Shown here in pieces: positions 1-64,000 of a stretch of DNA of 64,000 bases. How positions within the stretch are numbered: the first letter of the stretch is position 1; the number at the start of each line of letters is the position of its first letter. The stretch spans positions 16,317-80,316 of the forward strand of contig PTKZ01000005.1 of NCBI GenBank assembly GCA_002938205.1. The letters run 5' to 3'. The DNA is from Alphaproteobacteria bacterium MarineAlpha5_Bin5 (lineage in GTDB: Bacteria; Pseudomonadota; Alphaproteobacteria; HIMB59; GCA-002718135). Below the pieces are notes generated by a model. The model worked only from the letters and a program-made list of their open reading frames with translations, did no database searches and was not told the DNA's origin. A program made the position numbers and the translations under genes.

Positions 1-73
1 GCGTATCTATACAGCTAAAGCGATATACACTCCTAAGAAGCTGAAAAGTTGGTCTAGAAAACCAAATGATTGA
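1..73 (+). CDS. C-terminal end of an unidentified upstream gene (partial)
   Basis: An open frame entering from the left edge runs to TGA at 71-73 and gives a basic tail ending in KKLKSWSRKPND. It overlaps the metX start by 8 bases, an arrangement also seen at proB, one hyuB and the dppD-type gene in this window, which supports it as a real gene end. Only 23 residues are visible, too few to recognise a family, and no function is proposed. Confidence 0.45.
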   Translation, partial: RIYTAKAIYTPKKLKSWSRKPND

Positions 74-1214
74 GTCTAATATTATATATAATGACAAAAA
101 AGATTGTCAGATAATTAATTTTGAAAATATAAATTTTAAATTAGTATCTGGGCTATCTATACAACATTTAAAAATTGCCTTTAAAACATTTGGCGAACTT
201 AACGCAGATAAAACTAATGCTATATTAATATGTCATGCGTTAACAGGAGATCAGTATGTTACAGGAAAAAATCCAATTACCAACAAGGATGGTTGGTGGT
301 CTAGAATGGTTGGCCCAAATAAACCAATAGACACAAATATATTTTTTGTAATTAGCTCAAATGTTCTCGGAGGTTGTGCAGGTTCAACTGGTCCAAAGGA
401 AAGAAATCCAAAAACTAATAAACCTTACGGAGGGAACTTTCCTTCAATTACAATAAAAGATATGGTTAAGGCCCAAACTTATCTAATAGATTCATTAAAA
501 ATTAAAAAATTATTTTCAGTAATTGGAGGTTCTATGGGGGCAATGCAAGCTTTACAATGGTCTATAGATTACCCTGAACGGATTGAGACTATTATTCACA
601 TAGCTGGTGCACTAAAACACTCAACTCAAAATATAGCTTTTAATGAAGTTGGTCGTCAGGCAATAATGAATGATCCGCTATGGCTAAATGGAAATTATCA
701 TTTAGAAAACAAAGTTCCTGAAAGAGGACTTTCTGTTGCAAGAATGATAGGACATATAACTTATTTATCTGAAGATGCAATGCATCGTAAATTTGGACGT
801 AAACTTCAATCTAGAGATATTATTTCTTTTGGTTTTGATGCAGATTTTCAAATAGAAAGTTATTTACGTTATCAAGGAAGATCTTTTGTTGAAAGATTTG
901 ATGCTAATTCCTATTTATATTTAACAAGAGCAATGGATTATTTTGATCATTCTGATTCTTATCAAAAATCTATTGAATTTTCTTACAAACCGAATAACCA
1001 TATAAGATATTTGATAATATCTTTTACTTCAGATTGGTTATTCCCAACAAATGAAAATAAAACGATAGTTGAAACATTAAATTATTTATCAAAACAAGTA
1101 AGTTTTATAGAAATTGAGACAGACAAAGGACATGATAGCTTTCTATTAGATGAGCCTGAATTAGATTTTGTAACAAAAGGATTTTTAGAAAATAATAAGG
1201 TTTTAGATAAATGA
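66..1214 (+). CDS. metX: Homoserine O-acetyltransferase
   Basis: MetX transfers an acyl group (normally acetyl from acetyl-CoA) to the hydroxyl of L-homoserine, the committed cytoplasmic step that activates homoserine for methionine synthesis. The 382-residue product has an alpha/beta-hydrolase fold. The nucleophile elbow GGSMGAMQ puts the catalytic Ser near residue 156, with a late Asp in SDWLFP (about 325) and a His in KGHDSFLLDEPE (about 358). The motif NVLGGCAGSTGP near residues 99-110 is typical of the MetX family. Length matches the family. The gene overlaps metW by 4 bases (ATGA), the usual metX-metW partnership in proteobacteria. Acetyl versus succinyl specificity cannot be decided by eye; the name follows the common MetX assignment. 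Confidence 0.95.
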   Translation: MIESNIIYNDKKDCQIINFENINFKLVSGLSIQHLKIAFKTFGELNADKTNAILICHALTGDQYVTGKNPITNKDGWWSRMVGPNKPIDTNIFFVISSNVLGGCAGSTGPKERNPKTNKPYGGNFPSITIKDMVKAQTYLIDSLKIKKLFSVIGGSMGAMQALQWSIDYPERIETIIHIAGALKHSTQNIAFNEVGRQAIMNDPLWLNGNYHLENKVPERGLSVARMIGHITYLSEDAMHRKFGRKLQSRDIISFGFDADFQIESYLRYQGRSFVERFDANSYLYLTRAMDYFDHSDSYQKSIEFSYKPNNHIRYLIISFTSDWLFPTNENKTIVETLNYLSKQVSFIEIETDKGHDSFLLDEPELDFVTKGFLENNKVLDK

Positions 1215-1894
1215 ACAAGAGAAAAAGTATAAGAAAAGATTGGAAATTGATTGAATCTTTAATAAGTCAAAATGCAAGATTGTTAGATATAGGTTGTGGT
1301 GAGGGTGAATTAATTCAACTATTAAAAAAGAATTTAAATGCAAACACTCATGGCATAGAATTAAATGCAGAACTTGCACAAAAAGCAATAGCAAAGGGTC
1401 TTAGCGTTATACACGGTGATGCTGAGAAGGATCTTAAACAATACTCTAATCAAAGCTTTGACTACGTAATTCTTAGTCAAACATTACAAGCAATGATGAA
1501 ACCTAGGGACATTCTTGCAGAGCTATTAAGAATAGGAGGAAAGGCTATAGTATCATTTCCAAACTTTGGTCACTGGAAAATTCGTCTTCAGCTTCTGTTA
1601 TTAGGCAAAATGCCTGTAACTGAAGGTTTACCTTTTGCTTGGTATGATACTCCAAATATTCATTTTTTTACATTAAAAGATTTTCAAAACTTATGCAAAG
1701 AAATGAATATTATAATTGAAAAAAGTATTGGACTTACTTCCCAAGGAAAACAATTTATTATCAAAAATAATATAATTAGTTCAAATTTATTTACACATGA
1801 AGCAATTTTCCTCCTAAGTTATCAAAATTTTGAACCAATAAAAATAAAAACTGCAAATAAAATTTTTGCAAAAAATTCTGCCATAGTTAGCTAA
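1211..1894 (+). CDS. metW: Methionine biosynthesis protein MetW
   Basis: MetW is a small class I SAM-methyltransferase-fold protein that partners MetX in many proteobacteria and is needed for its full activity. The 227-residue product has the SAM-binding glycine motif LLDIGCGEGELIQLL near residues 24-38, followed by an acidic-end strand (GIELNAE) and the later motif FDYVILSQTLQAM, which is characteristic of MetW. The start overlaps the metX stop (ATGA) and the stop overlaps the gloB start (TAATG), so the three genes are probably translated from one transcript. Length is slightly above the usual 195-215 residues because of a C-terminal tail. Its assignment as MetW and not a generic methyltransferase rests on context plus this motif. 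Confidence 0.93.
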   Translation: MNKRKSIRKDWKLIESLISQNARLLDIGCGEGELIQLLKKNLNANTHGIELNAELAQKAIAKGLSVIHGDAEKDLKQYSNQSFDYVILSQTLQAMMKPRDILAELLRIGGKAIVSFPNFGHWKIRLQLLLLGKMPVTEGLPFAWYDTPNIHFFTLKDFQNLCKEMNIIIEKSIGLTSQGKQFIIKNNIISSNLFTHEAIFLLSYQNFEPIKIKTANKIFAKNSAIVS

Positions 1895-2658
1895 TGAGTA
1901 ATTTAAATATTAAAATAATTAAACAACTTAAGGATAATTACTCCTATATACTTTATAAAAAAGATAATGCGAATGCTACAATAATTGATCCAGCTGAAAG
2001 TTATAATCTTATAGATTATTTAAATAAAAATAATTTAATCTTACAAAATATATTAATTACACATCATCATCAAGATCACACTGGGGGTGTTGAAGGTTTA
2101 ATAAAACAATTTCCTTCAACAAAAATCTTTGCACCAAGCAAGTTAGAATTAAATTTAGTAAATATAATTAAAGAAGGAAGTATAATAAATACAAATATTA
2201 ATAATTTTTCTGTGATTGAGACTCCTGGACATACTATTGATCACGTTATTTTATATGACAAAGATAATAAAATTTTATTTTCTGGCGATACTCTGTTTAG
2301 ACTTGGATGTGGTAGAGTTTTTGAAGGAACTTATAATCAAATGTATAATTCTTTAAAAAAAATTAATTTATTAGAAGATAATACCACTATTTATTGCGGT
2401 CATGAATATACATTATCAAATCTTAAATTTCTCGAAACAGTATTTGTAAATCATGATGAATTAACAAAATTACGAAATATATTAGAATTAGAAATCAAAA
2501 TGAATGGCAGAACTATTCCTTTTAATCTCGCTAATGAAAAAAAAATCAATCCTTTTTTAAATCAGAATTCTATTTTAGCTAAAAAATTAAAAGTGGAACA
2601 AAAATTTTCTGATATTGAGCTATTTACTTTTTTAAGAGATAAAAAGAATCAATTTTGA
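1894..2658 (+). CDS. gloB: Hydroxyacylglutathione hydrolase (glyoxalase II)
   Basis: This enzyme hydrolyses S-D-lactoylglutathione to D-lactate and glutathione, the second step of methylglyoxal detoxification. The 254-residue product is a metallo-beta-lactamase-fold protein. The metal motif THHHQDH lies at residues 56-62, further ligands are in ETPGHTIDHV and FSGDTLFRLGCGRVFEG, and the late YCGHEYT motif is typical of glyoxalase II. The C-terminal helical substrate-binding domain is present, so the protein is full length. It overlaps the metW stop by one base. Linkage to metXW is likely just compact packing; no functional link is implied. Confidence 0.93.
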   Translation: MSNLNIKIIKQLKDNYSYILYKKDNANATIIDPAESYNLIDYLNKNNLILQNILITHHHQDHTGGVEGLIKQFPSTKIFAPSKLELNLVNIIKEGSIINTNINNFSVIETPGHTIDHVILYDKDNKILFSGDTLFRLGCGRVFEGTYNQMYNSLKKINLLEDNTTIYCGHEYTLSNLKFLETVFVNHDELTKLRNILELEIKMNGRTIPFNLANEKKINPFLNQNSILAKKLKVEQKFSDIELFTFLRDKKNQF

Positions 2659-2699
2659 CTAAATTTAAGGGAAATTTGGAATTTTTTAGTTCTTTTCAA

Positions 2700-2726
2700 T
2701 TGACTATTAGATTGGTTCATTATAAA
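2700..2726 (+). promoter_or_regulatory. Candidate promoter for rplU-rpmA-obgE
   Basis: TTGACT at 2700-2705 and TATAAA at 2721-2726 resemble -35 and -10 boxes, separated by 15 bases, which is shorter than the ideal 17. They sit in the only sizeable gap (91 bases) before rplU, where a ribosomal-protein operon promoter is expected. The downstream leader is short. Assigned by eye only. Confidence 0.4.
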
Positions 2727-2749
2727 TCCCGCTTTTCTTGAGATAGGCA

Positions 2750-3232
2750 ATGCTAGCAGTATTTAAAACAGGTGGAAAACAATATTCAGTTAAAGCTGGA
2801 CAAATTCTAAAAGTTGAAAAACTTAAAGGAAATAAAGGTGATAGTATTTCTTTTAAGGATGTACTTGCTGTATCTGATTCATCAAAAAGTACAATTGGCT
2901 CACCATTAGTTGAGGGAGCTAGAATAGAAGCAAAAATTCTTGATCAAATTCGTAACAAAAAAATCATAGTTTTTAAAAAAAGAAGACGTCAAAATTATAG
3001 GTCTACTCAAGGTCATAGACAATACTTAACTGTATTACAGATTCAATCAATTTCTTTAGGTAAGAAAAAATCTGAAACTTCAAAAAAAACTTTGGATAAA
3101 AAACCCAGTCAGAAAAAAACAAAAATGGAAACATCTTCTGCAAAAAAAGCAGCTCCAAAAAAAACTACGATAAAGAAAAAAAATATAAATAAAGTAGTTA
3201 AAAAAACGACAAAAAAAAAGGAAGTTAAATAA
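2750..3232 (+). CDS. rplU: 50S ribosomal protein bL21 with lysine-rich C-terminal extension
   Basis: bL21 is a 23S rRNA-binding protein of the large ribosomal subunit. Residues 1 to about 103 are a normal bL21 domain, beginning [18 protein letters not shown] and including the conserved basic stretch [17 protein letters not shown]. The remaining 57 residues are a low-complexity tail dominated by lysine, with some Ser, Thr and Ala, and are presumably disordered. Lys/Ala-rich bL21 tails occur in some alphaproteobacteria, so this is unusual but not unique. The stop overlaps the rpmA start (TAATG). A purine-rich GAGATAGG lies just before the ATG. Confidence 0.96.
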
Positions 3233-3483
3233 TGGCTACAAAAAAAGCAGGTGGAAGCTCACGTAATGGCCGTGATTCTATAGGTCGCAGATTAGGTGTA
3301 AAAAAATTTGGCGGAGAAAATGTTTTATCTGGCAATATTATTGTACGTCAAAGAGGAACTAAATTCCACCCAGGTAATAATGTTGGAATTGGAAGAGATC
3401 ATACGATTTTTGCAACAATTAATGGTAAAGTTGCTTTTAAAAAAACACGCGTAAGAACTTACGTTTCTGTAATTCCCGCATAA
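3232..3483 (+). CDS. rpmA: 50S ribosomal protein bL27
   Basis: bL27 sits near the peptidyl-transferase centre of the large subunit. The 83-residue product starts [16 protein letters not shown] and contains the family signature [17 protein letters not shown]. The N-terminus begins directly with the mature form, with no cleavable leader of the Firmicutes kind. It follows rplU with a one-base overlap and precedes obgE, the widely conserved rplU-rpmA-obg order. Confidence 0.98.
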
Positions 3484-3493
3484 ATTATATTAG

Positions 3494-5608
<2,115 letters not shown>

Positions 5609-5609
<1 letters not shown>

Positions 5610-6862
5610 TGAATATTAAAGAAGAAATTTATGATTTAGGTAAAAATGCAAAAATTGCATCTCAAGAAATGGGATCATTGAATAATAAAAATAAAAATTT
5701 AGCCTTAGAAAATTTAATAAAAAATATTGAAAATTATTCAGATAAAATAATTAAAGAAAATAAAAAAGACTTGGCTATTGCTGAAAAAAATAACTTATCA
5801 TCATCAATTGTAAATCGACTTAAAATGAATAAAAATATGATTGAGGGATTAATAAAAAGTATTAAAGTAATTATAGATCTTCCAGATCCAGTGGGAAAAA
5901 CTTTAAGTGAATGGACGCAACCAAATGGTCTAAGATTTAGAAAAATTACTGTACCTCTAGGTGTTCTAGGGGTAATTTATGAATCAAGACCGAATGTCAC
6001 TGTTGACGCATCTTGCATTTCATTAAAATCAGGAAACGCTCTTATTTTAAGAGGAGGTAGTGATAGTTTTCATACAGCTCAATATTTAGTTAATATAATT
6101 TCTAAATCATTTAAGGATTCTGGACTTCCAAAAAATATTATTCAAATGATCCCTACTACTAATAGGGAAGCTGTTGATCATCTTTTACAAATGACTAAAT
6201 ATGTTGATGTAATTATTCCAAGAGGGGGCAAAAGTTTAATCAAAAAAATCAGATCAATTAGCAAAATTCCTGTTATTAAACATCTTGAAGGTATATGTCA
6301 TATTTATGTTGATCATGAAGCTGATATAGATATCGCAAAAAAGGTAATTTTAAATAGCAAACTAAGAAGACCAGAAATTTGCGGAGCTGCAGAAACAGTT
6401 TTAATTGATGAAAAAATAAAAAATAAAGCAATTGATTTAATAATGCCACTTAGAAATTTAGGATGTGAAGTTAGAGGAGATGCATTTATTCAATCACTTG
6501 ATAAAAGTTTTAAAAGAGCTAAAGATATTGATTGGTCAACTGAATATCTGGATAAAATTCTATCTGTAAAACTAGTTAATGGTATTGATAATGCAATAGA
6601 GCATATTAACACTTATTCTTCTAACCATACAGATTGTATAATAACAGAAAATGATCAAACTTTTAAAAAATTTTACAACAACATTGATAGTGCAATAATA
6701 ATTAAAAATGCCTCAACTCAATTTGCCGATGGTGGTGAATTTGGCTTTGGGGCTGAGATTGGTATTTCAACAGATAAATTACATGTAAGAGGACCAGTTG
6801 CTGCTGAACACTTAACTAGCTTTAAATATATTGTTCAAGGCAATGGACATGAAAGAACTTAA
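5609..6862 (+). CDS. proA: Gamma-glutamyl phosphate reductase
   Basis: ProA reduces gamma-glutamyl phosphate with NADPH to glutamate-5-semialdehyde, which cyclises to P5C for proline synthesis. The 417-residue length is normal. It has an ALDH-like fold, with VPLGVLGVIYESRPNVT near residue 112, the motif VDVIIPRGGKSLI, the catalytic Cys in RRPEICGAAET, and the terminal GEFGFGAEIGISTDKLHVRG signature. It overlaps the proB stop (TAATG) and nadD begins on the next base. The unlabile intermediate logic of ProB-ProA channelling fits their translational coupling. Confidence 0.96.
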
Positions 6863-7444
6863 TTGAAAAAAATTGGACTACTTGGAGGATCATTTGACCC
6901 ACCCCACAAGGGACATATTTATATTTCTTTGGAAGCAAAAAAAATACTAAAATTAGATGATATATGGTGGTTGGTTACTCCTCAAAATCCTCTTAAAATT
7001 GATAAACCTGCAATTTATAAAGAAAGAATAAAAAATTGTATAAATATCACAAAAAATTACCCAATAAAAATTAAAGAAATTGAAAAAAAAATTAATTCAA
7101 AATATTCTTATCAAACAATTAATTTTTTAAATTCTCACTATAAAAGTATTAAATTTTTTTGGTTAATGGGCGCTGATAATTTAATAAATTTTCATAATTG
7201 GCAAAATTTTAATGCTATTTTTAAAGATATCGCTATTGTAGTTTTTAAAAGACATGGATATAATAATAAAGCATTGAAAAGTCGTACTTCACATATTTAT
7301 AAAAATTTTAAAATTAATAATAAAAAATTGATATTTGAAGATTTCGTAAAATTACCTGCTTGGACAATAATTCAAAATAAGGAAATAAGAATATCCTCAA
7401 CTGATATTAGAAAACAACGTGAAAATTTGAGGTCCAAAAATTAA
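6863..7444 (+). CDS. nadD: Nicotinate-nucleotide adenylyltransferase (TTG start)
   Basis: NadD adenylates nicotinate mononucleotide to deamido-NAD in NAD synthesis. The reading frame opens with TTG directly after the proA stop, and the family motif GLLGGSFDPPHKGH begins five residues in, so no later start is possible. The nucleotidyltransferase signature ISSTDIRKQR lies near residues 177-186. The middle motif FFWLMGADNL is also conserved. The 193-residue product is of normal length. Its stop overlaps the presumed ATT start of rsfS. Confidence 0.93.
   Translation: MKKIGLLGGSFDPPHKGHIYISLEAKKILKLDDIWWLVTPQNPLKIDKPAIYKERIKNCINITKNYPIKIKEIEKKINSKYSYQTINFLNSHYKSIKFFWLMGADNLINFHNWQNFNAIFKDIAIVVFKRHGYNNKALKSRTSHIYKNFKINNKKLIFEDFVKLPAWTIIQNKEIRISSTDIRKQRENLRSKN
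7428..7433 (+). promoter_or_regulatory. Ribosome binding site deciding the rsfS start
   Basis: TGAGGT at 7428-7433 contains a GAGG Shine-Dalgarno core about seven bases before ATT at 7440. The rsfS frame is closed by TGA at 7428-7430 and no ATG, GTG or TTG occurs before conserved residues begin, so this site points to ATT as the start. Confidence 0.5.
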
Positions 7445-7793
7445 TACTAAAATAAATTTAACTGATCAAATTTATGGTATTTTAGATAATGCTAAAGCTG
7501 AAAATATTCAAATTGTTGATCTAAAAAATAAAACGTCAATTGCTGATTCATTTATTATAGCAACTTGTAGATCAACAAGACATGCTAATGCAACTGCTGA
7601 TGAATTAACAAGAAATTTAAAACAGCTTGGAATTAGTTGCCCTTCTCCAGAGGGTCGACCTAAATGTGACTGGGTAATTGTAGATGCAGGATCTATTATT
7701 GTTCATTTGTTTCGACAAGAAATAAGGGACTTGTATAATTTGGAAAAATTATGGGAAATTAATTTTGATTCTGTGGAAACAAAATTAGCATAA
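7440..7793 (+). CDS. rsfS: Ribosomal silencing factor RsfS, apparent ATT start
   Basis: RsfS binds uL14 and blocks subunit joining when nutrients are scarce. The frame 7431-7793 encodes IVDLKNKTSIADSFIIATC, followed by STRHANATADEL, EGRPKCDWVIVDAG and HLFRQEIRDLYNLEKLW, all typical of RsfS. The in-frame stop at 7428-7430 leaves only ATT (7440) or ATA (7452) as start codons. ATT gives 117 residues, a normal length, with a ribosome binding site at proper spacing, and it overlaps the nadD stop. nadD-rsfS is a conserved order. The rlmH gene that often follows is absent. A sequencing error at the start codon is the main alternative. Confidence 0.85.
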   Translation: MNTKINLTDQIYGILDNAKAENIQIVDLKNKTSIADSFIIATCRSTRHANATADELTRNLKQLGISCPSPEGRPKCDWVIVDAGSIIVHLFRQEIRDLYNLEKLWEINFDSVETKLA

Positions 7794-7818
7794 TGCTATG
7801 TATTGTTAAAAAATTTAT

Positions 7819-9111
7819 ATGATAAAAAAAATTCTTACTTTTGCAACTTATATAATAATTTTAATAAATTCATCTACTGTTTTTGGTGCGCCAAAAAGTA
7901 AATCAACATATGAGTATTTGGATTTATTTGGACAAGTATTTGATCGAGTAAAATCGTCATACGTAGAAGATGTGAGTGATAAAGAATTAATTGAAAAAGC
8001 TATAGATGGAATGCTCACAGGACTTGATCCACATTCAGGATACATGAATGAAGAAGTTTGGCAAGAAATGCAAATGGATACTCAGGGCAAATTTGGAGGC
8101 TTAGGAATAGAAATTACTATGGAAGAAGGGTTTGTGAAAGTTATTTCACCTATTGAAGATACTCCTGCTTTTAAAGCTGGTGTATTAGCTGGAGATTATA
8201 TAATCCAAATAGATGACACTCCTGTATTTGGCCTTACTCTTAACGAAGCTGTAGAGCTGATGCGGGGTGAAAAAGGATCTGCTATAACAATAACTATATC
8301 TCGAGCTGGTTTAGAGCCTTTTGAAATTAATATAGTAAGAGACTTTATAAAAATACGATCAGTCAAACACGAAATATATGATGATATAGGCTATTTAAGA
8401 ATTACATCATTTACAGAACAAACTGAGGAGGGTTTGATTAAATCAATAAATCAAATAAAAAAAGATCTAAATGAAAAAGAAAGAGGTTATGTTTTAGATT
8501 TACGTTCTAATCCTGGAGGTTTATTAACTCAGGCAGTTAAAGTAACAGATATTTTTTTACAAAGAGGTGAAATTGTTTCAACAAGAGGAAGAGAAAAAAA
8601 AGATATAACTAGATATAGAGCAAAAAATAAAGATGAAACAAATAGTAAACCATTAGTTGTACTAATAAATGGAGGATCTGCATCAGCATCAGAGATTGTA
8701 GCAGGAGCCTTACAAGATCATAGAAGAGCAATAATTATAGGAACCCAGTCCTTTGGGAAAGGTTCTGTTCAGACAATCATACCATTTCAAAAATCTAACT
8801 CAGAACAAATGTCAGGCATTAGATTAACTACTGCAAGATACTATACACCTTCTGGTAAATCTATCCAAGGTATGGGAATTACTCCTGATATAATTATAGA
8901 ACAAGGTGAATTTGAGTCATATGAATATAGAACATATTCTGAATCAGATTTGAAAGAATCTCTTGATAAAGAAGAAATAGATGAAACAAAAAATGAAGAT
9001 GATAGTGAATTATCGGAAAAAGAAAAAAGATTGGTAAGAGATTATCAATTAAAAAGAGCTTTAGATTTATTAAAAGGGATGAGTCTTTTTGAAGAATCTT
9101 TAGAAAATTAA
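7819..9111 (+). CDS. ctpA: Periplasmic carboxy-terminal processing protease (S41, CtpA type)
   Basis: S41 peptidases of this type cleave near the C-terminus of periplasmic or envelope proteins, often controlling cell-wall hydrolases. The 430-residue product has a signal peptide (about 1-23, ending VFGA), a PDZ domain (about 95-165, with the carboxylate loop FGGLGIEI) and a catalytic domain. The Ser-Lys dyad lies in NGGSASASE (about 285-292) and SFGKGSVQ (Lys about 314). The tail from about 385 is acidic and charged. Alphaproteobacteria usually carry a murein hydrolase activator gene just upstream; here it is missing. rppH follows without a gap. Confidence 0.93.
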   Translation: MIKKILTFATYIIILINSSTVFGAPKSKSTYEYLDLFGQVFDRVKSSYVEDVSDKELIEKAIDGMLTGLDPHSGYMNEEVWQEMQMDTQGKFGGLGIEITMEEGFVKVISPIEDTPAFKAGVLAGDYIIQIDDTPVFGLTLNEAVELMRGEKGSAITITISRAGLEPFEINIVRDFIKIRSVKHEIYDDIGYLRITSFTEQTEEGLIKSINQIKKDLNEKERGYVLDLRSNPGGLLTQAVKVTDIFLQRGEIVSTRGREKKDITRYRAKNKDETNSKPLVVLINGGSASASEIVAGALQDHRRAIIIGTQSFGKGSVQTIIPFQKSNSEQMSGIRLTTARYYTPSGKSIQGMGITPDIIIEQGEFESYEYRTYSESDLKESLDKEEIDETKNEDDSELSEKEKRLVRDYQLKRALDLLKGMSLFEESLEN

Positions 9112-9573
9112 ATGTCCAATAAATATAGAAAATGTGTTGGTATGATGATTTTAAATTCTAATAAAAAAATACTTGTTGGAAAAAGGCTTGATCATCCAAG
9201 TGGTTATTGGCAAATGCCTCAAGGAGGCATTGATGAAAATGAAAATCCTGAACAAGCAGTGTGGAGAGAAATGATGGAGGAAATTGGAACTAACAATGCA
9301 GAGTTATATAAAACTTCTAATCAATGGATTAATTATGATATACCGCAAGAAACTCTTAATCATTTGCCTTGGGGGAAAAAATATATTGGACAAAAGCAAA
9401 AGTGGTTTATTTTTAAATTTTCAGGAAATGATACAGATATAAATGTAGAAACTAAAAATCCTGAGTTCAGCAAATGGCAATGGATGGATAATAAAATACT
9501 AGTCGAAAATGCTGTTCCATTTAAAAGAAAAGTTTATCAATCTATTCTTAATGAATTTAAAGATTTATTCTAA
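9112..9573 (+). CDS. rppH: RNA pyrophosphohydrolase (Nudix)
   Basis: RppH removes pyrophosphate from the 5' end of mRNA to start its decay. The 153-residue product has the Nudix box beginning GGIDENENPEQAVWREMMEE (about residues 38-57). The flanking motifs are also RppH-like: YRKCVGMMI at the start, GYWQMPQGG, and WGKKYIGQKQKWF. Such small Nudix proteins were once annotated as dinucleoside polyphosphate hydrolases. It follows ctpA directly and converges with putA, whose 3' end overlaps by four bases, leaving no room for a terminator. Confidence 0.92.
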   Translation: MSNKYRKCVGMMILNSNKKILVGKRLDHPSGYWQMPQGGIDENENPEQAVWREMMEEIGTNNAELYKTSNQWINYDIPQETLNHLPWGKKYIGQKQKWFIFKFSGNDTDINVETKNPEFSKWQWMDNKILVENAVPFKRKVYQSILNEFKDLF

Positions 9574-12500
9574 TCATTAATAGTTGATAAAAGCTCAACA
9601 TTTCCTCCCATAGCAACAATATTATTAGAAATACTATATTCATAACAAAACTTTTTTAGATATTCTGGACCACCTGCTTTTGGTCCTGTACCAGATTTAT
9701 GATGTCCGCCAAATGGCTGGGATCCAACTACAGCTCCTACTATATTTCTGTTTATGTATGTATTACCTACATTGGTATTATTTATGACAGTTTCAATAAC
9801 ACTATTTATCCTGCTATGAATACCTAATGTTAAACCATAATTTAAAGAATTAATTTGATTACATAATTCAACTAATTTTTTTGAACTAAATGACAATACA
9901 TGTAAAACTGGACCGAATATTTCTTCATTAATTTCATCTATATTATTAATTTCTATGATTGCAGGATTGACAAAATTGCCTTTCTCATACACTTCACTTG
10001 AGTGATATTTTTTATCAAAGCTATTAACATGAGCTAAGATTTTTTCTTTGGCAGAGAAATCAATAACAGGTCCAACATCAGTTGAAATAAATTCTGGATT
10101 TGAAATGGTTAATGAATCTACAGCTCCCTTAAGCATATCCAGAGTTTTTGCATAAACGTTTTCTTCAATACATAATATTCGACAAGCCGAACATCTTTGG
10201 CCTGCGCTGTTAAATGCTGAGTTTATAACATCTTCTACTACATGTTCTGTTAATGCAGAACTATCTGCAATAAGACAATTAAGACCTCCAGTTTCAGCAA
10301 TTAAGTTTATTAAATCAGATCTTTCATAAAGTTGTTTTTGAATGATTTTTGCAGTTTCTAATGACCCAGTGAAAACAACATTTTGTAAATTTTTATTATA
10401 AAAAATTTTCGGACCAATATCTTCTCCCCTTCCTAATATTAAAGCAGCAGCATTTTTTGGAAGACCTGCTTTTAATAATAGGTTAAAAATTACGTAACTC
10501 AGATTGGATGTCTGTTCTGCAGGTTTTGCTAAAACAACATTACCACAGACTAGTGCTGCAATTAACTGTCCAACAAAAATAGCTATCGGAAAATTCCAAG
10601 GACTAATAACACATGTTAAACCTCTAGCTTTGAGTTTATAAATATTTTTTTCACCAGTGGGTCCAGGCAAATTCTTATCTTTAAAGATTTTTTTAGATTC
10701 TTCTGCATAGTATCTACAAAAATCAATCGCTTCTCTAATATCATCTATAGAGTCTTGTATGGTTTTGCCAGCTTCCTTCACACAACAGGATACAAGCATA
10801 TGATAATTATTTTCAAGTAAATCAGCAAAAGCATTTACGATACCAACTCTTTTATCTATATTACTATTTTTCCATTCCTTGCAGTATGAAGATAGATTTT
10901 CTATTGCCAGTGTTACTATATTTTCATTTGCATAGTATACTTTGCCAATAATATTTGAATTTGAGTAAGGAGAAATAATGTTTTTTTCAATTTTGGTAAA
11001 ATAATTTTTACCATTAACAATACTACATGCTTGAACATTATGAATATTTTGTAAATTTGTAAACAATATAATATTATTCTCTTCAGTTAAATCAACCCCG
11101 GCAGAATTTTTTCTATCAAGAAAAATATCTTCTGGTTTATTTATTTGATTATTTTCAATTTTATTTAATTTTAATAAAGGTGATTGTATTAAGTTATTTG
11201 TATCCGTATTCTTTTTATTTAGTTGATGAATAAAAGAAGTGTTTGCTCCATTCTCCAAAAGTCTTCTGACAAGATAAGGTAGAAGATCATTATATCCACC
11301 AACAGGAGCATAAACTCGACAAGAGAAATTTTTATTATTTTTAAAATGATTATAAATTTCATCTCCCATTCCATGCAATTTTTGAAATTCATGTTGCTTT
11401 GATTGAAAAAGCTTCTGAACATAAGCAATTGTAAAAGCATTATGGGTAGCAAACTGTGGAAATATATTCTTTGATTTCTCAAGGATATGAGCACATTTTA
11501 AATAAGATAAATCTGTTATGAATTTTTTTGTATAAACAGGATAATTTTCTAGCCCTTTTTCTTGCGCAAGCTTTATTTCTGTATCCCAATATGCTCCTTT
11601 TACTAAACGAACATTCATTTTTTTGTTTAAAGCTTGAAGTTTATTATCCAGCCATTTTAGTACAAATATAGATCGTTGTTGATAAGCTTGAACTGCTATT
11701 CCAAAACCTGAATAATCCTCGCTTATTATATTATTATCTAAAATATTCTCGATTAAAAAAAGTGATAAGTTTAAACGATCTGCTTCTTCAGCATCAAAAC
11801 ATATATCCAAATTAAATACTTTTGCTAATTTTATTAATTCAATTAACTTTGGCAATAGTTCTTTTCTAAGCAATTCAAGTTTATTACGTTCATACCTTGG
11901 GTGTAATGCAGACAATTTTATTGAAATACTGTGTCTTTTCTTTGAAGATGATTTGCCAATAACGTTAATTGCATTTTTGTAATTTTCAAAATACCTATTA
12001 GCATCTGCATACGTTCTAGCACCTTCACCTAACATATCAAAAGAGTATGCATAAATTGATCCGTCTAATTTTGATGATAACTCTGATGCTCTATTAATAT
12101 CTTTTTCAAATATAAATTGTTTAGCAAGAATATTTATTGATTGCTTTATTATTGAGCGTAGTACGGGTTTACTAATTTTTTTTAAAACAGACATAAAAAT
12201 ATCCGTTTCTTTCAATTCTTCTTTTTTCAAAATTTTTCCTGTCATTAAAAAAGCAATAGAGGAAATATTAACAAAAATATTGTTGTCATTTTTTATATGA
12301 TCTCTCCATTGTCCTGATGGTATTTTATCTTCAATTAAATCATTAATGGTTTTATTATCCGGTATTCGTAACAAAGCTTCTGCAAGACACATTAATACAA
12401 TTCCTTCTGAACTTGAAAGATCAAACTCGTGCATTAATTTTTCAAAAGCGTTGTAGGAATTATATTGCTTCGCAGATTCTATAATATTTTTTGCTGTCTC

Positions 12501-12608
12501 TTTTATTTCTCTCTCATGATAAAGAAGATAATTGCTAATTTCTGGAACTAAAAATTCATGCGTTAATTTTATCTGTTCGGTAAACTTATTTTCAAATATT
12601 TCTTGCAT
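9570..12608 (-). CDS. putA: Bifunctional proline dehydrogenase / P5C dehydrogenase
   Basis: PutA oxidises L-proline to P5C with FAD at the membrane, then P5C semialdehyde to glutamate with NAD. The 1012-residue product has an N-terminal helical arm, a PRODH barrel (about 180-470, including RLVKGAYWDTEIK) and an ALDH domain (about 520-1000) with ISPWNFPIAIF, LAKPAEQTS, ETGGLNCLI and catalytic Cys in AGQRCSACR. No ribbon-helix-helix DNA-binding domain precedes the arm, so it should not repress its own gene. A divergent Lrp-type regulator probably does that. The extra C-terminal domain of trifunctional PutAs is absent. Confidence 0.96.
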   Translation of the reverse strand: MQEIFENKFTEQIKLTHEFLVPEISNYLLYHEREIKETAKNIIESAKQYNSYNAFEKLMHEFDLSSSEGIVLMCLAEALLRIPDNKTINDLIEDKIPSGQWRDHIKNDNNIFVNISSIAFLMTGKILKKEELKETDIFMSVLKKISKPVLRSIIKQSINILAKQFIFEKDINRASELSSKLDGSIYAYSFDMLGEGARTYADANRYFENYKNAINVIGKSSSKKRHSISIKLSALHPRYERNKLELLRKELLPKLIELIKLAKVFNLDICFDAEEADRLNLSLFLIENILDNNIISEDYSGFGIAVQAYQQRSIFVLKWLDNKLQALNKKMNVRLVKGAYWDTEIKLAQEKGLENYPVYTKKFITDLSYLKCAHILEKSKNIFPQFATHNAFTIAYVQKLFQSKQHEFQKLHGMGDEIYNHFKNNKNFSCRVYAPVGGYNDLLPYLVRRLLENGANTSFIHQLNKKNTDTNNLIQSPLLKLNKIENNQINKPEDIFLDRKNSAGVDLTEENNIILFTNLQNIHNVQACSIVNGKNYFTKIEKNIISPYSNSNIIGKVYYANENIVTLAIENLSSYCKEWKNSNIDKRVGIVNAFADLLENNYHMLVSCCVKEAGKTIQDSIDDIREAIDFCRYYAEESKKIFKDKNLPGPTGEKNIYKLKARGLTCVISPWNFPIAIFVGQLIAALVCGNVVLAKPAEQTSNLSYVIFNLLLKAGLPKNAAALILGRGEDIGPKIFYNKNLQNVVFTGSLETAKIIQKQLYERSDLINLIAETGGLNCLIADSSALTEHVVEDVINSAFNSAGQRCSACRILCIEENVYAKTLDMLKGAVDSLTISNPEFISTDVGPVIDFSAKEKILAHVNSFDKKYHSSEVYEKGNFVNPAIIEINNIDEINEEIFGPVLHVLSFSSKKLVELCNQINSLNYGLTLGIHSRINSVIETVINNTNVGNTYINRNIVGAVVGSQPFGGHHKSGTGPKAGGPEYLKKFCYEYSISNNIVAMGGNVELLSTIND

Positions 12609-12712
12609 TTATGATGGAATTTACAATAATTTTTAAAAAAATTTTTACTGATATTTGATGTAATTTATTAATATTTATTGTATTTAATGATTTAATTAGA
12701 AAATATTTTTGA

Positions 12713-12718
12713 TATAAT
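12713..12718 (+). promoter_or_regulatory. Candidate -10 box for the Lrp-type regulator
   Basis: A perfect TATAAT at 12713-12718 lies 23 bases before the regulator start in the 133-base putA-regulator divergent gap. No good -35 box is evident (TTTAAT at 12691-12696 is weak). The gap is extremely AT-rich, so chance matches are likely. Confidence 0.35.
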
Positions 12719-12741
12719 ATAAAATAACACGAATTATTCTT

Positions 12742-13179
12742 ATGATAGATAAAATAGATGAACAAATTATCCAGTTTTTAGCGAAAAATGGACGGATAAA
12801 ATTAAGTGACCTTGCAAAAAAAGTAAATTTATCAATTTCACCATGTCAAGCTAGATTAAAAAAATTAGAAGATAAAAAATATATATTAGGATATCACGCA
12901 AGAGTAAATTATGAACAAATGCGAAAAGCACACATTGCATTCGTTCAAGTATCGCTATCTGATACAAGAGCATCAGCTTTAGAAAAATTTAACTTGGAGG
13001 TTTCAAAGCTTGAAAGTGTTGAACAATGTCATATGATTGCTGGTAATTTTGACTATTTATTAAAAGTAAGAACTAAAAATATTTCAGAATATAGAGTTTT
13101 GCTCTCAGAAAAAATATCGGCTCTCCCAAATGTTTCTTCAACTTCTACGTTTGTTTCAATGGAAACAGTTAAAGATTGA
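12742..13179 (+). CDS. Lrp/AsnC family regulator, probable proline-responsive activator
   Basis: The 145-residue protein has an N-terminal winged helix-turn-helix (about 1-60, with LSDLAKKVNLSISPCQARLKKLE) and a C-terminal RAM/Lrp ligand-binding domain (about 65-140). Proteins of this size bind an amino acid and form octameric or dimeric DNA-wrapping assemblies. It is divergent from putA, the arrangement known for PutR-type Lrp regulators of alphaproteobacteria, which activate putA in response to proline. Proline as the ligand is inferred from this context. It converges with the DUF917 gene with one base between them. Confidence 0.9.
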   Translation: MIDKIDEQIIQFLAKNGRIKLSDLAKKVNLSISPCQARLKKLEDKKYILGYHARVNYEQMRKAHIAFVQVSLSDTRASALEKFNLEVSKLESVEQCHMIAGNFDYLLKVRTKNISEYRVLLSEKISALPNVSSTSTFVSMETVKD

Positions 13180-13180
13180 T

Positions 13181-14245
13181 CTATAAAGGTTTGTAATCAA
13201 TATTGTATTTAAAATATTTTGGTCCAACTAAATCAATAGCTTCTTTTGATCTCCATATAGGATCACAAGGAAGACCTAATATGTTGACTGCAAGACCATA
13301 TTTCATTGCCTCAGTAGTTACAGGTTCTCCGGTATTAGCGTCAAATAAACAAATTAAATCAGGTGTTGTAGCTAACACTTTCTCACCTTCCTTAGCAATT
13401 AAGAATTCATTTTGAAAATCAAGTTTAGCATTTCTTCCTACAAAATCACCAATTCCTTCTAATTTTACAACACCTCTCGTAAAGCCTTCACCTGCAGTTC
13501 TTTCAACATCTCTGACTCTTGCTTGAAATAAATGTTTTCCATTAAGTTCTTTTGCAAGCACTAGATATGCATTAAAAGAATGTTCTTTAACTATGCAACC
13601 AATATAATGAATTAAAGATAAACTGTTTTTAATTAAATATTTTTTACATTCTGCTGCTGTAACAGGATATAAGCTTACCATAGCAGATCCTCCCATTTGA
13701 ATTGTAAGAGCTCTTGCTAATTTTTCTGTCCATTGATTGCTAATAGTATCGAATGTAGCTCCGTTTCCTTTATCATCTATCATTGCCATTGGAGTTGCTG
13801 TGATTCCTCCTAATGTAAAAGAAACCATTTGTAATTCAGGAAAAGCTCTACCCATGGCATCACCATCAACAATAGGTAATCCCAATTTAGCTGCAGCAAC
13901 AAATGGAATTGTAGAATTTAAGCCACCTGCTTCAATACAAAGTATTGCGGAAACTTTTTTTTGCATTAATCTTTCCATCATAGAAACAAGTTGTGTAAAT
14001 TCATTTCCAGAAGGAAATTTTTCCATCATTACTGTAGGGGCGCCCATCATTGCTATTGGAAGTATTAGAGAGTCATCATCAAGTTCATCAACTTCAATAA
14101 CCTTTACTGGTTCAGCATTTTTTAGACATTGATTTGTCATTAATCTACCAACGTAAGGATCACCTCCACCGCCGGATCCAAGAACAGCTCCGCCAATCGC
14201 TATAGCCTCTAATTTACCCTTATCAACTAATGTTATCTTTTTCAT
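13181..14245 (-). CDS. DUF917 family protein (hydantoinase-associated)
   Basis: The 354-residue product matches the DUF917 family, which is regularly encoded beside HyuA-like hydantoinase/oxoprolinase subunits; one characterised relative acts on S-methyl thiohydantoin. It starts with a glycine-rich AIGGAVLGSGGGGDPYVG loop and contains the conserved VDGDAMGRAFPELQM segment and GEPVTTEAMKYGL near the end. It has no signal peptide, so it should be cytoplasmic. It begins one base after the HyuA-like stop, is the last gene of a six-gene operon, and probably forms a functional unit with that HyuA-like protein. The reaction is unknown. Confidence 0.85.
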   Translation of the reverse strand: MKKITLVDKGKLEAIAIGGAVLGSGGGGDPYVGRLMTNQCLKNAEPVKVIEVDELDDDSLILPIAMMGAPTVMMEKFPSGNEFTQLVSMMERLMQKKVSAILCIEAGGLNSTIPFVAAAKLGLPIVDGDAMGRAFPELQMVSFTLGGITATPMAMIDDKGNGATFDTISNQWTEKLARALTIQMGGSAMVSLYPVTAAECKKYLIKNSLSLIHYIGCIVKEHSFNAYLVLAKELNGKHLFQARVRDVERTAGEGFTRGVVKLEGIGDFVGRNAKLDFQNEFLIAKEGEKVLATTPDLICLFDANTGEPVTTEAMKYGLAVNILGLPCDPIWRSKEAIDLVGPKYFKYNIDYKPL

Positions 14246-15790
14246 TTATGATTTACTTTCCATCTTAAGATCACCAACAACAGTTACATTAATTAACAAA
14301 TTATTGCCCGGTAAATAGGATAGCGGCATATCTGAAACTGCTAAAACTTTAATTGTTTTAGGGTCAGCATTTCTTTCTATAGCAAGCTTTTTTGCCTCTT
14401 CAGTAACTTGATTAATTGCAGTTGCTCTATCAATTTTATTTTCAATTAATACAATCTTGGATACTTGACCACTAACTTGCGCAATTGCTGCACCAACAGC
14501 ATTTGCTAAATCATTGTGAGGTGGTTTTATAACTTCTAATCCATCAATTTCTTCAGCAAGCATAACACTTCCGCCCCCAACAGCAATTACAGGAATTTTT
14601 TGACTAGAAGTTCTTGCTCTTGCAACTCTATCTTCAACCATTTGATCTATTATATTAATTATCTCATCTTTATTAATAACATTAGGCGCACATTTAGTGC
14701 CTATTTTACATCTTCCATATGAGACAGCAATATCTGTAGCAGTAAGAATACTACCTCCAAAAACCATAGCTTTATCGGTTAATTCATGGCCTACAGACTG
14801 CGGTCCTACTGATGGACTTTCTTTATTAATTATAGATCCTCCTCCTAAGCCAAAACTTATTACATCTGGCATAGAAAAGTTAGTTCTTACATCAGCTACT
14901 GTAACAGAGGTACCTGCTTGTCTTGGAAATCCATCTTTAACTTCTCCAACATCTGTTGTTGTGCCGCCAACATCTACCACAAGAGCATTTTTTTCTTTTG
15001 ATAAAAAAGCAGCTCCTCTCATTGAATTTGTAGGTCCACAAGCAAAAGTCAAAACTGGTAAATCAATTACTTCAGATGCTTGAATTAAAGTTCCATCATT
15101 TCTTGTAAAAAACATAGGGCAATTAAAATTTAATTTTTTTCGAAGATCTTCGAATGAATCAACAACTTCTTTAGCTAATGGTTTAAGTGTTGCATTAATT
15201 AGTGCAGCGTTTTCTCTTTCTAATAATCCCATTCCTCCAATATTTTTACCAAGCGAAATATTTGTATCTGGTGAGTATTTTTTAATTATGTCATATGCCT
15301 GTTGCTCCATATCTCCTCTAACAGTTGCAAATACAGAACTTATTGCAATTTGATCACATCCAAGTACTTTTAACTTTTCTAATGCATCAATAATTTCTTT
15401 CTCTTCTAATTTTGCAATTTCACTTCCATCCATTTCAAAACCACCTTTGACAAGTTGAAAATTACCATTCATAGAATCAACTAGCTCTTTTGGCCAATCT
15501 GCAAAAGGTAAAATAGATCCTCCAGATGGTAAACATATTCTAATCAAACCTGTTTTTGCTAAATTCTTTCTTTGCACTATAGCATTAACAAAATGAGTAG
15601 TTCCAATAATCAATGCTTCTGCTTGAAATGATTCTATTGTTGCTTGTTTAAGAGTTGCTTTAATAGCATTTTCAACGCCTGATAAAATGTCGGGAGTAGT
15701 AGGCCTTTTGGATCCTCCTAAAAATTTCTCTGCTTGCATAACAACTGCATCAGTATTAGTTCCACCAACATCTACTCCGATTCTAATCAT
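14246..15790 (-). CDS. HyuA-like hydantoinase/oxoprolinase family protein (short form)
   Basis: The 514-residue product has the actin/HSP70-like ATPase fold of the hydantoinase/oxoprolinase superfamily: RIGVDVGGTNTDAVV at the N-terminus, LVVDVGGTTTDVG near 270 and IAVGGGSVMLAEEIDG near 410. These enzymes couple ATP hydrolysis to opening of hydantoin or lactam rings. It lacks the longer C-terminal part of full HyuA proteins (about 680 residues), as is typical of the DUF917-linked subgroup. It follows the transporter permease by 29 bases and adjoins DUF917. The substrate is presumably what that transporter imports. Confidence 0.85.
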   Translation of the reverse strand: MIRIGVDVGGTNTDAVVMQAEKFLGGSKRPTTPDILSGVENAIKATLKQATIESFQAEALIIGTTHFVNAIVQRKNLAKTGLIRICLPSGGSILPFADWPKELVDSMNGNFQLVKGGFEMDGSEIAKLEEKEIIDALEKLKVLGCDQIAISSVFATVRGDMEQQAYDIIKKYSPDTNISLGKNIGGMGLLERENAALINATLKPLAKEVVDSFEDLRKKLNFNCPMFFTRNDGTLIQASEVIDLPVLTFACGPTNSMRGAAFLSKEKNALVVDVGGTTTDVGEVKDGFPRQAGTSVTVADVRTNFSMPDVISFGLGGGSIINKESPSVGPQSVGHELTDKAMVFGGSILTATDIAVSYGRCKIGTKCAPNVINKDEIINIIDQMVEDRVARARTSSQKIPVIAVGGGSVMLAEEIDGLEVIKPPHNDLANAVGAAIAQVSGQVSKIVLIENKIDRATAINQVTEEAKKLAIERNADPKTIKVLAVSDMPLSYLPGNNLLINVTVVGDLKMESKS

Positions 15791-15819
15791 TATTTTATCT
15801 TACACAGAGAAATATAATT

Positions 15820-16755
15820 TTAAACATTTTTTCTTTGCGACCATGAGTCTAGGGCAACAGCAATTACTATTACGAGACCTAAAATTATTCTTTGCCATAG
15901 TGGATCAACCTGTAGAAGATTGAAACCATTATTCATAAAAGCCAAAAAGAAGGCTGCTGCAACTGTACGCCAAATAGCACCTTTTCCACCCATAATAGAA
16001 GTCCCTCCAACAATAACTGCAGTTAAAACAGAAAATACAAAACTAAAATCATCAGAAGGTTGCGCTGATATTGATCTTGAAGAATTAACTATACCAGCTA
16101 ATGCTGCAGAGGCTCCTAATAAAATAAAGGTTGTTGCCTGAACCATAGGAACATTTATACCTGCTAACCTAGCAGCCTCTTGATTCCCACCAGTTGCAAA
16201 AACATTTCTTCCAAAACGAGTTCTGGTAAGAAGAATACTTGCAATAATTACTGTTATTAAAGCTATCCAAGTAGCTGAAGTAATATCAAAAAATTTTGTT
16301 CGGGCTATTTGTTGATAAGTATCAGTAACAGGTCTCATAAGTGATCTATCGCTTATTAAATAACCAAAACCAAAAAACATAAATGATGTTGCAAGAGTTG
16401 CAATAAAAGAGTTTACCTTAAAATACGTAACTACTATTGCATTAAAAGCACCTAATATAATTCCCAACCCTACTCCTCCAAATACACTTAAAAGAACATT
16501 ACCTGTTGCATTTTCAATATTAAGAGCAAATAAAGGTGCTACAACAAAAATTGCTGATATTGATATATCAAAATTACCAGATATTATTACGATAGTCATA
16601 AATGAAGCAGCAATTAAAATTGTCGATTGTTGATCAAGAAGATTTCTAATATTTCTTTCAGTAAAAAACCCTTCAGTGGTGAGAGCTAAAATTAAAAATA
16701 ATGATATTGTGATTACTGCTATTCCATATTTTCTTGATAATTCTATGATGTTCAT
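15820..16755 (-). CDS. Ribose-type ABC transporter permease
   Basis: The 311-residue product is an inner-membrane permease of the RbsC/BPD_transp_2 family, with about 8-10 hydrophobic helices. It has the conserved segments GNFDISISAIFVV and FATGGNQEAARLAGINV, the latter being the family's cytoplasmic coupling region, and later GGTSIMGGKGAIWRT. It forms an importer with the ATPase and binding protein upstream in the same operon. Its family usually imports pentoses and other sugars, but the operon lacks sugar-metabolism genes and carries hydantoinase-type genes instead, so a cyclic nitrogen compound is a better guess. Confidence 0.9.
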   Translation of the reverse strand: MNIIELSRKYGIAVITISLFLILALTTEGFFTERNIRNLLDQQSTILIAASFMTIVIISGNFDISISAIFVVAPLFALNIENATGNVLLSVFGGVGLGIILGAFNAIVVTYFKVNSFIATLATSFMFFGFGYLISDRSLMRPVTDTYQQIARTKFFDITSATWIALITVIIASILLTRTRFGRNVFATGGNQEAARLAGINVPMVQATTFILLGASAALAGIVNSSRSISAQPSDDFSFVFSVLTAVIVGGTSIMGGKGAIWRTVAAAFFLAFMNNGFNLLQVDPLWQRIILGLVIVIAVALDSWSQRKNV

Positions 16756-16757
16756 AA

Positions 16758-18275
16758 TTAGTTTTTAAATGTTGCTTCCATAATAGTTTTTTTATTTATT
16801 GCTGATCCCTCTAATTCAGCGGAAAGCTTACCTCTTGACATTACCAAAACTCTATTAGACATTCCAATGATCTCTTCAATTTCAGAGGAAATCAATAGTA
16901 CAGACTCACCAACATCAGATAATTTGGCTATTAGTTCATAAATTGATTTTTTTGCACCTATATCAACTCCTCTAGTGGGTTCGTCAGCAATAAGAAGTCT
17001 TGGTTTACCCATTGCAGCTTTTGCAAATAATATTTTTTGCTGATTTCCACCTGACAAATATTGTACTTCAAAATCAACACCATTGTGCTTGACTGTTGTT
17101 TTATTACAAGCCTCAATTACATCAACTTTTTCCTTTTTTTTATTAACTCCATAAATTGATGAAAATTTTTTTAAATAAGGCAAAGATATATTTTCAATTA
17201 ATGATCGAGCTAAAATTAAACCTTGTGTTCTTCTTGATTCTGGAACCATTGCAATACCCATATCAATAGATTTATTAATAGAATTATTTTTTATTTCTTT
17301 TCCATAAAAATTAATTTTTCCTTTGTCAGGTTTTTTATCTCCAAAAATTGTAAGCGCTAATTCACTTCTCCCTGATCCAACCAATCCTGATAAACCTACT
17401 ATTTCACCTCTTTTTATTTCAAAAGAAATTTTCTCAAATTCATTTTTTCTGGTTAAATTTGATACTTGTAAAATTGTTTCAGAATTTTTACTAACAGGTT
17501 TAATTTTTGGAAACAAGTTGCCTTCTTCTTTTCCAGTCATTCCTTCAATCAAACTTTTTTTTGTTTCTTTTTTTGCAATATTAGTTCTAATTAATTGCCC
17601 ATTACGTAGAAGTGAAATTCTATCTGAAATACTCAAAACTTCCTCTAAAAAATGTGAGATATATATTATTGTAGTTCCAGTCTTAGCCAACGAATTTACA
17701 AGAAAATGGAGTTGTTCTGTTTCATTACTAGCCAATCTTGCAGTTGGCTCATCAAAAACTATTAAGCGCGCATTACTATTTAGCGCTCTCAATATCTCAA
17801 CTTTTTGTTGCTCAGCAACAGATAATGAGCCTACTATTGAATCAGGATTTAAAAACAAATTAAAACGGTTCATTACAGATAATACTTTTTCTTTTGTTTT
17901 TTTAGAAGAAACAAAAAATCCTGAAGTTAGTTCCCTTCCCATTGCAATATTATCTACAACAGTTCTGCTAGGTAAAAGAGAGAGTTCTTGAGAAATACCT
18001 ACAAGACCAAGATTAACTGATTGTACTGGTGAATTAATTTGGGATTCTTTCCCTTCGATTAACATCTGCCCAGAGTCTAGCTTATACGCTCCCAAAATTA
18101 TTTTACCTAAAGTAGATTTTCCAGCTCCATTTTCACCTACAAGTGAATGTATCTCACCCATTTTAAAATCAATATTACAATTGATTAAAGCTTTTGTAGC
18201 GCCAAAGCTCTTAGAAACATTTTTAAATGATATAAGAGCTTCAGCAGTTTTTTGATTTATATTTAACCGTCCCAC
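16758..18275 (-). CDS. Ribose-type ABC transporter ATP-binding protein (tandem NBD, GTG start)
   Basis: The 505-residue product has two nucleotide-binding domains, the RbsA/MglA layout. NBD1 (about 15-245) has Walker A GENGAGKS and signature LSVAEQQKVE. NBD2 (about 260-500) has the degenerate Walker A GLVGSGRSELA and signature LSGGNQQKILFAKA, the usual asymmetry in this family. The frame begins with GTG at 18275, overlapping the binding-protein stop by 13 bases; no ATG lies before the first conserved segment. It energises the adjoining permease. Confidence 0.92.
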   Translation of the reverse strand: MGRLNINQKTAEALISFKNVSKSFGATKALINCNIDFKMGEIHSLVGENGAGKSTLGKIILGAYKLDSGQMLIEGKESQINSPVQSVNLGLVGISQELSLLPSRTVVDNIAMGRELTSGFFVSSKKTKEKVLSVMNRFNLFLNPDSIVGSLSVAEQQKVEILRALNSNARLIVFDEPTARLASNETEQLHFLVNSLAKTGTTIIYISHFLEEVLSISDRISLLRNGQLIRTNIAKKETKKSLIEGMTGKEEGNLFPKIKPVSKNSETILQVSNLTRKNEFEKISFEIKRGEIVGLSGLVGSGRSELALTIFGDKKPDKGKINFYGKEIKNNSINKSIDMGIAMVPESRRTQGLILARSLIENISLPYLKKFSSIYGVNKKKEKVDVIEACNKTTVKHNGVDFEVQYLSGGNQQKILFAKAAMGKPRLLIADEPTRGVDIGAKKSIYELIAKLSDVGESVLLISSEIEEIIGMSNRVLVMSRGKLSAELEGSAINKKTIMEATFKN

Positions 18276-19246
18276 TCAGCAGTAAATTTAGAAATATTAT
18301 CTGTAGTCATTAAGCCTTCATCAGGAATTGAACTTAAAGGATCAATACCTCCTCTGTCTGTACCATTAAGAGCATCAACCATGGATTCCATTGCAAGTCT
18401 TCCTTCAGTTCCTGGTGCTCCAAATACACCTGCAAACCATGAGCCATCAGCAATACCTTTTATTGCTGGCGCAGATCCACCAAGACCGATTAACTTTACT
18501 TTACCGGTCATTCCTTCGTCAGCTAAAACTATAGCAGCACCTTGCATAGATTGATCGGCACCAACCATAACATCAAAAGATTTACCTGTGCTTAAAATAT
18601 CTTGAGTTGCTGCAATACCGCCATCAGGACCTAGATATTTACCTTCACCTTCAGCAACAACTTTTATATTTGAGTGATTTGAAATAACATCATCAAAACC
18701 TTGGCGAATTGCATCATCCAAAGGAATTCCCTTTATTCCATAAATAAATACAACTTCACAATTATCATCACCTTCACATGCTTTTACTGTTAGATTACCA
18801 TGTCTTGTTCCCGATCTATAAGGTGCTGCTAAAACTGAAGCTGCAATTCCGTCTACTTGTGGATCTGAGGTTGTTAAATCTGGTCCTACAACTTGATTAA
18901 GAACTACAATTTCAATGCCTGCAGCTATTGCTGATTCAATATCAGGAATTAATCCCACTCCGTAAATTGCACAAACAACTATACCGTCATACTTACCTGA
19001 TGCTATTGCATCTTGTAACTGAGCTGTCTGTTTTGCTGGATCAAATTGTGCATCAAATTCGGTTATGTTAATTCCATTTGCATTTGCTACAGCCTCCATC
19101 TCTCTTACTGATGCTGCCAACCAAGTATTAGCAGAACTCGCAGAAAGGTATGCTACTTCTTTTGCTAAAACAATTTTGTTGAAACTAAATATACAAATCA
19201 ATGAAAATAAAATTGAAAAAAATAAACTTTTTTTTCTATACTTCAT
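18263..19246 (-). CDS. Ribose-type ABC transporter periplasmic binding protein
   Basis: The 327-residue product has an N-terminal signal peptide (about 1-28, basic then hydrophobic, ending VLAKE) and a Peripla_BP_4-type sugar-binding fold, including ITEFDAQFDPAKQTAQLQDA and the hinge-region segment DVMVGADQSMQGAAIVL. It captures the ligand for the permease and ATPase that follow. Ribose-family binding proteins also bind autoinducer, nucleoside-like and cyclic compounds, so the ligand is open. A strong ribosome binding site precedes it. Expression is likely higher than the other transporter genes. Confidence 0.9.
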   Translation of the reverse strand: MKYRKKSLFFSILFSLICIFSFNKIVLAKEVAYLSASSANTWLAASVREMEAVANANGINITEFDAQFDPAKQTAQLQDAIASGKYDGIVVCAIYGVGLIPDIESAIAAGIEIVVLNQVVGPDLTTSDPQVDGIAASVLAAPYRSGTRHGNLTVKACEGDDNCEVVFIYGIKGIPLDDAIRQGFDDVISNHSNIKVVAEGEGKYLGPDGGIAATQDILSTGKSFDVMVGADQSMQGAAIVLADEGMTGKVKLIGLGGSAPAIKGIADGSWFAGVFGAPGTEGRLAMESMVDALNGTDRGGIDPLSSIPDEGLMTTDNISKFTAEWDG

Positions 19247-19249
19247 AAT

Positions 19250-19256
19250 ACCTCCT
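19250..19256 (-). promoter_or_regulatory. Strong ribosome binding site of the ribose-type binding protein
   Basis: On the minus strand AGGAGGT lies four bases (ATTA-type spacer) before the ATG at 19246. It is a near-perfect anti-16S match, which is rare in this window and fits the high demand for a periplasmic binding protein. Confidence 0.7.
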
Positions 19257-19333
19257 AAAAATGATTTTAAGCTAACATTTAAATAAATTTTCTACAACTT
19301 TATTCTTCTTTTATTAATTTAAGAATTCAAAAA

Positions 19334-20134
19334 TTAACTTACAACAATTCTATTTCCGAATGGATCTTCATCTTTAAATAATCCAAATTTTTCTATTTCT
19401 TTATTTGATGGGGATTCACAACTCCACTTTCTGCTAGGAATTAAGTTAAATCTTCTTTTTAAATTGGCATGATGTTCTGCTTTTTTCAATGCAGCTAAAG
19501 AAGGGTCGATTACTGGAACACCAATTTCTTCTTGCAAAGTTTTATAAAACCCAAATTCAGCTGTACATCCTAGTATGATTGATTCTGCGTAATCTTTTTC
19601 TACAGCTTTTCTTGATGCATCAATTAATAAATTTACAGTTCTTTGATGATCTTCTTGAAAATCATCTACACCGAGTCCAACATCATAAAACCCAGTAAGC
19701 TTATCACCATAACCATATTCGTGCACATTGCTTTTCATTTGATTAACCCATTTTCTTCTTCCAACAATTATTCCAAAATTGTTTGCTAAACTTAGAGCTA
19801 TTTCCATTGATGAATGGCATGGCGCAACTACAACCATATCACCTGAAACCTCCCTTGCATCATGAAGGGCAGTATCATAAAAACAGCCTATAGCTAATGC
19901 GTCAAAACCTTCTTTTTCTGCACAAACTGTAGCATTAATTATACCAGCAGTCGCTAGTGCTTCATAAGATCTATATTCAATATGTGAAAAACTTCCATTA
20001 TTATCTTTTAGAGAGGTTATATGAACTTCTGTATTTGAATCTTTTGTATCTTTAACCATATCCTCAAAAAGAACATCTAAACTATCTACTCCAACTGGAG
20101 TAAGATACATGATTTTTAATGGTTTATCTTTCAT
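19334..20134 (-). CDS. Asp/Glu/hydantoin racemase family protein
   Basis: I chose ATG at 20134 (MKDKPLKIMYLTPVG); a TTG at 20164 would add ten residues. The 266-residue product has the two catalytic cysteines expected of the family, in IGCFYDTALHDARE and ILGCTAEFGFY, placed so that one deprotonates and the other reprotonates a chiral carbon. The family includes aspartate, glutamate and hydantoin racemases and allantoin racemase. It is the first gene of the operon with a ribose-type transporter, a HyuA-like protein and DUF917, which favours a hydantoin-like substrate over free amino acids. Specificity is inferred. Confidence 0.85.
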   Translation of the reverse strand: MKDKPLKIMYLTPVGVDSLDVLFEDMVKDTKDSNTEVHITSLKDNNGSFSHIEYRSYEALATAGIINATVCAEKEGFDALAIGCFYDTALHDAREVSGDMVVVAPCHSSMEIALSLANNFGIIVGRRKWVNQMKSNVHEYGYGDKLTGFYDVGLGVDDFQEDHQRTVNLLIDASRKAVEKDYAESIILGCTAEFGFYKTLQEEIGVPVIDPSLAALKKAEHHANLKRRFNLIPSRKWSCESPSNKEIEKFGLFKDEDPFGNRIVVS

Positions 20135-20197
20135 TCTTATAAGATTATATGAAGGAGAATACAAAATGCAATCAAATAATAATTTTTTAATAAAAAT

Positions 20198-20227
20198 TTG
20201 TTTAATTATTTTATAATATTATATAAT
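20198..20227 (+). promoter_or_regulatory. Candidate promoter for the M24 peptidase
   Basis: TTGTTT at 20198-20203 and a perfect TATAAT at 20222-20227 are 18 bases apart, with the start codon 20 bases further on. They lie in the divergent gap between the racemase and the peptidase. The match is good, but the gap is almost pure A and T. Confidence 0.45.
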
Positions 20228-20247
20228 TTAAGTAAGAGTTTTATAAA

Positions 20248-21345
20248 ATGACAAATAAAAAAATTAACAAGCTTCAAGCTGCTTTAATTGATGAAAATCT
20301 TGACTTATTAGCGATCGTTCCAGGTTCAAATTTTTTATATTTAACTGGAGGCAATTTTCATCTTATGGAAAGACCAACAATTTTACTTATTTCAAAAAAC
20401 ATAAAACCAATTGCAATTTTACCAGTTTTAGAAGTTGATAGTTTTAATAAGTTAAAATTAGATGCTGATATTATTGAGTGGCAAGATAGTGATGGTTATC
20501 AATCAGCATTTAACAAAGCTTATGAGAAGTTGGCTCCAATCAAAAAAATAGGTATTGAGGGTCAGCGAATGAGAGTTTTTGAGTCACAGGCAATCGAAAA
20601 AGCTTTTAAAAATATTGAGATAATAAATGCTCACAAATTTATTAATAAAATTAGATTAAATAAAGATGAAGCAGAGATTAACAATTTACAAAAAGCAGTT
20701 AATATTGCCGAAACTTCATTAAAAGAAACTATAAAGTTTGTTGAAGAAGGTAAAACAGAAATTGAAATAAAAAATTTTCTTATTCAACAATTATATCGTT
20801 ATGGAGCAGAGGGAATTGCTTTTGATCCTATTGTTTTAGCTTCAGATAATTCTGCATTACCACATGGTCATTCGAGAAAAGATTATAAAATTCGTAATGG
20901 TGATTGTTTACTTTTTGATTTTGGTGCAACTGTAAATGGTTACCATTCAGATATAACAAGAACTTTTTTTGTTAAATCTGTATCAGATGAGCAAAAAAAT
21001 ATTTATGAAGCTGTTCTAAGAGCAAATCAAATTGGTATAGAAATATCAAAACCTGGATTAACTCTTCATGAACTTGATGATACTGTTTTAAAAAGTTTAG
21101 CTGATTCAAATTATAGGGAATTGATTGTTCATAAAACAGGACATGGATTGGGCTTGGACGTTCATGAAGATCCATATGTGATGAGAAAAAATCATGATGT
21201 GCTGGAAGAAGGAATGGTTATTACAATAGAACCAGGCTTATATAAAAAAGGAAGTCTTGGAGTGAGAATTGAAGATGATGTAGTTATTACGAAAAGTGGG
21301 TGCAAAAGCTTAACTACATTTCCAAAACAACTTACTATTATCTAA
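20248..21345 (+). CDS. M24 family metallopeptidase (Xaa-Pro dipeptidase/aminopeptidase-like)
   Basis: The 365-residue product has a creatinase-type N-terminal domain (about 1-125) and a pita-bread catalytic domain. All five metal ligands expected are visible: Asp in LLFDFGATVNG and SDITRTFF, His in GHGLGLDVHEDPYV, Glu in VITIEPGLY and Glu in GVRIEDDVV. The family cleaves Xaa-Pro bonds, but members also act as creatinase and DMSP lyase, so the substrate is not certain. It lies alone on the plus strand between two catabolic operons and could release proline or another product for PutA. Cytoplasmic, with no signal peptide. Confidence 0.88.
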   Translation: MTNKKINKLQAALIDENLDLLAIVPGSNFLYLTGGNFHLMERPTILLISKNIKPIAILPVLEVDSFNKLKLDADIIEWQDSDGYQSAFNKAYEKLAPIKKIGIEGQRMRVFESQAIEKAFKNIEIINAHKFINKIRLNKDEAEINNLQKAVNIAETSLKETIKFVEEGKTEIEIKNFLIQQLYRYGAEGIAFDPIVLASDNSALPHGHSRKDYKIRNGDCLLFDFGATVNGYHSDITRTFFVKSVSDEQKNIYEAVLRANQIGIEISKPGLTLHELDDTVLKSLADSNYRELIVHKTGHGLGLDVHEDPYVMRKNHDVLEEGMVITIEPGLYKKGSLGVRIEDDVVITKSGCKSLTTFPKQLTII

Positions 21346-21353
21346 TAATCAAA

Positions 21354-21869
21354 TTATTTTTTTTTCATCTTCATTTGGTGAATAATAAAAAATGGAGCAA
21401 GAAGTTGAGCATAATTTTTAACATCACTAATACTTTTTTTATTATAGTAATTTTCTTTATGTAAAATATTTAAGGTGCCTAATACCTTTTTATTACTTAT
21501 AATAGGTATATTAATAATTGAGCCACATCCAAGTGATTTTATAACTTCATAATCAAAAAACAATTTTTTTATTTGATTAAAGTTAGAACCTAAAAATTCT
21601 TTTTTGTTTACTATGACTCTATTTGTCCAAGCATTTTTTGGTATAGGCTTAGTTCCTAATAAAGGATAAATTTTTTTATTATTTGAATAAACTCTTTCAA
21701 CATATTTTTCAGAATTATCAACTACCATTAGTGTGAATAACTTATGACCAACTGACTTTTTTATTGCAACATCGAGTTTTTTATAGAACACACTAGCTTT
21801 AAAATTTTTTGAATCAGATAATAGATTAACTATCTTTCTATTATTTTGGTTTAATTTCATCTTCTTCAT
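21354..21869 (-). CDS. GAF domain protein at the end of the peptide-type ABC operon
   Basis: The 171-residue product is a single GAF domain, with LFTLMVVDNSEKYVERVYSNN early and GSIINIPIISNKKVLGTLNI in the core strands. Single GAF proteins bind small molecules and often sense them. The start overlaps the upstream ATPase gene by 29 bases (ATG at 21869) or 20 bases (ATG at 21860); I cannot choose firmly. No DNA-binding or enzymatic domain is attached. Its co-transcription with an importer suggests it senses or binds the imported solute, which is inference. The last residues are lysine-rich. Confidence 0.75.
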   Translation of the reverse strand: MKKMKLNQNNRKIVNLLSDSKNFKASVFYKKLDVAIKKSVGHKLFTLMVVDNSEKYVERVYSNNKKIYPLLGTKPIPKNAWTNRVIVNKKEFLGSNFNQIKKLFFDYEVIKSLGCGSIINIPIISNKKVLGTLNILHKENYYNKKSISDVKNYAQLLAPFFIIHQMKMKKK

Positions 21870-22617
21870 CTGTTACTGTCGGAATAGCTCTGATTAAAGT
21901 TTTGGTATAATCACTTTTTGGTCTAGAAAATACTTCCATCGTTTTACCAAATTCATCAATTTTACCTTTATTCATTACCAATACCCTATTTGCAATATTT
22001 TTTACAACACTCAAATCATGCGTAATAAAAATATAAGTTAGATTAAATTTGTTCTTTATGTTTAATAGAAGGTTTAAAACTTTAGATTGAACTATTACAT
22101 CTAAAGCTGATGTAGGCTCATCAAGAATCAAAACTTTTGGTTCAGATGCCAAAGCACGAGCAATTGCAACTCTTTGCTTTTGACCCCCTGAAAGAGTATC
22201 AGGGTATCGATGCATAAATTCTGCGTCTAATCCTACATAAGAAAGAAGTTTTTCAACTCTATCTGAAATTTTGTCATTACTAACAATTTTATGAATTTTT
22301 AAAGGCAAAGAAATAGTATTATAAATTGTTTTTTTTGGATTTAGAGTAGACATCGGATTTTGTTGAACAAATTGTATAAGTTTTCTTAAATTCAAACTTC
22401 TGTTCGAAGACAACAAACTATCTTCTAACCATACTTCTCCATTATCTTGATTATAAATTCCAAGAATAATGTTTGCTAATGTTGTTTTTCCAGATCCAGA
22501 TTCTCCCACAATTGCAAAACAGTCGCTTTCTTCAATTTTTAAACTTATATTATCTAATGCTTGAACAATATTGCTTTTGATAATAAATTTTTTTGAAATA
22601 TTTTTTACTTCAATCAT
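21841..22617 (-). CDS. Dipeptide/oligopeptide-type ABC transporter ATP-binding protein (DppF/OppF-like)
   Basis: The 258-residue product is an ABC ATPase with Walker A GESGSGKTT, Q-loop FVQQNPMSTLNPKKT, signature LSGGQKQRVAIARAL and Walker B VLILDEPTSALD. It pairs with the preceding DppD-like ATPase to power a two-permease importer. It lacks the extended C-terminal iron-sulfur/oligopeptide tail seen in some OppF proteins, ending soon after the typical SRPKSDYTKTLI. It overlaps the GAF gene at its 3' end. Confidence 0.9.
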   Translation of the reverse strand: MIEVKNISKKFIIKSNIVQALDNISLKIEESDCFAIVGESGSGKTTLANIILGIYNQDNGEVWLEDSLLSSNRSLNLRKLIQFVQQNPMSTLNPKKTIYNTISLPLKIHKIVSNDKISDRVEKLLSYVGLDAEFMHRYPDTLSGGQKQRVAIARALASEPKVLILDEPTSALDVIVQSKVLNLLLNIKNKFNLTYIFITHDLSVVKNIANRVLVMNKGKIDEFGKTMEVFSRPKSDYTKTLIRAIPTVTDEEDEIKPK

Positions 22618-22622
22618 AATAT

Positions 22623-23483
22623 TTATCTATGCGTATATTTTGCAATTGCTGCATAATCTGGTGAATCTTCATCAAATTTAGGCAATTGATTATTAGTAAG
22701 TTTAGGAATTGAATTTAATAGAGCTTTTGTATAGGGGTGACCAGGATTTTTAAAAACTTGATCTTTAGTTCCTTCCTCAACAATTACTCCTCTAAAAATT
22801 ACATAAACTTTTTCTGCAAATTTTCTAACAACACCCATATTATGAGTTATAAGCAATACAGCAGTATTAGTTTCTTGCGTTAAATCATGCATTAGATCCA
22901 AAGCCTGATTTTGTATAGTTACATCAAGAGCTGTACTAGGTTCATCCGCTAGTAGTAATTCAGGTTTGTTTATCATTGCCATTGTAATAACTACTCTTTG
23001 AGCTAAACCCCCACTTAATTGAAAGGGGTATGACTCCAAAACTCTTTCAGGATCTCTTATTGAAACTTTTTCTAAAGCTTTACTAGCGATAAAAAAAGAT
23101 TCTTTTTTTGACATAGGTTTGTTATTTAAATTTACCTCATAAAATTGATCTTTAATTTTAAAAACAGGATTAAGAGCTGCAATTGGATCTTGAAAAATTA
23201 TAGAAATATTATTTCCTCTAATTTTTTTAAATTCTTTTTGAGAAAGATTTAAAATATTTTTATCATTAAAAATTATTTTCCCTTTTTTAGTTACGTTTTT
23301 TTGATTAAGTAATCCTAAAATAAGTTTAGTAGTGACGGACTTACCAGAACCTGATTCTCCAACTAAAGCAACTTTTTCTCCTTTATGTAATTCTAAGTTA
23401 ATTTTTTTTAATACATAAGAAAGTCCTTCATACATTTTGAAAGATAATTCTAAGTCTTCAATTTTCAATAATTTATTAGACAT
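22623..23483 (-). CDS. Dipeptide/oligopeptide-type ABC transporter ATP-binding protein (DppD/OppD-like)
   Basis: I chose ATG at 23483 (MSNKLLKIEDLEL), giving an 8-base overlap with the permease stop; starts at 23489 or a TTG at 23492 add two or three residues. The 286-residue product has Walker A GESGSGKSVTT, signature LSGGLAQRVVI and Walker B LLLADEPSTALDVT, plus the C-terminal oligo_HPY segment around HPYTKALLNSIP. The signature is GGLAQ instead of the usual GGMRQ, a conservative change. It works with the adjoining DppF-like ATPase. Confidence 0.9.
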   Translation of the reverse strand: MSNKLLKIEDLELSFKMYEGLSYVLKKINLELHKGEKVALVGESGSGKSVTTKLILGLLNQKNVTKKGKIIFNDKNILNLSQKEFKKIRGNNISIIFQDPIAALNPVFKIKDQFYEVNLNNKPMSKKESFFIASKALEKVSIRDPERVLESYPFQLSGGLAQRVVITMAMINKPELLLADEPSTALDVTIQNQALDLMHDLTQETNTAVLLITHNMGVVRKFAEKVYVIFRGVIVEEGTKDQVFKNPGHPYTKALLNSIPKLTNNQLPKFDEDSPDYAAIAKYTHR

Positions 23484-24324
23484 CAACATCAAACATGTCT
23501 TTGAGACCGTCTCCTACTAAATTAAATCCAAGAACGACTATCAATATTGCAAAACCAGGGAAAAGTGAAAACCACCATGTATCAGGTAGCATAGAAGCAC
23601 CCTTTGCTACCATGGTGCCAAGGTCAGGAGTTGGAGGTTGTGCTCCAAGTCCTAAAAAACTTAAAGAAGATCCAACAAGAATAACAAAACCAAGATCCAA
23701 AGTTATTTTTGTTAATAAAGAAGGCAAACAATTAGGGAGAATTTCACGAAACATTATATGGATTTTAGATGCTCCCATAATTTCAGCTGCAACTATATAT
23801 CCTTCTGTTTTAATTGATCTGGTAATATTGTAAATTAATCTTGTATACCAAGGCCACCAAGCCATTGAAACTGCTATCATGGTGTATAATAAATTAGGTC
23901 TGTCCAATAAACCTATAATAGATAAAGCTAATACTAAAGCTGGTATTGCTAAAAAGACATCAGTGATTCTCATTAAAACCAGTTCTGTTTTTCTGCCGAT
24001 ATATCCAGCACATAATCCCATGGTAACGCCTATGGGCACAGCTATAGCTAAAACAACAATACCTAAAATAAGAGAGATACGATAACCAAATATACATCTA
24101 GTAAATATGTCTCTTCCTATTTTATCTGTTCCAAAAATATAAGTGGAACTTGGGGGTTTAGATTTATTTGCAAAATCAGTGAAAGGACCAACATGTTCTG
24201 GGAAAGGAGTTATGTATGGTGCAAAAATAGCTAATAAAACCACTACACAAACAATAATCAAACCAAAAATAGATAAAGGATTTCTGCTAAATTTATAAAA
24301 ATACTTTGATTTGAAAAAATTCAT
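23476..24324 (-). CDS. Dipeptide/oligopeptide-type ABC transporter permease (DppC-like)
   Basis: The 282-residue membrane protein has the OppC/DppC plan: an N-terminal helix (about 17-39), then the extracytoplasmic segment with FGTDKIGRDIFTRCIFG, and five further helices. The coupling motif EIMGASKIHIMFREILPNCLP matches the EAA loop that contacts the ATPases. It forms the heterodimeric channel with the DppB-like permease two bases upstream. Substrate type (dipeptide, oligopeptide, glutathione or other) cannot be told from the permease. Confidence 0.92.
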   Translation of the reverse strand: MNFFKSKYFYKFSRNPLSIFGLIIVCVVVLLAIFAPYITPFPEHVGPFTDFANKSKPPSSTYIFGTDKIGRDIFTRCIFGYRISLILGIVVLAIAVPIGVTMGLCAGYIGRKTELVLMRITDVFLAIPALVLALSIIGLLDRPNLLYTMIAVSMAWWPWYTRLIYNITRSIKTEGYIVAAEIMGASKIHIMFREILPNCLPSLLTKITLDLGFVILVGSSLSFLGLGAQPPTPDLGTMVAKGASMLPDTWWFSLFPGFAILIVVLGFNLVGDGLKDMFDVDV

Positions 24325-24325
24325 A

Positions 24326-25342
24326 TTATTCCTTTATTGTTATTCTTGGATTTAAAAGTAAAACAAAAAAATCAACGAGCATATTAATAATAAGAAAAAA
24401 GGTAGTAATAATTAGTGCCGTTGCAATTATCCCATTTAAATCTTTAGCAAGAATTGTCTCTACTCCATATTTTGCCATTCCTGGCCAAACAAAAACTGTT
24501 TCAACTAAAAAAGCATTTCCTAACATAAAAGCAAAATCTAAACCTATTATAGTTACTGTAGGAATTGATGCAGGTTTTAAAGCATATTTAGTAGCAATTT
24601 TATATTCACTATAAGAATAAGATTTTGCAAATTCTATATATTGCTTCTCATAAATATCGCTTAAATTTGTTCTTGTTAAACGAGAAACATTACCTATTGC
24701 TGGCATTGCAATAGCAAGACCAGGTAAAAATAGATGAAAAAGAGCATCTTTAAAAAAATTTAGATCTCCTGCTATCAAAGAATCAATTAGTAAAAGACCA
24801 GTAACTATTTTAGGCGGATCTAAAGCTTCATCAAATCTTTCAGCGACTGGGAATATTGGTATCCAATAGGCAAATACCAACATTAATATAATTGCCCATA
24901 AAAAACTTGGGGTCACAACACCTAACAAAGAAATTATTCTTGCAATATGATCAACAAATGTATTTTTAAATTTACCTGATAAAATACCTAAGGGCATTCC
25001 AATTAAAATCATAAGAGTTCCTGACATAAGAACTAATTCAAATGTAGCAGGAAAATAACTAATTATATCTGTAAGAACAGGTCTTTTTGTATAAGTTGAT
25101 ATACCCAGGTCTCCTTGAAACAATTGTTGTATAAAAATTTTATATTGAATAAAAATTGATTCATTAAGATGTAATGTTTCTCTTAATTGCTCAACCATCT
25201 CCTTGGTTGCAAAAGGGCCAAGAGCTATTCTTGCTGGATCACCAGGAATTAATCTTGCAAGACAAAAAATAACTATTGAAACCCCAAAAAAAACAATAAC
25301 TGAAACAAAAATTCTTCTTAAAAAATATTGAGTAGTAGACAA
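24326..25342 (-). CDS. Dipeptide/oligopeptide-type ABC transporter permease (DppB-like)
   Basis: The 338-residue membrane protein has an N-terminal helix (about 9-31), the family motif RLIPGDPARIALG, the segment GDLGISTYTKRPV, and later helices with the coupling loop YIEFAKSYSYSEYKIATKYALKP truncated here to its core. It is separated from the binding-protein gene by 71 bases that contain a strong hairpin, so it is probably expressed at a lower level than that gene. Confidence 0.92.
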   Translation of the reverse strand: MSTTQYFLRRIFVSVIVFFGVSIVIFCLARLIPGDPARIALGPFATKEMVEQLRETLHLNESIFIQYKIFIQQLFQGDLGISTYTKRPVLTDIISYFPATFELVLMSGTLMILIGMPLGILSGKFKNTFVDHIARIISLLGVVTPSFLWAIILMLVFAYWIPIFPVAERFDEALDPPKIVTGLLLIDSLIAGDLNFFKDALFHLFLPGLAIAMPAIGNVSRLTRTNLSDIYEKQYIEFAKSYSYSEYKIATKYALKPASIPTVTIIGLDFAFMLGNAFLVETVFVWPGMAKYGVETILAKDLNGIIATALIITTFFLIINMLVDFFVLLLNPRITIKE

Positions 25343-25377
25343 AACAATTTAACCGCTATGATGTGTTTATAAACATT

Positions 25378-25400
25378 AAAGGCCGGATAATCCGGCCTTT
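25378..25400 (-). terminator. Intercistronic hairpin after the peptide-type binding-protein gene
   Basis: A perfect inverted repeat, AAAGGCCGGA-TAA-TCCGGCCTTT, lies in the 71 bases between the binding-protein gene and dppB. It is the most GC-rich sequence in its surroundings. On the minus strand it is followed by AATGTTTATAAAC and not a long U-run, so it may act as a leaky terminator or as a 3' stabiliser that keeps binding-protein mRNA more abundant than permease mRNA. Confidence 0.75.
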
Positions 25401-25413
25401 AAAAGAAAAAAAA

Positions 25414-27012
25414 TTAATTTACTGCCATCTCTCTGAAAGATAAGTTTCTACCCATAGTACCATACCCTTGTTGAGTACTTGTAGTATCGGAATTAGAAAC
25501 ATTGCTTGAAATAGCTTGATAACCTACAAAATCAGTAATGAATAAAGTAATCGCATTATCAATCATAAGCTGATTAGCTGCTTGATAAATTTTTATTCTT
25601 TCTGCTTCATTTGTTTCGGTCCTCCCTTTTTCTAAAAGAGCATCTAGATCTGAATCATTAGCCCACTCAGCTGACATCCATGTTCCTCCTCTTGAAGAAT
25701 GCCATTGTGCATACATCAAAGCATCAGGATCAGGAACATTCGCTAGAACTGAAACAACAGTTGCATGTGGTGTATTTTCCCAACTAGCAACTTGTTCAGT
25801 AAATTTAGCCCAAGGTAACCCTGTAACAGTAGCATTAAAACCAAGTTCCATTGCATTAGCTTGCAGTTGAAGTGCCCAAGGTTCTTCATAAGGAACCTCA
25901 GCTATCCAAGCTAAATCTAAAGTATAATCGCCAGGATTATATTTACATTTTGCTAATTCTGCCTTAGCTTTGTCAATATCTCTTTCAATCGGTGATTTAT
26001 TAGGATCATACCCTAGAACACCAGAGATTAATGCTCCACTAGATTTTTGACCTGCAACCATACTCTCAGTAATTGCAAATGATTGATATAAAGCATCATA
26101 ATCATACGCTAACTGAATAGCTCTTCTACAATGTACATCATCAAATGGAGCTCTACGATTATTTAGTTTATTATACCAAGATCCAGGTCTGTTAATTTTA
26201 ACTAAATCAACACTATCTTCTTTTTCTAGCGCTGCAAGAACTTCATTTGGAAGCCACATGCTTGAAATTTCATGCTCACCTCTTACCAACAAAGTTTTAA
26301 TTGTAGCAGCTTCAACACTATATTTAATAATTACTTCATCTGGAGCTTTTGGATTGTGTCCTTGAAAATAATTACTATTTTTTGTTAAAACTGTTTTAAC
26401 ATTTGGGTCATGTTGAGTAATCTTATAAGCACCAGTACCAGCTGAAGTAGTAAGAAGATAAGCTTCTCCATAATCCCCATTATCACCATAATTGCCATCA
26501 GCAGTATTTGCTTGAACGTCATCCTTGTCAACTATAGCAAGGCGCATAAGACTTGCAACTAAAGGTGCGAAAGGTTCAGTTGTTTTAAATTGCACTGTAT
26601 TTGAATTTATAGCTGAAACACTTTCAACTGTTCCAAACAAAAAAGAAAAACCTTGTCCCATATCCATTAATCTATTGAATGAATAAACAACATCATCTGC
26701 ATCCAGTACATTACCGCTATGAAATTTAATTCCATCTCTTAATGTGATATTAAGGGTTGTGGCATCTGCATATTCCCAGCCACTGGCAAGTAACGGAACC
26801 AGTCCTCCACCATTTTTTCCTTCATCAACTAAAGCATCATATGTGTTAAACATAATAATAGAGTCAATATTATCAGAAAACTTTGCAGGATCAGCTTCTC
26901 CAATTGCTGCTTCATCGGTTCTTAATACTGTTTTCGCATTTACAAATGTAAATGAAAAAAAGATAATAAAAAAAGAAAGCAAAATTGCTTTTAAACAATT
27001 TGTTATTTTCAT
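25414..27012 (-). CDS. Dipeptide/oligopeptide-type ABC transporter substrate-binding protein
   Basis: I chose ATG at 27012 because GGAGGG lies just upstream; a TTG at 27024 would include that site. The 532-residue product has a signal peptide (about 1-26, ending FVNAKT) and the SBP_bac_5 fold, with LNITLRDGIKFHSGNVLDADDVVYSF cut by me to its core DGIKFHSG, and YFQGHNPKAPDEVIIKY. No lipobox Cys is evident, so it should be soluble in the periplasm. This family binds peptides but also opines, glycosides and nickel. Operon partners upstream and downstream suggest a hydantoin-, lactam- or peptide-like solute. Confidence 0.92.
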   Translation of the reverse strand: MKITNCLKAILLSFFIIFFSFTFVNAKTVLRTDEAAIGEADPAKFSDNIDSIIMFNTYDALVDEGKNGGGLVPLLASGWEYADATTLNITLRDGIKFHSGNVLDADDVVYSFNRLMDMGQGFSFLFGTVESVSAINSNTVQFKTTEPFAPLVASLMRLAIVDKDDVQANTADGNYGDNGDYGEAYLLTTSAGTGAYKITQHDPNVKTVLTKNSNYFQGHNPKAPDEVIIKYSVEAATIKTLLVRGEHEISSMWLPNEVLAALEKEDSVDLVKINRPGSWYNKLNNRRAPFDDVHCRRAIQLAYDYDALYQSFAITESMVAGQKSSGALISGVLGYDPNKSPIERDIDKAKAELAKCKYNPGDYTLDLAWIAEVPYEEPWALQLQANAMELGFNATVTGLPWAKFTEQVASWENTPHATVVSVLANVPDPDALMYAQWHSSRGGTWMSAEWANDSDLDALLEKGRTETNEAERIKIYQAANQLMIDNAITLFITDFVGYQAISSNVSNSDTTSTQQGYGTMGRNLSFREMAVN

Positions 27013-27016
27013 AATT

Positions 27017-27022
27017 CCCTCC
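27017..27022 (-). promoter_or_regulatory. Ribosome binding site fixing the binding-protein start
   Basis: GGAGGG on the minus strand is four bases before ATG at 27012. It decides between this ATG and the in-frame TTG at 27024. Confidence 0.7.
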
Positions 27023-27142
27023 AAAAAAAATTTTTTAAATTCTAATTTATAAAAAAACCAGAATTTGTATAAATTATATTCAAATCCTAGCTTAATTATA
27101 AAAAAATTTAAATATAAATTAACTTTTTAAATATAAATAAAT

Positions 27143-28849
27143 TTAATTGTAATGCTTATAATTTTTTATTACGTATTCTTTTGATAAATACCCTTGTTTC
27201 AAGTCATTTTTTATCTTTGTAATTTTTCTTTTATAAGGATCACCATAACCTCCTCCACCACCAGTTAGAAAAGTAATTTTATCACCCTTTTCTAGTTTAT
27301 AGCCTGATTTTTTAGGCATATAAAATTTTTCTCCATTTTTTTTAACTATTTCAACATTATTTGCTCTTCCTTCCTTACCCTTATTAATTCCCCAAGGTGG
27401 AAATTTTGTTCTTTCTACAACAGTAGTAATAAATGTATCTTCAAGCATTTCAAATTCTAAATCTAATCCAAGTCCTCCTCGAAATTCTCCTGCTCCACAT
27501 GAATCTTTGGCTAATTCAATTTTTTTTATTAACCACGGATTTCTTGACTCCCATATTTCAGTTGGAGATATTCTTGTACCCGCTGAATTATGATGCATTG
27601 AAGTAACTCCATCTCCGCCATAAAAACCTCCCTGACCAACTGGATGAGGAGCACCATCTGCCCACGGTTCACCATCTTTATCTCTTTTGCCCCACCAAAC
27701 AGCTGCAGCTAAGCACCCGCCACTACTTGCTGGAAAAGCTTGGGGTAAATTTTCAGATAATATTTTATAGATTATTTCTATTACTTGAAGGCCAGGCCAT
27801 CCATTTAAAAAACATGGAGCTGGTGAAATAGGATCAAACATTGATCCTTTTTTTGTTTTTATAACTAAAGGTCTAAAAAATCCTTCGTTAGGTTGCTCGC
27901 CATTTCCAGCCATCATACTAAACGCAACTCTAGCTTTTGAAACTGTAGAAGGTAATGGACAATTAATAGGACCATTTTGTTGATCTGGTACCTCTGTAAA
28001 ATCTAAAATTAGATTCGAATCTTTAACTTCTATAGATATTTTAAATTTTACTGTACCTTCATCAACACCATTACTATCCATCTGACCAAAACCTGCGTAA
28101 GTACCATTAGGAATTTTTTTTAAACTTTTTCTAACAAGTTTTTCTCCATGATTATAAATTTCAAAAACCGAATTATAAAAAAGTTCATAACCAAATTTAG
28201 TTACGATCCTTTTCAAAGCATTTGCACCAGCTATAACTCCATTTAGCTGCGCATTTAAATCTCCAACTATTGCCTTTGGAACTCTAGTATTAGCTACTAT
28301 TAATTTATAAATATCTTCTACTAATTCTCCTTTTTTATAAAGTTTAAGCCCGGGGTAGATAGTTCCTTCTTGAAATACATCAACAGTATCTGTTGAATAT
28401 GGTTCCTTGCCACCTGTATCAAGCCAATGTGCTTTTATAGCTGTATATCCAATAAGTTTTTTCTCTAAAAATACTGGTTTGACTAATGCTGCATCTTGAG
28501 AGTGTGAGCCTGAGCCATAAGGATTGTTATATATTATAATATCTCCATCAAATAAATGATCCTCCCCACCGACCTCCTTCACTGCTTCTTCTACACAAAA
28601 ACTTAATGTGCCCATAAAACCTGGAAGACTAGGTGATTGTGCAAGCATACAGTAATTTTTATCATAAATAGCACTAGCAAAATCCAAAACCTCATAAATT
28701 ATAGGTGAAAAAGAAGATCGTATTAATGCTTTTTTCATTTGTTCAGCAGCAGAATTCAAACTATTTCTAATAATCTCAGTTGTGATTGGATCATTTGAAG
28801 TACTGCTATTTTTATCAAAAATTTTCGATTTAAATATATTTATAGTCAT
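27143..28849 (-). CDS. Hydantoinase B/oxoprolinase family protein (HyuB, copy 1)
   Basis: The 568-residue product is a full HyuB subunit, starting its domain at DPITTEIIRNSLNSAAEQM (about residue 19) and containing MDSNGVDEGTV, NGPINCPLPSTVSKARVA and GGGGGYGDP at the end. HyuB partners a HyuA ATPase to hydrolyse hydantoins, 5-oxoproline or related rings with ATP. It is very similar to copy 2 at 31015, with long near-identical blocks, so the two look like duplicates. It is the first gene of the operon that runs into the peptide-type transporter, and no HyuA lies in that operon, so it presumably uses a divergent HyuA or complements copy 2. Confidence 0.92.
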   Translation of the reverse strand: MTINIFKSKIFDKNSSTSNDPITTEIIRNSLNSAAEQMKKALIRSSFSPIIYEVLDFASAIYDKNYCMLAQSPSLPGFMGTLSFCVEEAVKEVGGEDHLFDGDIIIYNNPYGSGSHSQDAALVKPVFLEKKLIGYTAIKAHWLDTGGKEPYSTDTVDVFQEGTIYPGLKLYKKGELVEDIYKLIVANTRVPKAIVGDLNAQLNGVIAGANALKRIVTKFGYELFYNSVFEIYNHGEKLVRKSLKKIPNGTYAGFGQMDSNGVDEGTVKFKISIEVKDSNLILDFTEVPDQQNGPINCPLPSTVSKARVAFSMMAGNGEQPNEGFFRPLVIKTKKGSMFDPISPAPCFLNGWPGLQVIEIIYKILSENLPQAFPASSGGCLAAAVWWGKRDKDGEPWADGAPHPVGQGGFYGGDGVTSMHHNSAGTRISPTEIWESRNPWLIKKIELAKDSCGAGEFRGGLGLDLEFEMLEDTFITTVVERTKFPPWGINKGKEGRANNVEIVKKNGEKFYMPKKSGYKLEKGDKITFLTGGGGGYGDPYKRKITKIKNDLKQGYLSKEYVIKNYKHYN

Positions 28850-28922
28850 GTATTTTTTATTATTATTAATATTTATTTATATTTAAAATTTTTTTTTATA
28901 TTTAAATTTTTAACCTTCTTGT

Positions 28923-28935
28923 AACAAAAATTGTT
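28923..28935. promoter_or_regulatory. Candidate operator in the hyuB/hyuA divergent gap
   Basis: AACAA-AAA-TTGTT is a perfect short inverted repeat in the 123-base space between the divergent HyuB copy 1 and HyuA copy 1 genes. It is placed where a regulator could control both operons. It is short and in AT-rich DNA, so evidence is weak. Confidence 0.25.
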
Positions 28936-28972
28936 GAAATCTAAATTGCTTCTGATAGCTTATTTCAATCAT

Positions 28973-31012
28973 ATGAGTTCTAGAATTGGTGTAGATATTG
29001 GTGGTACCTTTACTGACTTCATTGTTTATGATGAATTAGGAGACAAGGTAATAATTGATAAAATTCCAACAACTCCAGAATCTCCAGAAAAAGCTGTTAT
29101 AGAAGTAATAAAAAGAAATCTTAATAAAGAAGAGCTAGAAAAAGTAGATTTTTTTCTTCATGGCACAACTGTTGGATTAAATTCATTACTGGAGAGGAAA
29201 GGGTCTAAAGTTGGGTTATTATGCACAAAAGGATTTAGAGATATACTTGAAATTAGAAGAGGAGACAGAGATGAAATGTATAATTTATTTTGGCAACCAG
29301 CACCTCCACTTGTTCCTCGTTTTTTAAGATTAGAAATAGATGAAAGATTATATGCTGATGGAAGTATAAATAAAAAAATTAATACTGATGAAATCAAAAG
29401 TGCATCTAAAAAGTTTATTGAGGAAGGTGTTAATAGTGTTGCTATAGCTTTTATTAATTCATACACAAATAAAGATCATGAATTAGAGGCAAGCAAAATA
29501 TTAATTGAATCAGGATTTAACGGTCAAATATCCTTATCTTCAATGGTTTCTGGTGAATATAGAGAATATGAGAGAACCACAACAACTGTTATTGATGCTT
29601 TTGTAAAAGCTAGAATGTCAAATTATCTAAATACCTTAAAACAAAGTCTAAATGATCTTGGTTATAAAGGATCATTTTTGGTAACACGGTCTGGAAGTGG
29701 ATCTATGACATTCGATGAAGCAGAGGATCGTCCATTCGAGACAATCATGTCAGGACCTGTAGCTGGAGCAGAAGGTGCTGGGGAACTTTCAAGAAAATTA
29801 AACAATACTAATATGGTTACAGCGGATGTTGGTGGAACAAGTTTTGATACATGCTTAATAATTGATGGTAGACCTCAAATTCAGTTTGAAGGAAAAATTG
29901 TAGGATTACCAGTTCAATCCCCCTGGGTAGATGTAAGATCTATTGGTGCCGGTGGTGGTTCCATAGCATACTTAGATGAAGGGGGTTTAATAAGATCAGG
30001 TCCTCAGAGCTCTGGAGCATTACCAGGTCCAGCATGTTATGATAGGGGAGGTAAAGAACCAACTACAACTGATGCTGCATTTTATTTAGGTATGCTTGGA
30101 GAAGGCAAACTTGCCTCAGGGTTACAATTAAATAAATCTTTAGCTGAAAAAGCATTAAATTCAGTAGGTGAAAAAATCAAATTATCAGCGTTTAAGACAG
30201 CTAAAGGTATTTTACAAATAAGTAGTGCCAATATGGCAGATGCTATTAGAGAAATTACAATAGAACAAGGAATTGATCCGAGAGAATTAAAATTATTAGC
30301 ATTTGGAGGTGCTGGACCATTAATGTCAAATTTAATAGCTCAAGAACTTGATATTAAAGAAATTATTATTCCACCTTACTCAGGAAATTTTTCTGCATGG
30401 GGTTTGCTGGGCGCAGATTTGTTACAGATGAATGCTAAAACTAAAATTCTTCGTTTGTCAGAAGAATCAATAAAAGATTGCAATGTTATTCTTGATGAAT
30501 TGTTTGAAGAATTGCAAAAAAGACAAAAAATAGATTTTGATACATCTAATCAAATAAAGGATATAGCTCTTGATATGCGATGGATGGGTCAAGAACATAC
30601 TATTACATTAAAATTAGACAGCGAAAAAGATGGTAAAATTAATTTAAAAGCAGAAGAAATAAAAAATCTTTTTATGAAAGAATATCAGCGTACTTTTGGT
30701 AGTAAATTAGATACAATTATTGAAATTGTTTCTACAAGAGCATCTTTGAGAGTTCCTCTTCCAAGAAAATCAGAAACTGGAAACATTAAGGAAGAAAATA
30801 TTGAAATAAGCAAAGATAAAATTCAATGTTTTTCATTTAATAAAAATGAAATTATTGATTTTGAAATAATTTCTAGATCAAACATCGATTCAAATTTTAC
30901 TGGTCCAAAAATTATTGTTGAGAGTACAGCCATTACATATGTTGATGTAAATTATGATGTAAGAAAAGATGCTAACAACAATTTAATTTTAATTAATAAG
31001 GATATGAAATAG
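28973..31012 (+). CDS. Hydantoinase A/oxoprolinase family protein (HyuA, copy 1)
   Basis: I chose ATG at 28973 (MSSRIGVDIGGTFTDF); a TTG at 28931 would add 14 residues unlike the family. The 679-residue product has a Hydant_A_N domain (about 4-175), a hydantoinase A domain with VTADVGGTSFDTCLI and GAGGGSIAYLDEGG, and the C-terminal part with EQGIDPRELKLLAFGGAGP. It should be the ATP-binding subunit. It heads a four-gene operon of alternating HyuA and HyuB and is divergent from HyuB copy 1. Confidence 0.92.
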   Translation: MSSRIGVDIGGTFTDFIVYDELGDKVIIDKIPTTPESPEKAVIEVIKRNLNKEELEKVDFFLHGTTVGLNSLLERKGSKVGLLCTKGFRDILEIRRGDRDEMYNLFWQPAPPLVPRFLRLEIDERLYADGSINKKINTDEIKSASKKFIEEGVNSVAIAFINSYTNKDHELEASKILIESGFNGQISLSSMVSGEYREYERTTTTVIDAFVKARMSNYLNTLKQSLNDLGYKGSFLVTRSGSGSMTFDEAEDRPFETIMSGPVAGAEGAGELSRKLNNTNMVTADVGGTSFDTCLIIDGRPQIQFEGKIVGLPVQSPWVDVRSIGAGGGSIAYLDEGGLIRSGPQSSGALPGPACYDRGGKEPTTTDAAFYLGMLGEGKLASGLQLNKSLAEKALNSVGEKIKLSAFKTAKGILQISSANMADAIREITIEQGIDPRELKLLAFGGAGPLMSNLIAQELDIKEIIIPPYSGNFSAWGLLGADLLQMNAKTKILRLSEESIKDCNVILDELFEELQKRQKIDFDTSNQIKDIALDMRWMGQEHTITLKLDSEKDGKINLKAEEIKNLFMKEYQRTFGSKLDTIIEIVSTRASLRVPLPRKSETGNIKEENIEISKDKIQCFSFNKNEIIDFEIISRSNIDSNFTGPKIIVESTAITYVDVNYDVRKDANNNLILINKDMK

Positions 31013-31014
31013 AT

Positions 31015-32733
31015 ATGGAAAATCAATTACATCATTATAAGTGCGGTATTGATAGAAAAGCTGAAAGAGATGATGTTGATCCAGTTACAACACAAATTAT
31101 AAGAAATTCTCTTAACTCTGCCGCAGAACAAATGAAAAGGGCTTTGTGCAGAACTGCAATGTCCCCTGTAATATATGAAGTTTTAGATTTTGCTGGTGCT
31201 ATTTACGATAATCATATGAGACTTCTTGCTCAAGCACCTAGTCTTCCTTTGTTCATGGGAACTTTGAATTTTTGCATAGAAGAAGCTGTAAAGGGAGTTG
31301 GTGGCGAAAAAAATTTAAATGATGGAGATATAATTATCTATAACTCACCTTATGGAACAGGTTCTCATCCTCAAGATGCGGCTTTAGTGGCACCAGTTTT
31401 TTTTGAAAATGAATTAATTGCATACACAGCTATAAAAGCTCATTGGCTTGATATAGCTGGGAAGGAACCATATTCAACAGATACAGTAGATGTTTTTCAA
31501 GAAGGAACTGTTTATCCAGGTGTTAAATTATTTAATAAGGGAGAGCTTGTAGATGATATATACAAAATGTGTATAGCAAATAGCCGTGTTCCAAATTCTG
31601 TTGCAGGAGATATAAATGCGCAGGCTATTGGAGTTAAAGCTGGTGCAACTGCATTAAAAAGAATTCTTTCTAAATATGGAATAAAAAAATTCAGAGCTGC
31701 AGCAGAATCTATTTTTGATGCAGGCGAAATGATTGTTAAAAATTATTTAAAAAAAATACCTAACGGTGAATATTCTGGATCTGGTCAAATGGATAGCAAT
31801 GGAGTTGAACCTGGCAATGTGCCTTTTGATATAAAAGTAATTATTGAAGATGAAAAGGTTATATTAGACATGTCTGAAGCACCTCCTCAACAAAATGGTC
31901 CTATTAATTGCCCATTACCTTCTACAGTATCAACTGCTAGAGTGGCAATGAGTATGCTTGCTGGCAGTAATGAAGCTCCGAATGAAGGATTTTTTAGACC
32001 TATAGAAGTTATTACAAAAACAGGAACACTTTTTCATCCAGTATCTCCTGCTCCAGTTTTTTTATATGGCTGGCCTGCACTTCAAGCTATGGAAGTGTTT
32101 TATAGAGCTTTAGGTTCAAAATTTCCTGAAAAAGTTCCAGCTAGTAGTGGAGGCTGCATCAATGCCATAGTTTGGTGGGGGATTAGAGAAAAAAATGGTG
32201 AACCATGGGCAGATGGTGCTCCTCATCCAGTTGGTCAGGGTGCTAGCAGTTTTGGTGATGGAGCTACATGTCTACATCATGCTGAATCAGCAACTAGATT
32301 TGCTCCAGCAGAAGTTTGGGAAAATAGGAATCCCTGGTTAGTTAATAGAGTCGAGTTAATTAAAGATAGTGGTGGTGCTGGTCAATACAGAGGAGGACTT
32401 GGAGTAAACTTAGAATTCACTATGCTTGAAGATTCATATGCTACAACTGTGTGTGAAAGAACACAATTACCTCCATGGGGGCTGAATGGTGGAAAAGAAG
32501 GACTTGCTAATAACTGCTACGTAATCGAAGAAAATGAAAAAATTACTGAAAAGCCTAAAGCTACAAGGGTTCATGTAAAAAAAGGAAATAGAGTTTTAAT
32601 ACAATGTGGTGGTGGCGGTGGATATGGTAATCCTAAAGAAAGAAGTTCAGAAAAAATTCTGGATGATTTAAAACAAGGTTATATTTCAAAAGAATATATC
32701 AAAAAATTTCATCCAGAAGTAAGTATAAGTTAA
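31015..32733 (+). CDS. Hydantoinase B/oxoprolinase family protein (HyuB, copy 2)
   Basis: The 572-residue product has the complete HyuB domain from DPVTTQIIRNSLNSAAEQM (about residue 22) to CGGGGGYGNPKER at the end. It shares most residues with copy 1 at 27143, such as YEVLDFAGAIYD, GHSQDAAL-like segments and AIKAHWLD, while copy 3 is clearly more distant. It follows HyuA copy 1 by two bases and is followed directly by HyuA copy 2, implying one transcript and probably one complex with copy 1 HyuA. Confidence 0.93.
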   Translation: MENQLHHYKCGIDRKAERDDVDPVTTQIIRNSLNSAAEQMKRALCRTAMSPVIYEVLDFAGAIYDNHMRLLAQAPSLPLFMGTLNFCIEEAVKGVGGEKNLNDGDIIIYNSPYGTGSHPQDAALVAPVFFENELIAYTAIKAHWLDIAGKEPYSTDTVDVFQEGTVYPGVKLFNKGELVDDIYKMCIANSRVPNSVAGDINAQAIGVKAGATALKRILSKYGIKKFRAAAESIFDAGEMIVKNYLKKIPNGEYSGSGQMDSNGVEPGNVPFDIKVIIEDEKVILDMSEAPPQQNGPINCPLPSTVSTARVAMSMLAGSNEAPNEGFFRPIEVITKTGTLFHPVSPAPVFLYGWPALQAMEVFYRALGSKFPEKVPASSGGCINAIVWWGIREKNGEPWADGAPHPVGQGASSFGDGATCLHHAESATRFAPAEVWENRNPWLVNRVELIKDSGGAGQYRGGLGVNLEFTMLEDSYATTVCERTQLPPWGLNGGKEGLANNCYVIEENEKITEKPKATRVHVKKGNRVLIQCGGGGGYGNPKERSSEKILDDLKQGYISKEYIKKFHPEVSIS

Positions 32734-34812
32734 ATGTATAGAGTAGCAACAGATGTTGGAGGGACATTTACAGATTTAGTTTATTTTGAAATAGATCAAT
32801 CAACAGGAAAAGCTCTTAAAATAAAGACAGCTAAAAGCGATACAACTCCAAGTAGTTATGAAAAAGGTGTATTTGATACAATTAATAAAGTTAATGTTAA
32901 TATTGAAAAATCTATTTTTTTTGCCCATGGAACAACAGTAGTTATTAATTCAATAACTGAAAGAAAAGGTGTTTTAACAGGATTAATTACAACGCAAGGT
33001 TTTAGGGATAGTATTGAAATTGCTAGAGGAGACAGACCCGATTTTTTTAATTTGAGATATCAAAAACCAAAACCATTTGTTTCTCGATATCTTAGAGCGG
33101 AAGTTCCAGGAAGAATAGATTTTTTAGGAAAAGAGTTAATCCCTTTAGACTTAGCTAATTTAGATTCAATATTAGAAAGTTTTAAAAAACATAAAGTTCA
33201 GTCAATTGCTGTTTGCTTAATTCATTCATACGCAAATTCATCTCATGAAAAAAAAGTTGTCGAACATATAAAATCGAGCTGGCCAGAAATAGATGTTGTA
33301 GCTTCTCATCAAATAACAAGGGAATGGAGAGAATATGAGAGAACAAATACTACAGCTTTATGTGCGTATGTTAAACCAATAGCAAGAAATTATTTGGACA
33401 AATTAAATAAAAGATTAATAGAATCAAATTTTAAAGGGAATCCATATGTAATGCAATCAAATGGCGGTATTGATACTTTTGAATCTACAAAAAATATACC
33501 ATTAACAATGATAGAATCAGGACCAACAAGTGGGGTTTTAGGTGCTGCTGAATTAGGTAAATTAATAAATGAAAAAAATATTATTACTTTAGATGTTGGA
33601 GGAACAACTGCTAAATGCTCTCTTATAGAAAGTGGAAATGTAAAAATTAATACAAATTATTGGATTGAAAAAAATCGTTTATCAGCTGGTTATCCGGTAA
33701 TGCTACCTGTTGTGGATATTGTAGAAATTGGAAATGGAGGAGGAAGTATTGCATGGGTGGACAATTATAATAAATTACATGTTGGTCCTCAAAGCGCTGG
33801 TGCAGACCCTGGACCAGTTGCTTATGGTAAGGGAGGTACTTTAATAACAACAACGGATGCAAATTTGATTACAAACAGAATTAATCAAAAATATTTTTGT
33901 GGAGGTGAAATTGAAGCAGATATGAAAGGAGTAAATAATAATATCGAATCTCTGTCCAAAAAATTGAAATTTACAAATGAAGAAACTGCAAGAGGCATTA
34001 TTCGAATAGCTAATAATAACATGATAAATGCCTTAAAATTAGTATCTGTAAATAAAGGTTATGACCCAAGAGAATTTACTTTGGTAGCTTTTGGGGGAGG
34101 GGGAGGTATGCACGCAACTTCTCTTGCTAAAGAGTTAAATATCCCAAAAGTAATTATACCAGTTAATTCATCTGTCTTTTCTGCATGGGGAATGCTGATG
34201 AGTGATTTAAGAAGAGATTATATTTTAACCAAATTAACAACAATGAATGAAGATGCGGCTGATGTTTTAAATAAAACTTTTAATGATATGGAGAGCCAAG
34301 CAATAGCGAGCTTTAATAAAGAAAATATTTCAAAAGATTTAATTTCCTTCCAAAGATTTGGTAGTTTTAGATATTTAGGGCAAGATCATTCTGTTGAAAT
34401 TTCTGTTGATAATTTAAACTTTGATAAAAATTCAATTGAAAAAATAATTAATGATTTTCATAATCAATATGAAAAAGAATTTACCTATAGATTAGATAGT
34501 CAAGTTGATATGATTCAGTTTCATTTAGTTGCTTTTGCAAAAATTGATAAACCAGATCTGCAAGTGAGAGAAAAAACAGGAATTCCAATAGAAAAAACAA
34601 TTAAAGAAAAGAGAAAGGTTGATTTTGATCAAATGGGTATACATAACTCCAATATTTATGACTTTGATTTATTAGAGCCTGAAATGGAATTTAATGGTCC
34701 TGCAATTGTTGAAGATCCCAGTACTACTGTTGTAATTTTTCCTGATCAAAAATGTAAAGTAGATGACTATGCTAATTTACACATTTCAATTTTTGGAGAA
34801 AAGAATGAATAA
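32734..34812 (+). CDS. Hydantoinase A/oxoprolinase family protein (HyuA, copy 2)
   Basis: The 692-residue product has the full HyuA architecture: MYRVATDVGGTFTDLVYF at the N-terminus, ITLDVGGTTAKCSLIE near 290, GNGGGSIAWVDNYNKL near 332 and KGYDPREFTLVAFGGGGGM near 440. It is homologous to HyuA copy 1 but differs throughout, so this is an older duplication or independent acquisition. The start codon follows the HyuB copy 2 stop without a gap and its end overlaps HyuB copy 3 by 8 bases, pairing it with that subunit. Confidence 0.93.
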   Translation: MYRVATDVGGTFTDLVYFEIDQSTGKALKIKTAKSDTTPSSYEKGVFDTINKVNVNIEKSIFFAHGTTVVINSITERKGVLTGLITTQGFRDSIEIARGDRPDFFNLRYQKPKPFVSRYLRAEVPGRIDFLGKELIPLDLANLDSILESFKKHKVQSIAVCLIHSYANSSHEKKVVEHIKSSWPEIDVVASHQITREWREYERTNTTALCAYVKPIARNYLDKLNKRLIESNFKGNPYVMQSNGGIDTFESTKNIPLTMIESGPTSGVLGAAELGKLINEKNIITLDVGGTTAKCSLIESGNVKINTNYWIEKNRLSAGYPVMLPVVDIVEIGNGGGSIAWVDNYNKLHVGPQSAGADPGPVAYGKGGTLITTTDANLITNRINQKYFCGGEIEADMKGVNNNIESLSKKLKFTNEETARGIIRIANNNMINALKLVSVNKGYDPREFTLVAFGGGGGMHATSLAKELNIPKVIIPVNSSVFSAWGMLMSDLRRDYILTKLTTMNEDAADVLNKTFNDMESQAIASFNKENISKDLISFQRFGSFRYLGQDHSVEISVDNLNFDKNSIEKIINDFHNQYEKEFTYRLDSQVDMIQFHLVAFAKIDKPDLQVREKTGIPIEKTIKEKRKVDFDQMGIHNSNIYDFDLLEPEMEFNGPAIVEDPSTTVVIFPDQKCKVDDYANLHISIFGEKNE

Positions 34813-36463
34813 ATTGAACATAGATCCAATTACATCTGAAATTATTCAAAGCTCTTTACAGGCTGCATGTGATGAAATGTTTGTTGCAATGAGAAAAACT
34901 GCAATGAGTTCAATTATTTATGAAGTTTTAGATTTTGGTACTGCTGTAACAGACTCCAAAGGTAATATTGCTGCTTCAGGAGCTGGTATTCCTGCCTTCA
35001 TAGCCATGTGTGATAAAGCTGTTCAAGCCGTTATTAAAAAATATGATGATTCTGAAATTAAAGAAGGAGATGTTTTTGCAACTAATGATCCTTATAATGG
35101 TGGAGTTACACATTTAAATGATGTTATAGTAGTAATGCCTGTATTTTCTGGAGATGAAAAAATTGCTTGGACAGCAAATATTGCTCATTGGCCCGATCTT
35201 GGTGGAATGGCACCAGGTGGAATTTCTGCAGATGCTAAAGAAATATTTCAAGAAGGACTTCAATTACCTGTTATTAAAATGATTAGTGAAGGTAAACCTA
35301 TTCAATCTGTCATTGATATTATTACTGCCAATAGTCGTGTTCCACAATATACGCTTGGAGATATGTGGGCAGCAATAGCATCAATAAGAGTTGGAGAAAA
35401 AAGAATTAAGGATATAGCTTCTAAATACGGAAAAGATACTTTTAAGCAATCAGTTCAACTTTTCATGGATTATGGAGAAAATGCTTCCTTAGATGCTTTA
35501 TCTAAATTACCGCATGGTAAATTTCATGGAGAGGATTTACTTGATGATGGTAGGAAAATTCAAGTTGATGTAACCATAAATGAAAAAGAGTTTATAGTTG
35601 ATTTAAGAAATAATCCTGCGCAAGATGAAGGTCCTAATAATGCTTCTTATGATGGAACAGTTGTATCCGCACAAATGGCATTCAAAGGTATAACCTCAAG
35701 TGATTTTGTATGCAATGCAGGAACTTTTCGTCCATTAAAAGTCATATGTGATGAAGGTTCTATGTTTAATCCAGTTAGACCAGCAGCTCAAGGTATATAT
35801 TATGAAACAGACATAAGATCTTATGATTTAATTTGGAAAACTATTTCACACTTAAATCCAGATAAATCTTCTGCAGGAAGCTTTGCCTCTATTTGTGGAA
35901 CTTTTATGGGTGGACAACATCCTGATACTGGAGCTACATTTATTATTATAGAGCCTCAGGTAGGTGGCTGGGGAGCAAGTAGTGTAAGTGATGGATGTAA
36001 TGCTAATTTTTCTGCGTTTCACGGAGATACATTTAATACACCTGCAGAAATTTCAGAAGCGCGCCATGGTGTTTACGTTGATCAAATGAGACTAACTGAT
36101 GAAGATGGTGGTGAAGGAAAATTTAGAGGAGGGAAAGGAATTGTCATGGATTATAGAGTCAGATCTAAAAATGCTTGGGTATCTGTTGCCTATACCAGAT
36201 CAAAAAGTCTTCCCTGGCCTTTAGATGGAGGTAATGAAGGAGGGTCAAATTATATTGAAATTATAAGAAAAAATGGAAAAAAAGAAAAATACTCAGTAGT
36301 TACAGGACTCTCCCTAGAACCTAATGACGTAGTAAGAATTCATACAGGAAATGGCGGAGGATGCGGTAACCCTAAGGAAAGAGATCGTAATCTTATAAAA
36401 GAAGATTTACTTAATGAATACATAACTAAAGAACAAGCTCAAAAATTTTATAACTTCAAATAA
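34805..36463 (+). CDS. Hydantoinase B/oxoprolinase family protein (HyuB, copy 3)
   Basis: I chose ATG at 34805 (MNKLNIDPITSEIIQSSLQ), which has GGAGAAAAG just upstream; an earlier ATG at 34763 would run deep inside HyuA copy 2. The 552-residue product has the HyuB domain, with DPYNGGVTHLNDV, NNPAQDEGPNNASYDG and GNGGGCGNPKERD. It is more divergent from copies 1 and 2 than they are from each other, so it probably has a different substrate. It is the last gene of the plus-strand operon and converges with the enolase-superfamily gene. Confidence 0.92.
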   Translation: MNKLNIDPITSEIIQSSLQAACDEMFVAMRKTAMSSIIYEVLDFGTAVTDSKGNIAASGAGIPAFIAMCDKAVQAVIKKYDDSEIKEGDVFATNDPYNGGVTHLNDVIVVMPVFSGDEKIAWTANIAHWPDLGGMAPGGISADAKEIFQEGLQLPVIKMISEGKPIQSVIDIITANSRVPQYTLGDMWAAIASIRVGEKRIKDIASKYGKDTFKQSVQLFMDYGENASLDALSKLPHGKFHGEDLLDDGRKIQVDVTINEKEFIVDLRNNPAQDEGPNNASYDGTVVSAQMAFKGITSSDFVCNAGTFRPLKVICDEGSMFNPVRPAAQGIYYETDIRSYDLIWKTISHLNPDKSSAGSFASICGTFMGGQHPDTGATFIIIEPQVGGWGASSVSDGCNANFSAFHGDTFNTPAEISEARHGVYVDQMRLTDEDGGEGKFRGGKGIVMDYRVRSKNAWVSVAYTRSKSLPWPLDGGNEGGSNYIEIIRKNGKKEKYSVVTGLSLEPNDVVRIHTGNGGGCGNPKERDRNLIKEDLLNEYITKEQAQKFYNFK

Positions 36464-36502
36464 CAATTTATTTTTTGTTAATATTAATCAAAAATATTAT
36501 AT

Positions 36503-37609
36503 TTATAAAATTGTAAACAAAGGTTTGCCTAATTTTTTTTCATTTACTGTAAGCCCCAATCCAAATTTATCCGATGCTACAAAATTACCATTTTTTCTTT
36601 GAGGTGAATCTTTAGAATAATTTATTTTATTATAGCTATTAAAATCAGTTGATGAAAAACGATATTTTTCAGGAGTGCTGTGAGCAAGATGTGATATTGC
36701 TGAAGTTGCAATATCTCCTCCCCAAGAATCTTCAATTGTCATTGCTATTCCTAATTCAACGCACAAATCACGCAACAATCTACTTTTAGTTAATCCTCCA
36801 ATTTTGCTTATTTTGATATTTATTAAATCCATAGCTTTATCATTATAAGCTTTTAATAATGCATCTACGGAATCTATTGTTTCATCTAAAATAAAAGGTT
36901 TATTCGTTTTTTTTCTAACTGATAAATTTTCTACATAAGAAATACAAGGTTGTTCAATATAAATATTTAAGTCTTTTGTTGCATTAATAACATTTAAAGC
37001 GTCATGCATTAACCACCCTGTATTAGCATCTGCAACTAAGACATCATTTTTATTTAAAATAGATCTTACAAGCTTTATTCTTTCAATATCTTCATCTGGC
37101 TTGCCACCTACTTTTAGTTGAAATTTTTTATAACCTTCTTTTTTGTATTTCTTAACTTTTTTTGACATCTGTTTAGAATCTTCTTGCGATATTGCTCTGT
37201 ACAATTCTACATGTTTGCCAAATTTACCTCCCAATATTTTCCAAAGTGGTTGCTTAGTATATTTTCCTAATATATCCCAACAAGCCATATCAATTGGCGA
37301 TTTTACATAATTATGACCCTTTAAGTGTCTGTCCATTTGTTGATTAATATCATTAAGATTAGTAGGATCTTTGCCAATGAGAGATTTTCCAATTTTTTTA
37401 ATACCAGTTCTCACCCCTTCTGGATAAGCTGGTAAATATGCTGGCCCAAGTGTACATACTTCTCCAAATCCAATAATATGTTTATTTGTATTAATTTTAA
37501 CTATAGTTGAATCGAAAACTGACACAGAATTTTGATGGGACCAATTATAACTTCCTTCCTTCAAAGGTAAGTCTAACTTATAAACTTCTATAGAATCAAT
37601 TTTAATCAT
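36503..37609 (-). CDS. Enolase-superfamily enzyme (mandelate racemase / muconate lactonizing type)
   Basis: The 368-residue product has the N-terminal capping domain and the barrel with the expected catalytic and metal residues: Lys in FQLKVGGK (about 165), Asp in ADANTGW, Glu in YIEQPC, Asp/Glu in ILDETI and Lys in INIKISK. An early NWSHQNSVSVFDST motif resembles members that act on proline or hydroxyproline betaine (epimerases) or on cis-3-hydroxyproline (dehydratases), which I recall but cannot check here. Given putA nearby, an imino-acid substrate is plausible. It is a single gene between the hydantoinase and ATP synthase operons. Confidence 0.85.
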   Translation of the reverse strand: MIKIDSIEVYKLDLPLKEGSYNWSHQNSVSVFDSTIVKINTNKHIIGFGEVCTLGPAYLPAYPEGVRTGIKKIGKSLIGKDPTNLNDINQQMDRHLKGHNYVKSPIDMACWDILGKYTKQPLWKILGGKFGKHVELYRAISQEDSKQMSKKVKKYKKEGYKKFQLKVGGKPDEDIERIKLVRSILNKNDVLVADANTGWLMHDALNVINATKDLNIYIEQPCISYVENLSVRKKTNKPFILDETIDSVDALLKAYNDKAMDLINIKISKIGGLTKSRLLRDLCVELGIAMTIEDSWGGDIATSAISHLAHSTPEKYRFSSTDFNSYNKINYSKDSPQRKNGNFVASDKFGLGLTVNEKKLGKPLFTIL

Positions 37610-37760
37610 TTCTATACTTCTACAACTATTTCACTTATCTAAACATTAATATTTAATACTAAAAAAATTAATATCCATAGATTTAGTAGTTAAAATTACT
37701 AAAAAAACACCAATAATTATTTTTAAAGTGGAAAAGTTAAAAAAGACTATTATTTAAAAA

Positions 37761-38158
37761 TTAAATCTTTTCATAAAATGAAGAATTTAAAGCATCAACT
37801 TTTGCCTTAGCAACTAATAGTTGATTTTTTGAATCTGCTGAATCTTTATTTTCTAATTCCTGCATTTCTTTTTCAATTGAATTTTTATCTAATGTGTTCA
37901 TTTCATCAACACCTTCTGCAAGAACAATGCATTTTTCAGGATTAATTTCAACAAAACCACCAGCGACAAAGAATGACTTCAGTAAATTCTTATCTTCTCC
38001 ATAGATCATTATACGACCTGGTCTAAGAGATGATAATACTTTGCTGTGACCGGGAAGTACACCAATATCGCCATCCTTTCCTGGAACAATAATCATTCCA
38101 ACATCATCATTAAAGATGAGTTTTTCAGGGGAAACTAAATCAAAATTTATTTTTGCCA

Positions 38159-38159
<1 letters not shown>
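37761..38159 (-). CDS. atpC: F1 ATP synthase epsilon subunit
   Basis: The epsilon subunit is part of the rotor stalk and inhibits ATP hydrolysis. The 132-residue product has the beta-sandwich N-terminal domain with VPGKDGDIGVLPGHSKVL and a helical C-terminal part (about 88-132). It overlaps the atpD stop by one base and is the last gene of the F1 operon. Confidence 0.95.
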
Positions 38160-39595
<1,436 letters not shown>

Positions 39596-40495
39596 TTAAA
39601 CTGATTCAGCCCCTGAAATAATTTCAATTAATTCTTTTGTTATAAACGCTTGTCGTGTTCTATTATATTTTAAAGTTAAACTATCTATCATTTCACCTGC
39701 ATTTCGAGTAGCATTATCCATCGCTGCCATACGAGCACCTTGTTCTCCAGCATCACTTTCTAACAATACTTTAAAAATCTGAATAGATACATTTTTAGGT
39801 AGTAAATCTTGAAGAATTGTTTCTTCATCAGGTTCATAAGCATAAATTGCATTTGTTGATGTTTCTTCATTTGAAGTTTTTTTATCGTCAGAAGAACTTG
39901 AAACATCTAGTGGTATAAGTTGTTGTTGTGTTACTTCTTGAGTAATAGCAGACTTAAATTTGTTGAAAACAAGAATACATTTATCAAATTTACCTTCAAA
40001 ATATAATTCTTGTAATTTCGTTGAAATAGAAAAGGCTGCTTCATAACCCGTACTTGAAACATTCATATCTACAAAGCTCTCAATAATTTTATCTTTCATT
40101 ACGCGGTTAAAAAAATCTCTAGTCTTTTTTCCAACTGGTAATAATTGAACTTTCTTATTTTGAGACTCAAGAGATTGAATTAATTTGTAAGTTTCTTTAT
40201 TAATACTACTATTAAAGCCTCCGCATAAGCCTCTATCAGCACTTACTGGTACGATAATATAATTTTGATCATTTCCTGTGCCTGTTAAAAGTTTAATTAT
40301 ACCTTCACCAGATGCTGCGGATGAGGCTAAAGATGATAACATTTCTTCCAAACGTGAAGAGTAAGGACGTGCCGCCTCAGCCTTTTCTTGTGAACGACGC
40401 AGTTTACTAGCAGCAACCATTTTCATAGCAGAAGTTATTTTTTTTGTAGATCCAACAGAATTAATCTGCATTTTTATATCTTTAAGGCTTGGCAT
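39596..40495 (-). CDS. atpG: F1 ATP synthase gamma subunit
   Basis: Gamma is the central shaft, transmitting rotation between Fo and F1. The 299-residue product begins MPSLKDIKMQINSVGSTKKIT and ends with the conserved MIDSLTLKYNRTRQAFITKE helix, the two coiled-coil halves of the shaft. The middle has the Rossmann-like domain with SADRGLCGGFNSSI. It lies between atpA and atpD, three bases after atpA. Confidence 0.96.
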   Translation of the reverse strand: MPSLKDIKMQINSVGSTKKITSAMKMVAASKLRRSQEKAEAARPYSSRLEEMLSSLASSAASGEGIIKLLTGTGNDQNYIIVPVSADRGLCGGFNSSINKETYKLIQSLESQNKKVQLLPVGKKTRDFFNRVMKDKIIESFVDMNVSSTGYEAAFSISTKLQELYFEGKFDKCILVFNKFKSAITQEVTQQQLIPLDVSSSSDDKKTSNEETSTNAIYAYEPDEETILQDLLPKNVSIQIFKVLLESDAGEQGARMAAMDNATRNAGEMIDSLTLKYNRTRQAFITKELIEIISGAESV

Positions 40496-40498
40496 AAA

Positions 40499-42034
40499 TT
40501 AATTAGTTGAAAATTTCTCTACCAATCCATCAAGAATAGATTTTAGTTTGTCGTCGTTATCTTTGGATAGCTCTTTTTCATTAGCTATTGATTCTAGTAA
40601 ATCGGTATGATTAGATCGAATCTCTGTTAGAGCTTCAGATTCAAAACGAACAACATCGTTAACTCCTATTTTGTCCAAGTATCCTCTAACACCCGCATAG
40701 ATTGAAACTACTTGTTCTGGGACTGTTAATGGTGAATATTGACCTTGTTTTAAAATCTCAACTAGACGGGCACCACGATCCAATAATTGTTTAGTAGAAG
40801 CATCCAAATCAGATGCAAACTGAGCAAATGCTGCCATTTCACGATACTGGGCTAATTCTAATTTAACTGGACCAGCAATTTTTTTCATTGCTTTTGTTTG
40901 AGCAGCAGATCCAACTCGACTAACGGATAATCCAACATTAATTGCAGGACGTATTCCCGCAAAAAATAAATTGGTCTCCAAGAATATTTGTCCGTCCGTA
41001 ATTGAAATAACATTTGTTGGAATGTAAGCAGATAAATCACCAGCTTGAGTTTCAATAACGGGAAGAGCTGTCAAACTTCCTCCACCGTGTTCTTCACTCA
41101 TCTTAGCAGCTCTTTCTAGAAGACGACTATGAATATAAAAAACATCACCTGGATAAGCTTCTCGTCCTGGTGGTCGTCTTAAGAGTAATGACATTTGCCT
41201 ATAAGCAACAGCTTGTTTTGATAAGTCGTCATAAACTATTAAACCATGCATGCCGTTGTCTCTAAAAAATTCACCCATTGTGCATCCTGTATAAGCAGAT
41301 AAAAATTGAAGAGGAGCTGGTTCAGAAGCAGTTGCAGATACAACAATTGTATATTCCATTGCACCATTATCTTCTAATGTTTTCACAATCTGAGCAACTG
41401 TTGATCTTTTTTGACCAATAGCAACATAAATACAGTATAACTTTTCTTTTTCATTTGTAGATTTATTAACTGTCTTTTGATTAAGAATGGTATCTATAGC
41501 AACAGCAGTCTTACCAGTTTGTCTATCACCAATAATTAATTCTCTTTGACCTCTGCCAATGGGAACTAAAGCATCAAGTGCTTTAATGCCAGTTTGCATA
41601 GGTTCTGAAACACTTTGGCGTGGAATAATTCCTGGTGCTTTTAATTCAATTCTTCTTCTATTTGTAGATTGTATTGGTCCCTTACCATCAATGGGATTAC
41701 CTAACCCATCTACAACACGACCTAACAATTCTTTACCTACCGGTACATCAACAATCTCTCCAGTACGCTTAACTGTATCACCTTCTTTAATACCTGTATC
41801 ATCTCCAAAAATAGAAACACCAACATTATCCATCTCAAGATTAAGAGCCATACCTTTAACACCACCTGGAAATTCAACCATTTCACCAGCCTGAACTTGA
41901 TCCAAGCCATAAACACGCGCAATTCCATCTCCAACACTTAGTACTGTACCAACTTCTGCTACATCAGCCTTTGTTTCAAAATTTGCAATTTGATCTTTAA
42001 TAACTGATGAAATTTCTGCTGCTTTTATTTCCAT
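40499..42034 (-). CDS. atpA: F1 ATP synthase alpha subunit
   Basis: The regulatory nucleotide-binding alpha subunit. The 511-residue product has Walker [16 protein letters not shown] near 170, and the alpha-specific [18 protein letters not shown]. The C-terminal VEKFSTN tail and the N-terminal [16 protein letters not shown] helix are typical. It overlaps the atpH stop by one base, consistent with translational coupling within atpHAGDC. Confidence 0.98.
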
Positions 42035-42591
42035 TACGCCCCCTTAATTGCGATCTTTAGTTTATTAATTTTATTTATTAGTGAAGTATCAATCATTTTT
42101 GAACCTACTTTAACAATTAATCCTCCTATAATATTTTTATCAACATCAAAATTTAATGAAAGTTTATCTCCCAAAATATTTTTCAATTGATTTGTAATGT
42201 TAGTTTTCTGCTCATCATTTAATTTATCTGCTGAAGTAACATCAGCTAGTACATCTCCCCTTTTTTGAGAATTAATATTTATAAATTGACTAATTATAGA
42301 AGCAAGATTAGAAAATCTTTTATTTTTTTCAAGAACTTTTAGAAAAGTTGAAGTTAGTTTGTTTGCATTAATTTTTAGCAACAACTTATCTAAGATACTA
42401 AGTTTATCTTGAGAACTAACTAAGGGACTTTTAATAACTAGATTCAAATCTTTATTTTCTTTTAATAATTTTTTTAATAAAGAAAGATCACTTAAAACAG
42501 GATCGACCAATTTTTTTTCTGAAGCTAAATCATATAAAGCAGAAGCATATCTATCTGATATTAGATCTCCAGAAGCTAATTGTGATGTCAT
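42034..42591 (-). CDS. atpH: F1 ATP synthase delta subunit
   Basis: Delta links the peripheral stalk to the top of F1. The 185-residue product has the helical OSCP-type N-terminal domain (about 8-110, with [12 protein letters not shown] as its typical opening) and ends with the conserved [18 protein letters not shown]. It is the first gene of the operon; Fo genes (atpB, E, F) are not in the window, which fits the split ATP synthase operons of alphaproteobacteria. GGAGA precedes the start. Confidence 0.94.
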
Positions 42592-42649
42592 CTTATAAGT
42601 CTCCGTTATAGGAATTGAGAAAGGGTCTTACCATATCAGAAAAAGTAGG

Positions 42650-42664
42650 TAAACTCTCAGTTTA
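42650..42664. repeat. Short inverted repeat in the atp operon leader
   Basis: TAAACT-CTC-AGTTTA is a perfect 6-base inverted repeat with a 3-base loop in the 122-base gap before atpH. It lies about 60 bases before the atpH start and could be an operator or a leader-RNA hairpin. No function can be assigned. Confidence 0.4.
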
Positions 42665-42713
42665 TGTGGCAAATATGTTAATTTGGTTAATTTGTAAAAC
42701 AATTGTGGGTAAA

Positions 42714-44666
42714 TCATAAAAATGAGTAGGGATCAACATCAATAACTAGTTTTATTGACGAAGGTATCTTTAATGAAGCAATCATTTCCTTGGTAACTAA
42801 ATTAAGATTTTTTCTACTTTTTCCCTTCATAAGTATCCGGTATCTATATTGCCCTCTAAGCAGATTTAAAGGAGCTTCAACTGGGCCCAAAATATCAATA
42901 TTTTTTACATTTGATTTTATTTGCGTTAATTTTAATGCATATTTTTCCACATTCGATTTTGATGGTCCAGAAATAATTATTGAAGTCATGCACCCAAAAG
43001 GAGGAATCGCAAATTGTTTTCTTTCTTCTAAAGCATTATTAATAAATGTATCTCGATCTCTTTTTTCAATGGATTGAATAATATTTTGTTCAGGATAATA
43101 AGTTTGGATCATTACTTTACCTTTTTGTTTTGTGCGACCAGCTCTTCCACTTACTTGCTGTAACAAGTTATATGTTTTTTCTATAGCTCTTAAATCACCT
43201 CCAAAAAGTCCAGCATCTGCATCCACGACTCCTACAAAAGATAAATTTGGGAAATCATATCCTTTAGCCATAATTTGCGTTGCAACTATTACATCAATTT
43301 TTTTGTTTGAAAAACTTTCAATCAATTTTTTTATTTTTGCAGGTGAATTAACAATATCGCTCGACATAACTTCAATTATTATCTTTGGAAAAAGAGAATG
43401 TAATTCTTCTGCTACACGTTCAACGCCAGGACCAATAAATTTAATACTATCTTTATTGTTACATTTTGGACATTGTGTAGTAGGCAATTGAATAGTACCA
43501 CAATGATGACATAATAAACGATTTTTTTTCTGATGCATCACAAGCCAAGAAGAGCATTGTTCACACTGATGTCTAAATCCACATTCAGTACACAAACTTA
43601 AAGGAGAATAACCACGCCTATTTAAAAAAACTAATGCTTGCTCCTTTTTATCTAAGCATTTTTGAATTTCTTTTGTCATTAAAGAAGAAATCCAGGTATT
43701 TTTTCCTAATTTATTTTTTGTTAAATCAATAAGCTCTACATTTGGTAAAGGGATACCCGAAAACTGTTCTGATAAAAAAATATGATTATACTTGCCAACT
43801 CTTACATTATTTATTGTTTCTAAAGAAGGTGTCGCTGAAGTTAAAATGAGGCCACATCTAAGAATTTTTGACCGAACAACGGCAAGATCTCGTGCTTGAT
43901 ACCGAATATTATCTTCCTGTTTATAAGATGGATCATGTTCCTCATCGATAGTTATAATTCCAAGATTAGTAAAAGGAAGAAATAAACTAGAACGAGCACC
44001 AATAACGATTAATGGTTGTCCTAAATAACAACGATGCCAAATTTCTTTTCTTTTTTTTGGTGAAATTTTGGAATGCCATATATCAACATCTATGCCAAAG
44101 CGTTTATTAAAACGTTGTTCTAGTTGTGGGGTTAAACTAATTTCAGGGACCATTATTAATATTTGTTTTTCTTGCTTTATGTATTTTTCAATAAGATCAA
44201 AATAAACTTCTGTTTTACCAGAACCGGTTACTCCTTCTAAAACAATAGGTTTATGTGAGGTATTTAATAATTTAATGATATTTTTTTTTGCTTTTAATTG
44301 CTCCTGATTTAATTTTACTTTCTTAATATTAAAAACATTTTTTTCTTCATTATTAAATTTGTAATTTACTACATCTTTGTTAATTAAAAATAATTTTAGC
44401 ACTAACCCTAATGGCGCTAGAGTATAATTATGTATCCATTTGATAAAATCTAACGTAAATTTATTTAATTTTATATTATTAATAACTGTATTAATTTGTT
44501 TTATTTTATATTTAGGCTTAACAACATTTATATTCCAAACAATTCCAACTTCTAATTTTTTCCCAAATGGCACAATAACAACTTGACCTTCTGTAATTGT
44601 ATGATCCTTTGTTTCATAAGTAAAAACCTGATCAAATGGTTTAGTAACAATAATATTGCAATACAT
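42714..44666 (-). CDS. priA: Primosomal replication restart helicase PriA
   Basis: PriA recognises stalled forks and reloads the replicative helicase. The 650-residue product is shorter than the common 720-740. It has the N-terminal DNA-binding domain, Walker A GVTGSGKTEVY, the DEEH box IDEEHDPSYKQED, the cysteine-rich zinc region (about 355-400, starting CTECGFRHQCEQC), and the helicase motif QVSGRAGR. The shortening is mainly between the N-terminal domain and the helicase core. Its 3' end lies just upstream of the atp promoter region. It is divergent from the aldolase gene. Confidence 0.95.
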   Translation of the reverse strand: MYCNIIVTKPFDQVFTYETKDHTITEGQVVIVPFGKKLEVGIVWNINVVKPKYKIKQINTVINNIKLNKFTLDFIKWIHNYTLAPLGLVLKLFLINKDVVNYKFNNEEKNVFNIKKVKLNQEQLKAKKNIIKLLNTSHKPIVLEGVTGSGKTEVYFDLIEKYIKQEKQILIMVPEISLTPQLEQRFNKRFGIDVDIWHSKISPKKRKEIWHRCYLGQPLIVIGARSSLFLPFTNLGIITIDEEHDPSYKQEDNIRYQARDLAVVRSKILRCGLILTSATPSLETINNVRVGKYNHIFLSEQFSGIPLPNVELIDLTKNKLGKNTWISSLMTKEIQKCLDKKEQALVFLNRRGYSPLSLCTECGFRHQCEQCSSWLVMHQKKNRLLCHHCGTIQLPTTQCPKCNNKDSIKFIGPGVERVAEELHSLFPKIIIEVMSSDIVNSPAKIKKLIESFSNKKIDVIVATQIMAKGYDFPNLSFVGVVDADAGLFGGDLRAIEKTYNLLQQVSGRAGRTKQKGKVMIQTYYPEQNIIQSIEKRDRDTFINNALEERKQFAIPPFGCMTSIIISGPSKSNVEKYALKLTQIKSNVKNIDILGPVEAPLNLLRGQYRYRILMKGKSRKNLNLVTKEMIASLKIPSSIKLVIDVDPYSFL

Positions 44667-44715
44667 TAGGCGAATTTAGTTTAATATTTCATAATCTTAA
44701 CTTTTTAAATATCAC

Positions 44716-44728
44716 GTATATGATATAC
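44716..44728. promoter_or_regulatory. Palindrome before the aldolase gene, possible operator
   Basis: GTATAT-G-ATATAC is a perfect 13-base palindrome eight bases before the start codon. It overlaps a possible -10 box (TATGAT, 44719-44724) that sits 16 bases after TTAACT. A repressor binding here would block the promoter. The match may be chance in AT-rich DNA. Confidence 0.3.
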
Positions 44729-44736
44729 AGCAATCA

Positions 44737-45399
44737 ATGAAATTTTTTGTTGATACAGCCGATATAAAGCAAATTGAAGAATTAATACCGACAGGCTTTG
44801 TGGATGGAGTTACAACAAACCCTTCATTGATTGCAAAAAATGGGGATGATATGGCAAAAACTATTAAAGCCATTTGTTCAATTGTTTCAGGGCCTGTCAG
44901 TGCAGAAGTTACTGCTACAGATTTTGATTCTATGCTTGAAGAGGGTAAATATTTAGCATCATTGGCAAAAAATGTAGCTGTTAAAGTGCCGTTAACTATG
45001 CATGGATTAAAAGTATGTAAAGCACTTAGAGAACAAGATACAAAAGTAAATGTAACCTTATGTTTTTCTGCTACGCAAGCTCTATTGGCAGCAAAAGCAG
45101 GGGCTTCTTTCATATCACCATTTGTAGGTAGATTAGACGATATTGGTGAAAAAGGAATGGATTTAATTGAAGATATTGTTGTTATTTATGAAAATTATGG
45201 ATTTGAGACAGAAGTTCTTGTTGCATCTGTTCGCACTTCTCAACATGTTATTGATGCTGCAGTTATTGGTGCTCATGTGGCAACTCTTCCTCCAAAAGTT
45301 ATCCATGAACTCTATGAACATCCTCTAACTAAAAAAGGACTTGATGCTTTTTTAGATGATTGGAAAAAAACTGGTCAATCAATTTTACCTAAAAAATAA
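44737..45399 (+). CDS. tal: Transaldolase / fructose-6-phosphate aldolase family protein
   Basis: The 220-residue product belongs to the short transaldolase (TalC/FSA-like) group. It starts [16 protein letters not shown], has the Schiff-base Lys in [11 protein letters not shown] (residue 83), and has the conserved [10 protein letters not shown] and FVGRLDDIG. True transaldolases exchange dihydroxyacetone units in the pentose phosphate pathway; FSA splits fructose 6-phosphate. Which of these it does is not settled by what I can see, but as the only such gene here a transaldolase role is more probable. Its stop overlaps the DUF484 start. Confidence 0.92.
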
Positions 45400-46064
45400 T
45401 GACAAAAAAATATGGCAAAAACTCTCCTGAAGAGCTTGTCATTAGTTATCTAAAAAAAAATAAAAATTTTTTTATTCAATATCAAGAACTAATAAAAGAA
45501 TTAAATTTTCCACTTAAAGATAAAAGCTCAGAAAAAGTGGTTGATTTAGAAGCGTATCGTTATAAAAAAATATCACAACAAAATATTGATTTACAAAATC
45601 AGATAACAAAAATTCTTATTGCAGGAAAAAACCATCAAAATGCACAGAAAAGAATATTAAGATCAACTCTACGTATTTTAAATACAAAATCATTATCTAA
45701 ACTTATTGATGTAATTATTAATGATTTAAAAAATATTTTAGCCTGTGATGTTGTTAATTGTTTTACAACAAATAATAATTTAAAAATAGAGAATCTTAAT
45801 AAAATCGATTCTCGAATTGCACAAAGTTATTTTAAAAATAATTCTTTAACAAACTTAAATCAAAATCCAAAAGGAATCCTGTTATTTTTTCCAAATAAAT
45901 CAAAATTAATTAAATCTTATATTCTTTTAAAAATTGTTTATGACAATAGTTATCTAATAGTTGCTATGGGATCAAAAAATAAAGAAAATTTCACACCGGA
46001 TATGCAAGTTGATTTAGTAGAATTTTTAATCAAAATTATTGAGATAAAACTAAAAATAACATGA
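45399..46064 (+). CDS. DUF484 family protein
   Basis: The 221-residue product has the DUF484 opening NSPEELVISYLKKNKNFFIQYQELI cut here to NSPEELVISYLKKNKNFF, then a likely coiled coil (about 47-85, rich in Gln and Lys) and a GAF-like C-terminal half. DUF484 genes usually sit near xerC and dapF in proteobacteria and their role is not well known. Here no xerC follows. It overlaps the aldolase stop and the next gene (ATGA). The assignment is from the characteristic N-terminal segment plus the coiled-coil/GAF layout. Confidence 0.8.
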   Translation: MTKKYGKNSPEELVISYLKKNKNFFIQYQELIKELNFPLKDKSSEKVVDLEAYRYKKISQQNIDLQNQITKILIAGKNHQNAQKRILRSTLRILNTKSLSKLIDVIINDLKNILACDVVNCFTTNNNLKIENLNKIDSRIAQSYFKNNSLTNLNQNPKGILLFFPNKSKLIKSYILLKIVYDNSYLIVAMGSKNKENFTPDMQVDLVEFLIKIIEIKLKIT

Positions 46065-46243
46065 TGAGAAGTATTCTTGTTTTTATTAGTTTATTTTTGA
46101 TAAGTAGTTCGTCATATAGCCAATCTTCAAATGAAGATGAAGTGTGTGAATGGATAATTGAAGAACCTTTACAAGAATATTTAGATGATCCTAAATTTAA
46201 ATTTCCTACAAAATTACCCGATGGAAATTATCAACCTAATTAA
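46061..46243 (+). CDS. Small exported protein of unknown function
   Basis: The 60-residue product has a clear signal peptide (about 1-20: MRS basic start, hydrophobic FLISLFLISSSS-like core, then SYSQ) and an acidic mature part with one Cys, WIIEEPLQEYLDDPKFKF. Its ATGA overlap with DUF484 supports translation. I do not recognise it. It may be a small periplasmic or secreted protein; with no lipobox, a lipoprotein is unlikely. It is too short for safe family assignment. Confidence 0.6.
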   Translation: MMRSILVFISLFLISSSSYSQSSNEDEVCEWIIEEPLQEYLDDPKFKFPTKLPDGNYQPN

Positions 46244-46382
46244 AAAATTCCTTATAACTAACTATATAATTATTTTTAGCCTACCATTTAGAAAAACAAT
46301 TTCTTTAATAAGTCATGTTGCAGATCATTAATTATGAGGTTTAAATAAAATAAATAAAATGTAGTGTTAATAAAAAGCTGAT

Positions 46383-47696
46383 ATGTCTTCAAAATCTTCA
46401 ATTAATAATATCGTAAAATTATCTATCCCTATATTTTTTGCAAATCTTGCAATTCCACTGGTAGCTATTGTTGATACAGGTTTAATGGGCAATCTTGAAA
46501 ATGCTAGTTATTTGGTAGCTACCAGTATTGCTTCAAGTGTATTCTCGATGATTTTTTGGAGTTTTGGTTTTCTGCGAATGGGAACTGTTGGTATGGTAGC
46601 GCAAGCACATGGATCAAATCAATCTCATGAAATCATTAATTTAGTTTTAAGAAATATTGTATTTGTTTTTATTATCTCTCTATTTTTGATTTTTCTACAA
46701 ACCTATATTTTTAAACTTGCTTTATTAATTTTTGATTTATCACCTGATACAAAAAAATATTTTAAAGATTATTTTGATATACGTATTTATTCTTCCTTCG
46801 GTGAACTCACTATATTTGTCATTACAGGTTTATTTATTGGTTTACAAAAAACAAGAACCTCTAGTATTCTTGTGGGTTTTTTTTCTTTTACTAATATTAT
46901 TTTCAGTCTAGTTTTTGTAGTTTATTTTAATTTAAATGTTAAAGGAGTTGCACTTGGTACCTTAGTATCTTCAACTCTTACATCTATAATTTTTTTATTT
47001 TTTACTTTCTTTGAATTTAAAAAAATTACAAATTTAGATTTGAGTTATAAAAATATTTTTAATATTAATAAAATGAAAAATATTTTTAATATTAATTTAA
47101 ATATTTTTATTAGATCAATACTTCTTACGTTTTCTTTTCTATTTTTTACCTATCTTAGTAACTCTATTGGCGAAGATGTTGTAGCTGCCAATACTATATT
47201 AATCAATCTCATCATGCTTTCAGCTTTTATTCTTGATGCCTATGCATTTTCAACAGAAGGGCTAATAGGTTATTCAATTGGATCTAAAAATAAAAAATTA
47301 TTAAAAGAAATTATCAAAAACTCTTTTATTCTAAGTAGCTCTACAGGGCTAATAATTTCTTTTGGGTATTTTTTAGGTAAAAATCATTTTATAGAAATAA
47401 TGACTGACTTAGAGAGCATCAAGATCATTTGTTTATCATATTCAGTATGGATTGTAATAATTCCTTTCATTTCTTCTTTTTGTTACCAATTTGATGGCAT
47501 TTTTACTGGTGCATCTAAAACAAAAGAACTTCGAAATGCTATGATCATGTCTGTCAGTATTTATTTATTAACAGCTTTTTTTCTAGTCAATTTTTTTGGC
47601 AATTTAGGTTTATGGATATCATTAAGTATTTTCTTTATTTTAAGAGGTTTAACTTTGTTTTTATATCTTGAAAGAATTTACAAAGCTGTAATATAA
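46383..47696 (+). CDS. MATE family multidrug/metabolite exporter
   Basis: The 437-residue membrane protein has about 12 hydrophobic segments in two similar halves. The first begins NIVKLSIPIFFANLAIPLVAIVDTGLMG, whose core IPLVAIVDTGLMG is the MATE motif, and the second starts near residue 225. These proteins use Na+ or H+ gradients to export drugs or metabolites. It resembles the DinF branch. A 139-base gap before it shows no other gene. It converges with lpdA, 12 bases away. Confidence 0.9.
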   Translation: MSSKSSINNIVKLSIPIFFANLAIPLVAIVDTGLMGNLENASYLVATSIASSVFSMIFWSFGFLRMGTVGMVAQAHGSNQSHEIINLVLRNIVFVFIISLFLIFLQTYIFKLALLIFDLSPDTKKYFKDYFDIRIYSSFGELTIFVITGLFIGLQKTRTSSILVGFFSFTNIIFSLVFVVYFNLNVKGVALGTLVSSTLTSIIFLFFTFFEFKKITNLDLSYKNIFNINKMKNIFNINLNIFIRSILLTFSFLFFTYLSNSIGEDVVAANTILINLIMLSAFILDAYAFSTEGLIGYSIGSKNKKLLKEIIKNSFILSSSTGLIISFGYFLGKNHFIEIMTDLESIKIICLSYSVWIVIIPFISSFCYQFDGIFTGASKTKELRNAMIMSVSIYLLTAFFLVNFFGNLGLWISLSIFFILRGLTLFLYLERIYKAVI

Positions 47697-47708
47697 AAAT
47701 AAGAAAAG

Positions 47709-49106
47709 TTAAATATGAATAGCTCTTCCTACAATATTCATCGCTGCTTCTTTAACAGCCTCACTAGTGGTTGGATGTGCATGACAAATACGTGCAATAT
47801 CTTCAGCGCTACCTCCAAATTCCATTGCGGTTACAATTTCAGCAATTAATTGGCCAGCATCATGTCCAATAATATGAGCTCCAAGAATTTGATCTGTTTT
47901 AGAATCTGCTAAAATTTTTACAAAACCATCTGTTGATGAAGTAGTTAAAGCTCTGCCATTTGCCATAAAAGGAAATTTACCAACTTTATAATCAATATTT
48001 AATTCTTTTAATTGCTCTTCTGTTTTTCCAACAGAGGCAATTTCTGGGTTAGTATAAACAATTGCTGGAATAGCATCATAATTAATATGTGTTTTTTGAC
48101 CTTTTATTATTTCAACACATGCAACACCTTCTTCTTCAGCTTTATGTGCTAACATTGGACCAGGCACAACATCTCCTATAGCATAAATTCCTTCAACTGA
48201 TGTTTGAAAATTTTTACCAATTTCTATTGAATTATTATTAGTTAATTTAATACCAATATTTTCAAGATTCAATCCTTCTGTATTTGGTTTTCTTCCAACA
48301 GACATCAGAACAATTTCGTATTTTTCTTTTAGTTCTTTTTTATCAAAAGATTGCATTTTGACTTCAACTCCGCTTTTGCTAACTTTTGTACTTGTAACTT
48401 TATGAGATAATTTAAATTCTAAACCTTGTTTTTTAAGAGATTTCATAAACTCTGTAGCAATCTCATCATCCATTGTAGGAACAATACGATCAAGTGCTTC
48501 TACAACAGTCACTTTTGATCCAAAACGACACCACACAGACCCCATTTCTAAACCGATATATCCACCACCAATAACAAGAAGTGTTTTTGGTACTTTATTA
48601 AGAGATAGGGCTCCTGTAGATGTTACGATTTGTTTTTCATCAACTGCAATATTTGGAATCGCAATTGAGGATGAGCCTGTAGCAATAATAAAATTGTTAG
48701 CTGATACAGTAATTTCTTGTTTTGAATTTTTTACTGAAATTGTATTTTTATCAACAAAAGTTGCAGTGCCGGGAATATGTATAATGTTATTTTTTTTAAA
48801 CAAAAACCCAATTCCTGTAGTTAGTTTTTTGACAATTTTCTCTTTCCGCTGCATTAATTTTGTAACATCAAGATCAACTTTAGTTGCTTTGATACCATGC
48901 TCTTCAGCATGATTTGATATCTCCATAAATTTTTCAGAAGAGTTCAGTAAAGCTTTTGATGGAATACATCCTATATTTAAGCAGGTTCCTCCGAGAGTGG
49001 ATTCTTTTTCAATACAAGCTACTTTCATTCCAAGTTGTGCTGCTCTTATTGATGCAACATAACCTCCTGGTCCAGCACCTATTACAACTAAATCGAAATC
49101 ATTCAT
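47709..49106 (-). CDS. lpdA: Dihydrolipoyl dehydrogenase (E3)
   Basis: E3 reoxidises dihydrolipoamide on the 2-oxoglutarate dehydrogenase complex, passing electrons to NAD. The 465-residue product has the FAD motif VVIGAGPGGYVASIRAAQLG, the redox-active disulfide GGTCLNIGCIPSKALL (residues 42-47), an NAD motif VIGGGYIGLEMG, and the C-terminal His-Glu pair in CHAHPTTSEA. It is the last gene of the TCA block and starts directly after sucB, so it probably serves this complex; it may also be shared with other lipoyl complexes. Confidence 0.97.
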   Translation of the reverse strand: MNDFDLVVIGAGPGGYVASIRAAQLGMKVACIEKESTLGGTCLNIGCIPSKALLNSSEKFMEISNHAEEHGIKATKVDLDVTKLMQRKEKIVKKLTTGIGFLFKKNNIIHIPGTATFVDKNTISVKNSKQEITVSANNFIIATGSSSIAIPNIAVDEKQIVTSTGALSLNKVPKTLLVIGGGYIGLEMGSVWCRFGSKVTVVEALDRIVPTMDDEIATEFMKSLKKQGLEFKLSHKVTSTKVSKSGVEVKMQSFDKKELKEKYEIVLMSVGRKPNTEGLNLENIGIKLTNNNSIEIGKNFQTSVEGIYAIGDVVPGPMLAHKAEEEGVACVEIIKGQKTHINYDAIPAIVYTNPEIASVGKTEEQLKELNIDYKVGKFPFMANGRALTTSSTDGFVKILADSKTDQILGAHIIGHDAGQLIAEIVTAMEFGGSAEDIARICHAHPTTSEAVKEAAMNIVGRAIHI

Positions 49107-50327
49107 TTAAAAACCGAGAAGTTTTGATGGATCTTCAAGAAGATTCTTTATACTAACTAAAAATCCAACACTTTCTTTTCCGTCAATAATACGGTGATCA
49201 TAACTTAAAGCCAAATACATCATAGGCCGAACAACAATTTCATCATTTACTACAACAGCTCTTTTTTGAATATTATGCATTCCTAAAATACCAGATTGTG
49301 GTCTATTGATTATTGGTGTGCTTAACATCGAACCATATACACCGCCATTAGATATTGTGAATGTTCCACCTGATAAATCATCCATTGATAAACTTCCTTC
49401 TTTTGCTTTTGTGCTTAATTCAACAATAGTTTTTTCAATGGTCCCAAATGTCATTTCATTGGCATTTTTTAGTACCGGCACAACTAAACCTTTTTCTGTA
49501 CCAACAGCAATACCAATATCAAAATGATTTTTATAAATTATATTATCATCACGTATTTCAGCATTTACCGCAGGATATTCTTGAAGACTTGTCACAACAG
49601 CTTTAACAAAAAAAGACATGAATCCTAATTTAACACCGTTACGTTTTAAGAAGTCTTCTTTTTTTGATTCACGAATTTTCATAATGTTTGACATATCAGC
49701 TTCGTTAAATGTTGTAAGAATTGCAGCAGTATTTTGAGCTTCCTTAAGTCGATTAGCTATAGTTCTCCTAATTTTAGACATCCTAATAATTTCTTCTCTT
49801 TCTTTAGAGGTTTTGTGATTGGATGATTTATTACTCATAAATTCTAAAACATCCTCTTTTGTTAAGCGACCATCATTCCTTTTTGAATTAATAGATGACA
49901 CATCAAGATTGTTTTCTTCAATTAATTTTTTTACTGATGGTGATAATTTACTAATATCAGTTTTTATTTTAATTTCTGCCTTCTCTTCACTTTCACTATT
50001 ATGTGATATTGTATTTTCATTTTTTATTAAATTTTCTTTATGATTAGTAACATCTTCTTCTTTAATTTGAGATTGTTTAACAGAGTCATCTGAATCTCCA
50101 ATAATCGCAAGAACTCCTCCAATATTTATATCAGTTCCTTCTGCTACTTTAATTTCTGATATAACACCAGCACTGGGAGCTGGAACTTCAACGGTAATCT
50201 TATCAGTTTCTATTTCTACGAGAGGTTCATCAATTTCAAATGATTCACCTTCCTTTTTTAGCCATTTAGATACAGTTGCTTCAGTAATTGACTCGCCTAA
50301 GTTTGGAACTATTAGTTGAACAGTCAT
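49107..50327 (-). CDS. sucB: Dihydrolipoamide succinyltransferase (E2 of 2-oxoglutarate dehydrogenase)
   Basis: E2 moves the succinyl group from E1 to CoA through its lipoyl arm. The 406-residue product has one lipoyl domain (about 2-76; lipoylated Lys in ETDKITVEV), a charged linker, a peripheral-subunit-binding domain (about 133-167, ending [13 protein letters not shown]) and the catalytic domain with [15 protein letters not shown]. The inner-core ends at [14 protein letters not shown] single lipoyl domain is normal for this enzyme. It adjoins sucA and lpdA. Confidence 0.96.
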
Positions 50328-50354
50328 TTTATACTATTTATCATTTTAGTTTCG

Positions 50355-53255
50355 TTATTCAATCGGGAGTTTATATTTAACAAGAGAAACACCATCTTCT
50401 TCATCAATAATTTCTTTCATCCTTGCTTCTACTGCAATACGTATTAAGTTTTTTTGATTTGCTAAATGTCTATCAAAAACTCCAGTTGCAGGAGAAGCGG
50501 CTGCTTTTCGACCAATGAAATGAAGATTGGTATTTTTTGATTTAACTTTTTCTAAAACAACTTCAATTCTACTTTTTACAAATTCCCATGCCCCCATATT
50601 TTTTGGTTCTTCTTGACACCAAACAATTTCACAATCTGAAAACTTTTCTATTTCTTCTTGTAAAGTTTTATAAGGAAACGGATAAATTTGCTCTAGTCTT
50701 ATTATATGAATAGTCTTTAATCTTAGTTCATTAATTCGATCTTGTAGTTCAAAATAAATTTTTCCTGAACATAAAATGATTCGTTTAATATTTTTTATAT
50801 CTTTATTTGATAAAGGATTGCCTAACACACGGTGAAAAGTTGACCCATTTATAAAATCTTCAATTGAAGAAGTATTTGATTTATGTCGTAAGGTAGATTT
50901 AGGAGTCATCAAAACTAAAGGTTTACGAAAATCTCTCAACATCTGTCTTCGCAAAATATGAAAATAGTTTGCGGGGCTAGTACAATTTGCAACTTGAATA
51001 TTATCTTCGGCACACATTTGTAAAAATCGCTCTATCCTTGAACTGGTATGTTCAGGCCCTTGACCTTCATGGCCATGAGGTAATAAAAGTGTTAACCCAG
51101 ACATTCTAAGCCACTTTCTCTCTCCAGTTGTAACAAATTGATCTATGATAGTTTGAGCTCCATTAGCAAAATCTCCAAATTGAGCTTCCCAAATCACTAA
51201 AGTTTTTGGATCTGTTTGAGAGTATCCATATTCAAATCCAAGAACTCCAAACTCTGAAAGAAAGCTATCAACTATTTCAAAAAGACCTTGCTCATTTCTA
51301 AAATGCCTAAGAGGGACAAAACGATCTTCATTTTTTTGATCATATAAGACTGCATGGCGTTGACTAAATGTACCTCTTCCAACATCTTGACCAGATAAAC
51401 GGACACCATAACCATCTTTTAGTAAAGTAGCAAAAGCAATGGCTTCTGCTGTAGCCCAATCAATATTTTTTCCTTCAGCAATAGACTGGTGTCTGTCATT
51501 AAAAATTTTTTTAATTCTCTTATGAATATTAAAATTATCAGGAATTTTATGTATTTGTTCTGCAATACGCTTAAGATCATTTATGTCAACTGATGTTTTT
51601 CCTCTTCTTGCGTCGAAAGAAGCTGTTTTAAATCCTGACCATGTACCATCCAACCAATCAGCTTTGTTTGGTTTGTATGCTTTTGAAGAATCGAATTCAT
51701 CATTAAGAAATTTATTAAAGTTTGTTTTAATATCGTTTGCTTCTTCTTGATTCAAAATTTTCTCCTTAAATAATTGTTCTTCATATATTTTAAGTGTTGT
51801 AGGATGATTTTTAATTGTCTTATACATCAATGGCTGAGTAAATGATGGTTCATCTGCTTCATTGTGTCCAGAACGACGATAACAAAACATATCAACAACA
51901 ACATCTTCTTTAAATTTATTTCTATAATCTGCTGCAAGCCTAGAAACATGTACTACTGCTTCAGGATCATCTCCATTAACATGAAATATTGGAGCTTGAA
52001 CCATTTTTGCAATTTCTGTGCAATATGGTGCTGAACGACCATAGTGTGGTGTAGTTGTAAATCCGATTTGATTATTAATTACAAAATGAATGGTTCCACC
52101 TGTTCTAAAACCTCTTAATTGTGACATTGCAAAAGTTTCAGCTACAACACCTTGCCCAGCCATAGCTGCATCACCGTGAATTAATAATCCGAATACTTTA
52201 TCTGTTGTTTTATCTTTTAAAAGAGTTTGTTTTGCTCGCACCTTACCGATCACAACTGGATCAACTGCTTCAAGATGTGAAGGATTAGGTGTTAATGACA
52301 AATGTATTTTATGTCCATCAAATTCTCTATCACTAGAAACACCAAGATGATATTTAACATCACCAGACCCTAGTACTTCGTTGGGATCATTAAGATCTCC
52401 TTGAAATTTTGATAAAATACCTCGATAAGGCATTCCCAAAACAGCGGCTAACAATGTTAGTCTACCTCGATGTGCGGTACCAAAAAATATATTTTCTATA
52501 CCAGATAAGGATGATTGTTTTACTATCTGTTCTATTCCAGGTATCATTGATTCCCCACCTTCTATACCGTACCTTTTTGTTCCTAAAAATTTTTTATCTA
52601 AATATTGTTCAAACAATTCTGATTCAGCTAATCGTTTGTATATTCCTTTTTTTCCATTTGATGAAAAAACTGTTTTGTTGTGCACTTCTTCTATTCTTTC
52701 TTGTACCCATTGTTTTTGTTCAGGAGATTGAATATGCAAAAATTCTACACCAATAGATGCAGCGTAAGTTTCATCTAATATTTTTATAATCTCTCTTAGT
52801 GATGCTTTTTCTAAACCCAAACTTCCATCAATAAATATTAATCTATCGAAATCAGATTCTGTAAAACCGTATGATTTGTAATCCAATTCAGGATGATAAT
52901 TTTTCTCTTGTAGTTTTAACGGATCTAAATCAGCGATTAGATGTCCGTTAATACGGTACGCACGAATTAATCTTAGTGCTCGAATTGAATCAAGTGTTGA
53001 ATTTTTAAAACTATTTAAATCAACTGTTCTTGAAAAACCTATAGCTTTTTCAAAAGAAACATTATCAATAACATTTGTGGATCTTTTTTTCCATTTAGGA
53101 CCACCAAAATCACCTAAAATAGAAAGTTCATCTTCTTTAAAGGTTGAAAAAAAATTTCTCCAACTTTCATCAATTGTTTGAGGATCATTTTGATATTTAA
53201 AATACAGCTCAGCAACATATGGTGCATTTGCACTATTTAAAAAGCTATCGTTCAT
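50355..53255 (-). CDS. sucA: 2-oxoglutarate dehydrogenase E1
   Basis: E1 decarboxylates 2-oxoglutarate with thiamine diphosphate. The 966-residue product has the N-terminal helix for binding E2/E3, the active-site segment GTAHRGRLTLL, the ThDP motif region IHGDAAMAGQGVVAET, the FRTGGTIHFVINNQIGFT segment cut to its core INNQIGFTT, and the terminal catalytic domain HEGQGPEHTSSR. Length matches the family. It lies between sucD and sucB in the continuous TCA block. Confidence 0.97.
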   Translation of the reverse strand: MNDSFLNSANAPYVAELYFKYQNDPQTIDESWRNFFSTFKEDELSILGDFGGPKWKKRSTNVIDNVSFEKAIGFSRTVDLNSFKNSTLDSIRALRLIRAYRINGHLIADLDPLKLQEKNYHPELDYKSYGFTESDFDRLIFIDGSLGLEKASLREIIKILDETYAASIGVEFLHIQSPEQKQWVQERIEEVHNKTVFSSNGKKGIYKRLAESELFEQYLDKKFLGTKRYGIEGGESMIPGIEQIVKQSSLSGIENIFFGTAHRGRLTLLAAVLGMPYRGILSKFQGDLNDPNEVLGSGDVKYHLGVSSDREFDGHKIHLSLTPNPSHLEAVDPVVIGKVRAKQTLLKDKTTDKVFGLLIHGDAAMAGQGVVAETFAMSQLRGFRTGGTIHFVINNQIGFTTTPHYGRSAPYCTEIAKMVQAPIFHVNGDDPEAVVHVSRLAADYRNKFKEDVVVDMFCYRRSGHNEADEPSFTQPLMYKTIKNHPTTLKIYEEQLFKEKILNQEEANDIKTNFNKFLNDEFDSSKAYKPNKADWLDGTWSGFKTASFDARRGKTSVDINDLKRIAEQIHKIPDNFNIHKRIKKIFNDRHQSIAEGKNIDWATAEAIAFATLLKDGYGVRLSGQDVGRGTFSQRHAVLYDQKNEDRFVPLRHFRNEQGLFEIVDSFLSEFGVLGFEYGYSQTDPKTLVIWEAQFGDFANGAQTIIDQFVTTGERKWLRMSGLTLLLPHGHEGQGPEHTSSRIERFLQMCAEDNIQVANCTSPANYFHILRRQMLRDFRKPLVLMTPKSTLRHKSNTSSIEDFINGSTFHRVLGNPLSNKDIKNIKRIILCSGKIYFELQDRINELRLKTIHIIRLEQIYPFPYKTLQEEIEKFSDCEIVWCQEEPKNMGAWEFVKSRIEVVLEKVKSKNTNLHFIGRKAAASPATGVFDRHLANQKNLIRIAVEARMKEIIDEEDGVSLVKYKLPIE

Positions 53256-53305
53256 TAATTTTTGTATTATATTAAAACCATTAATACTAATAATATTATT
53301 CTAAT

Positions 53306-54190
53306 TTAAGTATACCATTTTTGCATTTCATTATTCATTGTCTGACCCATTTTAGCTGGAGATGTTGTTACCACCACCCCGGCAGATTTTAGTGCTTTAA
53401 TTTTAGAATGAGCAGTACCTTTTTCTCCGGTAATTATTGCTCCGGCATGACCCATCCGTTTTCCTTTAGGTGCTGAAATACCAGCAATAAAGGCAGTAAT
53501 TGGTTTTTTAATTGTAGTACTTGATATAAATTCTGCCGCATCTTCCTCAGCTGTTCCTCCAATTTCACCAATCATTAAGATGCCTTTTGTTTGTTCGTCT
53601 TTTAAAAATAAATCTAAACAATCTATAAAATTAACACCATGAACAGGATCGCCACCAATTCCAATACATGTAGTTTGACCTAATCCTATCTCAGATGTTT
53701 GCCATACTGCTTCATAAGTAAGTGTTCCTGATCTACTAACTATCCCTATCTTTCCTGGTTTATGAATAAATCCAGGCATAATACCAATCTTACATTCTCC
53801 TGGCGTTACAATACCTGGACAATTAGGACCAATAAAATATGTTTTTTGTTCAATAACTCTTTTTTTGATATCTACCATATCCAAAACAGGTATGCCTTCA
53901 GTAATACAAATAATTATTTTTATTTTCGTATCTAATGCTTCATGTATTGCTTGACTAGCAAACTTGGCTGGCACATAAATAACGGTAGCATCTGCTTGCG
54001 TGTCATCAATAGCTTCCTGAACAGTATTAAAAACAGGAAGATTTAAATGTACTGATCCACCTTTCCCAGGCGTAACCCCGCCAACCATGTTTGTTCCATA
54101 ATCTAATGCTTGCTTGGAGTGAAAGGTTCCTTGAGAACCAGTAAATCCCTGACATATTACTTTTGTATCTTTATTAATAATAATCGACAT
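53306..54190 (-). CDS. sucD: Succinyl-CoA synthetase alpha subunit
   Basis: The alpha subunit binds CoA and carries the phosphohistidine. The 294-residue product has the CoA-binding Rossmann motif [18 protein letters not shown], the conserved [17 protein letters not shown] and the active His in [17 protein letters not shown] (about 249). It is one base from sucC and 50 bases from sucA. The pair makes succinate and ATP or GTP from succinyl-CoA. Confidence 0.97.
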
Positions 54191-54191
54191 A

Positions 54192-55376
54192 TCATTCTGC
54201 TAGTTCTACTGCTTTTTTAGTTGCTTCAGTAAAGTCATCAATAGAAATTAATCCTAGTGAAGATTGATTAATAACATCTCTACCTATTGAGGCATTTGTT
54301 CCTTGAAAACGAACTACCAAGGGAAGTTTAAAATTTAGTTCCTTAACTGCTTCTACAATACCTTTAGCTATCATGTCACAATGAATAATGCCTCCAAATA
54401 TGTTTATAAGAACAGACTTTACATTAGGATCGGATTGAATAATTTTAAATCCTTTAATAGCCCTGTCCTTATTTGCAGTTCCTCCTAGATCTAAAAAATT
54501 CGCGGGTTCTTTACCAAATTGCTTAATAATATCCATGGTTGCCATTGCTAATCCAGCACCATTGACCATGCAACCAATTGAACCGTTTAGTTTAACATAA
54601 TTCATACTATTTTCTGCTGCTTCTAATTCGAGAGGATCTTCCTCAGTTAAATCCTTTAAATATTCAAATTCAGGGTGTCTAAATAGTGCATTATCATCAA
54701 GATTAATTTTTGCATCTAATAATACAAAGTTTCCAGTTGTATTTAACACTAAAGGATTAATTTCAATAGTTGATGCATCAATACTTTTAAAACTTTTAAT
54801 TAGTTTGAAAACAATTTTTGAAAATTCAAAAAATTGACTATTTGTAAATCCTAATTTTGTTTCTAATTCTTTTGGTATTTCTTTTTCTTCAAAATTCTCA
54901 AAATATATTTTAAATATTTTTTCAGGATTATGCTTTGCTACTTCTTCTATATCCATACCGCCCTCAGCTGAAACGATCATCATTAATTTTGATGAATTGC
55001 GATCAACTAATAAACTTAAATAAAATTCTTTATCTATTTCACATCCTTCTTCAATAAAAACACGGTTAACTTTTTTCCCATTCTCTCCAGTTTGTTTTGT
55101 AATTAATGTATTGCCCATCATAGATTTAGCAATTTTGGAAACATTTTCTTTCTCAAATACTACCTGCACCCCGCCTTTGTCATTAAATGGATTTTTAAAA
55201 TAACCTGCACCTCTCCCTCCAGCATGAATTTGAGATTTTATGACCCACGGCGGTCCTTGTAACTCCAAAAGATCTTTTTCAAGACTTTGTATTGAGTTCT
55301 CGTAAGACTGTCCTTTAAGTATTGGTAAATCAAATTTTTTAAGTATATCCTTTGCTTGATATTCGTGAAGATTCAT
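54192..55376 (-). CDS. sucC: Succinyl-CoA synthetase beta subunit
   Basis: The beta subunit has the ATP-grasp fold that binds nucleotide and succinate. The 394-residue product begins [15 protein letters not shown], has [17 protein letters not shown] and the conserved [16 protein letters not shown] near the end, with the CoA-ligase flavodoxin-like C-terminal domain (about 250-390). A 63-base gap separates it from mdh, the largest but one in the TCA block, so a second promoter is possible here. Confidence 0.97.
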
Positions 55377-55439
55377 ATTTGTATTCTATATTTTAGTATT
55401 CTTATAATTAAATGCTATCAATAATTATTCGCTGATGAA

Positions 55440-56393
55440 TTATTTTTTAATTAATTTTTGTGCCAAATTAGTAAGAGTTTTAACTGTTTTAATCGAGTTA
55501 TTAAATAGCTTCTTTTCTTCTGCTTTTAGTTTGAGTTCAACAACTTTTTCAACGCCTTTCTTACCAATAATAGCTGGAACTCCTACATATAAACCTCTTA
55601 CATTGTATTCGCCGTTAAGATAAGCGGCACAAGGCAAAATTCTTCGTTGATCTTTAAGATAAGATTCAGCCATAGCAATAGCAGATGATGCAGGTGCATA
55701 AAATGCTGAGGATGTTTGCATTAAACGATTTATTTCTCCCCCACCATCTCTTGTTCTGTCAACTATTTCATTGATCCTTTTTTTAGTTGTCCATTTCAAA
55801 CTGATCAATTCAGGAACTGGGATTCCTGAAACTGTTGCATATCTTACTAAAGGAACCATAGAATCACCATGTCCACCTAATACAAAGGCACTTACATCTT
55901 CAATTGAAACATTAAATTCTTTAGATAAAAAATATTTTAGCCGTGCACTATCTAATACTCCTGCCATTCCAACACACATATTGGTTTTTAAGTTTGACGA
56001 TTTTTGTAAAATACTTACCATAGCATCCAAAGGATTTGTAATACAAATCACAAACGCCCTAGAACAATACTTTCTTATTTCTTTGCCAACCTTTTGAATG
56101 ATAATAGAGTTTTTTTCCACTAAATCATCCCTTGTCATACCAGGTCTACGTTGAAAACCAGCAGTAACTATAACTACATCTGCATCTTTTAAATTTTTAA
56201 AATTTTTAGATCCATTAATATTTGAATTAAATGATTCTATAGAAGAAGATTGAGCAAGATCAAGAGCCTTGCCTTTGGTCATTCCTTCAGCAATATCAAT
56301 TAAAACAACATCAGCTAATTCTTTTAATCCTATTAAATGTGCTAAAGTTCCGCCAATGTTGCCTGCTCCAACAAGAGCAATTTTTTTTCTCAT
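55440..56393 (-). CDS. mdh: Malate dehydrogenase
   Basis: Mdh interconverts malate and oxaloacetate with NAD. The 317-residue product is the lactate-dehydrogenase-like type usual in alphaproteobacteria: NAD motif [15 protein letters not shown], the [10 protein letters not shown] loop that selects malate, and the catalytic His in [11 protein letters not shown] (about 174). It sits 18 bases after sdhB and 63 before sucC. Length and motifs are standard. Confidence 0.96.
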
Positions 56394-56411
56394 TTGAGCC
56401 CTATACTAGAA

Positions 56412-57206
56412 TTATAATTCTGTAACAATAGCCTTCTTTAAATCCGCAATTGCTTTTGCTGGGTTAAGACCTTTGGGACATGAGTGTGTACAGTTCATAA
56501 TAGAATGACAGCGATATAATTTCATAGAATCATTTATGTCTTTTAATCTATTTTTTCTTTCTGAATCTCGAGAGTCATTTACCCATCTTGCTGCTTGCAA
56601 TAAAACTGCAGGACCTAAATATTCATCACTATTCCACCAATAACTTGGACATGAAGTTGTGCAACAAAAACAAAGCACACATTCCCATTGACCATCTAAT
56701 TTTTCTCTATCTTTTGGACTCTGCTTTTTTTCTTCTAATTTATTTGATTCATTATTTTCAAGATATTTTTTTCTTTTAAGCCAAGGTTTAATAGATTCAA
56801 GTTGATTGTATGCTTTACTTAAATCGGGTACTAAATCTTTAATAATGGGCATATGAGGTAAGGGGTAAATTTTAATATCACCCTTGACTTCACCTATTGG
56901 TTTTAAACAAGCTAAAGTATTTATACCATCTATATTCATAGCACATGATCCACACACACCTTCACGACATGATCTTCTAAAAGTAATAGTTGGATCAATT
57001 TCATTCTTTATTTTCATCAAAGCATCTAAAACCATTGGTCCACATTTTTTTTGATCTATTTCATAAGTATCAAGACGAGGGTTTTCGTTATTTTCAGGAT
57101 CCCAGCGGTAGATAATTAATTTTTTTATATTCTCCAAATTTTTATAATTTTTGTGATAAATACCTTCCTTGACAATAGAATTTTTCGGAAGTGTGAACTC
57201 AGCCAT
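56412..57206 (-). CDS. sdhB: Succinate dehydrogenase iron-sulfur subunit
   Basis: SdhB carries three iron-sulfur clusters between FAD and quinone. The 264-residue product has the [2Fe-2S] Cys set in [16 protein letters not shown] with a further Cys in TLACLKPI, and the ferredoxin-like clusters in [15 protein letters not shown] and [16 protein letters not shown] charged insert near residues 148-168 is longer than in E. coli. It starts on the base after the sdhA stop. Confidence 0.96.
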
Positions 57207-59000
57207 TTAATAAACTCGCTTTTTTGGTGGAATGGATTCAATATGGTTTGTAAGTGTATTCATATGAACTGACTTTGTGCCCAAAGATACCTTACCATCT
57301 TCACTTAACCATGAAAGTGAATGAACCAACCAATTTTCATCATCTCTATCTTTATAATCTTCTCTAGAATGAGCTCCTCGACTTTCTTTTCTATTAAGAG
57401 CTGAATGAAGAGTAACCTTAGCCTGCGCTATTAAATTGTTCAACTCAAGAGCTTCTGTTAAATCAGTGTTAAAAATTAACGATTTATCTTTTACACTCAT
57501 ATTTTTCATTGATAATTCCACTTTTTTAAACTCTTCAATTCCTTGAGAAATTAATTCTTCATTTCTAAAAACTGAACAATTGTTTTGCATTATTTTTTGC
57601 ATATATTGTCTTATTTCACCTGTAATTAAATCTCCTTTGTTATAACGAATATTATCAAAACGCTCTAAAATTAAATCTGTTGAACTCTTTTTTACACTTA
57701 ATTTTGCTGAATTAGGTTTCACTTTTTCTTTTGCAGTAATACTTGCGGCTTTACCAAATACAATTAGGTCAATTAAAGAATTTGTGCCAAGACGATTTGC
57801 GCCATGAACAGATACACAAGCAGCTTCGCCAATCGCCATTAAGCCTTCACAAATGTTGTCAGGATTTTCTTTAGTTGGATTTAGAACCTCAGTTCTAAAA
57901 TTTGTTGGAATTCCACCCATATTGTAATGAACTGTTGGAAGAACTGGTACTGGTTCTTTTGTTAAATCAACCCCAGCAAATATTTTTGCAGTTTCTGAAA
58001 TGCCTGGTAAGCGCTTATGTAAAGTTTCTTTATCTAAATGTTCTAAATGCAATAAAACATGATCCTTGTTTTCTCCACAACCTCTTTTCTCTTTAATTTC
58101 AATAGTCATAGCTCTACACACAACATCTCTTGAGGCTAAATCTTTTGCATTTGGTGCATATCTTTCCATGAATCTTTCTCCATCACAATTAGTTAAATAG
58201 CCTCCTTCTCCACGTGCTCCTTCAGTAATTAAAACACCAGCTCCATAAATACCTGTTGGATGAAATTGTATAAATTCCATGTCAGATAAAGGTAAGTTCT
58301 GTCTAAGAACCATAGCATTCCCATCTCCTGTACAAATATGAGCACTTGTAGAAGACGAATAAGCTCTTCCATATCCGCCTGTTGCAATGATTGTCTGATG
58401 TGCAAGAAAACGATGTATCATTCCATCTTCTAAACTCCACACAACTACCCCAGAGCAATTCTCATTAGTATCCATTAATAAATCTAAAACAAAATATTCA
58501 ATAAAAAACTCTACTTTATGCTTGAGCGATTGTTGATACAAAGTATGTAACAAAGCATGACCAGTTCTGTCTGCAGCAGCGCAAGCTCTCATTGCAGGTG
58601 CACCTTCTCCATTTTTAGTTAAGTGGCCACCAAAAGGCCTTTGATAAATTTTTCCATCTTCAGTTCTGCTGAAAGGCATTCCATAGTCCTCTAGTTCAAC
58701 TACAGCTTCAGGTGCCTTTGAACATAAATATTCAATGGCATCTTGATCACCAAGCCAATCAGAACCTTTAACGGTATCATACATATGCCACTTCCAACTA
58801 TCTTCACCCATATTACCAAGTGCTGCTCCTATACCTCCTTGTGCAGCTACTGTGTGACTTCTTGTTGGAAAAACTTTTGAAATACAAGCTGTCTTTAGCC
58901 CCAATTCAGCTGATCCTAAGGTAGCTCTTAAACCAGAACCTCCGGCACCAATTACCACCACATCATAATGATGGTCAATAATTTCATAAGATTTACTCAT
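57207..59000 (-). CDS. sdhA: Succinate dehydrogenase flavoprotein subunit
   Basis: SdhA oxidises succinate to fumarate with covalent FAD. The 597-residue product has [20 protein letters not shown], the FAD-linked His in [15 protein letters not shown] (about 46), the substrate motif [20 protein letters not shown] and the catalytic Arg/His region [15 protein letters not shown]. It overlaps sdhD by 4 bases (ATGA) and sdhB follows directly. Confidence 0.97.
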
Positions 59001-59332
59001 GCAAATAATATTATTTTTAAAGTTGATAAAGTTATTAAAAATATAAACACATAAGTGATTATATTAATTAATAATTTAATATAATTTCTACTGTCTCTTG
59101 AATAAATATAATCTTCTATAATTGTTTCACATCCAAGTTTTCCATGTATAAGCATTGCAATAATCATAATATAAAAAAGAAATACATTAAATATTGAGCT
59201 AAAAAAAAATATTACTTGATCATAGCTCATTGATATTAAAGAAATACTTTTATAAACAAACCAGAAAGTAAGTGGTATTAATATAAATGCTGTAATTCTT
59301 TGTACAATCCATTTCTTGGTATAGTTTTTCAT
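58997..59332 (-). CDS. sdhD: Succinate dehydrogenase membrane anchor subunit SdhD
   Basis: I chose ATG at 59332 ([20 protein letters not shown]), which overlaps the sdhC stop as ATGA; longer starts run into sdhC. The 111-residue product has three membrane helices and the [15 protein letters not shown] opening of the SdhD family, with His in [16 protein letters not shown] that may ligate haem or interact with quinone. It anchors SdhAB to the inner membrane with SdhC. Confidence 0.9.
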
Positions 59333-59700
59333 AATAAAAACCAAACTAAAATTGAAGAAAGCATCGTTAAAAAAAGAACCATATATGCCGAAAAATATAC
59401 TGAATTCAAATCCATACCAATACCAAAAGACCAATAAAGATATCGCACTCCATTAAATAAGTGATAAAAAATTGTTATTGTCCAAATAAATAAAATGAAT
59501 CTAAAAAAAATGTTTGCTGATATAATTTCAAAAACAAAATAATAACTTGGCAATAATGCAAATAAGCAAAACCATAAGGCAATTAATATTGATCCAATAC
59601 TTAAACTAATTCCAGTAAATCTATGAAAAATAGAGAAAACGGAGGTTAAAATTTTTTTATAAATTGAAAGATGTGGGGATAAAGGTCGATTACTTCTCAT
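59329..59700 (-). CDS. sdhC: Succinate dehydrogenase cytochrome b556 subunit SdhC
   Basis: The 123-residue product has the family opening RSNRPLSPHLSIYKKILTSV, the FHRFTGISLSIGS segment at the first helix and HLFNGVRYLYWSFG, whose His (about 84) is the likely haem ligand. Three hydrophobic helices are visible. It is the first gene of the ten-gene TCA block, so the promoter should be in the 59701-59900 region. Its short length is normal. Confidence 0.92.
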   Translation of the reverse strand: MRSNRPLSPHLSIYKKILTSVFSIFHRFTGISLSIGSILIALWFCLFALLPSYYFVFEIISANIFFRFILFIWTITIFYHLFNGVRYLYWSFGIGMDLNSVYFSAYMVLFLTMLSSILVWFLL

Positions 59701-59803
59701 TGAGTAGTTTTGTTTAAGAGGACTTATAAACCATAACTATATTTTTTTTGCAGAATTTCAAAAAAAAATATCATTAGTGTAAATCAATTAATTTACTAGC
59801 TTA

Positions 59804-59824
59804 TGTGAATAAACCTGTGGATAT
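59804..59824 (+). other. Two DnaA-box-like nonamers
   Basis: TGTGAATAA at 59804-59812 matches the reverse of the DnaA consensus TTATNCACA, and TGTGGATAT at 59816-59824 differs by one base. They are 12 bases apart, in the same orientation, next to an AT-rich run. Two boxes are far too few to call an origin; they could be a DnaA-responsive promoter site for sdhC or coincidence. Confidence 0.35.
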
Positions 59825-59923
59825 AATGGATATATTTTTTTTTTTTCCTTATTTTTAGCCAAAAAAGATAAATAAAAAAACGGTTATTTATTGAAAATTT
59901 ATTTAATTACTATTAATTTAAAT

Positions 59924-60074
59924 AAAGCCGGATCTGAACTCTGTTTCTTTGCTTCGGAGGAACGCCAGGAAATATCAACCTTCATTCCCGCCGTTTGATG
60001 GTTGCTGAGTTTTTACTTAACTAGAGAAGTGTCTGCCAAGGTACAGGCTAGTAGAGTGTGGTTCGGCTTTTTTT
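59924..60074 (+). ncRNA. Candidate structured small RNA of unknown family, with terminator
   Basis: The ends pair over 11 base pairs (59924-59934 with 60060-60070, including two G-U pairs) and, after a small internal loop, five more (59938-59942 with 60053-60057). A run of seven T follows at 60068-60074, so the closing stem could also serve as terminator. Just inside is an 8-base-pair hairpin, GTTTCTTT-GCTTC-GGAGGAAC (59943-59963), with three G-U pairs. These G-U pairs would be A-C mismatches on the other strand, which argues for the plus strand. A further hairpin GTCTG/CAGGC is at about 60031-60047. It is more GC-rich than its surroundings and has no reading frame. A 6S-like RNA is possible but unproven. 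Confidence 0.6.
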
Positions 60075-60455
60075 ATTTTAAATTTTCTTCAAAAAAAATT
60101 TTCATTTTCTCAGCATGTTCATTTAGATATTTGAACATTGCATCAATATGATAGGCATTTGGCACTAACCAAAAACTTAATTTAATATTGTTTTCTTTTG
60201 ATGGAAAATAAACATTTTGCCAATTCTCCAAATGGTATTTTTCTGAAGGAAAGTTTTCACATAAAATACTTGATGTGTAGTTTTTAATTACATTTGCTTC
60301 AACTTTTGCGCTCTATGTGTTGGGAAGAGAGTTTTAATGTAGTCCACAGGTGTAATCCATATTCAAAATGCTTGCAGCAATATAAAAACCAATTCCAAAA
60401 TACACCATAAACGCAACTATGAAAAATGAACTAATAAATATTATAGTTTTTTCAT
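60073..60455 (-). pseudogene. Decayed small membrane-protein gene after zapE
   Basis: A frame on the minus strand starts at an ATG overlapping the zapE stop (ATGA, 60452-60455). If the A-run following the ATG had one more A, it would read MKKTIIFISSFFIVAF, a transmembrane helix. In that frame TAA (60334-60336) and TAG (60313-60315) interrupt it. The rest stays open for 79 codons to TAA at 60073-60075, with segments such as ILCENFPSEKYHLENWQNV and KLSFWLVPNAYHIDAMFKYL. Restored, it would be 127 residues: one N-terminal helix and a soluble domain. I do not recognise the family. It ends inside the terminator of the small RNA. Confidence 0.65.
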
Positions 60456-61492
60456 TGTGAAGGTTTTATAATTGTCATTTCGTATAATCTACTTGCAGTT
60501 CTATCAAATTCTTTAGACATAGCTTTTATTCTGCATAATGAAGCAATTGGGGTTTCAGCTAATAAAACTACAGAACAATTTTGGTTATAAAGCATATCAA
60601 TTAAGCTAATAAAACGCCTGCATTGATCAGCTTTATCAATAGATAATTGTGGAACATTTTTAATAAAAATTAAACTAAAAATTTCTGCAATGTTTTTATA
60701 GTCTTCATGACCAAGATTGTTGTTACATAACTTTTCAAAACTACATAAAGCTACATTTGATGAACAAGTATCTATTACAAAACTTCTACTTTTTGTTTTA
60801 ATAGTTTTTGACATCAACGATGATGTATCAACAAGGCGTTCAAATAATTTATTAAATTCTTCGTTAGTATCATTATTTATAGGAGTAAAATAGGTTTTTG
60901 ACTGATTTAATGTCAATCTTCTATAATCTATATTATTACCAATCTTAATAAGATTATAATGCTCCATGATATAATTAATAAATGGAATAAAATCATTATG
61001 TTGTAAGCCTTCTTTGTACAAATCCTTAGGATGAAAATTAGAAGATACTATTATAAATATTTTATTTTTTTCAAATAATGTAAATATTTTTTTTATGATT
61101 AACGCATCTACAATATTAAAGATGTGCATTTCATCAATAAAAAGAATTTTAACATTTAATGAAATTTTTTTAATATATCTCTCTAGTTTTTTTTCTTTGT
61201 TATCCTTCGTATTTATTTTAGAATGCACTTCACTCATTAAATGATTGAAATGAATTTTCTTTCCAACTTTTGTAAATTGACAAATTAAGTTTAGCAAAAA
61301 TGTTTTTCCTGTGCCAACACTGCCATGAACATAAACTCCTTTCTTTTTGTTTTTTTTAAAAATTAATGATTTTTTATTTGAATTGATCCAAGTCCTACTA
61401 ACTTCCTTTAATAATTTTATCTGCTCTAAATCTTTTTTAATAAAATTATTGCTTACAAAACTTTCGTAATGATCAATTATGCTAAAACTCAT
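60452..61492 (-). CDS. zapE: AFG1/ZapE family ATPase
   Basis: ZapE is an AAA-type ATPase that interacts with the division ring and the membrane in bacteria (AFG1 in mitochondria). The 346-residue product has Walker A GSVGTGKTFLL (about 56-66), Walker B ILFIDEMHIFN and sensor VSSNFHP, and the conserved arginine region RCRRFISLIDMLY. This family is commonly encoded near mdh or sdh in alphaproteobacteria. It overlaps a 47-residue gene upstream and the decayed gene downstream, each by an ATGA. Confidence 0.92.
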   Translation of the reverse strand: MSFSIIDHYESFVSNNFIKKDLEQIKLLKEVSRTWINSNKKSLIFKKNKKKGVYVHGSVGTGKTFLLNLICQFTKVGKKIHFNHLMSEVHSKINTKDNKEKKLERYIKKISLNVKILFIDEMHIFNIVDALIIKKIFTLFEKNKIFIIVSSNFHPKDLYKEGLQHNDFIPFINYIMEHYNLIKIGNNIDYRRLTLNQSKTYFTPINNDTNEEFNKLFERLVDTSSLMSKTIKTKSRSFVIDTCSSNVALCSFEKLCNNNLGHEDYKNIAEIFSLIFIKNVPQLSIDKADQCRRFISLIDMLYNQNCSVVLLAETPIASLCRIKAMSKEFDRTASRLYEMTIIKPSQ

Positions 61493-61632
61493 TTATCTTT
61501 TCCTAAAAATTTTAATAGATTTCTAAATGTTTCTTCTTCGGACTCAGTAAGCTTAACTTTAGATTTTTTTTTTCTTAATCGTCTATATTCAGCTAAAAGA
61601 AATTTTATACTATCTGAAACTTTTTCATTCAT
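61489..61632 (-). CDS. 47-residue protein of unknown function
   Basis: This small frame encodes MNEKVSDSIKFLLAEYRRLR, then a lysine-rich link and VKLTESEEETFRNLLKFLGK. It overlaps both neighbours by ATGA (MFS stop at one end, zapE start at the other), strong evidence that it is translated. The composition is helical and highly charged, with no membrane segment. I do not recognise a family; a protein-protein or RNA-binding role is possible but not shown. Confidence 0.7.
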   Translation of the reverse strand: MNEKVSDSIKFLLAEYRRLRKKKSKVKLTESEEETFRNLLKFLGKDK

Positions 61633-62822
61633 GGTAATTTTTTATATAATGGCAGTAAAGTTGAAAATATTATAATTAATCCACTAATAAACACGATTGT
61701 TAATATCCCAAATCCCCAATCAATCAAATATCCAAAAACTAGAGGGGATAAAGCACTGGCTAAAACACCTCCTGCATGAAGCAGAGCTTTAACTGTGCCT
61801 AAGCTTTCAACTCCATATATTTCTGCCCACAAAGCACCAAAAAAAGGAATGGTAATTCCAAAATTTAAACCATAAAAACACATGTAAATAATAAAAAAGA
61901 AGTAATTATCAAAAAATAATAAAATTGAAATACATACAAAAAGTGGGAAAAGTCCGGTTAATACTGTTTTACGAGTATTAAATTTATCAATTATAGGTCC
62001 TCCAATTAAAAGACCAGCAATAGAAAATAGACCAACTAATAAATAACCCTTGCCAAGCATTTCCATACTCCAGCCTTTTTGATTAAAAATAAATATCTGA
62101 TGAAACATTAAGCCTGTTGAGATAAAAGATGGCGCAATTGATAGAGGAAGATAAGTGTAGAACTTGCTATTTGTAATTACTTCTCTAGTTTTCCATTTTT
62201 TATTTAAATTTTCATTGCTAATAGTTTTTTTAAAATTAACATGTCTTCTAGACTGGTTGCTTAATGCAATAAATAACAATGGTATAAATAATAAAATAGT
62301 AAATGATGCTATTAACCAAATTTCATTAATACTATAATTTTTCATTAAATTAATAACAATAATAGGCAAAAACATAACACCAATCATACCGCCTAAAGTA
62401 GCTATAGAAATTGCCTTACCACGATTTTTGCCAAAATATCTTGCCATAGTTGTTTCTCCTGCATGTGACATAGCTCCTTGACCAAAAAAACGTAAAGCAA
62501 ATATAATAAAAAAAAGAAAGGCCAAATGCTTAAATAGAAAAAACATTCCTAAGCAAGCTAGAAAAATTCCAATGCTTACTATAAAAGAATAAAGTCTTAA
62601 ATCGATATAATCAATTAATTTTGCAAAATTAATTAATAAGATTGAGCTTAATGTAGTAGCAACTGCATAAACAAAGCCAAATTGACCATCAGTTAAATTA
62701 TAGTGAGTGCGTATTTCAATATTAAATAATGAAATAAAAAATGTTTGCCCATAACTAGCAAAAAAAATAATTAGAAAACCATATATTAATAATTTTGGAT
62801 CATATAAAAAAAAATTTTTCAT
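61629..62822 (-). CDS. Major facilitator superfamily transporter
   Basis: The 397-residue membrane protein has about 12 hydrophobic helices in two halves. Features include the N-terminal FASYGQTFFISLFN, the loop motif ARYFGKNRGKAISIATLGG between helices 4 and 5, and the second-half start near residue 215. The set resembles MFS members related to the oxalate/formate or monocarboxylate antiporter type, but the substrate cannot be named. It starts immediately after the 67-residue gene and ends overlapping the 47-residue gene. Confidence 0.85.
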   Translation of the reverse strand: MKNFFLYDPKLLIYGFLIIFFASYGQTFFISLFNIEIRTHYNLTDGQFGFVYAVATTLSSILLINFAKLIDYIDLRLYSFIVSIGIFLACLGMFFLFKHLAFLFFIIFALRFFGQGAMSHAGETTMARYFGKNRGKAISIATLGGMIGVMFLPIIVINLMKNYSINEIWLIASFTILLFIPLLFIALSNQSRRHVNFKKTISNENLNKKWKTREVITNSKFYTYLPLSIAPSFISTGLMFHQIFIFNQKGWSMEMLGKGYLLVGLFSIAGLLIGGPIIDKFNTRKTVLTGLFPLFVCISILLFFDNYFFFIIYMCFYGLNFGITIPFFGALWAEIYGVESLGTVKALLHAGGVLASALSPLVFGYLIDWGFGILTIVFISGLIIIFSTLLPLYKKLP

Positions 62823-63026
62823 TTACATTATCTCAATAAATCGTAAGGAAATTGATTTAGTATTAATGATAATTTTTAAATTAAATACTGGACATAAATT
62901 TTTAAAACGTTGACGATTTGGTAAATTTACAGTTTTAAAATGAAGATTATCGTATCCAAAAAAAGAAATCTGCCCTATATTTTCATAATATTTTTTGTAT
63001 AAGCTAGACTTTCTTCGAATTGGCAT
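62823..63026 (-). CDS. 67-residue protein of unknown function
   Basis: The product begins MPIRRKSSLYKKYYENIG and is basic, with Arg, Lys and several aromatic residues and no signal or membrane segment. Its start overlaps the uracil-DNA glycosylase stop (TAATG) and its stop abuts the MFS start, so it fits cleanly between two coupled genes. This packing supports it as real. I do not recognise the family. Confidence 0.6.
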   Translation of the reverse strand: MPIRRKSSLYKKYYENIGQISFFGYDNLHFKTVNLPNRQRFKNLCPVFNLKIIINTKSISLRFIEIM

Positions 63027-63703
63027 TAACGCTCTATAGTTTTCTTTATTTTTTTTAATAGTGCTACCATTTTTTTTATATCTATACGACCAGTATTTAC
63101 ATTACGAGGACTGGGATGATAACTGCCTATAAGTAGCTTATTATCTGGAAGTAAATATTGTTCTCCATGTTTAAAAACAAAATGTTTGCTTTTAATTTCA
63201 TAGTCCTCTTTATAAAAATTCAAACATGCATCAAAGGCTATTTTACCTAAAGCAACAATGGTATTAATTTTTTTTAAAAACAGGATTTCTTTTCTAAAAT
63301 ACTGAAAACATGTTTTTAATTCAATTGAAGTTGGCTTATCTCCAGGTGGAACACATTTTAATGCAGCTGTTAAATATAAATTATTAAGTTGAAGTCCATC
63401 ATTGCGACTAATTGATATAGGTTGATTTGCAAACCCAGTCTTATAAAGACATTTAAACAAAAAATCTGCTGATTTGTCGCCAGTAAATACACGGCCTGTT
63501 CTATTGCCTCCATGTGCCGCAGGTGCTAACCCAATCATAAGTAACTTTGCATTTTTATCTCCATATCCGGTAATAGGTTTGCCCCAATAAATTTCATTTA
63601 TATACTGGCGTCTTTTTACAGTAGCAATTTTTTCTCGAAAATTAACAAGACGATTACAATGCCTACATTGTATAATTTTATTATTTAATTTTGTTAATGT
63701 CAT
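63026..63703 (-). CDS. Uracil-DNA glycosylase family protein (family 5 / UdgB-like)
   Basis: The 225-residue product has the active-site region LMIGLAPAAHGGNRTGRVF followed by TGD, typical of family 5 UDGs, which remove uracil and hypoxanthine from DNA, and the late motif GSYHPSPRNVNTGR. Cys 13 and 16 in CRHCNRLV, with later Cys in ALKCVPPGD and LKTCFQYF, would bind a [4Fe-4S] cluster. Family 4 members are close relatives, so the subfamily call is moderate. It starts a five-gene minus-strand run. Confidence 0.88.
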   Translation of the reverse strand: MTLTKLNNKIIQCRHCNRLVNFREKIATVKRRQYINEIYWGKPITGYGDKNAKLLMIGLAPAAHGGNRTGRVFTGDKSADFLFKCLYKTGFANQPISISRNDGLQLNNLYLTAALKCVPPGDKPTSIELKTCFQYFRKEILFLKKINTIVALGKIAFDACLNFYKEDYEIKSKHFVFKHGEQYLLPDNKLLIGSYHPSPRNVNTGRIDIKKMVALLKKIKKTIER

Positions 63704-63734
63704 GTAGATTAATCATCTATAGTATAGGCGTGTT

Positions 63735-64000
63735 ATGAATGAAAGAGCAAAAGCAATTTTAGACTTTTGGTATATTCAATCTAGTATCAAAGATTGGTTT
63801 ACCAAAAATAATGAATATGACGAAAAAATTAAAATATTTTTTTTTGAAGATTTTCAAAAAGCAATTAAAAATGAGTATGATGAGTGGCAAGATAACCCGG
63901 AAGAATGTGTAGCATTAGTTATATTACTAGACCAGTTTTCTAGGAATCTTTATAGAAATAGCGAAAAAGCGTTTTCACAAGATTATAAAACTCGTCTAAT
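63735..64000 (+). CDS. DUF924 family protein (partial, runs off the right end)
   Basis: The frame opens at ATG 63735 and stays open to the window edge, encoding MNERAKAILDFWYIQSSIKDW, later KIFFFEDFQKAI and LVILLDQFSRNLYRNSEKAF. The opening I-L-x-F-W and the LDQFxRNxYR motif are characteristic of DUF924, a helical family of unknown function. It is divergent from the uracil-DNA glycosylase gene with only 31 bases between them. Confidence 0.82.
   Translation, partial: MNERAKAILDFWYIQSSIKDWFTKNNEYDEKIKIFFFEDFQKAIKNEYDEWQDNPEECVALVILLDQFSRNLYRNSEKAFSQDYKTRL

Follow-up and report, generated by a model that had tools for sequence, protein, structure and literature searches.

The window that we analyzed, a 64,000-nucleotide stretch of DNA from Alphaproteobacteria bacterium MarineAlpha5_Bin5, contains an operon (positions 13181 to 20134) in which every gene is on the minus strand and the intergenic gaps are at most about 90 bases (Table 1). 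The initial annotation had described this operon as a ribose-type, sugar-class importer accompanied by a racemase, a HyuA-like ATPase, and DUF917, and all of these genes were found where it had placed them. The PF13407 binding protein, two-domain ATPase, and PF02653 permease were contiguous, which identified the transporter as a CUT2 importer. As that annotation had also claimed, no sugar kinase or isomerase was present among the genes scanned within or flanking the operon. The functional context exceeded the operon, extending downstream (9570 to 13179, with PutA and Lrp) and upstream (20248 to 37609). An Rfam search of the window yielded 0 matches, a promoter scan gave a signal no higher than that in shuffled sequence, and a search for viral copies of the module found none.

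Table 1. Genes of the operon and its surroundings (window positions)
Feature	Positions	Strand	Evidence or remarks
PutA, proline dehydrogenase/aldehyde dehydrogenase	9570..12608	-	PF01619, E 4.8e-85
Lrp/AsnC-family regulator, divergent from PutA	12742..13179	+	PF01037/PF13412
DUF917 (S-Me-THD-like) protein	13181..14245	-	PF06032 and PF20906, E<=1e-57
Short HyuA-like ASKHA ATPase, 514 aa	14246..15790	-	PF05378 and PF01968 (start of profile)
CUT2-type ABC permease (BPD_transp_2)	15820..16755	-	PF02653; best NCBIfam match AraH-type, under cut-offs
CUT2-type two-domain ABC ATPase	16758..18275	-	PF00005; best models xylose/RbsA-type, under equivalog cut-offs
Ribose-fold periplasmic binding protein	18263..19246	-	PF13407
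Asp/Glu/hydantoin-family racemase/epimerase	19334..20134	-	PF01177; ATG start
M24 metallopeptidase, PepQ-like, divergent from racemase	20248..21345	+	PF00557/PF01321
GAF-domain protein	21354..21869	-	Homologues in L004-L007 and L024; GAF detected in L006 copy
Dipeptide-type ABC importer (ATPases, permeases, DppA-like binding protein)	21841..27024	-	NCBIfam DppA/NikA/OppA-type matches for 25414-27024; translations
Three HyuB and two HyuA genes, caprolactamase/N-methylhydantoinase type	27143..36463		NF050156/NF050157 best matches, under cut-offs
cis-3-Hydroxyproline dehydratase	36503..37609	-	NF043002, 558 bits (cut-off 500)

The set of genes for the binding protein, importer ATPase, permease, HyuA-like ATPase, and DUF917 recurred in more than 20 genomes from three bacterial groups (Alphaproteobacteria, Gammaproteobacteria, and Acidimicrobiia), which indicated that the arrangement was not due to chance.

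Structure prediction of the binding protein, which the initial annotation had proposed, produced an AF2 model with a pLDDT of 88.6. The top Foldseek matches were ribose/CUT2 binding proteins, and the nearest solved relatives were proteins that bind ribose, allose, and other sugars. The pocket was mapped by aligning 24 orthologues to E. coli RbsB, whose polar ribose contacts we take to be N13, D89, R90, R141, N190, D215, and Q235. In this alignment, six of the seven contacts were replaced in the orthologues, five of the six by invariant residues, and N13 was the sole polar contact retained. The residues D89, R90, D215, and Q235 corresponded to N117, Q118, G256, and G276 in the window protein; the R141 position was hydrophobic in the orthologues (I, L, M, or A), and the N190 position was D or A, depending on the alignment. 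A paralogue in the same genome (L055) retained Asp, Arg, Asp, and Gln at positions 89, 141, 215, and 235, respectively. Because the ribose contacts were lost, nearly all of the replacements were invariant, and the relatives had a proline and dipeptide context, there was good support for the prediction, also made in the initial annotation, that the ligand is not a sugar. A conserved sugar regulon in relatives had been named there as evidence to the contrary, and the relatives displayed proline and dipeptide genes instead.

The HyuA-like ATPase covered the first 174 of the 291 positions of PF01968, the Hydantoinase_A profile, and contained conserved GVDVGGTNTDAV and DVGGTTTDVG-type phosphate motifs. 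Its best solved relative was N-methylhydantoinase 7hk5 (E 4.5e-22). The protein did not qualify as part of a two-subunit HyuA/HyuB amidase, as it was short and its neighbor was DUF917 in place of HyuB. The HyuA-like gene adjoined the DUF917 gene in all loci with intact sequence, and we propose that DUF917 may act as the hydrolytic partner of the ATPase. The AF2 model of DUF917 matched only 2o3i, a structural-genomics entry without an assigned function, and the literature that we found contained no lactam for which a role of DUF917 or a short HyuA protein was demonstrated. In some genomes, extra DUF917/HyuA copies were located in another pathway with molybdenum hydroxylases; thus, DUF917/HyuA by itself does not specify diketopiperazines. 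The racemase had the PF01177 domain and the two catalytic cysteines of the Asp/Glu racemase superfamily, C94 and C200, which were aligned in homologues and are numbered here from an alternative TTG start at 20164 instead of the ATG at 20134. Its best solved relative was OpaE (9qbx, E 1e-26), and other solved relatives included hydantoin and allantoin racemases.

About 20 loci had a dipeptidase-type gene of the M19 or M24 family within the operon or adjacent to it. An M24 peptidase adjoined the module in the window and in L004, L006, L007, and L050, and an M19 dipeptidase gene followed the HyuA gene in most Acidimicrobiia loci. The window M24 protein had the metal-ligand motifs and scored 218 bits with the PepQ (Xaa-Pro dipeptidase) model, which was below the cut-off of 630 but was still its best score. 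The M24 proteins miss this cut-off and may be something other than prolidases; the window protein is nonetheless likely to be the dipeptide-cleaving step. As for the remaining upstream genes, the GAF-domain protein accompanied the module in Alpha- and Gammaproteobacteria, the dipeptide-type ABC importer is possibly part of the pathway, and HyuA3/HyuB3 homologues, as pairs or single members, flanked the module in L004-L008, L010, L024, L050, and L080. Of 21 genomes, 4 had a cis-3-hydroxyproline dehydratase scoring over the cut-off, and only in the window was this gene near the module, so cis-3-hydroxyproline was rejected as the conserved substrate of the module.

PutA, the single Pro_dh match in the source genome, was separated from DUF917 by no more than about 5 kb in nine genomes, one of which is a complete 3.8-Mb chromosome whose single Pro_dh match was near DUF917; in ten of the genomes checked, PutA was away from the module. 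The Lrp-PutA pair also adjoined the operon in L002 and L049. The Acidimicrobiia operons added a Δ1-pyrroline-2-carboxylate reductase and an FAD amine oxidase. The reductase assignment was based on NF004793 (cut-off 322), with which the L018 and L026 proteins scored 384 and 356 bits, respectively; the best match in the source genome scored 147 bits, which was under the cut-off. The oxidase and reductase adjoined the module mainly in Acidimicrobiia, with one related oxidase in L003, and in L078 and L079 the dipeptidase, PutA, reductase, oxidase, and module genes formed one co-directional run. That proline is the end product of the module is fairly well supported.

We give even chances to the idea that the operon serves the uptake and catabolism of a proline-yielding cyclic amide, of which a proline-containing cyclic dipeptide (2,5-diketopiperazine) is the most likely candidate. 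The ribose-type importer would carry the neutral ring into the cell, with the sugar clamp replaced by a putative pocket of Asn40, Trp42, Asn117, Gln118, and Tyr204. The racemase might then invert one alpha-carbon in the ring, the HyuA-like ATPase might activate a ring amide using ATP, and DUF917 might finish the amide hydrolysis, which would yield a linear dipeptide. The amino acids would be released from it by the M24 enzyme next to the window operon or, in Acidimicrobiia, by the M19 dipeptidase, and PutA would oxidize L-proline. In Acidimicrobiia, the FAD oxidase and Δ1-pyrroline-2-carboxylate reductase could first turn D-proline into L-proline.

The conserved partners of the module, namely the dipeptidases, PutA, and pyrroline-2-carboxylate reductase, are more readily explained by a proline-yielding cyclic dipeptide than by the cyclic ureide or thiohydantoin put forward in the initial annotation, which is now the less well supported ligand. 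Were a hydantoin, cyclic ureide, or thiohydantoin imported and degraded, the racemase followed by HyuA/DUF917 ring opening would generate an N-carbamoyl amino acid. The naming of DUF917 for S-methyl thiohydantoin desulfurase and the hydantoin-type relatives of HyuA and the racemase are consistent with such a pathway, but we consider it unlikely: DUF917 scored only 104.5 bits with the S-methyl thiohydantoin desulfurase model NF058532 (cut-off 450) and 87.5 bits with the thiohydantoin desulfurase model NF058529 (cut-off 440), no N-carbamoyl amino acid hydrolase was recognized in the scanned module genes, and dipeptidase and proline genes occupy the module instead. Slightly less probable still is that the ligand, instead of a plain diketopiperazine, is a different lactam or imino acid derivative of the proline type, such as a hydroxyproline-containing cyclic peptide fragment, a piperidine/pipecolate lactam, or a 5-oxoproline derivative. 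The reductase family also acts on piperideine-2-carboxylate and the nearby HyuA/HyuB pairs are caprolactamase-like, whereas a simple lactam needs no dipeptidase step and the hydroxyproline enzyme was not conserved with the module.

The fold and solved relatives of the binding protein could also mean that a sugar or nucleoside importer is merely located among hydantoinase-like genes. The altered contacts, the identical enzyme partners in distant bacterial groups, and the lack of a sugar kinase or isomerase among the scanned genes make this very improbable. Ectoine clusters contain M24, racemase-family, and ornithine cyclodeaminase (OCD)-family proteins and an Lrp regulator, and proteins of these families or of the HyuA type are used in ectoine or creatinine utilization. 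There were matches to the DoeA and EutC models, but they were weak (94 bits against a cut-off of 575 and 125 bits against a cut-off of 472, respectively), the racemase had no EutA match, and the OCD-family protein was over the cut-off as a pyrroline-2-carboxylate reductase. PutA and M19 would not be expected in either pathway, and we regard ectoine or creatinine utilization as extremely improbable.

The rebuilt sugar pocket, together with ring-opening, dipeptidase, and proline genes in distant bacteria, thus makes proline-containing cyclic dipeptides the most likely food of the importer. More tentatively, and at somewhat less than even chances, we suggest that an ABC importer and ring-opening pathway dedicated to such compounds has spread horizontally among marine and other bacteria, with a ribose-type binding protein rebuilt for a non-sugar ring and with HyuA-DUF917 as a new ATP-dependent cyclic-dipeptide hydrolase. 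Cyclic dipeptides occur in abundance as natural products and signals, but little is known of how they are degraded; not one of 15 peptidases tested cleaved them (PMC3852281), and our literature search at the title and abstract level found nothing relevant on a dedicated importer. If correct, the proposal would account for a nutrient route in these bacteria, provide DUF917/HyuA pairs with a function that can be tested, and indicate that a "ribose transporter" annotation can mask a peptide-like nutrient.

As independent evidence in favor of the diketopiperazine reading, cyclodipeptide oxidase gene clusters are reported to be enriched in PF01177 and DUF917, and those without a synthase share with the window PF01177 racemases, DUF917, peptidases, and dipeptide transporters (PMC11055893). 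Unlike those clusters, the window has no recognized cyclodipeptide oxidase, and the passage of that report considered here does not mention a ribose-type importer. OpaE, a fungal Asp/Glu-family epimerase, uses two cysteines to convert D to L configuration in non-ribosomal-peptide derivatives (PMC12661438); its cysteine dyad is conserved in the window racemase, although OpaE is biosynthetic. The window DUF917 belongs to the same superfamily as the NF058532 and NF058529 desulfurases and is detectable across most of its length, but it scores far below their cut-offs and is beside a HyuA ATPase and dipeptidases. The N-terminal HyuA domains and ATP-binding motifs of the HyuA/HyuB amidases (7hk5, 5-oxoprolinase 6yra, and caprolactamase) are likewise present in the window HyuA, which differs in its 514-aa length, truncated profile coverage, and DUF917 partner. 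Finally, the binding protein has the same fold as those of E. coli RbsABC and T. maritima (TM 0.70 to 0.75, query length), and the three-gene layout with a two-domain ATPase is that of RbsABC; in contrast to RbsABC, its polar ribose contacts are replaced, and it is accompanied by genes for ring opening, peptidases, and proline metabolism rather than by those for ribokinase and pyranase.

The gene content that the initial annotation gave for positions 13181-20134 was borne out, and the genes were tightly packed on the minus strand. The best current reading of the gene context and sequence is that a ribose-type importer has been recruited for proline-containing cyclic dipeptides. Among the proteins scanned, which at some loci covered part of the neighbours, none was recognised as a sugar kinase or isomerase. 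For the HyuA-like protein, profile matches were limited to the N-terminal region and, of the 291 positions in the Hydantoinase_A profile, to 1-174. The window is AT-rich (30.5% GC), and the genome is small (1.58 Mb in 55 contigs).

Genes of the importer operon, in order from the upstream end
Feature	Position	Strand	Place in operon
PF01177 racemase	19334-20134	minus	most upstream
PF13407 binding protein	18263-19246	minus	after racemase
Two-domain ABC ATPase	16758-18275	minus	after binding protein
PF02653 permease	15820-16755	minus	after ATPase
HyuA-like protein, 514 residues	14246-15790	minus	after permease
DUF917	13181-14245	minus	most downstream

An AlphaFold model of the binding protein (mean pLDDT 88.6) had the ribose-binding-protein fold, and its best structural matches were 4yv7, 2fn9, 2ioy, and 2fn8. 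Pocket residues in 24 sequences were mapped via alignments to E. coli RbsB rather than from model coordinates, using ribose contacts that we take to be N13, D89, R90, R141, N190, D215, and Q235. N13 was retained as N40, and D89, R90, D215, and Q235 were replaced by N117, Q118, G256, and G276, respectively, in 24/24 sequences. W42 and Y204, in place of F15 and F164, were likewise invariant. R141 was replaced by I, L, M, or A across orthologues, and N190 fell opposite D231 in two alignments and opposite the neighbouring A230 in a third. Another PF13407 protein from the same genome (L055), used as a control, kept Asp, Arg, Asp, and Gln at 89, 141, 215, and 235. Because most of the ribose contacts were replaced, largely by invariant residues, and four of them were kept in the control, the sequences provided strong evidence that the ligand would be neither ribose nor a similar sugar and that one ligand type would be common to all family members; this supported the initial annotation's proposal of a non-sugar ligand. 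A paralogous ribose-type binding protein with its own ATPase and permease (L002:2-964; 35% identical) lay beyond a HyuA/HyuB pair. Its pocket differed again (L and F at positions 117 and 118), which suggests a sister ligand.

A binding protein scan of GTDB genomes yielded 25 loci (61-88% identity) in Alphaproteobacteria, Gammaproteobacteria (e.g., Candidatus Thioglobus), and Acidimicrobiia, and a further search added Acidimicrobiia loci. The binding protein, ATPase, and permease remained together across loci. HyuA and DUF917 adjoined the transporter at the loci whose contigs extended that far. The exceptions were L014/L085 (a single contig) and L083, where the available sequence stops upstream of the binding protein. 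In L083:8867-10819 and L085:3-2033, two binding-protein domains were fused in tandem in one frame (~650-676 residues), which is unusual for a CUT2 importer. Carriers made up 1/385 genomes sampled from the window's class and 10/395 from that of G406, and neither the binding protein nor DUF917 was found in G161, a genome of the window's genus; this sporadic occurrence suggests horizontal spread. One record titled Euryarchaeota archaeon (L003) held a near-identical alphaproteobacterial-type operon with a binding protein 85-87% identical to that of the window, and the contig may be mislabelled or misbinned.

Downstream of the operon in the window were an Lrp-family regulator and PutA, the sole proline dehydrogenase found in the genome. 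An M24 peptidase was divergent from the racemase; its top model was the Xaa-Pro dipeptidase PepQ, with a score under the PepQ cut-off. In nine genomes (the window genome G000, G385, G391, G401, G402, G403, G406, G784, and G792), PutA lay no more than ~5 kb from DUF917, including the complete 3.8 Mb chromosome of G406, where the single Pro_dh match lay ~4 kb away. The chance that PutA would fall 10 kb or less from any one gene was 0.5-1.3% each in G000, G391, and G406, or ~6e-7 jointly, a rough figure because these genomes, one from each of three lineages, were picked for showing linkage and PutA was elsewhere in the genome in ten other carriers.

In Acidimicrobiia, HyuA was followed in most loci by an M19 dipeptidase and then usually by a PucR-type regulator. 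An FAD oxidase and an ornithine-cyclodeaminase-family protein were frequent beside the module, the latter scoring 384 and 356 bits (cut-off 322) for delta1-pyrroline-2-carboxylate/piperideine-2-carboxylate reductase. L078 and L079 were clearest, with PutA, DUF917, HyuA, M19, PucR, binding protein, ATPase, permease, oxidase, and reductase co-directional. In Alpha- and Gammaproteobacteria, varying combinations of a HyuA/HyuB pair, GAF protein, XRE-cupin regulator, and M24 peptidase adjoined the module. The window also had a cluster at 27143-36463 with three genes for HyuB and two for HyuA, one HyuB being on the opposite strand without an adjacent co-directional HyuA. A LuxR-type helix-turn-helix protein of ~500 residues (domain confirmed in the L024 copy) adjoined DUF917 in the alphaproteobacterial loci L010, L012, L024, L049, and L050 and was absent from the window.

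In the proposed pathway, the neutral ring would be taken up by the importer, inverted at an alpha-carbon, and opened by HyuA/DUF917 at the expense of ATP; the resulting dipeptide would be cut by M24 or M19, and L-proline would pass to PutA. In an Acidimicrobiia branch, D-proline would be converted to pyrroline-2-carboxylate by the FAD enzyme and then reduced to L-proline. Such a branch fits the frequent acceptance of L-Xaa-D-Xaa dipeptides by M19 enzymes. The window genome had no pyrroline-2-carboxylate reductase above the cut-off, so the branch is unsupported there. The context argues strongly for a substrate that yields proline and for a dipeptide intermediate, and less strongly for the diketopiperazine itself as the ligand.

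The initial annotation had instead suggested a cyclic ureide or thiohydantoin, which is not favoured because DUF917 scored far under the cut-offs of two described desulfurases (104.5 and 87.5 bits against 450 and 440); membership in either was rejected. The only structural match of the DUF917 model was 2o3i, a structural-genomics entry. In relatives of DUF917, the carbon attacked in hydrolysis is S-methyl imidate-like, and by analogy an amide activated with ATP by HyuA would present DUF917 with a similar target. Second DUF917/HyuA copies in some Acidimicrobiia (L051:3112-9399, L052:7688-14401, and L053:8505-14913) adjoined xanthine-dehydrogenase-type molybdenum hydroxylase subunits, and those in L051 and L053 additionally adjoined genes for luciferase-like monooxygenase and an APH-type kinase. 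These copies probably belong to another heterocycle pathway, and the pair would thus serve more than one ring.

A survey of cyclodipeptide oxidase clusters reported enrichment of PF01177 and DUF917 genes, along with peptidases and dipeptide transporters (PMC11055893), and the enrichment reported there is an independent link of both families to cyclic dipeptides. Both cysteines of the catalytic dyad were present in the racemase, whose nearest relative among solved structures was OpaE, which carries out D to L conversion in non-ribosomal-peptide derivatives (PMC12661438).
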